This document shows positions 1-39,070 of a DNA stretch of 39,070 nt, one piece after another. Origin of the DNA: Kiloniellaceae bacterium. Its GTDB lineage: Bacteria; Pseudomonadota; Alphaproteobacteria; Kiloniellales; J153. Every line of letters starts with the position of its first letter. The stretch's first letter is position 1. The stretch is from NCBI GenBank assembly GCA_021776115.1, contig JAJFGN010000016.1, positions 1 to 39,070 of the forward strand, read 5' to 3'. A program made the translations under genes and the position numbers. Under the pieces are notes generated by a model. It ran no database searches, was not told where the DNA came from, and saw nothing but the letters and a program-made list of their open reading frames with translations.

Positions 1-61
1 AAGGACCGGCGGACCACGCTCACCCGCGGGTCGAAGCCAAGGGGACTACGGCCCCGCCGGT

Positions 62-97
62 CCGGTCCAGGGCGAGCGATCGCTCGCCCTGGACCGG
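62..97. repeat. 36-bp perfect palindrome
   Basis: Every base from 62 to 97 pairs with its mirror base around a centre between 79 and 80 (core GCGATCGC). A further 10-bp inverted pair, GGACCGGCGG at 3-12 and CCGCCGGTCC at 54-63, abuts it. It lies 185 nt past the preA stop. It could be a bidirectional transcription stop or a repeat element; no T-run follows on either strand. Confidence 0.85.
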
Positions 98-244
98 CGC
101 AAATCTTCGCCGATTCGCGCCTGACAGAACATGCAAGGGGGATTTGTTTTCTTGCACCGTCGATGGCGAACCATCCCCCAAAACCCACAAAGTTCCACGC
201 TACGCGAACCTAAGTCCCCTCCCCCTCCCGCTACGCGGGCCCCT

Positions 245-265
245 CCCTCTCCCGCAGGGAGAGGG
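245..265. repeat. Intergenic hairpin, REP-like
   Basis: CCCTCTCCC and GGGAGAGGG form a perfect 9-bp stem around a GCA loop, inside a C-rich tract (about 204-265). This style of pyrimidine-rich hairpin is common between genes in alphaproteobacteria. It lies just past the preA stop, so it could also stabilise the mRNA 3' end. A T-run where a Rho-independent terminator needs it is missing. Confidence 0.6.
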
Positions 266-281
266 CAAAAAGAGCGCTGCG

Positions 282-1586
282 TCACTCGGCTGCCACGCGA
301 CTGGGATTGTTCGGGTGCGTGGTCCAGTTGGCGTAGGCGAGATCAATGGGCCGCCCCGTGCGCGGGTCGACGCCGTCGGTCAGGCGTTCCAGGGACATGC
401 AGTTCTCGACCGGGCAGACGCTCACGCACAAGTTGCAACCGACACATTCCTTATCGACCACCTCGAAATAACGCTGGCCGTCCTTGCTCGCCGTGATCGC
501 CTGGTGCGAGGTGTCCTCGCAAGCGATATGACAGCGGCCGCACTGGATGCAGAGATCCTGGTCGATTCGCGCCTTCACGACGTAATTCAGGTTCAGGAAC
601 TGCCAATCGGTCAAATTCGGCACGGCCTTTCCGATGAAGTCGTCAAGGCGGGTGTAGCGCTTCGCTTCCATCCAATTCTTCAGGCCTTCGGTCATGTCCT
701 CGACGATGCGGAAGCCATAAGCCATGGCCGCGGTGCACACCTGCACGGTGCCGGAGCCGACGGCCATGAACTCGGCCGCGTCGCGCCAATCCGAAATGCC
801 GCCGATGCCCGAGATCGGCAGGCCTTGGGTCGCCGGATCGCGCGCGATTTCCGATACCATACTGAGGGCGATGGGCTTGACCGCCGGTCCACAATACCCG
901 CCATGCGTCCCCTTGCCGTCGGTCGCCGGGTCCGGCGCCATGGTATCGAGGTCGATCCCGACGATGGAGTTGATCGTATTGATGAGAGAGACCGCATCGG
1001 CCCCGCCCTGCTTGGCCGCGCGCGCCGGGTTCCGCACGTCGGTAATATTCGGCGTCAACTTGACGATGACCGGCATGCGCGTGTTTTGTTTGCACCAGCG
1101 CGCGACCATTTCGACATATTCCGGCACCTGACCGACGGCCGAGCCCATGCCGCGCTCGGACATGCCGTGCGGGCACCCGAAGTTCAACTCGATGCCGTCG
1201 GCCCCGGTATCTTCGACCAGGGGCAGGATGCGCTTCCAGGCGCCCTCCTCGCACGGCACCATGAGCGAGACCACCATGGCCCGGTCCGGCCACTCGCTTT
1301 TGACCTTCTTAATCTCGCGCAGATTGACGTCCAGCGGCCGGTCGGTAATCAGCTCGACATTGTTGAAGCCCAGCAAGCGCCGGTCGGCGCCATAGATCGC
1401 GCCGTAGCGCGGGCCGTTGACGTTGACGATGGGCGGGTCCTCGCCCAGCGTCTTCCACACGACACCGCCCCAGCCCGCCTTGAAGGCGCGCACCACATTG
1501 TATTCCTTATCGGTGGGCGGCGCGGACGCCAGCCAAAAGGGGTTAGGCGACTTGATCCCTACGAAATCGCTGCGCAGATCCGTCAT
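282..1586 (-). CDS. preA: NAD-dependent dihydropyrimidine dehydrogenase subunit PreA
   Basis: Catalytic subunit of the PreTA enzyme, which reduces uracil and thymine to dihydropyrimidines (first step of reductive pyrimidine breakdown, cytoplasmic). The 434-aa product has a dihydroorotate-dehydrogenase-like FMN barrel (about residues 5-310) with the family segment CPHGMSERGMG near 138-148. Two 4Fe-4S ferredoxin motifs follow: CIQCGRCHIAC (346-356) and a second cluster with Cys at 381, 384, 387 and 391. Length is normal for PreA. The ATG at 1586 is preceded by AAGGA with 7-nt spacing. It lies 25 nt downstream of preT, so the two form an operon. No dihydropyrimidinase or ureidopropionase gene is visible here; they may lie left of the window. 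Confidence 0.95.
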   Translation of the reverse strand: MTDLRSDFVGIKSPNPFWLASAPPTDKEYNVVRAFKAGWGGVVWKTLGEDPPIVNVNGPRYGAIYGADRRLLGFNNVELITDRPLDVNLREIKKVKSEWPDRAMVVSLMVPCEEGAWKRILPLVEDTGADGIELNFGCPHGMSERGMGSAVGQVPEYVEMVARWCKQNTRMPVIVKLTPNITDVRNPARAAKQGGADAVSLINTINSIVGIDLDTMAPDPATDGKGTHGGYCGPAVKPIALSMVSEIARDPATQGLPISGIGGISDWRDAAEFMAVGSGTVQVCTAAMAYGFRIVEDMTEGLKNWMEAKRYTRLDDFIGKAVPNLTDWQFLNLNYVVKARIDQDLCIQCGRCHIACEDTSHQAITASKDGQRYFEVVDKECVGCNLCVSVCPVENCMSLERLTDGVDPRTGRPIDLAYANWTTHPNNPSRVAAE

Positions 1587-1611
1587 CGCGATGTCCTTCC
1601 GTATCTTAAGA

Positions 1612-2979
1612 TCAGGCGGCGCTTGCCGCGCGCAAGGCTCGGTCTATCGATATCGCCGCGACCTTGCCGTCCTCGACCGCCGCGACGGTAAGGTCCTGTC
1701 CGCCGGCCACGCAATCGCCGCCCGCCCAGACACCCGAAAGCGACGTGCGCCGCTCGGCGTCGACCGCGATGCGCCCGCCTTGCAACGTCAAGGCCGCGCC
1801 ATCGCCGGCCAAACCGTCGGAGACGAAGGTTTGACCGATCGCCTTGAAGACGACGTCAGCATCCAAGGTAAAGATCTCGCCGGTGCCCTCCAGCTTGCCG
1901 CCGGAGCCAAGACGGGTCCGCTCGAACTCGATGGCGCGGATCGCACCGTTCTCTCCGATCAGGCGCGCCGGCTGGGCGAAATATTTTATGCGCGCGCCGC
2001 GAGTCTGAGCCAAGTCCTGCTCGTAGGTGCTGGCCTTCATGTGCTCCTGACCACGGCGATAAACGATGGCCACCTCATCGGCGCCCAGCAGTTTGCTCTG
2101 CACCGCGATATCGATCGCGGTCATGCCGCCGCCAACGACCACAACATTACGGCCAACCGGCAGGGTCGAGAGGTCCTTCGCCTGGCGTAATTCGGCGATG
2201 TAATCGACCGCATCGACCACACCTTCAAGGTCCTCGCCCTCAAGGCCCAAGTCATTGACCGCGCCCAGACCAAGGCCCAGGAACACCGCATCGTAGTCGG
2301 CCTGTAATTGCGCCAGTGTCAGGCCTCGGCCCAATCGCTTTCCGGCCTCAATCTCGATCCCGCCCAGCGACAGGATGAAGTCGACCTCGCGCTGCGCGAA
2401 ATCTTCGACCGTTTTGTAAGCCGCTATCCCGTATTCATTGAGTCCACCGGATTTTTCGCGCGCGTCGAACACGGTCACCGCATGCCCAAGAACCGCCAGG
2501 CGATGGGCGCAGGACAGCCCCGCCGGCCCCGCGCCAACCACCGCCACGCGCTTGCCGCTGGCGGGGGCGCGGGTGAAGACCTGCTTGCCGTCATCGAACA
2601 GGGCATCGGTCGCGTAGCGCTGCAACAAGCCGATCTTGACCGGCTTGCCCTCGGCGATTTCGCGTACGCAGACTTCCTCGCACAAGGTCTCCGTCGGGCA
2701 GACCCGGGCGCACATGCCGCCCATGATATTCTGCTTCAGGATCGTCTCCGCCGCCCCGTTGGGGTTGCCGGTCGCGATCTGGCGAATGAACATCGGAATG
2801 TCGATTGTGGTCGGGCAGGCCTGGACGCACGGGGCATCGTGGCAGAAATAGCAGCGGTCCGCTTCGACCATCGCCGAATGACGGCCGAGGGGTGGGTGCA
2901 AGTCGCCGAAGTTCTCTTCGTACTGCCGCGATGGCAGACGGCCAGCGGCGACGTCGCGTTTGGTGCCGCTTGTCCCCAT
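1612..2979 (-). CDS. preT: NAD-dependent dihydropyrimidine dehydrogenase subunit PreT
   Basis: Flavoprotein/iron-sulfur partner of PreA that takes electrons from NADH; it is related to the small subunit of glutamate synthase (GltD). The N-terminal region carries Cys-rich cluster ligands (CYFCHDAPCVQACP, then CARVCP and CEEVC). An FAD-binding GAGPAG motif follows, then a second Rossmann motif GGGMTAIDIA for NAD(P)H, and a C-terminal GGDCVAGG FAD signature. The frame is open 16 codons further upstream, but the ATG at 2979 has a strong GGGAGGAG site (2987-2994) just before it, so I chose it (455 aa). A 15-bp inverted repeat lies 55-97 nt upstream, a candidate operator. Confidence 0.94.
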   Translation of the reverse strand: MGTSGTKRDVAAGRLPSRQYEENFGDLHPPLGRHSAMVEADRCYFCHDAPCVQACPTTIDIPMFIRQIATGNPNGAAETILKQNIMGGMCARVCPTETLCEEVCVREIAEGKPVKIGLLQRYATDALFDDGKQVFTRAPASGKRVAVVGAGPAGLSCAHRLAVLGHAVTVFDAREKSGGLNEYGIAAYKTVEDFAQREVDFILSLGGIEIEAGKRLGRGLTLAQLQADYDAVFLGLGLGAVNDLGLEGEDLEGVVDAVDYIAELRQAKDLSTLPVGRNVVVVGGGMTAIDIAVQSKLLGADEVAIVYRRGQEHMKASTYEQDLAQTRGARIKYFAQPARLIGENGAIRAIEFERTRLGSGGKLEGTGEIFTLDADVVFKAIGQTFVSDGLAGDGAALTLQGGRIAVDAERRTSLSGVWAGGDCVAGGQDLTVAAVEDGKVAAISIDRALRAASAA

Positions 2980-3034
2980 ATCGTATCTCCTCCCGCGGAT
3001 CGCTGGCGGCCAAGATGTGAAACCCACCGCTTCG

Positions 3035-3076
3035 CGCGATCCAATTTTTTATCATTTGATCAAAAATTGGATCGCG
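3035..3076. promoter_or_regulatory. 15-bp perfect inverted repeat upstream of preT
   Basis: CGCGATCCAATTTTT (3035-3049) and its exact reverse complement (3062-3076) flank a 12-nt spacer containing the smaller palindrome TTTGATCAAA (3055-3064). It is AT-rich against a GC-rich background and sits between the isomerase gene end and the preT start. It best fits an operator for a dimeric regulator of preTA, or an mRNA hairpin. No T-run follows, so it is not a typical terminator. Confidence 0.55.
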
Positions 3077-3104
3077 GATCAAGCCGGAAAAGGCAGGTAG
3101 CGGG

Positions 3105-3742
3105 TCAGTTTGAATTCTCAGGATAGTCGGATTGGTTTTCCGGGCGCGCACGTTTGAACGCACCATGCTTGTGCATTTGGCTTCGACTGCGAGCAGTCTT
3201 TGAAAAGGCGCTACCTCGCATCGTAAGCGACGCGCATTTGCAAGTTGCGGAATGAGGTGAATATCGGCCCAGCCTGGGGTCTCACCAAAGCAGAACGGTA
3301 AATCCGATGGACGTTTCGCGAGAGTCTCTTCCAATGCCTTGAATCCCTCAGCCATCCAGTGTTCAACCCAGTGATCGACGCCTGCACCACCGATCGACAA
3401 GTCAGCTTTGAGAAACATCCGCACGCGATTGACAGTGATCGCGTGCATTTCCGCCGCAACGTGTGCGCCGAACGCACGCGCTTGGGCGCGCAGAATTGGA
3501 TCGGTAGGAAGCAGGGATGGGGCCGGGAATCGCTCCTCGAGATACTCCAGGATGGCAGCCGATTGAGCAACGTATTGTCCGTTCACCTCCAATGTCGGTA
3601 ACAGTCCCTGAGGATTGATGCGCCGATACGCACCGGGCGGCAACGACTGGAGGGGAACATATTCGTATTTGATTCCTTTGAGATTTAGCGCAATCCGCAC
3701 CCGTTCTCCGGCTGAGTTCTGCCAACGGCTATACAATTTCAT
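3105..3742 (-). pseudogene. maiA: Maleylacetoacetate isomerase (zeta-class GST), C-terminal frameshift
   Basis: The family isomerises maleylacetoacetate to fumarylacetoacetate in tyrosine/homogentisate breakdown, using glutathione. The N-terminus (MKLYSRWQNSAGERVRIAL) and the following thioredoxin-like GST domain are typical, and the helical domain reads on to ADIHLIPQLANARRLRC. After AVEAK (about 3180) the original frame stops resembling the family and runs on through preT. The family ending, HGAFKRARPENQSDYP, appears in another frame and stops at 3105. Adding one base restores a 212-aa protein and the usual 25-residue spacing to the AF motif. A 1-nt deletion, real or a sequencing error, therefore lies near 3175-3190. 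No fumarylacetoacetase or homogentisate dioxygenase is adjacent. Confidence 0.8.
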
Positions 3743-3979
3743 CAGTCGTTCCGAGCCCCTCGTTCCTCGACCGCTGTCACAATATCACTACCCTCCCATA
3801 GTGGTTGGTGGCTTTCTTGGCCATCGCTGGCATGTCTGATAACCGCATACGGCTGATTTCAAGCTGGACCACGACCAAAAGCCTCCGCTCTTGTCAGAGC
3901 CCGCGGGCCCAAGTATGACCGCAGGAACGAACCCGGCTGGCCCTTGCCCCCTTTTGTATAGCCGGTGCGCAGGAAGCTA

Positions 3980-4234
3980 ATGAGCGAAACTGTCCTCGAT
4001 ACCAAGGGGCTGAATTGCCCGCTGCCGGTGCTCAAGGCGCGCAAGGCGCTGAAGAGCGTACCGGCCGGCGGGACCTTGCGAGTCCTGGCGACCGACCCGG
4101 CGTCGGTCATCGATTTCAAGGCGTTCTGCCTAACCAGCGGCCACGAGTTGATCGACGCCACCAAAGACGGCGAGGTTTTTGTCTTCCTGATCCGCCGCGC
4201 ACCCGAAAAAGAGGCGGCCGAGCAGGCAGAATAA
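3980..4234 (+). CDS. TusA-family sulfur carrier protein
   Basis: Small cytoplasmic protein of the TusA/SirA/YeeD fold, which carries persulfide sulfur on a conserved Cys for tRNA thiolation, molybdenum cofactor maturation or sulfur oxidation. The 84-aa product starts MSETVLDTKGLNCPLPVLKA; the CPLP at residues 13-16 is the family CPxP motif and Cys13 would bear the persulfide. The C-terminus is acidic and Ala-rich. The frame opens 5 codons earlier, but AGGA at 3971-3974 fits the ATG at 3980. It is transcribed alone and converges on the hydratase gene. Which sulfur pathway it serves cannot be told from the neighbours. Confidence 0.9.
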   Translation: MSETVLDTKGLNCPLPVLKARKALKSVPAGGTLRVLATDPASVIDFKAFCLTSGHELIDATKDGEVFVFLIRRAPEKEAAEQAE

Positions 4235-4263
4235 ATCTAAGTTATCTAAATACGATAGGCCGG

Positions 4264-5037
4264 TTACTTCGTATTTTGGAACCTCACGATCGAGGCCCCA
4301 ACGCCGCTGAACTCGGCGGCGATCTGGCGCGCTGGGCCGGCCGGGATCAGCCCGGTCCAAGACCCGGTGGTGACGACCTGCCCGCGCCCGATGCCCTGGC
4401 CACGCCGGCGCAGGTGGTTGGCCAGCCAAACCAGCAGCCGGATCACGTCGCCAGCGGTGTTGCCACCGTGTTTCTCAACCAAAACGCGGTCGTCGAAGCT
4501 GAGGCGCACCGCCTGGCAGTCGATCGTGAGATCGGGCCAGCCGTCCCAGGGACCGCCGGTCACCAGCGCCGCGTTCAAGTTATTGTCGGCGAGCTTGCTC
4601 AGCGGATCGAGCGTGGCGCGGTCGCGGAACCGGCACTCGCAGACCTCGATGGCGGCACAGGCGGACTCGATCGCCTGGATCACCTCAATCGGGAAATAGT
4701 CCGTCTCGCGGGGCGGAAGGTCGCGGGCGAAGCGGAAGGCGATCTCCGCCTCGATGCCGCGCAGAGGATGGCGCGCCGGGTCAAGACGGGCCGGCGAGGC
4801 CAAGACGCTTCCCGCCAGCAGGGGCGCGCAAGCCGGTGTTTCCTCCGGGCCGCCGGCGCCCACTTTCCAGCCTTCGATCGGGCCGAGGCTGGCGGCCACG
4901 GCGTCTTGTATGGCGTAGGCCTCGGCCTCGTCGCGCGGCCGGCAGCTTTCCGGCAGGCTCCCGATCGGCCCGCTCCGGCGCGCCTCGAGCAAGAGGCCGG
5001 CTGCCGCCCGGGCGCGTTCGACCCCCTGCCCGGTCAC
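4264..5037 (-). CDS. 2-keto-4-pentenoate hydratase-family protein (MhpD-like)
   Basis: Member of the fumarylacetoacetase/2-keto-4-pentenoate hydratase superfamily, enzymes that hydrate or decarboxylate 2-oxo acids from aromatic ring cleavage using a divalent metal. The 257-aa product has the metal-binding [15 protein letters not shown] segment and the C-terminal [18 protein letters not shown] typical of MhpD-like hydratases. The start is GTG at 5037, overlapping the stop of the upstream GMC oxidoreductase gene by 4 nt (GTGA), so the two are translationally coupled and probably act on the same substrate. The exact substrate is not evident; no ring-cleavage dioxygenase or aldolase is adjacent. 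Confidence 0.88.
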
Positions 5038-6665
5038 GTCCGCCGGTCCTCACGGATCATGGCGCTGCCCTTTTCCGCGATCATGATGGTCGGCGCGTTG
5101 GTGTTGCCCGAGGTGATCGCCGGCATGACCGAGGCGTCGACGACACGCAAACCCTCGATGCCGCGCACGCGTAGCCGCTCGTCGACGACGGCCATCTCAT
5201 CCTGACCCATCTTGGCGGTGCCGACGGGATGAAAAATGGTGGTCCCGATATCGCCGGCCGCTTTCGCAAGGTCTTCGTCGCTTTCGGCAAGGATGCCGGG
5301 ACGGAACTCATCGGGTCGATACTTGGCCAGGGCGGGCGCCGCCATGATCCGCCGGGTCAGGCGAATCGCCGCCGCCGCGACCTTTCTGTCGCCCGGCGTC
5401 GCAAGGTAGTTCGGCCGGATGGCCGGCGCCTCGAAGGGATCCGGGCTCTTGATGCGAATATGGCCGCGGCTTTCCGGCCGCAGGTTGCAGACCGAGGCGG
5501 TGATGGCGGGGAAAGGATCCAAAGACTCCCCGAATTTGGGCAGGGACAGCGGCTGTACGTGGTACTCGAGATCGGGGGTTTCGCGCGACTGGTCGGACTT
5601 GGCGAAGGCGCCGAGTTGGCTGGGCGCCATGGTTAGCGGGCCGCGCCGGAACAGCAGGTACTCCAGCCCCATGCCAACCCGGCCAAGCAGGCTATTCGCC
5701 CGCTCGTTCATGGTCTTAACGTTGTGAACCTTATAAGCGGCACGAAGCTGCAAGTGATCCTGAAGGTTCTCGCCCACGCCGGGCAGGGCATGACGGACCG
5801 GAATCCCGAACTGTCGCAGTAAGGAGCCCGGCCCGATGCCTGAGAGTTGCAGCAACTGAGGAGATCCGATCGCGCCCGCCGCCAGGATGACTTCGCGGCG
5901 CGCCCGAACCTCGGTCTCCACGCCATTGTGGCGCAGCGCGACGCCGGTCGCTTTCCGGCCCTCGAAGCACAGCTTGCGGGCCTGGGCGCCGGTCAGAACG
6001 GTCAGATTGGACCGGCCGCGCGCGGGCCGTAAAAACGCCTGAGCCGTGTTCCAGCGAAAGCCGCGCCGCTGATTGACATGAAAGTAGCCGCAGCCCTCGT
6101 TATTGCCCCGGTTAAAATCCTCGGTCTTGGGAATGCCCGCCTCGGCGGCGGCCTCGCGAAAGGCATCGAGAATTTCCCAGGAGAGCCGCTGTCCCTCCAC
6201 ACGCCATTCGCCCTCGGCGCCATGGTGCGCGTCGGCGCCGTTGTGGAAATCTTCCGAGCGCTTGAAATAGGGAACCACATCGTCCCAAGCCCAGCCGGTA
6301 TTGCCAAGCTGGCGCCATTGGTCGTAGTCGCGGGCCTGCCCGCGCATATAGATCATGCCGTTGATCGAGGAACAGCCGCCCAGGACCCGGCCCCGGGGAT
6401 AGTTGAGCGCCCGGCCGTTCAGACCGTCTTCGGCCTCGGTCTTGAAGCACCAATCGGTGCGCTTGTTATTCTGGGTGTAAAGGTAACCGATGGGAATGTG
6501 AATCCAGATGTAGTTGTCGCGTCCGCCCGCTTCCAACAACAGGACACGCTGGTCCGGGTCGGCCGAAAGGCGGTTGGCGAGCACGCATCCCGCCGAGCCC
6601 GCACCCACGATCACGTAGTCGTACTCGCCGAGATCCGCCTGGTCGCGCCCCTTGCCGCTCGCCAT
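5034..6665 (-). CDS. GMC-family FAD-dependent oxidoreductase (choline/alcohol dehydrogenase-like)
   Basis: FAD-dependent oxidation of an alcohol to an aldehyde. The 543-aa product opens with [20 protein letters not shown], the FAD dinucleotide fold. GMC signature 1 ([14 protein letters not shown]) and signature 2 ([16 protein letters not shown]) follow, and the C-terminal catalytic region contains HPVGTAKMG and [14 protein letters not shown]. It resembles BetA-type choline dehydrogenases and medium-chain alcohol dehydrogenases; the substrate is not determined. The frame is open 52 codons further upstream, into the divergent MFS gene, but the ATG at 6665 has GGGGAGGAAG in place and the FAD motif begins about 15 residues later. 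It is coupled to the downstream hydratase. Confidence 0.92.
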
Positions 6666-6787
6666 GTTCGGTCTTCCTCCCCAGCCCATTATCGCTTTGT
6701 GTGCGCATCGCTCAAGGCGCCCGTGCTGGTCCGGCGCAGGTCCGGAAGGTATAGGAAGCCCATGCCGACCTGTCCCGCCCGGTCCTG

Positions 6788-7942
6788 ATGTCCAAGTTCG
6801 CCCTCGCTTCGCGTTACGCATCGATGTACGGCGCGGTTTTTCTGACCGTCGGGATCTATCTGCCGTTCTGGCCGGTTTGGTTGTCGGCGCGCGGTTTCAG
6901 CGCCGGTCAGATCGGCCTGCTGCTCGCGGTCGGGACTTGGATCAAGGTACTCAGCACCCCCGCGATCGCACAGATCGCGGACCGCAGCGGCCGAGCCAAG
7001 GCCGTCTTGGTTGCTTGCGCCCTGGTGTCGTTCCTGTTGTTCACCGGCTTCACCACCGCCGAAACTTTCCTGGCGGTCTTGGCCTTCCAAGCCCTGGTGA
7101 GCCTATTCCACCCCGCCCTGATTCCCTTGACCGAAACCCAGACCATGGCGGCGGCGACCGCCGGGCGCCTCGACTACGGGCGCGTACGGCTTTGGGGCTC
7201 CATCGGGTTCATCCTTGGCACCCTGGGCGCGGGCTGGCTGCTGACCGGACGCGACCCGGACCTGATCCTGCCTCTCATCCTCGGCACCTTGGCTTTGAAC
7301 GTCCTTGCCGCGGTGATCTTTCCCGGCGCGGCGCGGACCGGAACGCCGGGCCCGTCACGCGGACTATGGGTCCTCTTCGCGAACCGGCGTTTCCTTTTGT
7401 TCCTCGGCGCGGCCAGCATGATCGGCGCGAGTCACGCGGTCTACTACGGCTTTTCGGCCTTGCATTGGCGCGCCGCCGGTTTGAGCGCGGCAACGGTCGG
7501 TTGGCTTTGGGCCGTGGGCGTGATCGCGGAAGTGATCCTGTTCGCCTTCAGCGGCCGGATCGTGGCCCGCCTCGGTCCCTTCGGGCTGCTGGCCTTGGCC
7601 GGGGTTGGGGGCGTCGTGCGCTGGCTGATCTTGGGCGGCACAACGGCCTTGCCGGCCCTCGTCGCGGCGCAGCTTCTGCATGCCGCCACCTTCGGTGCGG
7701 CGCATCTGGGCGCCATGTACTTCCTGGCCCGCAACGCACCGCCCGGTTTGGCGGCGAGCGCGCAAGCCCTCTACTCCGCCGTCGCGGGCGGGATGGTGAT
7801 CGGCCTGGCGATGCTCGCCTCCGGCTGGCTCTACGCCAACCTTGGCGGCGGCGCGTTTTACGTCATGGCGGCGCTAAGCGCTTTGGGCGGCTTGCTGACC
7901 CTAGCCCTCATCCAGTTAGAAAAGCCGGCGGCGCGGCCTTAG
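6788..7942 (+). CDS. MFS transporter (HcaT/MFS_1-like)
   Basis: Inner-membrane major-facilitator permease of 384 aa with about 12 hydrophobic segments. The N-terminus ([22 protein letters not shown]), the IADRSGRAK loop after the second helix pair, and [15 protein letters not shown] place it near the phenylpropionate-permease-like MFS_1 branch (HcaT). It is divergent from the GMC oxidoreductase with about 120 nt between the starts, so it may import that enzyme's substrate. Its stop overlaps the stop of convergent phnX by a few bases (7939-7942), leaving no room for a terminator. No strong ribosome binding site precedes the ATG, so the exact start is less certain. Confidence 0.88.
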
Positions 7943-8787
7943 GGTTTTTCGCCGCGCGCCATCCGCGCCTCGATATCGTCGAGGCAGGGCATCAAGTCCG
8001 CGATACTATCGACGACGTAGTGGGCGCCGCGCTGGTACATGGTCGGATAGATGCGGTCCCGGTGCTTTTGCTTCACCTCTTCGGGAAAGGCGTTCCACTC
8101 GTCGAGCTGAACCCCGACCTCATTGCCGGAAATGGCCAGACCGATGGCCCAACACCCGGCGTTGAGGCCTTCTTCGATTCCGGTCAGGGTGTCGTCGATC
8201 TTGACCACGGACTGCACCGGCGAGATGTCGAGCTCCAGAATATTGCGCAGCACCATATGACCGAACGGGCGGCCGCGCGGGACATCGCCGGCGCCGAAGG
8301 TCGCGTCCGGTTCGTAGCCCTGCTTTTTGGCGTCGCGCAAATTGATCTCCAGCATCCCCGGCAGGTAGCCGGAGGTCGAGCCGATCTTATAGCCGCGCTT
8401 GCGGCACTCGCCGACGACCTCGAGCGTGCCGGGGATCAACTGCGAGTATTCGGAAAGACAGGCCTCCTGCATCGGCACGAAGTCCTCGAACATGCGTGTC
8501 ACGTCGGCTTCGGTGGGCTCGCTGCCATGGGTATCGACCCAGCGGCGGCGCACGCTCGGGATCTCGCAGATCAGGCCGATGTGGACCTTCTTGTGGGCGC
8601 CCATGGGGATGCGCGCTTCCTCGAGGCTGATCGGCACGCCGGCCTTCTCGAACACCTGGCGGAACACCACGGCCGGCGCCATGCAGCCGAAGTCCATGGT
8701 GGTGCCGGCCCAATCGAAGATCACACAACGAAGGGGCCCCCGGTAAGTCCGGGAATAGGAGAATTCGCGCTCGTGGGTGAATCGCAT
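7939..8787 (-). CDS. phnX: Phosphonoacetaldehyde hydrolase (phosphonatase)
   Basis: HAD-superfamily enzyme that cleaves the C-P bond of phosphonoacetaldehyde to acetaldehyde and phosphate. From the ATG at 8787 (282 aa) the motif FDWAGTT puts the nucleophile at Asp25, with Ala27 in place of the usual second Asp, as in phosphonatases. Lys66 in PMGAHKK lies 41 residues later, the spacing of the Schiff-base Lys in the Bacillus enzyme. VVKIDDTLTGIEEGLNAG is the metal-binding motif. Alternative ATGs at 8820 and 8907 are in frame; I prefer 8787 because family N-termini begin about 20-25 residues before FDWAG and a GGAG lies upstream. No phnW transaminase or phosphonate transporter is adjacent. Confidence 0.9.
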   Translation of the reverse strand: MRFTHEREFSYSRTYRGPLRCVIFDWAGTTMDFGCMAPAVVFRQVFEKAGVPISLEEARIPMGAHKKVHIGLICEIPSVRRRWVDTHGSEPTEADVTRMFEDFVPMQEACLSEYSQLIPGTLEVVGECRKRGYKIGSTSGYLPGMLEINLRDAKKQGYEPDATFGAGDVPRGRPFGHMVLRNILELDISPVQSVVKIDDTLTGIEEGLNAGCWAIGLAISGNEVGVQLDEWNAFPEEVKQKHRDRIYPTMYQRGAHYVVDSIADLMPCLDDIEARMARGEKP

Positions 8788-8909
8788 GTCTTTATGATCT
8801 CCAGGATTGAGTAAGGCCATGTCAGCGCTGCCGCCCCTGCGGGCGCCAACGACCGCAGGCATTATCGCCGTTCCACAACCTATCGATCCAATACAATTCA
8901 TTGACATAT

Positions 8910-8915
8910 ATTATA
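8910..8915 (-). promoter_or_regulatory. Possible -10 element for phnX
   Basis: On the minus strand the hexamer TATAAT occurs here, about 120 nt upstream of the phnX start, in an AT-rich stretch that also contains the palindrome TCATCGATGA. No good -35 is visible at 17 nt. Weak call. Confidence 0.25.
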
Positions 8916-8943
8916 GGTCTCATCGATGATTCTTACGCCAGAC

Positions 8944-8975
8944 ATTTCCCTGTTATTCCCTCAGAACAGGGAAAT
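8944..8975. repeat. 11-bp perfect inverted repeat in AT-rich gap
   Basis: ATTTCCCTGTT (8944-8954) and AACAGGGAAAT (8965-8975) pair perfectly around a 10-nt loop. The run continues into AAAATTTTGCG and other AT-rich sequence unlike the genes around it. It may be the edge of an old mobile element; no transposase is present. Confidence 0.5.
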
Positions 8976-9229
8976 AAAATTTTGCGTGCGACGGGAATTT
9001 CCATAAGGGAATTCAAAGAAAGGTTGAAAGATCGGTGGGAAGGAATCACAGGGCCTCACGCTAAGCTTGCGGGATCGTTTCCGTCCAAGCCTAACGCCCG
9101 CCCGGCCCCACGCAATGCAAAGGCTGTGGAAGGCGCGGACCACGTTCCCGCTCCCGGCGGGGAACCTCTGGCCGCGCCCTCGTCCTTCGACAAGCTCAGG
9201 ATGAGGGCCTCTCCAAACTCCAATCGTCA

Positions 9230-9250
9230 CCCTCGGGCTTGACCCGAGGG
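9230..9250. repeat. REP-like palindrome 1
   Basis: CCCTCGGG and CCCGAGGG form a perfect 8-bp stem around CTTGA. This is the core of a common alphaproteobacterial extragenic palindrome. Confidence 0.75.
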
Positions 9251-9282
9251 CCCATCGAAAAGCCAGTCTCCGACCCCAATGG

Positions 9283-9305
9283 ATTGCCGGATCAAATCCG
9301 GCAAT
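9283..9305. repeat. REP-like palindrome 2
   Basis: ATTGCCGGAT and ATCCGGCAAT form a perfect 10-bp stem around CAA. It has the same design as the neighbouring palindrome but a different stem sequence. Confidence 0.75.
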
Positions 9306-9507
9306 GACCTGAAAAGAGTTTGCCCCTCATCCTGAGCTTGTCGAAGGACGAGGGCATGGTAGGGGCGGCACAGGCATAAACAAACGCCCAAGGTCCTGGC
9401 CATCTCAGGCCTGCCTCCGGCCCCAAACCAGCCGCGAGGCGGCGTTGAAACCCAATAACATCTCATCTAAAGTTTTTCAGAGATAACAAGCAGTTGGAGC
9501 TGCGAAA

Positions 9508-10122
9508 TTGATCAATCAAATAGTTGTAATCTTGGGCATTACATTTCTTGTGATGATAAGTCCGGGGCCCGACATGGTGATTGTCATGCGCAATACCTTG
9601 GTCGGCGGCCGTGCCGCCGGACTGAAATCCTCATTGGGTGTGCTGACCGGTAACCTGGTTCATATTATCTATTGCGCCGTCGGGATCGGCTGGTTGATTT
9701 CTCAAAGCATTCTCGCTTTCACTATTCTGAAATACGCGGGCGCCGCCTACCTGATTTATCTCGGCCTCGTCAGCTTATTCTCAAAAAGCGATTCGCTTGG
9801 AATGGAGGGCGCGGCAAGCGCGCCTTCAGGCAAAAAGTGGTTTCTGCAGGGTTTAATGAACAATGTCCTGAACCCAAAAGGGACGCTCTTTTACCTCGGC
9901 GTCTTTACCATGGTCATCACGCCGGAAACCTCGACCAGCGCCACGCTCGTGCTGATCTCCATCATGATGCTGGTTAGCGCGTCTTTCTGGCTTTTCTTTG
10001 TCGCCACCTTGGACAGCGGCGTCGTTCGCAAGTTTCTCGTACGAAGCCAACAAGCGGTCAATCGCCTATTCGGCGGTCTGCTGATTTTCCTCGGCCTCAG
10101 GGTCGCCGTAATGGAACGCTGA
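9508..10122 (+). CDS. LysE/RhtB-family amino-acid exporter
   Basis: Inner-membrane exporter of amino acids or their derivatives, driven by the proton gradient. The 204-aa product has the N-terminal family motif ISPGPDMVIVMRNTLVGGRAAGL, split over the first loop, then about six hydrophobic segments including GVLTGNLVHIIYCAVGIG and the NPKGTLFYLG motif after the central loop. Length is typical for RhtB. The start is TTG at 9508 with GGAG at 9496-9499 (8-nt spacing). It stands alone after the repeat-rich gap. Base composition is lower in GC than the flanking operons, so transfer is possible. Substrate unknown. Confidence 0.92.
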   Translation: MINQIVVILGITFLVMISPGPDMVIVMRNTLVGGRAAGLKSSLGVLTGNLVHIIYCAVGIGWLISQSILAFTILKYAGAAYLIYLGLVSLFSKSDSLGMEGAASAPSGKKWFLQGLMNNVLNPKGTLFYLGVFTMVITPETSTSATLVLISIMMLVSASFWLFFVATLDSGVVRKFLVRSQQAVNRLFGGLLIFLGLRVAVMER

Positions 10123-10135
10123 ATAGAGGGCTGGA

Positions 10136-10175
10136 GGACACAATATCTAATTGGTACGAATTAGGCATTATGTCC
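10136..10175. repeat. Imperfect 17-bp inverted repeat after the LysE gene
   Basis: GGACACAATATCTAATT (10136-10152) and AATTAGGCATTATGTCC (10159-10175) pair at 14 of 17 positions around a 6-nt loop. It lies 13 nt past the LysE stop. It could be a terminator without a T-run, or a relic of a mobile element terminus. Confidence 0.5.
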
Positions 10176-10311
10176 CCATGAATTTCCTGACTCTTTGGCT
10201 CGACGGAAGCCACTGTTTCTGAGTTCCAAGTCAGTGGAAGCGGAGGTCAAGGCCGCGAGCAAAAGGTACCAAAACTGTACAGCCGTTTCAGCGTTCCGAG
10301 TTGAGAAGCTT

Positions 10312-11079
10312 TTATGTTGCTTCGCCAGTACTCGCCTGAAGATGATCCGCAATGGCCCGACCGAACATTGTCCACGTGTAGATGTCAGGCTTACCTGCTG
10401 ATGCCGGCCTAACCAATCGAAGGATACCTTTCTCCAGAATCCTGGGGAGTGCGATTCCCACTGCCGGAGGGTAAGAAGGTCCCTCCCAACCCAACGCCGG
10501 TAAGTGAGCGTTTTGACGTATGAGGTTGATTTCGAACGGCGCGAGCGATTCAAGCGTGCCCACGAAACGCAGATCTTTCATGAAATCACGTTCTTGCAGT
10601 CTATCCGCCAAAGATGAATGAATTTTCTCGACGCTACTTTCTATCTGATCTGGATCGAATCGAAGTACTGGAATATGGCTAAGATCGAAAAGCAGTGACC
10701 GTCTATCGTCGCGAGCCAAAACCACTTCCACGGGCTGTCGACATGCGATGGCGAGGCCCACTTCGTACATTACATTTCCGTTCCGATACCAGCGTTCCTC
10801 CCCATTGTCCTTCCATTCGTCGGTTACAGATATGTCAGCAAGTACAAGCTGCGCATGGGCAATCCCATTCGTTATCTCTGTGAGAATCGAGTCTCCAGAT
10901 GTGCGAATATCAACCCGAATTGCTTTCAGAGCCCGCCCGTTTATAGGCTCATCCTCGATCGCTCGGACAAAGATACGCTCCCATCGCTCGTCGTAGCGTG
11001 GGTCGAAGCTCATGGCCACAAAGACCTCATCGCGAAGGTCATTGCGCCAGAAGCTATCTAAAAAGACTCTGGGATGCAT
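10312..11079 (-). CDS. TIR/nucleoside deoxyribosyltransferase-like protein with winged-helix-like tail
   Basis: A 255-aa soluble protein. The N-terminal half (about residues 15-130) has the fold pattern of TIR-like/nucleoside 2-deoxyribosyltransferase-like proteins: EVFVAMSFDPRYDERW, then ILTEITNGIAHAQLVLADIS, then RNGNVMYEVGLAIACRQPVEVVLA. The Glu in NVMYEVGLA matches the catalytic Glu position of that superfamily. The C-terminal part (about 170-250) could form a winged helix: APFEINLIRQ, then LEKGILRL and YTWTMFGRAIADHL. Family members cleave nucleosides or NAD and include defence effectors. It stands alone, with gaps of about 190 and 210 nt around it and lower GC than its neighbours. Function not established. 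Confidence 0.75.
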   Translation of the reverse strand: MHPRVFLDSFWRNDLRDEVFVAMSFDPRYDERWERIFVRAIEDEPINGRALKAIRVDIRTSGDSILTEITNGIAHAQLVLADISVTDEWKDNGEERWYRNGNVMYEVGLAIACRQPVEVVLARDDRRSLLFDLSHIPVLRFDPDQIESSVEKIHSSLADRLQERDFMKDLRFVGTLESLAPFEINLIRQNAHLPALGWEGPSYPPAVGIALPRILEKGILRLVRPASAGKPDIYTWTMFGRAIADHLQASTGEAT

Positions 11080-11288
11080 CAGCGTCCGTAAGCAAATAAA
11101 TCAGCCTATCTCAGGGTACGTAGAGCGTCATGCTCGGTCAACGAGCCATAAAAATATTTCTACCTTCCGTCGCACATCAAACGTCTAGTCCTGGCACCAC
11201 GCGGACTCACCCGGCACACCGAAACGATGGCCGCTCTTAGTCGTGAAGCAGGCGTTCCGCCAGGCGGACTCCGATTCCTAGCCTGGCG

Positions 11289-11534
11289 TTACCCGCCCGC
11301 CAACCGGGGCAGGATATAGACTTCGCTGTCGGGTTTTATGGGCGCGAACCAGGCGTCGCGGAACATGACGCCGTCGATGGAGACCGAGACGCCGCGATCC
11401 AATTGCGGCGCCAGCCCGGGGTAGCGTTCCCTCAGACGATCGAGCACGTCGCGCACGTTCTTCGCGTCTAGCTCGACCTCCGTTTGCCCTTCGGCGGCTT
11501 GCTTCAGCGAGCCCCAAAGCACAACCTTGACCAT
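11289..11534 (-). CDS. MoaD/ThiS-family sulfur carrier protein
   Basis: An 81-aa ubiquitin-fold protein starting MVKVVLWGSLKQAAEGQ and ending in LPRLAGG; the terminal Gly-Gly is where the family is adenylated and thiocarboxylated. The same frame is open far upstream inside the next gene, but the ATG at 11534 lies 5 nt after the stop of the molybdopterin-binding subunit and gives the normal family length. As the last gene of a molybdenum hydroxylase operon it probably supplies sulfur for the molybdenum cofactor, as MoaD does, or acts as an enzyme-specific variant. No MoaE or MoeB partner is nearby. Confidence 0.85.
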   Translation of the reverse strand: MVKVVLWGSLKQAAEGQTEVELDAKNVRDVLDRLRERYPGLAPQLDRGVSVSIDGVMFRDAWFAPIKPDSEVYILPRLAGG

Positions 11535-11539
11535 GGCCG

Positions 11540-13804
11540 TCAGGCCCCGTGGCCGTTCTCCATCATCGCCTTGAGAACGCGCGGCGGCGACATGGGCAGA
11601 TGCGTCAGCCGCACCCCCGCAGCCGCCGAGACCGCGTTGGCGATCGCCGCCAGCGGCGGCACGATGGAGGTCTCGCCAACCCCGCGCACGCCGTAAGGGT
11701 GGCCGGGGTTGGGGATTTCGAGGATCACGGTATCGATCATCGGCAGGTCCGAGGCGACGGGAATACGGTAATCCAGGAAGCCGGCGTTCTGCAGGCGCCC
11801 GTCCTCGCCATAGATGTATTCCTCGTTGATCGCCCAGCCGACGCCCTGCGCCGCGCCGCCCTGAAACTGGCCTTCGACATAGGCGGGATGCACCGCCTTG
11901 CCGGCGTCCTGAAACACCGTGTAGCGCAGGACCGTCACCTTGCCGGTTTCCGGATCGACTTCGACATCGACCATATGGGTGGCGAAGCTGACCCCTGCCC
12001 CGTCGGCATTGGCCTCGGTGTGACCGGCGATCGGACCGCCGGTGGAGGCGGCCGCCGCCGCGATCTCGGCCAGGGACAATGGCTTGAAGTTGCCGGCGTT
12101 GGCCCCGGCCGGCTTGGCGTACCCGCTCTCCCACTCCACAGCCTCGGCCGGGATATCCCAAATCTTGGCCGCGCGCTCGCACAGTTTGGTAATCGCCGCG
12201 CGCGCCGCCTTGATCGTCGCCATGCCGACGGCGAAGGTGACGCGGCTGCCGTCGGTTACTTCGTTGTACCCGAGCACGGCGGTGTCGGCGATGATGGTAC
12301 GCACTTTCTCGTAAGGAATGCCCAGTTCCTCGGCCGCCATCATCGTCATGGAGGCGCGCGAACCGCCGATGTCCGGATTGCCGACCGAGAGGCAGACCGT
12401 GCCGTCCTCGCTGATGTTGAGCGACACGCAGGTCTCGCCGCCGAAGTTGAACCAAAAGCCGCAGGCGACGCCCCGGCCCTGGTTCGGTCCCAGCGGCGCC
12501 AGGTGATGCGGATGCCTCTTCGATTCCTTAAGCGTGGCCTCAAGACCGATCGGGCCGAAGGTCGGGCCGTAGGACGATTTGGTACCCTGGCGCGCGGCGT
12601 TGAGCAGCCGGAATTCCAGCGGGTCCATGCCGACCTTCTTGGCCAGTTCGTCGATCACGCTCTCGATGGCGAAGGCGGCCATGGGCGCGCCGGGCGCCCG
12701 ATAGGCGGCCTGCTTGGGCCGATTGGCGACGACGTCGTAGCCAATCGTTTGCACGTTCTCCAAATCGTAGCAGGCAAAGGCGGTCATGGCGCCGAACTGA
12801 ACCGGCGAGCCGGGGAAGGCGCCGCCTTGGTAGCGCAGCTCCGCCTTGGCCGCCGTGATCCGGCCGTTCCTCTTGATCCCGATTTTCACGTCGGTGCTGG
12901 AACTCGACGTCGGGCCGGTGGCGCGGAAGACCTCGTTACGCGACATGACCAGCTTGACCGGGCGGCCGGCCTTGCGCGACAGCGCCAGGGCCACCGGCTC
13001 GATGAACACCGTGGTCTTGCCGCCGAAGCCGCCGCCGATCTCCGACGCGGTCACGCGCAGCCGCGACACCTCCATGCCCAGCAAGTTGGCGCAAACATTC
13101 CGGACCATGAAGTGACCCTGGGTGCAGCACCAAAGATCGGCCTGCCCGTCCGCCCCGGCGCTGGCGAGACAGGCATGCGGCTCGATATAGCCCTGGTGCG
13201 TGGCCTCGGTCTTGAAGCTGCGCTCGATCACGATGTCGGCCTCGGCGAAACCCTTGTCCACGTCGCCGTGCCCGAACTCGTGACGCTGGGCGACGTTGGA
13301 GGCCTTGCTCGGCTTCGGCTCCACCCCCTCCGTGCGCATTTTCTTGTGCAGAATCGGCGCGCGCGGACTCATGGCCTTGTCGACGTCGGTCACGTGCGGC
13401 AGGACCTGGTAATCGACCTTGATGCGCTTCAGCGCCTCGCGCGCCACCGACTTGGAAACCGCGGCCACCGCCGCCACCGCGTGACCGTCGTAGAGCGCCT
13501 TATCGCGCGCCATCACGTTGGTGCAAATGTCGGCCAGGTCGGGACGTTTCGGCACCGTGAAATCGTCGCGGGTGACGATCGCCTTGACGCCAGGCAGCTT
13601 CTCCGCCCTCGAGGTATCGATCGACTTGATCCGGGCATGGGCGTGGGGTGAGCGCAGGATCAGGGCGTGCAGCATGCCCGGCGCGCTCATGTCGGCGCCG
13701 AAGCGGGCCCGGCCCGTTACCTTGTCGATCCCGTCCGGCCGCAAGGGCCGGGTGCCGACGAGCTTGAAATCGCGCTTGATCGCTAGGACACCTTGATCAG
13801 GCAT
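11540..13804 (-). CDS. Xanthine dehydrogenase-family molybdopterin-binding subunit
   Basis: Large catalytic subunit (754 aa) of a molybdenum hydroxylase of the xanthine dehydrogenase/aldehyde oxidase/CO dehydrogenase family, which hydroxylates carbon centres with water. It begins with the a/b hammerhead domain (VTGRARFGADMSAPGMLHA). The cofactor-binding regions follow with EIGGGFGGKTTVFIEP and AYRAPGAPMAAFAIES. Near the C-terminus GVRGVGETSIVPPLAAIANA carries the catalytic Glu. There is no AYRCSFR-type CO dehydrogenase motif, so CO oxidation is unlikely. The partner Fe-S and FAD subunits are directly upstream (3-nt gap to the Fe-S gene). Substrate unknown. Confidence 0.93.
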   Translation of the reverse strand: MPDQGVLAIKRDFKLVGTRPLRPDGIDKVTGRARFGADMSAPGMLHALILRSPHAHARIKSIDTSRAEKLPGVKAIVTRDDFTVPKRPDLADICTNVMARDKALYDGHAVAAVAAVSKSVAREALKRIKVDYQVLPHVTDVDKAMSPRAPILHKKMRTEGVEPKPSKASNVAQRHEFGHGDVDKGFAEADIVIERSFKTEATHQGYIEPHACLASAGADGQADLWCCTQGHFMVRNVCANLLGMEVSRLRVTASEIGGGFGGKTTVFIEPVALALSRKAGRPVKLVMSRNEVFRATGPTSSSSTDVKIGIKRNGRITAAKAELRYQGGAFPGSPVQFGAMTAFACYDLENVQTIGYDVVANRPKQAAYRAPGAPMAAFAIESVIDELAKKVGMDPLEFRLLNAARQGTKSSYGPTFGPIGLEATLKESKRHPHHLAPLGPNQGRGVACGFWFNFGGETCVSLNISEDGTVCLSVGNPDIGGSRASMTMMAAEELGIPYEKVRTIIADTAVLGYNEVTDGSRVTFAVGMATIKAARAAITKLCERAAKIWDIPAEAVEWESGYAKPAGANAGNFKPLSLAEIAAAAASTGGPIAGHTEANADGAGVSFATHMVDVEVDPETGKVTVLRYTVFQDAGKAVHPAYVEGQFQGGAAQGVGWAINEEYIYGEDGRLQNAGFLDYRIPVASDLPMIDTVILEIPNPGHPYGVRGVGETSIVPPLAAIANAVSAAAGVRLTHLPMSPPRVLKAMMENGHGA

Positions 13805-13807
13805 GGC

Positions 13808-14284
13808 TTACACGCTCCTCATGTCTTTGGCCGTATCCAGCACGGCCCGCACGATCTTGTCATAACCGGTACAGCGGCACAGGTTGCCGGCCAGCCAGTA
13901 CCGCACCTCCGTCTCGCTGGGATCGGGATTGGTCTCAAGCAGGGCCTTGGCCGCGACCAGAAATCCCGGCGTGCAGACACCGCACTGCAGGGCCGCATGC
14001 TCCAAGAACTTTTTCTGCAAGGGATGCAGCGTCTCGCCCTCGGCCATGCCCTCGATGGTCTCGACCTCGCGGCCCTCGGCCTCGGCGCCAAGGACCAGGC
14101 AGGAACACACCAGCCGGCCGTCGAGAATAACCGAGCAAGCGCCGCAGTCGCCGGAGCCGCAGCCCTCCTTGGTGCCGGTCAGCTCAAGCCGGTCGCGCAG
14201 CACATCGAGCAAGGTCTCGTCGGACTCGCAGAGGTATTCAACGGCGTCGCCGTTGACGGTCGTGGAAACAGCAATCTGAGACAT
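13808..14284 (-). CDS. (2Fe-2S)-binding subunit of molybdenum hydroxylase
   Basis: Electron-transfer small subunit (158 aa) linking the molybdenum site to FAD. The plant-type ferredoxin domain has cluster ligands at Cys42, 47, 50 and 62 (GCGSGDCGAC). The all-helical second domain has Cys101, 104, 136 and 138 (QCGVCTPGF and NLCRCTGY). All eight ligands are present and length is standard. The start ATG at 14284 overlaps the stop of the upstream FAD subunit by one base (TAATG), so translation is coupled. Confidence 0.95.
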   Translation of the reverse strand: MSQIAVSTTVNGDAVEYLCESDETLLDVLRDRLELTGTKEGCGSGDCGACSVILDGRLVCSCLVLGAEAEGREVETIEGMAEGETLHPLQKKFLEHAALQCGVCTPGFLVAAKALLETNPDPSETEVRYWLAGNLCRCTGYDKIVRAVLDTAKDMRSV

Positions 14285-15144
14285 TATTTACCCCCTGCCC
14301 GCTCGAAGGCGATCCGCGCCGCGCGGCGCGCTAGAACGCCGACCACATGGGTCCTAAATTCCTGAGTCCCGCGCTTGTCGTCTATGGGCCGCGCGGCCGC
14401 GGAACAGGCCGCCGCCAAGGCCGCCAAGGCGTCCTCGTCGAGCCGCGTCCCGATCAACGCCTTCGCCGCTTGCTTGACCAGGATCACACGCGGGCCGACC
14501 GCGCCCAGGGCCACGCGGGCATCGGTGCAGACCCCCTTGCGGTCGAGCGTGAGGCTGACCCCCGCGCTGGCCGCGGCAATATCCATCTCGGTGCGTGGGA
14601 TGAAGCGCAAGTAAGCGTCGCCGGAGCGTGGCGGCCGCTTGGGCAGGAATATCGATTCCACCAGCTCGCCCTTTTTCAGCGAGGTTTTTCCGGGGCCTGT
14701 GGCAATTTTCTCGACCGGAATATCACGGCGCTTTCTGGGCCCGGCGATGCGGGCGACGGCGCCGGCCGCGATCATGGCCGGGACGCTATCCGCCGCCGGC
14801 GAGGCATTGCAGAGGTTACCGGCGACGGTCGCCCGGCCCTGAATTTGGGTCGAGCCGATGAGGCCCGCAGCCTCGACCACACCGGGCCAGGCCTTGCATA
14901 GCCCCGCGTGCTCGCTCATCTCGGCGCTGGGCACCGCCGCGCCGATTCGAAACCCGCCCCGTTCCTTCTTGATCGCGCCCAAGGCGGCGATGTGTTTGAT
15001 ATCGACCACCAGGCCCGGCTCTTTCATGCCGGCGCGTAGCTGGACCAGAAGATCGGTCCCGCCCGCCAACACCCGTGTGGAGCCCCTGGTTCCGAAAAGC
15101 AGCTTTGCCGCCGCCTTCGTCGTTTCGGGCGCTTCATATTGCAT
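14284..15144 (-). CDS. FAD-binding subunit of molybdenum hydroxylase (CoxM/XdhB-type)
   Basis: Medium subunit (286 aa) that carries FAD and passes electrons to NAD or quinone. The FAD-binding motifs are STRVLAGGTDLLVQLRAG near residue 25 and GRATVAGNLCNASPAADSVPAM near 105. The C-terminal CO-dehydrogenase flavoprotein domain follows with the usual VALGAVGPRVILV. It is the first gene of a four-gene operon (FAD, Fe-S, Mo subunit, MoaD-like). The 163-nt gap upstream contains a small hairpin (AACCGC at 15181-15186 with GCGGTT at 15193-15198), a weak candidate stop for the preceding cysK-like gene. Confidence 0.94.
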   Translation of the reverse strand: MQYEAPETTKAAAKLLFGTRGSTRVLAGGTDLLVQLRAGMKEPGLVVDIKHIAALGAIKKERGGFRIGAAVPSAEMSEHAGLCKAWPGVVEAAGLIGSTQIQGRATVAGNLCNASPAADSVPAMIAAGAVARIAGPRKRRDIPVEKIATGPGKTSLKKGELVESIFLPKRPPRSGDAYLRFIPRTEMDIAAASAGVSLTLDRKGVCTDARVALGAVGPRVILVKQAAKALIGTRLDEDALAALAAACSAAARPIDDKRGTQEFRTHVVGVLARRAARIAFERAGGK

Positions 15145-15307
15145 GGCGTATTTCCCTGACCCCGATTTACCCGCCTCGAAAACCGCTTAAACGCGGTTCC
15201 CCGTACCCCGTCCGCCCCAAGCGGAAATTCAGTGTGATGTAACAGCGCCGGGGCGCATTCCACAAGCCCGCCTTAACCGAAATCGGCAGGACGGGGAGTC
15301 GCCCGCT

Positions 15308-16255
15308 TCAGGCGCCCTTGTAGAGGTCCGTGCTCAGATATTTGATGCCGGAATCGCACATAACTGTAACGATCGTCGCGTCCGGTCCGAGGCGTTCCGC
15401 GACTTTCAGGGCGGCAATCACGTTGGCGCCGGTGGAGGTTCCCGCGAACAAGGCTTCGGTCCGGGCCAGGCGCCGGGCCATCTCCTTGGCCTCGGCGGTC
15501 GATACGGTCGCGATCTCCTTGACCGCACCGGAGTCCCACAGGGGCACGACGAAACCGGCGCCGACCCCTTCGATCTTGTGACTGCCCGTTTCGCGGCCGG
15601 ACAACACGGCGGACTCGCTCGGTTCCACTGCCACGACATGGACACCGGGGTTCTTCTCGCGCAGGTACTCGGCAACACCGCGCACCGACGCGGCCGTTCC
15701 CACGCTCTGCACGAAGGCATCGACCCGGCCATCGGTCTGCCGCCATATCTCCTCGCCCATCGTGTGGTAGGCGCTAAGCTGGTCCGCGTTGTTGAGCTGA
15801 TCGGTCAAAAACCCGCCCGTGCGTTCCTGAATCCGGTGTGCGGCTTCGATCATGTCGCGGGTCAGCGCCTCGTCCATCCCGCCATCGGCGCTCTTCACTA
15901 AGGTCAGTTCCGCGCCAAGCGCCCGCATGTGGTCCCGCTTCTCGAGACTGAACGCATCGGAGGTCACGATGTGGAGGGGATAGCCCTTGACCCCGCAGAT
16001 CAAGGCCAGCGATACCCCCGTGCTGCCGCCGGTGTATTCGACGACGGTGCCGCCGCTTTTCAGCCGCCCGTCCCTCTCGGCCGCTTCGATCATGGCCAAG
16101 GCCATGCGGTCCTTCATGCTGCCGGTCGGATTCTCGCTCTCGATCTTGACAAGGACGCGCGCGCTCGTGCGCGGCACAAGGGCGCGAAGCTCGATCAACG
16201 GCGTGCCGCCGATCCGCTCGAGAATCGATCCATGAATTTGCGGACTCTGCGGCAT
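15308..16255 (-). CDS. Cysteine synthase/cystathionine beta-synthase-family PLP enzyme
   Basis: PLP-dependent beta-replacement enzyme (315 aa). Lys48 in ENPTGSMKDRMA is the PLP lysine, GGSTG (76-80) binds the substrate carboxylate, and GTSTGAN binds the phosphate. It resembles CysK-type cysteine synthases, but GSMKDR and EYTGGSTG also occur in cystathionine beta-synthase-like and other family members, so the exact product is open. It lies 1 nt downstream of a NicO-type transporter gene and is cotranscribed with it. No cysE serine acetyltransferase is adjacent. Confidence 0.9.
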   Translation of the reverse strand: MPQSPQIHGSILERIGGTPLIELRALVPRTSARVLVKIESENPTGSMKDRMALAMIEAAERDGRLKSGGTVVEYTGGSTGVSLALICGVKGYPLHIVTSDAFSLEKRDHMRALGAELTLVKSADGGMDEALTRDMIEAAHRIQERTGGFLTDQLNNADQLSAYHTMGEEIWRQTDGRVDAFVQSVGTAASVRGVAEYLREKNPGVHVVAVEPSESAVLSGRETGSHKIEGVGAGFVVPLWDSGAVKEIATVSTAEAKEMARRLARTEALFAGTSTGANVIAALKVAERLGPDATIVTVMCDSGIKYLSTDLYKGA

Positions 16256-16256
16256 G

Positions 16257-16976
16257 TCAGAAAATTCCCCAGGCGGTTCCCGCCGATTCGGCCATCACGT
16301 CGATACCCAGCACGACGGCAAGCGTGGCGGCGCCGATTGAAAGGCCGTTGTGAATCCACCTGGCGTGCCGTTCCGCGGCGCCCAAGGGCCAGGCCGCGAC
16401 TAAGGACAGCGCCGCCATGCCGAGGATCGATCCAAGACCGAAGACCGCGACGTAGCCGACCGCCGTCCAGGGCTGCTGCGTTGCCGCGACCGCGAGCGCG
16501 AGCAAGCCGGCCGAGCCCGCGGCCCCATGCACCAGACCGATGACCAAGGCGCGCATAGGAAAGCGCGATGGATGGCGATGGTCGTGCGGATCGCGGACGT
16601 GGGGCGTCTTCGCGCCCTCGTGACTGTGAGCATGGAGGTGCGGGCGGCGGTCGTCATGCACGTGCGCATGAAAATGCACGCGCCGGGCCCGCATCCGGCG
16701 AATGACATCGAAGCCGAGCAGCACCAGCATCGCGCCGACTCCGAACTCGAACGCGGCGGCAACTTGGTCCGTCAGGGTCAAGCCCATGAGGACCACGGCC
16801 GCGCAGATCGCGAAAAGCGTGATGGTGTGGCCGAGCCCCCAAACCGCGCCGCGCAGCGCGAGACTTCTTTTCGAGCTTTCCGTGCCAAGGGCCAAGGCGC
16901 CGACCGCCGCCAGGTGATCGGCTTCAAGCGCATGCTGCATCCCGATCAGAAACCCGAGCGCCAGGAACCCTTCCAA
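16257..16976 (-). CDS. NicO/UreH-like nickel-cobalt transporter with His-rich loop
   Basis: Inner-membrane metal transporter of about 240 aa with six hydrophobic segments. The first contains MQHALEADHLAAVG, the HxxxxDH signature of nickel/cobalt permeases. A central cytoplasmic or periplasmic loop is very His-rich (HFHAHVHDD, HLHAHSHEG, DPHDHRH), a likely metal-binding stretch. The frame is open to 17048 with an ATG, but a GGGGGGAG site just before the in-frame TTG at 16976 supports the shorter product, which starts at the first membrane helix. It is followed at once by the cysteine synthase-like gene. Direction of transport and metal are not evident. Confidence 0.82.
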   Translation of the reverse strand: MEGFLALGFLIGMQHALEADHLAAVGALALGTESSKRSLALRGAVWGLGHTITLFAICAAVVLMGLTLTDQVAAAFEFGVGAMLVLLGFDVIRRMRARRVHFHAHVHDDRRPHLHAHSHEGAKTPHVRDPHDHRHPSRFPMRALVIGLVHGAAGSAGLLALAVAATQQPWTAVGYVAVFGLGSILGMAALSLVAAWPLGAAERHARWIHNGLSIGAATLAVVLGIDVMAESAGTAWGIF

Positions 16977-17330
16977 ATCTCTCCCCCCTTCGACAAAGCC
17001 GCAGCCGGTGCCCGCCGACCCGCATATCCACAATCCGCCGGTCCCCAAAATGACCTGCCCGATCGAGGCGGTCCACCGGTTAAATTAGAATCCGGCTAAA
17101 TGAAGCGCTTGGATTTGGTGGTCCGCCTCCAGCCGAAATGACCCCGTTTTATTCCGCCCCACGGCCCCCTTTTGCTCCGCCATTGACGGGTGCCCTTGTA
17201 TACGGCGCCCTACGCCTGTAGGGACCTCCAGCAAGCGCCGGTAGACCGCCAGGGTGAACTACTCCCACGACCTGCCGCTCGGCCAGGGCATTAAGTTCGA
17301 GGTCTGGGAATCTGATTTAGGGATCGAAAG

Positions 17331-18404
17331 ATGAGCTTTGACAAGATTGCGGTCCTCGGCTTGGGCAACGTGGGCACGCTCGCGGCCCTGCTGCTGCACG
17401 AAGCCGGTTTCACAGTTGCCGGTTTCGACAGCAGAAAACTTCAGAGCAAGCGGCCCTTTAAGACGGCCGGTCTGGATGTCTCCTCGGCTAAAAAGCTCGC
17501 CGAGGCGCTCAAACCCTTCGATGCGGTACTCTCCTGCTTGCCCTACCACCTCAATGTCGGCGTCGCCAAGGCCGCCCATAAGCTAGGCATCCACTATTTC
17601 GACCTGACCGAGGACGTGCCCACCACCCAGGCGATCAGAGAAATGAGCAAAACCGCGAAGGGCTTGATGGCGCCGCAGTGCGGACTCGCCCCCGGTTTTA
17701 TTGGCATCGTCGGCGCACATCTGGCCAAACAGCTCGATATGGTTCGCGCCATCAAGCTGCGCGTCGGCGCCTTGCCGCAACACCCAACCGGTCTTTTGGG
17801 CTATGCCTTCAACTGGTCGCCCGAGGGTGTCGTCAATGAGTACCTGAACGACTGCGAAGTCATTGAAGAAAGCCAACACAAATGGGTTTCACCCATGGAA
17901 TGGGTTGAGACGGTCTACGTCAACGGCGTGAAGCTGGAAGCCTTCACCACCTCGGGCGGACTCGGCACCATGTGCGAAACCTATCAGGGGCGGATCGAAA
18001 ACCTAGACTACAAAACCATGCGGTATCCGGGCCACGTGAAGCTGATGAACTTCTTCTTTCACGAACTTCTGATGCGCGAGCAACGAGAGGCGGCGGGAAA
18101 AATTCTCACCCACGCCAAACCTCCGGTCGACGATGACGTTGTCTACCTGCACGCCTCCGCGGAAGGCGATTCGGATGGCAAGCTGCTGCGCAAGGAATTC
18201 GTGCAGGCCTATTATCCGATCGAAATATCCGGCGAGATGCGCACCGCCATTGCCTGGACGACTTCGGCCTCTGCCTGCGCTGTCGTTGAAATGGTGCGCG
18301 AAGGCGCGCTGCCCGCGCAGGGTTTCCTGAAGCAAGAAGACATTCCCCTGGGGCCGTTTCTGCAAACCCACACTGGCGCCCTCTACGACACTGCACATCG
18401 ATAA
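17331..18404 (+). CDS. Saccharopine dehydrogenase-family protein (lysine 6-dehydrogenase-like)
   Basis: NAD(P)-dependent oxidoreductase of 357 aa. It has an N-terminal Rossmann fold (KIAVLGLGNVGTLAALLL) with DSRKLQ after the second strand, then CLPYHLNVGVAKAAHKLGIHY, and the catalytic domain with QCGLAPGFIGIVGAHLAKQ. This order is that of saccharopine reductases and bacterial lysine 6-dehydrogenases. The precise substrate is uncertain. It stands alone; a 26-codon frame beginning GTG at 17254 (NYSHDLPLGQGIKFEVW) overlaps its start codon and could be a leader or a gene remnant. No strong ribosome binding site is seen. Confidence 0.88.
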   Translation: MSFDKIAVLGLGNVGTLAALLLHEAGFTVAGFDSRKLQSKRPFKTAGLDVSSAKKLAEALKPFDAVLSCLPYHLNVGVAKAAHKLGIHYFDLTEDVPTTQAIREMSKTAKGLMAPQCGLAPGFIGIVGAHLAKQLDMVRAIKLRVGALPQHPTGLLGYAFNWSPEGVVNEYLNDCEVIEESQHKWVSPMEWVETVYVNGVKLEAFTTSGGLGTMCETYQGRIENLDYKTMRYPGHVKLMNFFFHELLMREQREAAGKILTHAKPPVDDDVVYLHASAEGDSDGKLLRKEFVQAYYPIEISGEMRTAIAWTTSASACAVVEMVREGALPAQGFLKQEDIPLGPFLQTHTGALYDTAHR

Positions 18405-18669
18405 TGCGACGTGGCGTGACCCTGCTCCGAGACCATTCTTTGGACCGCCGGTGGCTAGAGTTTTCGGGCATTTTCACATCGGCGGGCTGGTTGCGCCGCT
18501 GTGATTTGTGAGCGTTATCGGCGGCTTGTTGCCGATCGCGCCGGGTTGCCGGCTGAACACCGCCGGCCCCGGTTACCGCACGCGATGCCGGGGGCCTGGG
18601 TCAAAAGCCCTTCCGTCCCTACGCCCCCGCACACAACGAAACCGGCGGACCCCTTTTTTTTCAAGCTCG
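18405..18669. other. Convergent intergenic region with a T-tract
   Basis: No gene seen. An 8-T run (18654-18661) follows GGACCCC on the plus strand, and GGGTC at 18598-18602 could pair weakly with GGACCC at 18647-18652 across a long loop. This is a poor but possible terminator for the dehydrogenase gene. Confidence 0.3.
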
Positions 18670-19872
18670 TCAGTCCTCGGGCTTGTCAGTCTCGTGCTCC
18701 TTCTCGTGCTCTTCGCTCCCCTCCTCGCCCATGTGTTGCATGAGACCCCCGACGCGGTCGGGGATATCCGCCTCGGAGAAATTCTTCTGTTCGTCGCCGT
18801 TGTGAATGAAGGCGATGATGTCGGCCAATTCGTCTCCAGTGAACTCTATTTGCTCCCCGATCTCCTCTTGCTGGACGTAGATCATGGCCTCGGCGCCACG
18901 CCACATCTTTGCCGCGAAATCGAACGGGTTCATAACGCCTGGCATGGTGGCGGCGTCCAACGGCGGTGCGTCCTCGCCGCCAACGCTATTGATCGAATGG
19001 CAGACCACGCAACCTTTGCTGGCGAAGAGCTTGCGTCCACGCGCCGGGTCCATGGAGGGTAACAGCAGGCCTTGGCCCATCATTCCGGACCCCATCATCG
19101 AATTGGCCCGATCCGATGCCCCGGCGGCCTGGCTATCGGTCGAGGCTAGGCCGTCATTGGCGAAGCCGGCATTGGTCAACGCGGCCAGTCCGACCGCGAA
19201 TGCAAACGTGCTGAATCTGCGCATGTTTTCCTCTTTTCTATGGCTGAGGCGTGGGATGAATCGTGGAATCCTGGCGGCGTAGCGCCGATAGGCATCTCCG
19301 AAAACGGCTTCGACCTCGCGTTCTTCGCCGACGGCAAGCCGCCAGTACATGACGACAAGGATCGGGAGCATGGCGAGCGTTAGGATGGTCGGCCATTGCA
19401 AGAGGAAGCCGACCATGACCAGCACGAAACCGGCGTATTGTGGATGACGGACGTAACCATAGGGTCCAGCCATCGCTAGAACGCGGTGGGTTTGTGCATC
19501 GTAAAGCACCCGCCATGCGGTCGAAATGAGGATGAATCCGCCGCCGATAAACACGAAGCTAAGGAGATGGAAGGGACCGAAATGCGGGTTGGCTTTCCAG
19601 CCGAACAACATCTCGGGCAGATGCCCGGCATCGTGGCTGAGCCAGTCAACTTCCGGATAGTTACTCTGCAGCCATCCCGAGAGGAAATAGATAGTGAGCG
19701 GGAAGCCATACATCTCCGTGAACAGGGCGACCAGAAAGGCGCTAAAGGCGCCGAAGGAACGCCAGTCGCGCTCGGTCCGCGGCTTGAAGAAACTCAAGCC
19801 GAAGAGGATGAACACAGCCGAATTAATCACGACCAATGACCACAGGCCGTAGGCGGGGTCGGGTTCGGTCAT
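18670..19872 (-). CDS. Isoprenylcysteine methyltransferase-like membrane protein fused to cytochrome c
   Basis: One uninterrupted 400-aa frame. Residues 1-216 are an integral membrane protein of the ICMT/PEMT type with about five hydrophobic segments and the cofactor-binding GPYGYVRHPQYAGFVL. Residues 217-400 look like a separate secreted cytochrome c: a signal peptide (MRRFSTFAFAVGLAALTNAGFA), a Met-rich stretch (MMGSGMMGQG), heme motif CVVCH, and a charged Glu/His-rich tail. An ATG at 19224 with GAGG 5 nt upstream would start the cytochrome on its own (184 aa). Start ATG 19872 overlaps the upstream DUF2933 stop by 4 nt. It is either a true fusion or two genes whose separating stop was lost. 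Confidence 0.85.
   Translation of the reverse strand: MTEPDPAYGLWSLVVINSAVFILFGLSFFKPRTERDWRSFGAFSAFLVALFTEMYGFPLTIYFLSGWLQSNYPEVDWLSHDAGHLPEMLFGWKANPHFGPFHLLSFVFIGGGFILISTAWRVLYDAQTHRVLAMAGPYGYVRHPQYAGFVLVMVGFLLQWPTILTLAMLPILVVMYWRLAVGEEREVEAVFGDAYRRYAARIPRFIPRLSHRKEENMRRFSTFAFAVGLAALTNAGFANDGLASTDSQAAGASDRANSMMGSGMMGQGLLLPSMDPARGRKLFASKGCVVCHSINSVGGEDAPPLDAATMPGVMNPFDFAAKMWRGAEAMIYVQQEEIGEQIEFTGDELADIIAFIHNGDEQKNFSEADIPDRVGGLMQHMGEEGSEEHEKEHETDKPED
19222..19233 (-). promoter_or_regulatory. Internal ribosome binding site and start for the cytochrome c domain
   Basis: GAGG (19230-19233) stands 5 nt before an ATG (19222-19224) inside the fused frame, directly before a classic signal peptide. 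This would yield a free 184-aa periplasmic cytochrome c in addition to, or instead of, the fusion. Confidence 0.6.
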
Positions 19873-20141
19873 GATGTGTTCCCACCCCCGTCGTTGGAGT
19901 TGTTGGCGCCGCCGCGAGAGTCCTTTCCGCCACCGTGACCTCCGTGTCCGCCATGGCCACCGTGCATGAAAAGATGCATGACTAGGCAACCACCAACCAG
20001 AAGCCACGGAAGAGCGGTGATCGTGTGCGCCTGATGTTCAGTCCAGAGGAAGTAGCCGCCGACCGCCAGGAAGCCAAGCATCACCAGGCCCGATTTGGAG
20101 AACAGGAAGCTTCGGAAACCGCCAGGTTCGTGTGCTGTCAT
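19869..20141 (-). CDS. DUF2933 small membrane protein with HGG repeats
   Basis: A 90-aa protein with two hydrophobic segments (SGLVMLGFLAVGGYFLW and ITALPWLLVGGCLVMHLFM) followed by a tail of MHGGHGGHGGHGGG, then Ser/Asn/Gly. This is the DUF2933 layout, often found beside metal-resistance genes. The His-Gly repeats at the membrane surface could bind Cu or Zn; this is inference. The frame opens at 20156, but the ATG at 20141 is better spaced from GAGG. Its stop overlaps the next start (ATGA). A shorter relative lies at 26518-26706. Confidence 0.85.
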   Translation of the reverse strand: MTAHEPGGFRSFLFSKSGLVMLGFLAVGGYFLWTEHQAHTITALPWLLVGGCLVMHLFMHGGHGGHGGHGGGKDSRGGANNSNDGGGNTS

Positions 20142-20189
20142 TATGCGTTCCCTCACAAGGGACGCCCTGTTTCAGACCTGCGGCCGATG

Positions 20190-21281
20190 CTAACTGCCGG
20201 CGCCTTGAACCATCTGGTGCCCCTTGCCGCCGATCGAGATCTCCCCAACTACCGAGAGGCTTTTCAGATCCACGACCCATATCTTGGGCTTGTCGGCGCT
20301 CGAGACGTAGAGCTTGCCGGCGCCACGAACCGTCGCCAGGTGGAAGGGTTCCGGCGTTAACGCAAGGCTGCGCATGGCGCCCGTGGCCAGATCCACACTC
20401 ACGACCTTCTCCTCGCCGAGCGCGGCCACGTAGAGCGTCTTGCCGTCGTCCGAGAAGTCTATGCCATGCAGGCTCGAGCCGATCGGAATGGTCTTCACAA
20501 CCTTCCGCTCTTGGAGAGACAGGACGGACACCGTGCCATCCTCGACGTTGTTGACATAGAGGGAGGCGCCGTCCTTGGACAGCACGACATGCTCGGGGCT
20601 CGCGCCGGTGACCGCGCTCCATTGGACGGCCCAGCGAGAGGTATCGATCGCGCTGACCGTGCCGTTGCCGGCGTTACTGACATAGACCCGATTGCCATCG
20701 GGGCTAAATGCGCTGTAATTGGGCATCGGCCCTGTGGCAAGCGTCGCCACCACGGCGAATGAGGTCAGATCGATTGCACTGATTCCTCCTTCGTCGGGAA
20801 GGGTGACGACGGCAAACCGCCCGTTCGGGCTGACCGCGACATGATGAACGGCGCCCGGGACGTCGATCCGGCGTACGATCGACCCGTCGTCCGTTCGCAC
20901 GATCGAGACGGTGCTGACGACCGGCCCCGCCTTTTGCGAGGCGGCCGGGGCGCCGCCATGATGTGCGGCATGGTCTTCCTCTGTCACGCCTGTCGGCTTT
21001 TCGGGGGCGGCGCTACCCGGCTCGCGCTTCTCGAAACTGCCGGCGACGAGAAAACGCCCATCCGGCGTACCCGCGAGGCCGTGAACGGCCGCCACACCAC
21101 TTATTGTATCGACGACCTTGTCCTGCGCGACATCGACGACGACGATCTTGCCCTCTCCGCCCAGCGGTATGTACATGAGGGGTTCGGCGAAGACGGGTTG
21201 CATTCCGAACAGGACGGTGACCATACCGGCGTACGCCACGGGTCGAAGAACTTTTGCTGCTTTCACGGTGTATCTCTCCAT
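20190..21281 (-). CDS. Periplasmic YVTN beta-propeller protein
   Basis: A 363-aa secreted protein: signal peptide (MERYTVKAAKVLRPVAYAG to QPVFAEP), then a seven-bladed YVTN/lactonase-like propeller with repeats such as AVSPNGRFAVVTLP, AFSPDGNRVYVSNAGNGTVSAID and VLSKDGASLYVNNVEDGTVSVL. An inserted loop holds DHAAHHGG, a possible metal ligand cluster. An upstream in-frame ATG at 21317, just past the copA stop, is possible but would lengthen the signal peptide oddly. Its place between copA and DUF2933 suggests a role in periplasmic metal handling; no catalytic function can be assigned. Confidence 0.85.
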   Translation of the reverse strand: MERYTVKAAKVLRPVAYAGMVTVLFGMQPVFAEPLMYIPLGGEGKIVVVDVAQDKVVDTISGVAAVHGLAGTPDGRFLVAGSFEKREPGSAAPEKPTGVTEEDHAAHHGGAPAASQKAGPVVSTVSIVRTDDGSIVRRIDVPGAVHHVAVSPNGRFAVVTLPDEGGISAIDLTSFAVVATLATGPMPNYSAFSPDGNRVYVSNAGNGTVSAIDTSRWAVQWSAVTGASPEHVVLSKDGASLYVNNVEDGTVSVLSLQERKVVKTIPIGSSLHGIDFSDDGKTLYVAALGEEKVVSVDLATGAMRSLALTPEPFHLATVRGAGKLYVSSADKPKIWVVDLKSLSVVGEISIGGKGHQMVQGAGS

Positions 21282-21320
21282 TTCACGATGCCTGGGTTGG
21301 TGCGCCATTGCCGACATTCT

Positions 21321-23687
21321 CTAAATCTTGACCGACCGCAGTCGAAGGGCGTTGCTGATCACCGACACGGAAGACAGGCTCATGGCCGCGGCCGCGAAGA
21401 TCGGTGAAATCAGAATACCCAGGAACGGGTAGAGGACGCCCGCCGCCACCGGGACCCCGGCGGCGTTATAAACCAGCGCGAAGAACAGATTCTGTTTGAT
21501 GTTGCGCATGGTCGCCCGCGCCAGGCGGCGCGCCCGCACGATGCCGTTGAGATCGCCCTTGACCAGGGTGAAGCCGGCGCTTTCGATCGCGACATCGGCG
21601 CCGGTGCCCATGGCGATGCCGACATCCGCCTGCGCCAGCGCCGGCGCGTCGTTCACACCGTCGCCGGCCATGGCGACCTCGCGGCCCTCGGCCTGCAGCT
21701 CCTTGATGATCCGCGCCTTGTCCTCGGGCAGCACGTCGGCTCGGATCTCGTCGATCCCGAGCCGCCCGGCCACCGCCTTCGCCGTGCGCTCGTTGTCGCC
21801 GGTCGCCATGATGACGCGGAACCCTTCCGCGTGCAGCGCCTTCAGGGCATCCGGGGTCGTCTCCTTAACCGGATCGGCGACCGAAACGAGGCCGGCGATT
21901 TCGGAACCGATGATGACGAACATCACCGTCTCGCCCTCGTCACGCCGGGCATTGGCGACCTCGGAAAGCGTGCCGCCATCAAGGCCCAGATCGGCGACCA
22001 GCTTTGCGTTGCCGAGCGCCACCCGCTTGCCGTCGATAACGCCCTTCACGCCTTTGCCGGTGACCGCCTCGAACTCCTCCGCCTTGGCGAAAGCGACCCC
22101 ACGTTCCTCGGCCCCGGAGACGATCGCTTCGGCCAGCGGGTGTTCCGAGCCCCGCTCCAGACTCGCGGCCAGGCGCAGCACCTCGGCCTCGTCATGGCCG
22201 GCCTCAGGCAGGACCGCAACGAGCTTCGGTTTGCCGACGGTCAGGGTGCCTGTCTTGTCCACGATCAGCGTGTCGACCTTGGCAAAGCGCTCCAGCGCCT
22301 CGGCATTCTTGATCAGCACGCCGGCTTGCGCGCCCCGGCCGGTCGCCGTCATGATCGACATCGGCGTCGCCAGGCCCAGCGCACACGGGCAGGCAATAAT
22401 CAAGACCGCAACCGCCGACACCAGCCCGTAGGCAAGCGCCGGGGCCGGGCCCCAGATCGCCCAGGCAATGAAGGCCAGGACCGCGACAGCAATCACGGCC
22501 GGCACGAACATGCCGGCCACGGAATCGGCCAGCTTCTGAATCGGCGCGCGGCTGCGCTGCGCGTTCGCGACCATCTCGACAATCTGGCTAAGCATGGTGT
22601 CGGCGCCGACGCGTTTGGCCTCCATCACCAGACTGCCCGTGCCGTTAATCGTGGCGCCGGTGACCTTGTCGCCCTTGACCTTCTCGACCGGAATCGACTC
22701 GCCGGAGATCATCGATTCGTCGATCGACGAGCGGCCCTCGACCACCACGCCATCAACCGGAACCTTATCGCCCGGGCGCACACGCAGCCGGTCGCCGACC
22801 TTGACATCCTCGAGCGGGATTTCCTCCTCCCGCCCGTCCTCGCGGATCACGCGAGCGGTCTTTGCGGCGAGATCCAGAAGCGCCCGGATCGCCGAGCCTG
22901 TGCGCTCGCGCGCGCCAAGCTCCATCACCTGGCCGAGCAGGACCAGAACCACGATCACCGCGCCGGCTTCGAAATAGACTCCAACGTTACCTTCCGCATC
23001 CCGGAAACCGTCCGGGAAAATCCCCGGTGCCAACACAGCGACCACGCTGAAGAGATATGCCGCGCCGACGCCCATGCCGATGAGCGTGAACATGTTTAAG
23101 TTGCGGCTGATCACGGACTTGACGCCGCGCACGAAGAATGGCCAGCCGGCCCATAGAATGACCGGCGTGCCCAGGATAAGTTCGATCCATAGCGTCGCCC
23201 GCTCGCCGAAGATATCGCGGATGAAGCCCAACCCCACATAGGGCCCCATCGTCAGCACTAGCAGCGGAACCGTCAGCACGGCGCCGATCAAAAACCGGCG
23301 CTTGAAATCAACCAACTCAGGATTCGGCCCCTCGTCACCGGTCGGTATCCCCATAGGCTCAAGCGCCATGCCGCAGATCGGGCAATCGCTTGGTGCGTCG
23401 CGCACGATTTCCGGATGCATCGGACAGGTGTATTGGGTGCCCTTGGGTAGGTTTTTATTTTTCTCTTTGTGAGCCCCCGAGAGAAAATGCTCCGGATCGG
23501 CCGCGAACTTGTCGTGACATCCTTGCGAGCAGAAGTGATAGGTCTCGCCCTCATGCGAGTGGCTGGGCTTACCCGCGTCCAGATTTACCGTCATGCCGCA
23601 AACCGGGTCTTTGGCTGTCATAGCATCCGCCACAACGGTTGCATCGCCATGATGATGACTGTGATCGTGATGATCGTGCTTATTCAT
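21321..23687 (-). CDS. copA: Cu+-translocating P1B-type ATPase with YHS and metal-binding N-terminus
   Basis: Inner-membrane pump exporting Cu+ to the periplasm (788 aa). The N-terminus is His-rich ([14 protein letters not shown]). It is followed by a YHS domain ([18 protein letters not shown]) and a heavy-metal-binding domain ([19 protein letters not shown]) in place of the usual CxxC ferredoxin-like domains. The core has the actuator motif SGES, the transport motif [18 protein letters not shown] with the phosphorylated Asp, SEHPLAEAI with the P1B His-Pro, and [11 protein letters not shown]. The last helices ([16 protein letters not shown] and [15 protein letters not shown]) match Cu+ pumps. 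ATG 23687 is chosen over an earlier in-frame ATG at 23723. Confidence 0.96.
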
Positions 23688-23837
23688 TGTCTTACCCCAA
23701 ATTCCCGGTTTCAATAACTGCAATAGCGGTGAGATTTCTTACAATTGAAATGTCCATGAAAGGGCATCTCTTCAATCTGGATCGTCGTATCGACATGGCC
23801 GCCCCGGCAAGCCCAGTTGGAGAGCGCCGATACGCCA

Positions 23838-24173
23838 TCATTCAGACAGCGACCGCTTGCGCTCCTCGAACTCCGCTTTGTCGATCTCGCCGCGCGCGAA
23901 CCTCTCCTCAAGTATATCGAGCGCCGTTCTTCCCGACGCCGAACCCGCGCGACCTTGCGCCGAGCCGCTGCCAAGCCAGCGCACGGCGAGGATAATCAGG
24001 ACGATGATCGTACCCCAAAAAGCGATCATCATGAAGCCACCGAACATCATATGCCCCCAGCCCCAGCTGTCGTGCCAGTAGCCAGTCCGGCCGACATCGG
24101 CTTGCGCGAACGCCGGCAGCGACGCCAGCGTGGCAAACACCGAGATCATTGCTACTTTAAGTTGCTTCCTCAT
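23838..24173 (-). CDS. SHOCT-domain membrane protein
   Basis: A 111-aa protein: signal or anchor segment (MRKQLKVAMISVFATLASLPAFAQA), an aromatic/His stretch (YWHDSWGWGHMMFGG), one membrane helix (FMMIAFWGTIIVLIILAVRWL), a Ser/Gly linker, and a C-terminal SHOCT motif (ALDILEERFARGEIDKAEFEERK). SHOCT segments are short oligomerisation or membrane-association modules with no enzymatic role. Such proteins recur upstream of copper ATPases. ATG 24173 is preferred because GGAG stands 6 nt upstream; two further in-frame ATGs (24179, 24185) exist. It is 150 nt upstream of copA. Confidence 0.85.
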   Translation of the reverse strand: MRKQLKVAMISVFATLASLPAFAQADVGRTGYWHDSWGWGHMMFGGFMMIAFWGTIIVLIILAVRWLGSGSAQGRAGSASGRTALDILEERFARGEIDKAEFEERKRSLSE

Positions 24174-24314
24174 ATTCATCTCCATTGTTGGTTAACGTTG
24201 TTTAGCACATTGTTCATAGTCGCCGCCGTCGGGCCGACCTGCGCTTGCTGTCGATATCGAGCATGGGTCTTGTGTGGCCGTTGCGATTCAAAGGTTCCAA
24301 CACGCGGCACCTTC

Positions 24315-25316
24315 CTAAGCTACCGGACAGCAGGCGTGTTCCGGCTGCGGCGCGCAGTGCAGGCTCGGTTCCGGGGCGACGATCTTGGTTGCTACTTTTG
24401 CGCTCCGGTGGTGCATCAGACTGGCCAGTGCAAGCGCCGCGAGGCGCGCCGGCGGCGGGTCGGCGCGCGAGCTTAGGGCCACCGGCACCGCGAGCCCGGT
24501 GACGATACCGGCGGCCACCGCGCCGGCCAGGTACTCTAAGTTCTTCGCCAAGATGTTACCCGAGACGAGATCGGGGACCAGAACAATGTCCGCCGCGCCC
24601 GCGACATCGGAGGCGATCCCCTTCTCCCTGGCGGCTGCCGCGGAGATGGCATTATCGAAGGCGAGCGGGCCGTCGACGAGAACTCTACCGATTTGACCGC
24701 GGCGTGCCATCAAAGTGAGGCAGGCGGCATCCAATGTCGAGGGGATTGCCGGGTTGACCGTCTCAACCGCCGACAGGACCGCAGCCTTCGGTGTCTCGAT
24801 GCCGAGCAACTGGAATAGCTCGGCCGCATTTTGCAGGATCTGCGCCTTGGCATTGAGGTCGGGCGCGATGTTGACCGCCGCGTCGGTGATGCCAAGAAGC
24901 TTAGGATACGTCGGGATATCGGTCACAAAAACGTGACTAACCCGCCGCCCCGGCAACCGCAGGCCGTATTCTTTGTCGAGCAGGGCGCGCATCAGTATGT
25001 CTGTATGGATGTTTCCCTTCATGACCGCGTCGGCCGCGCCATCGCGGACCAGTTCGACGGCCTTTGCCGCCGCGGCCGAGTCGCTCGATGTCGGGACGAT
25101 CCAGCCATCGTGTGGCGGCCAGTTGAGATCCCGGCACGCGCTTTCGATAGCCTCGGGGACGCCAATCAGGCGCGGCTCGGCGATCCCAAGGGCGTGCGCC
25201 TCGCGCAGGGTCTCGATCACCAAACCCTGAGCGGCATCCACGACGGCGACCCGGATCGGCTCGAATTTTTGAGCTTGATCGATGAGGTCTTTCAGAGTGC
25301 CGTGCCGATCCGTCAT
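24315..25316 (-). CDS. pta: Phosphate acetyltransferase (acetyl/butyryl type)
   Basis: Converts acetyl-CoA and phosphate to acetyl phosphate and CoA. The 333-aa product is a single PTA/PTB domain: DAVMKGNIHTDILMRALLDKE, then ITDAAVNIAPDLNAKAQILQNAAEL, and VLVPDLVSGNILAKNLEYLAGA near the C-terminus are the conserved blocks. In many alphaproteobacteria the same domain is fused to an enoyl-CoA hydratase-like N-terminus; that part is missing. The C-terminal tail (LHCAPQPEHACCPVA) is Cys-rich and unusual. It starts 4 nt from the ackA stop, so the pair is an operon for ATP formation via acetyl phosphate. Confidence 0.9.
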   Translation of the reverse strand: MTDRHGTLKDLIDQAQKFEPIRVAVVDAAQGLVIETLREAHALGIAEPRLIGVPEAIESACRDLNWPPHDGWIVPTSSDSAAAAKAVELVRDGAADAVMKGNIHTDILMRALLDKEYGLRLPGRRVSHVFVTDIPTYPKLLGITDAAVNIAPDLNAKAQILQNAAELFQLLGIETPKAAVLSAVETVNPAIPSTLDAACLTLMARRGQIGRVLVDGPLAFDNAISAAAAREKGIASDVAGAADIVLVPDLVSGNILAKNLEYLAGAVAAGIVTGLAVPVALSSRADPPPARLAALALASLMHHRSAKVATKIVAPEPSLHCAPQPEHACCPVA

Positions 25317-25319
25317 CGC

Positions 25320-26528
25320 TTACGCCTCCTGGGCCACGAGCCGCTGCCCGGCGAGCACTTGCCGGACGTGGCGCGCGATCATGAGTTCTTCGTTTGTGGC
25401 CAGCGCCTCAACCGCGACGGCGCTTGATTTGGCCGAGATAACCGGGTCGTTCCGGTCGTTCCGCCCGCGATCCAATTCAAGTCCAAGGTACGATAGACCT
25501 TCCAGTATCCGTGCCCGAATCGCCGGCGCGTTTGCGCCAATGCCGCCGGTGAAGACCAGCCGGTCGAGGCCGCCCAAAGATGCGGTGAGCGCGGCCAGGT
25601 GCTTACGGGCTTGGTAGCAGAAGAATTCGACCGCCTCGGCCGCCGCAGCCGAGTCCGCGTGTGCCAAGAGCTCCCGCATGTTGCGGCTGAGGCCGGAAAC
25701 GCCCAGGAGCCCCGATTGCTTGTAAAGAAGTTGCTGCACCTGTGCGACTGTCATGTTCTTTTCCGTGAGCAGGTAGAGGACGATGCCCGGATCGAGATCG
25801 CCCGAGCGTGTCCCCATCGGCAGGCCGCCAAGCGTGCTAAAGCCCATGGTCGTGTCCACGCTTCGACCATCTTTGATCGCCGCCATCGACGAACCATTGC
25901 CGAGATGGGCCACCACAATGCGCTCTTGGACCACGGCCGGGCCATGCCGGCGCCGCAGTTCGTCCATCGCGTACTCATAGGATAGGCCGTGGAAGCCGTA
26001 ACGGTGGATTCCCTCTTCGGCGTACGACCGCGGCAGGCTCGTGAGCCGGGCAAGACGCGGCAATTTTTGGTGGAAAGCGGTATCGAAACAGGCGACTTGC
26101 GGCAAATCCCGCCGGACGTTCCGAGCCGCGGCGATTCCGGCTAGATTGTGCGGCAGATGAAGCGGCGCGAGCGGGATTAAGCGGCGCAATCTCGCAAGCA
26201 GGGCGTCGTCTACCGGCGTGGGGCAATCGCAGTCCGCCCCGCCATGCACCACCCGATGACCGACCGCAGCGAGGGTGAAACTGGACGCATATTGTGCGAG
26301 CCCTTCCAATAGCAGGCGCAGGGCCTGTGCGTGATCCGGAATAGCCCGCGTCTCGTCGACAACGGTTTTGCCGCTTTCGTCGGTCGCGTGGAATCGGCCA
26401 TCGGCTAGGCCAATGCGCTCGAGCGCACCCGCCCAAAGGCGCGGCAACCGCTCCTCGTCGGCGAAGAACGCGAACTTCACGCTCGACGAGCCGCAGTTGA
26501 TCGCCAATATTGCTGGATCAGAGATCAC
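25320..26528 (-). CDS. ackA: Acetate kinase
   Basis: Transfers phosphate between acetyl phosphate and ADP (402 aa, normal length). The N-terminal ILAINCGSSSVKFAFF is acetate kinase signature 1. VCHRVVHG appears here as AVGHRVVHGG. YGFHGLSYEYA, AHLGNGSSMAAIKDGRSVDTTMGFSTLGGLPMGTRSGDLDPG and LVFTGGIGANAP are the remaining conserved blocks. The ATG at 26528 overlaps the end of the small His-Gly protein gene by 11 nt. Pta follows directly. Together with the DUF3141 gene upstream this forms an alphaproteobacterial acetyl-phosphate cassette set inside the metal island. Confidence 0.95.
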   Translation of the reverse strand: MISDPAILAINCGSSSVKFAFFADEERLPRLWAGALERIGLADGRFHATDESGKTVVDETRAIPDHAQALRLLLEGLAQYASSFTLAAVGHRVVHGGADCDCPTPVDDALLARLRRLIPLAPLHLPHNLAGIAAARNVRRDLPQVACFDTAFHQKLPRLARLTSLPRSYAEEGIHRYGFHGLSYEYAMDELRRRHGPAVVQERIVVAHLGNGSSMAAIKDGRSVDTTMGFSTLGGLPMGTRSGDLDPGIVLYLLTEKNMTVAQVQQLLYKQSGLLGVSGLSRNMRELLAHADSAAAAEAVEFFCYQARKHLAALTASLGGLDRLVFTGGIGANAPAIRARILEGLSYLGLELDRGRNDRNDPVISAKSSAVAVEALATNEELMIARHVRQVLAGQRLVAQEA

Positions 26529-26706
26529 CGTGCTTCTCCGCGCCGCCCGCCGCCGACGGCGGGTTTACCTGGGGCCTCGGCTCGGCTCGGGAGTCGGCGT
26601 CGCGGTTCTTGCCGTGACCGCCATGCCCGCCGTGACCGAACAGGTGCATGGCAAGCATTCCGCCGCCAAGCAGGATCCAAACCCAATTGTCGAGCACCCA
26701 TTGCAT
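26518..26706 (-). CDS. Small DUF2933-like membrane protein with HGG repeats
   Basis: A 62-aa protein: one hydrophobic segment (MQWVLDNWVWILLGGGMLAM, residues 1-20), then HLFGHGGHGGHGKNRD and a hydrophilic Pro/Ala tail. It looks like the second half of the DUF2933 protein at 19869-20141 (MHLFMHGGHGGHGG). AGGA lies about 8 nt before the ATG. The 3' end overlaps the ackA start by 11 nt. A metal-binding role is inferred from the His repeats only. Confidence 0.8.
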   Translation of the reverse strand: MQWVLDNWVWILLGGGMLAMHLFGHGGHGGHGKNRDADSRAEPRPQVNPPSAAGGAEKHGDL

Positions 26707-26743
26707 ATCGATATCCTTTAATGCCTATGCCGGTCGGGCCGGA

Positions 26744-28549
26744 TCATGACTTGCCTGGCGCGGACGGCTCCAACGAACTTTCCGCGCCATAAAGCAGGCC
26801 GAAGGTTTGCTCGTACGCGCTGTCCCGCGCCTCCCGAGCCTTCTCCACCGCTTCAGAAACCTGGCCGATGAAGTCCCGCTCCTTCTCGAGCAACGGATGA
26901 TCTTGCGGAAGTGGCGCCCGGTTCTTGGCGACGGCATCGGCAAGGATCGAGACCCCACGCATCCAGGGATTGAACGCCTCGGAGAACATGTACCGAGTGG
27001 TCCGCATCGGGTGCAGCCACCTGAGCGATGCCGCGAGCCAGGGATTCGCCGCCGCCTGGACCCAGGGGCTGACGAAGGTCTTGTAGAACGCCTCGTTGGC
27101 CTCCGACACGGTGCGGACCCGCTCGAACGCCTCGTCCTGCGGTGGAATGTCGAGATCCTCGACCTTCCGCTCCTCGAAGCGCACGGCGTACTCCGGCTTG
27201 TGGCAATCGGGATTCCCCGTCGGGTTATCGATCTGCATCTCGTAGAGACCGGGCGCCAGGGCCTCGACCTCGTCTAGGCTTTCAAGAATGGCCCGGTGTT
27301 CGAAACGCGCGACCTTGGCCGATACGAAAATGCCCAAATGGCCAATGTGCGGGTTGGTCAGATAGACGATCCGCTGTCCGGCCTGCTTGAGATCCTCGGT
27401 GTCCTTGTAGACCGCGGGAATCCACCCCAAGGCTTGGTGCGGCGGCGTGATGTTGTCGCCGTAGGAGGCGAAGATAACCAGCGGGTTACGGATGCGGCGC
27501 AGATCGGCCACGCACCCATCGCAGATGCGGAACGTGCCCTGCTCCAGCTTGTTGCCGATGAACAGGTTCTCGACGATCGCGACGATCTCCTCGCGGCTCA
27601 GCGTGTAGAAGCCGTTCCACCAACGTTCGAATTCGAGAAAGCGCTCGCGCTCGCCGTCGACCTTGGCGAAGAGGTTAGCGTATTTCTCCCAGATCGCCTT
27701 CTCGGGCTGCAGGCTTTCGAAGTTCTGCGCCAGCCAGGCACCGTCGAAGCGGCCATCGCCGAGATCGGCCACGAAGTGCGCCAGCCAAGCGCCGCCGAGC
27801 AGGCCGCCGCTGACGCGCATGGGGTTGGCGCCGGACTCTCCGGCCCAGTAGGACAACGGCGAACCGTTGAGGACCGTTGGCCCGACCAGCCCCTCGCAGT
27901 CGGCCGAGAGCAGAGTCACGGCCCAGCCCGCCTGGCAGTTGCCATAAAGGATTGGAGGTGTGCCGGAATGCCGCTGGGCAACTTCCTGGACAAAGCGCCG
28001 TAGCGCGTGATGGACGTCAGCAAGGGTCTGTCCGGGCGCCGGTTCCGGAAAAAAGATCACGAAATAGACCGGATGACCCTCGTGCAACGCCATACCGACC
28101 TCGGACTCGCGCTTGAAACCGCCGATGCCGGGACCGTGCCCGGCGCGCGGGTCGACCACGACGACCGGCGGCTTGTTGGGATCAACGCAATCGTCCCAGC
28201 AATCCTCGCCGACTTCGGTAAACCGCAACAGGGCGTAGTTCACCGGATGCTCGAAGCGGCGCGCGTCGAGGATCGTCTCGTACTTGAAGTCGAGCAGCGG
28301 CGGCTGCCCGGCGCGCTCGTGCTCGAGCATGTTATCGGCGCGCTGGCGTAGGGTGTCCAAGAAGAGTACGGAGCGTTGCCACACATCGAAACCATAGGCC
28401 GAGGCATCTTGGGCCCAGGCTTCTTGCAGCGGTTCGACGGCGACCTGCGTTGGTTGCGCGGCGCGTTTCGGCCCTAGAGTCGGCTTCTTCGAAATCTTGA
28501 TGGGCCGGTTTCGCCTGAGAGGCGCCGCTTTGGGTGCTTTCTGTTTCAC
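26744..28549 (-). CDS. DUF3141 alpha/beta-hydrolase (PHA synthase-like)
   Basis: A protein of about 600 aa. The N-terminal part is basic and Pro/Ala-rich, followed by an alpha/beta-hydrolase core distantly like poly-hydroxyalkanoate synthase: VVVVDPRAGHGPGIGGF, then ILYGNCQAGWAV, where the Cys sits at the nucleophile position (GxCxAG), and NPHIGHLGIF with a likely catalytic His. The frame is open to a GTG at 28603; a second GTG at 28549 has GGGGA about 7 nt upstream, so I chose it, with moderate confidence. DUF3141 genes commonly accompany pta and ackA in alphaproteobacteria. Function unknown; polyester or acyl-CoA chemistry is an inference. Confidence 0.85.
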   Translation of the reverse strand: MKQKAPKAAPLRRNRPIKISKKPTLGPKRAAQPTQVAVEPLQEAWAQDASAYGFDVWQRSVLFLDTLRQRADNMLEHERAGQPPLLDFKYETILDARRFEHPVNYALLRFTEVGEDCWDDCVDPNKPPVVVVDPRAGHGPGIGGFKRESEVGMALHEGHPVYFVIFFPEPAPGQTLADVHHALRRFVQEVAQRHSGTPPILYGNCQAGWAVTLLSADCEGLVGPTVLNGSPLSYWAGESGANPMRVSGGLLGGAWLAHFVADLGDGRFDGAWLAQNFESLQPEKAIWEKYANLFAKVDGERERFLEFERWWNGFYTLSREEIVAIVENLFIGNKLEQGTFRICDGCVADLRRIRNPLVIFASYGDNITPPHQALGWIPAVYKDTEDLKQAGQRIVYLTNPHIGHLGIFVSAKVARFEHRAILESLDEVEALAPGLYEMQIDNPTGNPDCHKPEYAVRFEERKVEDLDIPPQDEAFERVRTVSEANEAFYKTFVSPWVQAAANPWLAASLRWLHPMRTTRYMFSEAFNPWMRGVSILADAVAKNRAPLPQDHPLLEKERDFIGQVSEAVEKAREARDSAYEQTFGLLYGAESSLEPSAPGKS

Positions 28550-28638
28550 TATGTTTCCCCGCTTCGCGGGCCTTTCGCAAATAGGATTGGGAGGCTCAGT
28601 CACTCGCTACATCGTTCCGGCGCGTTTCGGTCGACTTG

Positions 28639-28854
28639 CTAGCCGTCGCTCGCAAAGTTTCGCCTTTGGTACTCATCCATCGCCAGAACCAAGAGCGCGA
28701 GGTTTGCCGCAGAGGTATTAGAGTGTCCGGCGGTGACATTTCCGTCCTTCCACAGGACGGAAACGGCGATGGACTCGATCTGTTCCAGATTGTCGATACC
28801 GGCGGAGAAGATCTCCGCGACGGTCGTCCCATGCAGGCTTCGGATCTCGGTCAT
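28639..28854 (-). CDS. Small conserved-looking protein of unknown function
   Basis: A 71-aa soluble protein I do not recognise: MTEIRSLHGTTVAEIFSAG, then IESIAVSVLWKDGNVTAGHS, then a helix NLALLVLAMDEYQRR. It starts 12 nt after the DUF5676 stop, with GGGG about 8 nt before the ATG, and is in the same operon. The mix of strand and helix segments and the lack of low complexity suggest it is real. The same frame extends upstream of the ATG but only through DUF5676 in the wrong phase. Confidence 0.7.
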   Translation of the reverse strand: MTEIRSLHGTTVAEIFSAGIDNLEQIESIAVSVLWKDGNVTAGHSNTSAANLALLVLAMDEYQRRNFASDG

Positions 28855-28865
28855 CGGTGCATCCC

Positions 28866-29189
28866 CTAGCGGAACTTCGCCGCGAAGAAGTTGTAGAGCG
28901 GCCCTAAAATGAGGGCGACGTACCAACCGTAAGCGAAGGCCTCGATCAGGCCGAGCAAAAAGCTGGTCCAGCTGATCCAGGTGAAGCCCGGTAGTAGCGG
29001 TCCCCAGAACGGATTCATGGCCAGGGTCGGAAACCAAAGGTCGAACAGCACACACAGCACGAAGGTGAGCGCGAGGAATGTTCCTAAACTCATACCCAGG
29101 GCCGCCACCGGGATGCGCGAAACGCCACGCGCCGGAAGCGGCGTACCCGAGTGGCCGTGCGGCTCAAAGGTGGTCGCTGTCTCAGGCAT
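28866..29189 (-). CDS. DUF5676 family membrane protein
   Basis: A 107-aa inner-membrane protein with two hydrophobic segments: VAALGMSLGTFLALTFVLCVLF, split around residues 30-50, and SFLLGLIEAFAYGWYVALILGPLY near the end. The intervening LWFPTLAMNPFWGPLLPGFTWISW and the final NFFAAKF match the DUF5676 pattern, a family found beside YHS and copper ATPase genes. ATG 29189 has GGAG at 7-nt spacing; a longer frame to 29294 only runs over the YHS gene. Start overlaps the YHS gene end by 8 nt. Function unknown. Confidence 0.85.
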   Translation of the reverse strand: MPETATTFEPHGHSGTPLPARGVSRIPVAALGMSLGTFLALTFVLCVLFDLWFPTLAMNPFWGPLLPGFTWISWTSFLLGLIEAFAYGWYVALILGPLYNFFAAKFR

Positions 29190-29526
29190 GGGAGTGCTCC
29201 AATTTCGGTTGGTTGGGATCGCCACCGCCCACATAGAGGTCGGGCGCGGCCTCGAAGACCTCGCGGCATTCGCGCGAGCAGAAATAATAGACATTGCCGG
29301 CGTAGACGCTGGGTTTTGCCTTTTCGGTCATCACCGTCTTGCCGCAGACCGGATCGGTGTCCTTTTTCGGCGGCACCCAACGGAATTCGGGATCGGCGGC
29401 GTTCCCGGTCTTGCTCTCGGTCTGGCCCTTGTCTTGACCGTGCCCCATGACGTGCGCGCCGCAGCCGAAGCGCATCATCAGAAAGATGAGCCCCGCCCAA
29501 AGCGCAAAATAGAGTAACGCTTCCAT
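29182..29526 (-). CDS. YHS-domain membrane-anchored protein
   Basis: A 114-aa protein: N-terminal membrane helix (MEALLYFALWAGLIFLMM), a short His/Gly linker (GCGAHVMGHG), then a YHS domain (DTDPVCGKTVMTEKAKPS, YYFCSRECREVF). The three Cys of the YHS domain are probable metal ligands; the same domain occurs in the island's CopA. A strong GGGAGG stands 5 nt before the ATG. A role as a membrane-tethered metal donor to CopA is an inference from the shared domain and operon. Confidence 0.88.
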   Translation of the reverse strand: MEALLYFALWAGLIFLMMRFGCGAHVMGHGQDKGQTESKTGNAADPEFRWVPPKKDTDPVCGKTVMTEKAKPSVYAGNVYYFCSRECREVFEAAPDLYVGGGDPNQPKLEHSHA

Positions 29527-29646
29527 AACAGCCTCCCGATCTTCTCGCCTTGCCCCCTAAAGCATCGCCCGCGTCATCTGCCGGCCGAGGCGCACGAGGG
29601 TCGGAGAGCGGCCCGTCTCACGACGCGCCGCTTTCCCTCTCACCGA

Positions 29647-30363
29647 CTACTCGGCTTGCTGCATCCGGCCGCTGTGCCGGTCGACCTTGAATCGCTGCAC
29701 CAGGGATCCGTCCTGGGTCACGATGTCGGCGGTGACAGTGTCATCGTCGGTTTCGGTCACGTCACCGACCTTGAGGCGTTTGTTGCCACGCCAGGTGAGG
29801 TTGCCCTCGATCCGGGCGCGCACGTCGTCGGCCGAAAGATCCAAATCCGACCTGGCGGCCGGGCCCATGCTATAGCCGGGACCCATCATACCAGGCCCCA
29901 TGCCATAGCCTTGGCCGGGCCCCATACCATAGCCGGGCCCCATCATACCGGGCCCCATGCCATAGCCCTGGCCGTGTCCCATGCCGTAGCCTTGGCCGGG
30001 CCCCATGCCATAACCGGGGCCCATCATGCCGTGCCCCATGCCGTAACCCTGACCTGGGCCGTAGCCTTTGCCGGGCCCCATCCCATAGCAGGGTCCTGGC
30101 CCGTAGCCTTGGCCGGGTCCCATGCCATAACCGGGTCCCGGCCCATAACCCTGGCCCGACCCCATCATGCCAGAGCCGGGCCGTCCCTGCGCGCCGCGAC
30201 CGCCGCCCATGTGGGCGAGTTGGACTTGCGGCGCAGCACCGAGTACCGGCCCCTTATCCATGGCACCGCTGTACTTGCTGTCGGCTAAACCCGGCGCGGC
30301 GGCGATTGCCAGCGCACCCACGCCGGCCAAAGTGGCCAACGTCAACTTGCGAAGCTGTCTCAT
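29647..30363 (-). CDS. Secreted Gly/Met/Tyr-repeat protein with PepSY-like C-terminus
   Basis: A 238-aa periplasmic or surface protein. Signal peptide MRQLRKLTLATLAGVGALAI to about residue 28; then from about 60 to 165 tandem GYGMGPGQ / GHGMMGPG units with many Met and His, one Cys (GPCYG); then a folded domain (about 170-238) with ADDVRARIEGNLTWRGNKRLKVG and TADIVTQDGSLVQRFKVDR, which looks PepSY-like. The Met-His repeats suit Cu+ binding. It is the first gene of the minus-strand island, divergent from the two-component system, and so the likely prime target of that regulator. Repeat number may vary between strains. Confidence 0.8.
   Translation of the reverse strand: MRQLRKLTLATLAGVGALAIAAAPGLADSKYSGAMDKGPVLGAAPQVQLAHMGGGRGAQGRPGSGMMGSGQGYGPGPGYGMGPGQGYGPGPCYGMGPGKGYGPGQGYGMGHGMMGPGYGMGPGQGYGMGHGQGYGMGPGMMGPGYGMGPGQGYGMGPGMMGPGYSMGPAARSDLDLSADDVRARIEGNLTWRGNKRLKVGDVTETDDDTVTADIVTQDGSLVQRFKVDRHSGRMQQAE
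29866..30180. repeat. In-gene tandem repeats coding for GYGMGPG units
   Basis: About 315 nt of degenerate repeats built from the 18-21-nt unit coding GYGMGPG, with interspersed GMMGPG units. All units keep the reading frame, so expansion or contraction would change only repeat number. This is coding, not a CRISPR array. Confidence 0.8.
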
Positions 30364-30377
30364 GATAATTCCCCTTA

Positions 30378-30411
30378 TTAGGTATCCTTGAACACCATGA
30401 ATTTAGGTATC
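30378..30411. promoter_or_regulatory. Direct repeat TTAGGTATC in divergent promoter region
   Basis: TTAGGTATC occurs at 30378-30386 and again at 30403-30411, 25 bp apart, just upstream of the Gly/Met-repeat gene start. Candidate regulator or polymerase contact sites. Confidence 0.4.
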
Positions 30412-30448
30412 TTCTTCAACGAGTCGATAACCGGGTAAGTGGCATTGG

Positions 30449-30491
30449 GTAACGGACCGTCACGAGCGCCGTTGCGGTTACAGTCCGTTAC
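30449..30491. promoter_or_regulatory. Candidate response-regulator operator
   Basis: GTAACGGAC (30449-30457) and its exact complement GTCCGTTAC (30483-30491) form an inverted pair. Within the right arm GTTAC repeats at 30477 and 30487, a 10-bp direct period typical of OmpR-family half-sites. It lies 48 nt upstream of the regulator start and 86 nt from the divergent gene. Confidence 0.5.
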
Positions 30492-30538
30492 AATGTTTTC
30501 CGGTGCCGGCGGCGGCGGCGGACGATAGATTGGGATTT

Positions 30539-31267
30539 ATGAACACGCCGAACATCGCAAACCTGGGTCACGTGCTGGTGGTTGACGACGACCGTGAGAT
30601 ACGCGATCTCTTGGGACGATTTCTCACCAAGCACGGATACCGGGTCACAACGGTGCCGGACGGCAAGGAAATGCGCCGGGCGATAGCCGACTGGCATATA
30701 GATCTGGTTGTCCTGGATTTGATGCTGCCCGGCGAGGACGGCCTGTCGCTGTGCCGGGACCTGCGGGCGAAATCGCAGATTCCTGTCATCATGCTGACGA
30801 TGATGGGCGAGGAAACGGACCGGATCATCGGCCTGGAAATGGGCGCCGACGATTATCTTCCCAAGCCGTTCAACCCGCGTGAGCTTCTGGCGCGCATGAA
30901 AGCGGTCCTGCGGCGTGCCCGGGGCGCGCCCGCCGTTCCGGCGACCGCGAGGCGGACAATCTTGGGTTTCGCCGGCTGGAAGCTGGATATCGGGCTGCGC
31001 CGCCTCGAATCTCCTCAAGGCCTGATCGTCGATTTGAGCGCAGGCGAGTTCGATCTGCTGGTTGCCTTTGTCGAGCACCCACAAAGGGTGCTCAACAGAG
31101 ACCAACTCCTGGACCTCACCCATGGCCGTGCCGAAGCCCCTTTCGACCGCAGCATCGACATGCAGATAAGCCGCCTTCGGCGCAAGATCGAGGTCGACCA
31201 CAAGCAGCCGGAATTGATCAAGACTGTCCGCGGTGGCGGCTATGTACTAACAGTGGACGTGACCTAA
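30539..31267 (+). CDS. OmpR-family response regulator
   Basis: A 242-aa two-component regulator. Receiver domain (residues 10-125): acidic pocket VVDDDRE (16-18), phospho-acceptor Asp60 in VVLDLMLPG, Thr87 and Lys109 (DYLPKPFNP). The C-terminal winged helix (about 145-240) has LSAGEFDLLVAFVEHP and SIDMQISRLRRKIE, ending in IKTVRGGGYVL. ATG 30539 is preferred over a GTG at 30503 because the receiver begins about 10 residues later. The sensor kinase follows after 1 nt. It is divergent from the metal island, with paired repeats between, so it probably controls both directions. Confidence 0.93.
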   Translation: MNTPNIANLGHVLVVDDDREIRDLLGRFLTKHGYRVTTVPDGKEMRRAIADWHIDLVVLDLMLPGEDGLSLCRDLRAKSQIPVIMLTMMGEETDRIIGLEMGADDYLPKPFNPRELLARMKAVLRRARGAPAVPATARRTILGFAGWKLDIGLRRLESPQGLIVDLSAGEFDLLVAFVEHPQRVLNRDQLLDLTHGRAEAPFDRSIDMQISRLRRKIEVDHKQPELIKTVRGGGYVLTVDVT

Positions 31268-31268
31268 A

Positions 31269-32609
31269 ATGAAGCGCTGGATACCTGACACTATCGCCGC
31301 TCGTACCTTGCTGGTGCTGTTTTTCGGGCTCACGCTCTCGCACGCAATCAGCGTCGGATTGTACATCACCGACCGGACCAGCGCCTTGATGTTTAGCGGT
31401 GGCGAACACATCGGCGAGCGCATCGCTACCATCGACCGACTCATTCGAAATTCGTCCGAAGCGGAACGTCAGCGCCTCGTCGAGCTTGCCGACGGCCCTA
31501 GACTCGGCGTCATCCGGACGCCGGATAGCGCCATCGGCGATCAATCGGCGGACGATTGGCGGACCAACGTTCTCCGCGATGCCCTGACCACGCACCTAAG
31601 TCACGATGGCGACCGCAATTTCCGGCTACATCACATGGGGGCGATGATGCCCGGGCACATGGGCAGCGCGGCCGGCGAAACAATGATGGTTTCCATGCCC
31701 TTGCCGGATAAGACCTGGCTGAACTTCACCGCCCCGATCGAGACGCCGGAGCCGTTCTGGTCGCTCCGCTTCGGCCTGTCCATGGCGGTGATGCTCGCGG
31801 CGGTCGCCATACTCTCCACCTTGGTCGTGCGCCATCTGACCAAACCACTGGCTGTTTTCGCCCGCGCCGCGCAACGGCTGGGCGTCGACGTCAAGGCGCC
31901 GCCGTTGCCGGAGAGCGGTCCAGAAGAAGTCCGCCAGGCGACGCGCGCCTTCAACGAAATGCAGGAGCGAATTCGCCGTTTTGTCGTGGACCGCACGCAG
32001 ATGATCGCCGCGATCTCGCACGATCTGGGCACACCGATCACACGTTTGCGCTTGCGCGCGGAATTCGTCGATGACGAGGAGCAACGGAGAAAAATGCTCG
32101 CCGATCTCGACGACATGGAGAAAATGGTCTTCTCCGCGCTGTCGTTCGCGCGTGATGATGCGGCGCACGAACCGCAGGTGACAGTAGATTTTCGAACGTT
32201 GCTGCAACGGGTCTGCGACGACACCATCGACGCCGGGCATCCGGTTACCCTCGACGCTGGCGAAGACGCAGTGCCTTACGACTGCCGGCCGGTGGCACTA
32301 CGCCGCGCCTTGAACAACGTCATTGACAATGCCATCAAGTACGGGGGTCAAGCCCGCGTCTCATTGGCGGAAAGTCCGAACGATATTCTCCTCACAATCG
32401 ACGATGACGGTCCAGGTATACCGGACGATCGCCGGGAAGATGTGTTCAAGCCGTTTCACCGGCTTGAACAATCGCGTAGCCGGGAAACCGGCGGTACGGG
32501 CCTCGGCCTGACCGTCGCGCGCACCATCGTCCGCGCCCACGGCGGCGATATCACGCTATCCAATCGAGACGCTGGCGGGCTCCGGGTAGAAATACATCTG
32601 CCGCGCTGA
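31269..32609 (+). CDS. Sensor histidine kinase (EnvZ-like) with His/Met-rich sensor loop
   Basis: Inner-membrane kinase of 446 aa. Two membrane helices (about 12-33 and 167-187) flank a periplasmic sensor of about 130 residues. HAMP (about 188-240) and HisKA follow with His251 in ISHDLGTPITRLRLR, then an ATPase domain with NVIDNAIKYG, DDDGPGIPDD and GGTGLGLTVARTI. The sensor contains FRLHHMGAMMPGHMG (118-132), four Met and three His in 15 residues, which would suit Cu or Ag ligation. It partners the regulator before it. The ligand is inferred from this motif and from the copper genes alongside. Confidence 0.92.
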   Translation: MKRWIPDTIAARTLLVLFFGLTLSHAISVGLYITDRTSALMFSGGEHIGERIATIDRLIRNSSEAERQRLVELADGPRLGVIRTPDSAIGDQSADDWRTNVLRDALTTHLSHDGDRNFRLHHMGAMMPGHMGSAAGETMMVSMPLPDKTWLNFTAPIETPEPFWSLRFGLSMAVMLAAVAILSTLVVRHLTKPLAVFARAAQRLGVDVKAPPLPESGPEEVRQATRAFNEMQERIRRFVVDRTQMIAAISHDLGTPITRLRLRAEFVDDEEQRRKMLADLDDMEKMVFSALSFARDDAAHEPQVTVDFRTLLQRVCDDTIDAGHPVTLDAGEDAVPYDCRPVALRRALNNVIDNAIKYGGQARVSLAESPNDILLTIDDDGPGIPDDRREDVFKPFHRLEQSRSRETGGTGLGLTVARTIVRAHGGDITLSNRDAGGLRVEIHLPR

Positions 32610-32665
32610 AGAGACCCGGTTCGGTTAGGCGGTGGAATCGCCAAGGATTTCCAGATCTTGGTTAA

Positions 32666-32723
32666 TTGATCCAAATCCCAATTGATCCAGGTCAAGGAAA
32701 AACATCAGCTCGTGCGGTAGGTT
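32666..32723 (+). promoter_or_regulatory. Anaerobox (Fnr/FixK site) and class II-type promoter
   Basis: TTGATCCAGGTCAA (32682-32695) fits the alphaproteobacterial Fnr/FixK consensus TTGAT-N4-(A/G)TCAA. A degenerate second copy, TTGATCCAAATCCC, lies 16 bp upstream (32666-32679). A -10-like TAGGTT at 32718-32723 places the strong box near -41, the class II activator position. It precedes the small secreted Cys protein and the thiol-redox operon. Confidence 0.65.
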
Positions 32724-32770
32724 ACGATCCCTCTCAGGCAAGTTGGGAATTCTGGGTGACTCGGCACGCC

Positions 32771-33127
32771 ATGAGTACAAGTAGAAAAAACCTTCGATCG
32801 ACTGCCGGTCAAAGCACGACAGCTTGGCTCGCGTGCATAGCCCTCGTTCTGGGAACCCTCCTTTTCGCCTTTCACCTGCCTGCGGCTTGCGCCCCGGGGA
32901 TGGACTGTACCGTGGCCGCCGCTTTCGATAGTGACAACACGGGTGGCCAAGATCAGGCGCCTCACGATTCGGACTGTGCCACCTATGCCGGTTGTTCGAT
33001 AAGTGCCACGGTCGCCAGCCGTTCTGTCATCGCTACGCAAGGCGGGCCAGCCACAAGGCCGGCGACAAAGCTTCGGCTGGTGAGCCTTGCGAGCCGTCCT
33101 CCCGCTCCCCCTCCAGAATCCATCTAG
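32771..33127 (+). CDS. Small secreted Cys-containing protein, unknown
   Basis: A 118-aa protein with an N-terminal hydrophobic signal segment (TAWLACIALVLGTLLFAFHLP), then a region with four Cys (ACAPGMDCTVAA and DCATYAGCS) and a Pro/Arg tail. The layout recalls small DUF2946-like secreted proteins in copper loci, but the match is loose. The frame is open to 32666 (ATG), across the anaerobox, so I chose the internal ATG at 32771. It is the first gene after the anaerobox. Function unknown. Confidence 0.55.
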   Translation: MSTSRKNLRSTAGQSTTAWLACIALVLGTLLFAFHLPAACAPGMDCTVAAAFDSDNTGGQDQAPHDSDCATYAGCSISATVASRSVIATQGGPATRPATKLRLVSLASRPPAPPPESI

Positions 33128-33357
33128 CACCGGCCCTGACGCGGCGAGCGAATCACGCTCGAGTTGCCGCCAACAAATTGGGCATGCCGAACTAGACACC
33201 TGAGGTTCCCCTCGGATCTTTGCTTCGGTAGTTTACCGCTTCCGTAACAATCGTAGCGGTGCCATGCCCCCGCCCGCGAAACGCTGTCATGTGCGGGATG
33301 TTGATTTTGCCTCGGCATGACGAGGCGCCGACGAGATGAAGCCCAGGAGAACCGTCC

Positions 33358-33993
33358 ATGTCCGATGGAGCAGCACAGGCAACGCCGAAGGAGCCCAATG
33401 GCGCGCTCCGTTCGCCGCGCGGCGAGGCTCGAGAAATCAAGGACGTTAAGCAGCATGTCATTTTTATTTTGCCGACGCTCATCTTCGCGATTTTCGCGGG
33501 ATACTTCCTTTGGGGTTTGAATCCTGAGCGGAATCCCAAGGATATCCCTTCCGTGTTGATCGGCAAACAGGTCCCGGAATTCGATCTGTCGCCCGTAGAG
33601 GGGCGCAGTTTGGGATTGTCCGCCAGCGATTTGAAGGGCGAGGTTTCCCTGGTCAACGTCTTTGCTTCCTGGTGTACGGAATGCCGCCGTGAACATCCCC
33701 TGTTCATGAGATTGAGTGCGAACAATATCGTTCCAATCCATGGCCTCAACTATAAGGACAAACCCGAAGACGCGCAGGGTTGGCTTGACGAGCTCGGCGA
33801 TCCCTACATCCGAACCGGGGCCGACCTCGATGGACGGGTAGGCATCGAATTCGGCGTCTACGGCGTACCCGAGACCTTCGTCATCGATAAGGCTGGAACG
33901 ATCGCCTATAAGCACATCGGCGCCGTGACCGAGCGCGTGCTCAAGGAAAAGATCTTGCCTCTCGTCAAAGATCTTCGGAAGGCAACGCCATGA
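33358..33993 (+). CDS. CcmG/DsbE/ResA-like membrane-anchored thioredoxin
   Basis: Periplasmic thiol-disulfide oxidoreductase of 211 aa. A cytoplasmic N-terminus of about 32 residues precedes one membrane anchor (HVIFILPTLIFAIFAGYFLWG). The thioredoxin fold follows with active-site WCTEC (Cys106, Cys109) in VNVFASWCTECRREHP and the cis-Pro in YGVPETFVI (Pro171). CcmG proteins usually have WCxPC; the Glu variant would alter redox potential. AGGAG stands before the ATG. It is followed by a propeller-cytochrome and two CcdA-type proteins, so it may reduce apocytochrome c heme-binding Cys or the DUF1573 Cys pairs. Confidence 0.9.
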   Translation: MSDGAAQATPKEPNGALRSPRGEAREIKDVKQHVIFILPTLIFAIFAGYFLWGLNPERNPKDIPSVLIGKQVPEFDLSPVEGRSLGLSASDLKGEVSLVNVFASWCTECRREHPLFMRLSANNIVPIHGLNYKDKPEDAQGWLDELGDPYIRTGADLDGRVGIEFGVYGVPETFVIDKAGTIAYKHIGAVTERVLKEKILPLVKDLRKATP

Positions 33994-34039
33994 GCGTACT
34001 GGCCGGTCCTGACCGTTCACTCATTGTGCGGAGGGCGCC

Positions 34040-35257
34040 GTGAGGATTTGGAGGGGAGCGCTCGTCGTTGTTCTTTGGGTAGCGGCCGTCAGCAATCTGA
34101 CGCCGTTGCCGGCCTTTGCGAGCGGCACGGATTCGCTTGACGACATTTCGCATATCCACGCCATATCCGTAGACAAGACCGATACGCAAAGACTCTATTT
34201 GGCGACGCACAAGGGCCTGTTTCTTGTCGCACCAAGCGGTGCTCTGCAGCATGTTTCCGAGGAGCCGGACGATCTGATGGGATTCGCCGCTCACCCGACC
34301 GACCCGCAAGTTTTCTACGCCAGTGGTCATCCCGCACAGGGCGGGAACCTCGGCGTTATACGTTCCAACGACGGTGGCGAGACCTGGTCCCAATGGGCCA
34401 GAGGTGCCGGCGGTCCCGTCGACTTCCATACTATGGACGTAAGCAAGGCCGACCCCAATGTGATCTACGGGCTCCACAACGGAATTCAGATCAGCCGAGA
34501 CGCCGGACGATCCTGGGAAATCGCGGGACAGCCCCCTGCGGAAGTTTTCGACCTCGCTGCTTCGGCCCGCGATGTCGATATGGTCTATGCCGCAACCCGT
34601 GCCGGGCTTTTCCTGAGCCGCGATGGAGGCCGCACCTGGACAAACACCTATATGCCTCAGCGCCCCGTGACGATGGTCCATACCTCGGCGGACGGAAATC
34701 TTTACGCCTTTGTCTATGGAGTCGGCTTGGTTGCGGCTTCCGAACCGGTTCTCGCGTGGCAAACAGTATCGGGTGATTTTCTAGATCGGTTCTTGCTTGA
34801 TATCGCCGTCGACCCCGCCAATTCAGCCCATCTCTATGCTGTAACCGACACCGGAGCCATGGTGACCAGCAAGGACGGCGGCAAGACGTGGATCAGCTTC
34901 GAAGGCAGCAATTCAAACACTACCGAAGTTACCAGCCGAGGCCAGCAACTCTTTGAGGCGAACTGTCAGGCCTGTCATGGCGTGCGCGGTGTCGGCGAGA
35001 ATCCAAACGATATGTACGCCAAGAACGAATACGGCTTTGTTGCGCCGCCGCTGAACGACAAGGCTCATGCCTGGCACCACCCCGATTCCGGCATCGCGGA
35101 TACGATCCTCAACGGCTCGCCCCGCAACGAAAGGATGCGTCCCTGGCGGGAGACCCTGACCCAAGAAGATGCTCAGGCCCTGATCGCTTATATCAAAAGC
35201 CTGTGGAGTTTTCGCAGCCTTGCATGCCAGGGCGTCCGCCACATGAGGTGCATGTGA
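34040..35257 (+). CDS. BNR/sortilin-type propeller fused to cytochrome c
   Basis: A 405-aa secreted protein. Signal peptide (about 1-28), then a beta-propeller of the F510_1955 type (about 35-290) with Asp-box repeats SNDGGETW (109), SRDAGRSW (152), SRDGGRTW (193) and SKDGGKTW (277). A cytochrome c domain follows with CQACH (309-313) and a probable axial Met366, and a tail SLACQGVRHMRCM. The start is GTG with GGAGG 5 nt upstream. The propeller family is called glycosyl hydrolase-like in databases but has no proven activity. The fusion suggests electron transfer tied to a bound ligand or metal. It is cotranscribed with the thioredoxin before and ccdA after. Confidence 0.88.
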   Translation: MRIWRGALVVVLWVAAVSNLTPLPAFASGTDSLDDISHIHAISVDKTDTQRLYLATHKGLFLVAPSGALQHVSEEPDDLMGFAAHPTDPQVFYASGHPAQGGNLGVIRSNDGGETWSQWARGAGGPVDFHTMDVSKADPNVIYGLHNGIQISRDAGRSWEIAGQPPAEVFDLAASARDVDMVYAATRAGLFLSRDGGRTWTNTYMPQRPVTMVHTSADGNLYAFVYGVGLVAASEPVLAWQTVSGDFLDRFLLDIAVDPANSAHLYAVTDTGAMVTSKDGGKTWISFEGSNSNTTEVTSRGQQLFEANCQACHGVRGVGENPNDMYAKNEYGFVAPPLNDKAHAWHHPDSGIADTILNGSPRNERMRPWRETLTQEDAQALIAYIKSLWSFRSLACQGVRHMRCM

Positions 35258-35336
35258 TGTGCGCACCCACACGTCTACAACCGACCCAACGCTTTCTGAC
35301 TGCGCTCGCATTCACGCGCTTTGAGGAGTTGGCGAA

Positions 35337-36080
35337 ATGCCGGAAATAGCAGGCATAGGGATCCTGACGGCGTTCCTGGCAGGGGTCGTGTCTTTTTTGT
35401 CGCCCTGTGTGCTCCCCCTTGTGCCGGGATACGTATCCTACGTGGCCGGCCGCTCCCTAGAGGAACTGCGGCAGTCGCAAGCGACGCAGCAGCGACTGGC
35501 GGTGCTTGGCCTCAGCGCTGCTTTCGTTCTTGGGTTTTCCAGCGTGTTCGTGGCTTTGGGCGCCAGCGCCTCCGCGGTTGGCCGGCTTTTTATGGCCTAT
35601 CGCTATGAAGCCGGTTACGTCGCCGGCGCCGTCATTATCATCTTTGGGCTCCATATGATGGGGCTATTGCGCATCAACTGGATGAACCGCGACCTGCGTA
35701 TTTTTTCGTCGATTCCAGGCGGCCGCCCCTTTGGCGCCTTCCTGTTGGGAACCGCCTTCGCCTTCGGTTGGACTCCGTGCATAGGTCCGATCCTGGGCGC
35801 CATTCTGACAATCAGCGCCACGACCATGGGCGTTTCCGACGGCGCCGCCCTGCTATCGATCTATTCTATGGGGCTCGCCGTCCCCTTCCTATTGGTCGCA
35901 GCCTTCACCAATCGCTTCATGGCCAACGCGGGCCGATTCCGGCGAATTGGACGGCCGCTCCAAATGGCCGCTGGCAGCATACTGGTTCTGGTTGGAACCC
36001 TTATGGCGACCGGCCATCTGTTTTCCTTCGGTACATGGATGCTGAAAACATTTCCGATTTTCCAGGAGATACAAATCTAG
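35337..36080 (+). CDS. ccdA: CcdA-type cytochrome c biogenesis membrane protein
   Basis: Six-helix inner-membrane protein of 247 aa that passes electrons from cytoplasmic thioredoxin to periplasmic thioredoxin-like proteins. The two redox Cys lie in SPCVLPLVPGYVSYVAG (helix 1) and FGWTPCIGPILGAIL (helix 4), both with the family Pro. GAGGAG stands 9 nt before the ATG. It is followed after 14 nt by a second protein with a CcdA-like membrane domain. Confidence 0.94.
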   Translation: MPEIAGIGILTAFLAGVVSFLSPCVLPLVPGYVSYVAGRSLEELRQSQATQQRLAVLGLSAAFVLGFSSVFVALGASASAVGRLFMAYRYEAGYVAGAVIIIFGLHMMGLLRINWMNRDLRIFSSIPGGRPFGAFLLGTAFAFGWTPCIGPILGAILTISATTMGVSDGAALLSIYSMGLAVPFLLVAAFTNRFMANAGRFRRIGRPLQMAAGSILVLVGTLMATGHLFSFGTWMLKTFPIFQEIQI

Positions 36081-36094
36081 CCGCGGAGACGATT

Positions 36095-37366
36095 GTGAGC
36101 AGGCTTTTCTTTGAATGGCAGTACCGGAAATTCCAGCTATTGGACGCAGCCTGGCGCGTGCCTGCTGTTGTACTTCTGCTTCTCTTGGGGTTTGCGCAGC
36201 CGGCTACGGCCCAGGACACAAAGGCGCCAGACGCTAGTCACATCTTTTTCAGCGCAGGTTGCGCCGATTGCTGGCCCTACACCGAGGACGTGTTGATTCC
36301 GGCGTTGCAGGCGCGCGGCGCCGCGCGCGATCCGCAGATACACGACTACACGGCAGCCGGTGGCCGAAAACGGCTGCTGGAAGTGGCCGACTCCGTCGAG
36401 CTGCCGCGATCGATCGCGGACTCGCTCTACGCCTTCATTCCCACGGCCGAAGGAACCCTGGTCATCCTCGGCCACGTTCCGCCAGCGCTGATCGATGCCG
36501 CCTTGACCTCACCTGACCGGCCATCGCGTCTCGTCCTCTGGCAGCCGGAAATGCATGGCGAGCCCAGCGAGTATCGCCTCTGGGCCTGGACCGGCGAGGT
36601 TCAGACTTTCCCCATCGACACGCCCTTTCAGGAGGCCTTGGCTCAAGCGATCGTTTCCGTGGGGCCCTTGCCGATCGGTCAGGCAAACCTGGCCCAACTT
36701 CTACCCGCGGTGGTCATTACCGGTCTGTTGGATTCGGTTAATCCCTGCGCCTTTGCGGTGATTCTGCTGTTGCTTGCCTTTCTGTTCACCCTGCGAAAGG
36801 CAAGGAGCCAAATTTTGAAGTTGGGGTTCGTCTATATCGGGATGATCTTCCTGGTGTATTTCGCCATCGGACTGGGCCTGCTGGGGACGGTTCGGCTTTC
36901 AGACGATCCCCATTTCGTTGCCCGGCTAGGATCATGGATATTGATCGGATTGGGCGCGATCAACTTGATCGAGTACTACTTCCCGCGGTTTCCAATCAAA
37001 CTGCATATGCCGGCCTTCGCCGGTACCAAGGCCCACGCGCTCATCGGGAAAGCGACTCTGCCGGCAACGATCGGCGCCGGCATCCTGGTTGGCCTGTGCA
37101 CGTTTCCCTGTTCGGGCGGCATCTACGTTTCGGTAATCACCCTCTTGAACGCCAAGACGACGATAGCCTGGGGCGTCAGTTATCTCGCCTTGTACAACGT
37201 CATGTTCGTGCTGCCCCTAATCGGCATTCTCCTCGCAACCGGAAACCGGGTCACGGCGAAAGCCTGGGCGGGCTGGGAACGGCAACACGCACTCGAGATC
37301 AGGCTCTGGTACGGCGTGTCCATGGTGACGCTCGGCGCCATCATGTTGTTGTGGATAATCAGGTGA
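36095..37366 (+). CDS. Thioredoxin-like domain fused to a CcdA/DsbD-type membrane domain
   Basis: A 423-aa protein. N-terminal signal (about 20-40, VPAVVLLLLLGFAQPATA), a periplasmic thioredoxin-like part with FFSAGCADCWPYTE (Cys56, Cys59) and a middle domain (about 80-200). A membrane domain then follows, with NPCAFAVILLLLAFLFTL and LCTFPCSGGIYVSVIT holding the two CcdA-type Pro-Cys sites. This is a DsbD-like arrangement in one chain. The start is GTG 36095 with GGAG 6 nt upstream; the frame is open further back only because it overlaps ccdA. It could reduce a periplasmic client other than the CcmG-like protein. Confidence 0.88.
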   Translation: MSRLFFEWQYRKFQLLDAAWRVPAVVLLLLLGFAQPATAQDTKAPDASHIFFSAGCADCWPYTEDVLIPALQARGAARDPQIHDYTAAGGRKRLLEVADSVELPRSIADSLYAFIPTAEGTLVILGHVPPALIDAALTSPDRPSRLVLWQPEMHGEPSEYRLWAWTGEVQTFPIDTPFQEALAQAIVSVGPLPIGQANLAQLLPAVVITGLLDSVNPCAFAVILLLLAFLFTLRKARSQILKLGFVYIGMIFLVYFAIGLGLLGTVRLSDDPHFVARLGSWILIGLGAINLIEYYFPRFPIKLHMPAFAGTKAHALIGKATLPATIGAGILVGLCTFPCSGGIYVSVITLLNAKTTIAWGVSYLALYNVMFVLPLIGILLATGNRVTAKAWAGWERQHALEIRLWYGVSMVTLGAIMLLWIIR

Positions 37367-37420
37367 AACTCTCGGGAACTCAGGACGCAGACGAACACAT
37401 ACTATGAATGGAGAAGGATC

Positions 37421-37996
37421 ATGGCTAGCAAAACAAACCGAAAGCGGACCTCACCCGGACAGCCCAAGAATAAGTTGCTTCCTCTGGTCTGGGCGGTAGC
37501 CGTGCTGCTGGCAGCCGGCGGTGCTTACTATGTTATAGATACTGCGGCACCATCTGCTCAAGTCGCATTAAATTATGCGCCCGAGGAAATTATTTACGAC
37601 AGGCCGTTCCGCGCCATTCACGAAATGCGGGCTGGGCCGCCGATCCCATTCTTGCCGGCCAGCCAGCCGCAACCGAAAATCTCCGTGCCGAACAGCTACT
37701 TCGATTTCGGCCGCATCGGGGCCAAGGAAGTTGTCAAAACGAAATTCCTGGTTCGCAACGAGGGCAACGCCCCGCTAACCATCAGCCGGGCCTACACGAC
37801 ATGCGGTTGCACGACCGCCGGCTTCACGGCCCGCGTCATTCCCCCCGGCAAAGCGATTTTGGTTACCCTCGTTCTCGATGCCGGTTTTCATGACGTCCGC
37901 GGGCAAACCGTCAAGCGCGGCGTCATCATAGAAAACAATGACCGCAACAGCTCCAAGGCCGAGATCTGGACCCGGGCGGATGTCGGTCAGATATAA
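37421..37996 (+). CDS. DUF1573 protein, membrane-anchored, with CGC motif
   Basis: A 191-aa protein: N-terminal membrane anchor (LLPLVWAVAVLLAAGGAYYV), a linker to about residue 85, then an Ig-like DUF1573 domain with FDFGRIGAKEVVKTKFLVRNEG and the conserved YTTCGCTTA (Cys128, Cys130), and IPPGKA. The CGC pair is typical of the family and could be a metal or thiol-redox site, which is inference. GGAG precedes the ATG. A second DUF1573 gene follows after 27 nt. Confidence 0.88.
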   Translation: MASKTNRKRTSPGQPKNKLLPLVWAVAVLLAAGGAYYVIDTAAPSAQVALNYAPEEIIYDRPFRAIHEMRAGPPIPFLPASQPQPKISVPNSYFDFGRIGAKEVVKTKFLVRNEGNAPLTISRAYTTCGCTTAGFTARVIPPGKAILVTLVLDAGFHDVRGQTVKRGVIIENNDRNSSKAEIWTRADVGQI

Positions 37997-38023
37997 CTAA
38001 GGGCGATACCAAGTGAGGATGAC

Positions 38024-38410
38024 ATGCGGAAAACTATTCCGATTCTCGTAAGCTTGTTGCTGGCCGCCTGCACACCGAGCGTACCCGATATCGATGTCGC
38101 TCTTACCCACGATATGGGTACGGTCGTCAAGGGCGATCTAGCCATCGCCGAGCTTCCCGTGCGGAATCTCGGCGAGGCTTCGCTTACGGTGGAGTCGGTC
38201 AGCACTTCGTGCGGGTGTACAAAAGCAAAATTGACGCCAATGATCGTACCGCCGGGAAGCGAAGCCCGCCTCCTCGTCGAATACAATTCCGCTGCGCACG
38301 AGGAGGACCTCGGGCCGATAAGGCGATCCATCTTTATCTCGTCGGACGATCCCGACGAGCAGGACGTGCAGATCAAGTTCACCGTTGTTGTGGCAGCCGA
38401 ACCAACGTGA
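38024..38410 (+). CDS. DUF1573 lipoprotein with CGC motif
   Basis: A 128-aa protein with a lipoprotein signal (MRKTIPILVSLLLAAC; lipidated Cys16), then a DUF1573 domain: MGTVVKGDLAIAELPVRNLG, TSCGCTKAK (Cys63, Cys65), IVPPGSEARLLVEYNS. It would sit on the periplasmic face of a membrane. It pairs with the anchored DUF1573 protein before it; both keep CGCT. Last gene of the redox operon, with an inverted repeat 25 nt downstream. Confidence 0.88.
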   Translation: MRKTIPILVSLLLAACTPSVPDIDVALTHDMGTVVKGDLAIAELPVRNLGEASLTVESVSTSCGCTKAKLTPMIVPPGSEARLLVEYNSAAHEEDLGPIRRSIFISSDDPDEQDVQIKFTVVVAAEPT

Positions 38411-38434
38411 CGGGCTGAGAAAGTCGAAAGCAGC

Positions 38435-38465
38435 AGCCGGTTGTACCTGAAGGTTACAACCGGCT
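38435..38465. terminator. Hairpin after the redox operon
   Basis: AGCCGGTTGTA (38435-38445) and TACAACCGGCT (38455-38465) pair perfectly over 11 bp, with CC/GG closing the loop. It lies 25 nt past the last DUF1573 stop. No strong T-run follows, so it is an imperfect terminator or an mRNA-stabilising stem. Confidence 0.55.
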
Positions 38466-38764
38466 TGCGAGACTTCTTACTGTCCGCACGCGATACGCCA
38501 CGAAGCCAATATGCGAATTGAGCCGCGGCAGCATGGGCCAAAGCGCAACCCCGGTCGCGCAGCGCGCCGAACTCCAGTCGACCGATCTCAAGACTGGACA
38601 GCGCCGGCAAAGGTGATGGCGGTCTCTGTTGAGAGGCCGGCCAGGGGCAGGCGGTCCTTCTTAAGCGCCCTCAACTCGCCAACGAATCCGGGTCATCCCA
38701 GCAGTTTAAGTGCTCACGCCGGACTTGTGGCGCCTTGGGAAAGAGATCGCGCAAACCGGCCAAG

Positions 38765-38803
38765 AAAAAGGGCGGGCCGAGGTAATTGGCCCTCGAACCG
38801 CCC
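38765..38803 (-). terminator. Rho-independent terminator of rpoH
   Basis: On the minus strand GGGCGG-TT-CGAGG pairs with CCTCG-GC-CCGCCC around an 8-nt loop, followed directly by TTTTTCTT. It lies 27 nt past the rpoH stop. Confidence 0.75.
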
Positions 38804-38829
38804 CACGGCAGTTATTTTCGATGTGTGTG

Positions 38830-39070
38830 TCAGGCCGCGGCCAAGAGTGCCTCGGGCCGTTTCGATTCGTCCGGGCGAGCCTCGGGATGCCTTAAGGCAT
38901 CTCTCCGCATGACCTTCTGAACCTTCTGGAAGGCGCGAACCTCGAGCTGCCGAATCCGCTCGCGGCTGATGTTATATCCCTGACTCAGGACTTCGAGGGT
39001 GATCGGATCGTCACGCAGGCGGCGCTCGGTCAAGATGTGACGCTCGCGCGCGTCGAGCCGTTCCATGGCG
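38830..39070 (-). CDS. rpoH: RNA polymerase sigma factor RpoH (sigma-32), C-terminal part
   Basis: Heat-shock sigma factor; only the last 80 or so codons are in the window, the rest lies beyond 39070. Region 4 is clear: LDARERHILTERRLRDDPITLEVLSQGYNISRERIRQLEVRAFQKVQKVM, split here as a helix-turn-helix with the SRERIRQLE recognition helix. RLRDDP is typical of alphaproteobacterial RpoH. The tail after KVMRRD (Ala/Pro/Glu-rich, ending LLAAA) is an extension. The ATG at 39066 is internal, not the start. A terminator follows. Confidence 0.9.
   Translation of the reverse strand, partial: AMERLDARERHILTERRLRDDPITLEVLSQGYNISRERIRQLEVRAFQKVQKVMRRDALRHPEARPDESKRPEALLAAA

Follow-up and report, generated by a model that had tools for sequence, protein, structure and literature searches.

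A shared gene set for a predicted CopG-like membrane protein and two DUF1573 proteins near copper genes of a Kiloniellaceae bacterium

The whole analysed stretch of DNA, 39,070 nucleotides of a Kiloniellaceae bacterium and called the window in the following, contains a run of plus-strand genes for envelope redox proteins, of which the three genes E, F and G are the unit shared with other genomes. This unit is smaller than the seven genes proposed in an earlier note on the sequence; in the two closest relatives (loci L013 and L014) it is extended by B and D. The E-F-G gene set is apparently rare and, judging from the homologs retrieved, common to distant phyla. That it represents a module for thiol reduction in the envelope, laterally shared, connected with copper handling and working as proposed below, is a reading to which we give even chances.

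Results

Gene run and conservation

The features of the window are compiled in Table 1.

Table 1. Features of the thiol-redox gene run and of the copper neighbourhood in the window
Feature	Position	Strand	Basis
YncE-like beta-propeller	20190..21317	-	50% identical in L014
YHS-HMBD heavy-metal P-type ATPase, CPC motif	21321..23723	-	PF00122, PF19335, PF04945
Small protein conserved in L014	28866..29294	-	64% identical over 111 residues
Small protein, YHS-like DPVCGK motif	29182..29526	-	62% identical to L014 protein
Met/Gly-rich secreted-looking protein	29647..30363	-	C-terminal 54 residues 63% identical in L014
Candidate regulator box GTTACAGTCCGTTACAAT	30477..30494	+	similar boxes before regulator gene in L014 and L013; suggestive only
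OmpR-type response regulator, ORF may start at 30503	30545..31267	+	PF00072, PF00486; 75% identical to L013, L014
Sensor histidine kinase	31269..32609	+	HAMP, HisKA, HATPase_c; 57-58% identical to L013, L014
A: small secreted-looking Cys ORF	32774..33127	+	no family; no homolog found in E loci
B: second CcmG/DsbE of the window genome, WCTEC	33358..33993	+	TIGR00385 above cut-off
C: F510_1955 propeller-cytochrome c fusion, between B and D	34040..35257	+	NF045728, PF13442
D: CcdA	35337..36080	+	PF02683 75.7 bits; phmmer to 5vkv CcdA 1e-39
E: signal-peptide-like start, CopG-like thioredoxin-fold domain (CADC), CcdA/LysE-like membrane domain (NPC, CTFPC); module core	36095..37366	+	alignment, model
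E, N-terminal CopG-like domain, modelled alone	36236..36676	+	pLDDT 91.1; VIA-align; hhalign
E, membrane domain, CcdA/LysE-like	36668..37363	+	alignments; weak hhalign to CcdA; sub-threshold SfLAP, ArsG
F: DUF1573, hydrophobic N-terminal stretch (by eye), CGCT + His at +29	37421..37996	+	PF07610 58.4 bits
G: DUF1573, lipobox-like LLAAC (by eye), CGCT + His at +29	38024..38410	+	PF07610 53.7 bits

The order of the ORFs B, C, D, E, F and G was confirmed, and the CcmG-like protein, the propeller-cytochrome, CcdA and the DUF1573 pair with CGCT named in the earlier note were all borne out by profiles and ORFs. The proposed run of seven genes stands from B to G but not for A, which showed no match in Pfam or NCBIfam at E<=0.01 and no tblastn match at E<=1e-4 in the 25 related loci carrying E. 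Since it has neither a family nor a match in these loci, A is not demonstrated as a conserved gene. The anaerobox described upstream of the run (TTGATCCAGGTCAA, 32682-32695) contains one mismatch and was rejected because its frequency is that of chance, with 0.50 such sites expected and at least one found in 43 of 100 shuffles.

B, D, E, F and G occur in order in L013 and L014 (2/25 loci). DUF1573 genes were found at 17 of the 25 E loci, both types at 13, and none was seen at the remaining 8. The joint travel of the genes in related genomes assumed before was observed for E-F-G and, in L013 and L014, for B-D-E-F-G, but not for A and C. A search for E in 72,556 plasmid records gave 0 matches. 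Another family (c5, RPCC...DCNHG) is present in 10 E loci; it was left out of the system because among 55 relatives only G020 contains it and it is missing in the window genome.

C reached 203.4 bits against NF045728 (F510_1955, cut-off 175) and comprises a cytochrome c domain (PF13442). It is missing from L013 and L014, and tblastn in the 25 E loci gave no match beyond the cytochrome part, which was itself matched in 3 of them. Homologs in the genomes G020, G026 and G029 lie in other gene surroundings. Owing to the lack of a full match in the E loci and these other surroundings, C was rejected as a member of the module, and the role of an electron exit or sensor ascribed to it was not supported.

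Partner proteins

B scored 171.9 bits against TIGR00385 (dsbE, cut-off 123.15), contains WCTEC and matched the DsbE structure 3kh7 in phmmer with 1e-40. The window genome encodes ccmF and another CcmG, which is above the cut-off and 51% identical to B, at C67 (78.6-80.2 kb). For D, 75.7 versus 27.1 bits were obtained with DsbD_TM (PF02683), and both its SPC and TPC cysteines are invariant in 4 aligned rows.

With 58.4 and 53.7 bits, F and G exceeded the cut-off of PF07610 (26.1), while they stayed with 58.2 and 50.1 bits under that of NF041425 (OS_HP2, 100). In the aligned F and G proteins of the E loci, CxC and a His exactly 29 residues past the first Cys were found in 31 of 31 rows covering the site, one incomplete row being left out. 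Selenocysteine (UGC) forms of the DUF1573/OS_HP2 family exist according to the available parts of PMC13188914 and PMC9312934; among the E-linked genes no selenocysteine was seen in the 31 readable rows, which show CxC, and F and G are Cys-using.

The E protein

E starts with GTG, preceded by cggaga (by eye). The outline of a thioredoxin (CADC) fused to a CcdA-like domain was retained, but the thioredoxin-like part is N-terminal and best resembles CopG, and E passed no curated cut-off in Pfam or NCBIfam. An alignment of E from the window with the E proteins of 21 of the 25 loci (22 rows) shows C29 and C32 (CADC), C191 (NPC) as well as C308 and C312 (CTFPC) to be invariant.

The model of the N-terminal domain reached a pLDDT of 91.1 and a pTM of 0.87. 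Its best match in VIA-align was CopG (6wis; Z 9.4, 108 residues, rmsd 3.1), a second CopG entry (6wje) showed a Z of 9.0, and the first non-CopG entry after these had a Z of 6.8 and spans residues 1-92. The predicted model comprises the CopG fold including the C-terminal hairpin, with 108 residues aligned of a 124-residue chain (model range 1-128). This likeness came from the second look with VIA-align; Foldseek gave nothing at E<=0.001, and CopG was not among the best 50 matches listed. The comparison of the 22 E domains with 11 DUF411 proteins by hhalign resulted in an E of 8e-5 (probability 61), placing the CxxC of E on the CxCC of DUF411 and GHVP on GHVP. E gave nothing against PF04214 (DUF411) at E<=0.01, a PDB sequence search with the E alignment nothing at E<=1, and phmmer with the N-terminal domain only chance-level matches (best 0.82). 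In the 22 E rows C-x-x-C is invariant, compared to an invariant CGCC in the 11 DUF411 rows. Since E has neither the CxCC of CopG nor the SCH and paired-Met stretches that DUF411 proteins conserve, copper binding by E is not obligatory. Based on the model, the outer domain of E appears closest to CopG, not to CcmG.

The membrane domain gave a weak hhalign match to CcdA (E 0.0028, probability 11), no DsbD_TM match in Pfam at E<=0.01 and a model of poor quality. Its top HMM matches were ArsG (E 0.0065 for the window, 2.2e-4 for L022) and SfLAP (E 0.0019), two permease-like families for which it stays below the cut-offs.

Copper neighbourhood

The copper setting claimed for the thiol-redox genes was substantiated by an island that is conserved in L014 and by copper markers, which were found in 15 of 19 long E loci compared to 2 of 40 control stretches (Fisher p 1.1e-8), where related loci are not independent and the marker motifs were picked after the loci had been inspected. 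No marker was present in the other four long loci (L019, L021, L029, L036), nor in 7 of the 8 short E loci left out of the count. A Cu-type ATPase with HMA and YHS lies upstream of E-F-G in L081, and L015 contains an ATPase and a multicopper oxidase at the E locus. Two DUF411 genes are located elsewhere in the window genome (C41, C44). The nearby two-component system probably controls the copper island.

Discussion

In the proposed working, the membrane domain of E would take electrons from cytoplasmic thioredoxin via the NPC and CTFPC cysteines in a CcdA-like manner. The CopG-like CxxC domain of the same protein, on the outer side of the membrane, would receive these electrons and keep the CxC/His sites of F, putatively membrane-anchored, and of G, a putative lipoprotein, in the reduced state, in which they may bind or hand on copper. 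A second branch could lead from CcdA (D) to the CcmG-type thioredoxin (B), both encoded within the same gene run in the window, L013 and L014. The likely purpose would be to keep copper- and heme-binding cysteines reduced, either at high copper or during the building of cuproproteins and cytochromes. Of the two parallel conduits suggested earlier, D with B and E with its own outer domain are therefore retained as candidates, but not the exit via the cytochrome.

A different explanation would be an accessory function in cytochrome c maturation, with E as the electron supply of CcmG/CcmH-type reductants of apocytochrome c and the copper genes lying nearby only because of the shared respiratory chain. 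The occurrence of ccmF or ccmH motifs in 9 of 19 long E loci compared to 0 of 40 control stretches points in this direction, as do the line-up of E, F, a TlpA-like protein, CcmF and CcmH in L022, the CcmF in 23 of 24 searched E-bearing genomes (no match in G073, 2.3 Mb, completeness not given) and B as a true CcmG-type protein. However, all nine ccm-linked loci belong to Chloroflexota, and the motifs occur in 0 of 6 alphaproteobacterial E loci, the window included. The genome's CcmF and other CcmG lie on C67, so that the separation from a general ccm locus noted earlier holds for the window genome; ccm genes in the same block, named there as an argument against a dedicated system, were encountered in the Chloroflexota loci only, and this argument therefore applies in part. 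Together with the resemblance of the outer domain to CopG instead of CcmG, this makes the maturation accessory rather unlikely.

E could also act as a membrane copper reductase, in which the CopG-like domain would use cytoplasmic electrons for the reduction of Cu(II) to Cu(I) on the outer side of the membrane. Two DUF1573 chaperones would then receive Cu(I) at their CxC-His sites, giving a cuproprotein and cytochrome assembly line moved between Chloroflexota and Alphaproteobacteria; we consider this quite unlikely. The HMM matches to ArsG and SfLAP, all below cut-off, and the copper surroundings would suit a LysE-superfamily metal permease (ArsG-like), whose cysteines bind the exported metal, with the thioredoxin-like domain as outer acceptor and F and G as metal sponges. 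Yet the placement of the invariant NPC and CTFPC cysteines recalls the SPC and TPC of CcdA as in D, and CxxC stands within a thioredoxin fold in the outer domain, which renders the permease improbable. A single periplasmic circuit with C as electron exit or sensor, the version of the earlier note, agrees with the co-oriented position of C between B and D and with a full-length C homolog somewhere in each of the three genomes (G000, G020, G026) that were strongly positive for E in the search of genomes from the same taxonomic order. It is contradicted by the E loci, in which C is unmatched beyond its cytochrome part, by the other surroundings of its homologs and by G029, which has C and lacks E, and is regarded as highly improbable.

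For the thiol-reduction module, several known systems offer comparison. CopG is described as a Cu-thiol oxidoreductase that is thioredoxin-like and binds a copper cluster (PMC7558416, PMC8456105). Oxidation of Cu(I) is its proposed reaction, CutO does not require the CopG homolog CutG, and the available parts of these sources name no electron source of CopG. E resembles CopG/DUF411 (PF04214, 6wis) in the thioredoxin fold with C-terminal hairpin, GHVP and the copper neighbourhood, but differs from it by CxxC in place of CxCC, by the absence of the SCH and Met stretches and by the fusion to a membrane domain. With CcdA, DsbD and ScsB it has in common a membrane domain with invariant cysteines and an outer thioredoxin-fold partner, whereas the profile similarity is weak and the outer domain CopG-like. 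Scs proteins protect from copper stress, as stated in the accessible sections of PMC5403849. B fits CcmG/DsbE, but is an additional copy encoded apart from the CcmF of the genome. In the copper delivery to cytochrome oxidase by TlpA, ScoI and PCuAC, thiol reduction likewise precedes copper loading, according to the part of PMC7558416 at hand; unlike there, Sco and PCuAC families were not found among the scanned proteins, which are a subset of the window and locus proteins.

In the literature searched, nothing was found that pairs CcdA with DUF1573, treats CopG together with DUF411 or joins CcdA, Chloroflexota and cytochrome c maturation, and the name DUF1573 itself is rare. If the proposed working is true, DUF1573 proteins bearing CxC would obtain a testable role, and a CopG-like domain would be linked to a dedicated membrane electron supply. 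Altogether, the gene set points to a redox-metal module common to Chloroflexota and Pseudomonadota.

Gene content of the window

The genome, 4.3 Mb in 85 contigs, contains the window as contig C8. On the plus strand, the genes B to G lie one after another between 33358 and 38410. The earlier note described these genes, their families and their order largely correctly, while the anaerobox it placed ahead of them does not hold. E passed no curated cut-off in the family scans. Judged by eye, its start is likely the GTG 14 bases past the stop of D, behind cggaga.

Features of the window
Feature	Position	Strand	Assignment	Basis
Acyltransferase region	24315-28603	-	phosphate acyltransferase, acetate kinase, DUF3141 protein; between metal ATPase and regulator genes	
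Other minus-strand genes	upstream of B-G	-	Met/Gly-rich protein, small proteins, YHS-HMBD metal P-type ATPase, YncE-like propeller	
Regulator genes	upstream of B-G		response regulator, histidine kinase	
A	32774-33127	+	small Cys ORF	
B	33358-33993	+	DsbE/CcmG	family scan
C	34040-35257	+	F510_1955 propeller with cytochrome c domain	family scan
D	35337-36080	+	DsbD_TM (CcdA)	family scan
E	36095-37366	+	CopG-like N-domain, CcdA/LysE-like membrane domain	
F	37421-37996	+	DUF1573	family scan
G	38024-38410	+	DUF1573	family scan

Upstream of the regulator gene, the window (30477) and L014 both have an exact GTTACNNNCCGTTACAAT, and L013 has a copy with two mismatches; L013 and L014 are the closest relatives of the window locus. 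Since the pattern was derived from window and relative sequences, finding it there unchanged does not test it independently. In the window, a single match with at most three mismatches is not rare (equalled in 26 of 100 shuffles), while L014 comprises three matches compared to 0 of 100 shuffles. A looser copy lies at 33232, ahead of B. These occurrences suggest that the box may be tied to the operon.

Domains of E and the DUF1573 site

The cysteines of the CxxC, NPC and CTFPC motifs of E were invariant in all 22 aligned rows. The N-domain, predicted alone with a pLDDT of 91.1, was aligned with 998 chains, and the CopG structures 6wis (Z 9.4) and 6wje (Z 9.0) matched its residues 1-128, compared to Z 6.8 down to 6.0 for the next-ranked entries, which stopped at model residue 92-96. 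The full-length model again placed CopG first (Z 8.9; best non-CopG 6.4). None of Foldseek's own scores was significant. Based on these models, E resembles CopG at the level of the fold. Compared by profile with 11 DUF411 proteins of related genomes, the N-domain gave an E-value of 8e-5 (probability 61), with GHVP paired to GHVP and CxxC to CxCC; neither profile nor motif makes E a member of DUF411. The membrane domain is tied weakly to CcdA and showed sub-threshold matches to permease-like families, which we take to form one superfamily with CcdA. In L008 and L009 (genomes G013 and G009), distant cousins of this domain are fused to a CPHC thioredoxin-like part; the L009 protein had no Pfam match.

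Each of the 31 F/G rows that span the DUF1573 site (16 from F and 15 from G, after removal of a truncated G row) has a C-x-C, which reads CGC in 28 rows and CSC or CDC in the other 3. In every one of them, a histidine lies exactly 29 residues past the first cysteine. Two CGC-bearing DUF1573 domains of G209, a Chloroflexota genome with no E match in the Chloroflexota sample, have no such histidine. Reviews count DUF1573 as one of the selenoprotein families that carry a UGC motif (PMC13188914, PMC9312934), which speaks for a redox or metal function of the CxC site. DUF1573 matches in the Chloroflexota loci L127, L128, L135, L136 and L143 carry a single in-frame TGA directly after GC or SC, probably a selenocysteine form differing from the review-listed motif.

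Distribution and descent of E

E is rare among the genomes sampled. Of 58 genomes searched, three showed strong matches, namely the window's own, G020 and G026. The three same-genus and five same-family genomes of this search had no strong match, and five more genomes showed weak matches to the membrane domain. The class sample contained E in 2/385 genomes, own counted (E<=1e-40), and the Chloroflexota sample in 2/400, the query's own genome counted (E<=1e-60). None of 72,556 plasmid records matched E. G273 (L045, L122, L138, L146) has a more distant E (43% identity) on a contig with three DUF1573 domains, all with CGC and histidine.

In a midpoint-rooted tree of 22 E proteins, built without L026, L033, L035 and L037, the window E clusters with L013 (G026:C212) and L014 (G020:C30) at a support of 99/97. 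This group joins two further rows from Alphaproteobacteria (84/86, not starred), and the whole is nested in a mostly Chloroflexota set. Lateral transfer of E is likely; we can only infer its direction, since the root is the midpoint.

Genes travelling with E

Scanning one genome per species by pattern, an approach limited to close relatives, yielded 25 loci with E relatives of 63-89% identity (18 Chloroflexota, 4 Alphaproteobacteria, one each from Gammaproteobacteria, Deltaproteobacteria and Methylomirabilis). Of the genes that the earlier note expected to travel together, B-D-E-F-G keep their order in L013 and L014. DUF1573 genes occur at 17 of the 25 loci, both types at 13; some of the eight loci lacking them have short flanks. 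A had no match across the 25 loci, and C was matched via its cytochrome part only (L016, L030, L035), while C homologs in G020, G026 and G029 adjoin carboxylase, PLP decarboxylase or methyltransferase genes, as read by eye. A and C were therefore rejected as members of the shared module, and with C falls its proposed role as electron exit or sensor.

Further proteins recur at E loci. A conserved one with RPCC-N...DCNHG (cluster c5; L014:6617-7501 and nine other loci) had no Pfam or NCBIfam match in L022. The same holds true for the L022 copy of small ACCAH(H/R)xTD membrane ORFs, which lie mostly immediately upstream of E (L015, L016, L018, L020, L022, L026, L027, L029, L031). A small C-x-C ... 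C-x-C protein (cluster c12) occurs near E in L016, L021, L023, L024, L026, L027 and L031.

With L081 and the window (trimmed to 10 kb upstream of E), 27 loci were available, 19 of them >=10 kb. The controls were 40 stretches, each 20 kb long, taken from one Chloroflexota genome and three genomes of the window's order. Motifs of HMA, YHS, CPx-ATPase and multicopper oxidase, used as copper markers, were present at 15/19 long loci compared to 2/40 controls (Fisher p 1.1e-8), which bears out the proposed copper-gene setting. CcmF or ccmH motifs were present at 9/19 compared to 0/40 (p 7e-6), all in Chloroflexota. The argument from absent ccm genes is not upheld. Both tests overstate the case, since the motifs were picked once the loci had been inspected and loci are related (L024, L026 and L027 are near relatives). 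Of the eight shorter loci, only L013 showed a copper motif and none a ccm motif. According to Pfam, L022 does encode CcmF and CcmH, accompanied by a PCYCGC protein and a cupredoxin; both L015 and L081 carry heavy-metal ATPases, and L015 has a multicopper oxidase as well. The window genome has ccmF and another CcmG on C67 and a second CcdA-like gene on C62; B is 51% identical to the CcmG of C67.

Interpretation

Against a copper-associated module count the missing CopG copper motif in E, the weak link of its membrane domain to CcdA, and E loci of which some are without copper genes and some without DUF1573 genes. Furthermore, CopG is proposed to oxidise copper (PMC7558416). Altogether, the best reading, to which we give an even chance, is that E, F and G form a copper-associated thiol-reduction module. 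In this module, E would join a CcdA-like conduit to a CopG-like domain and work with two CxC/His partners (F, G), and the form in the window would add a CcdA-CcmG branch (D, B).
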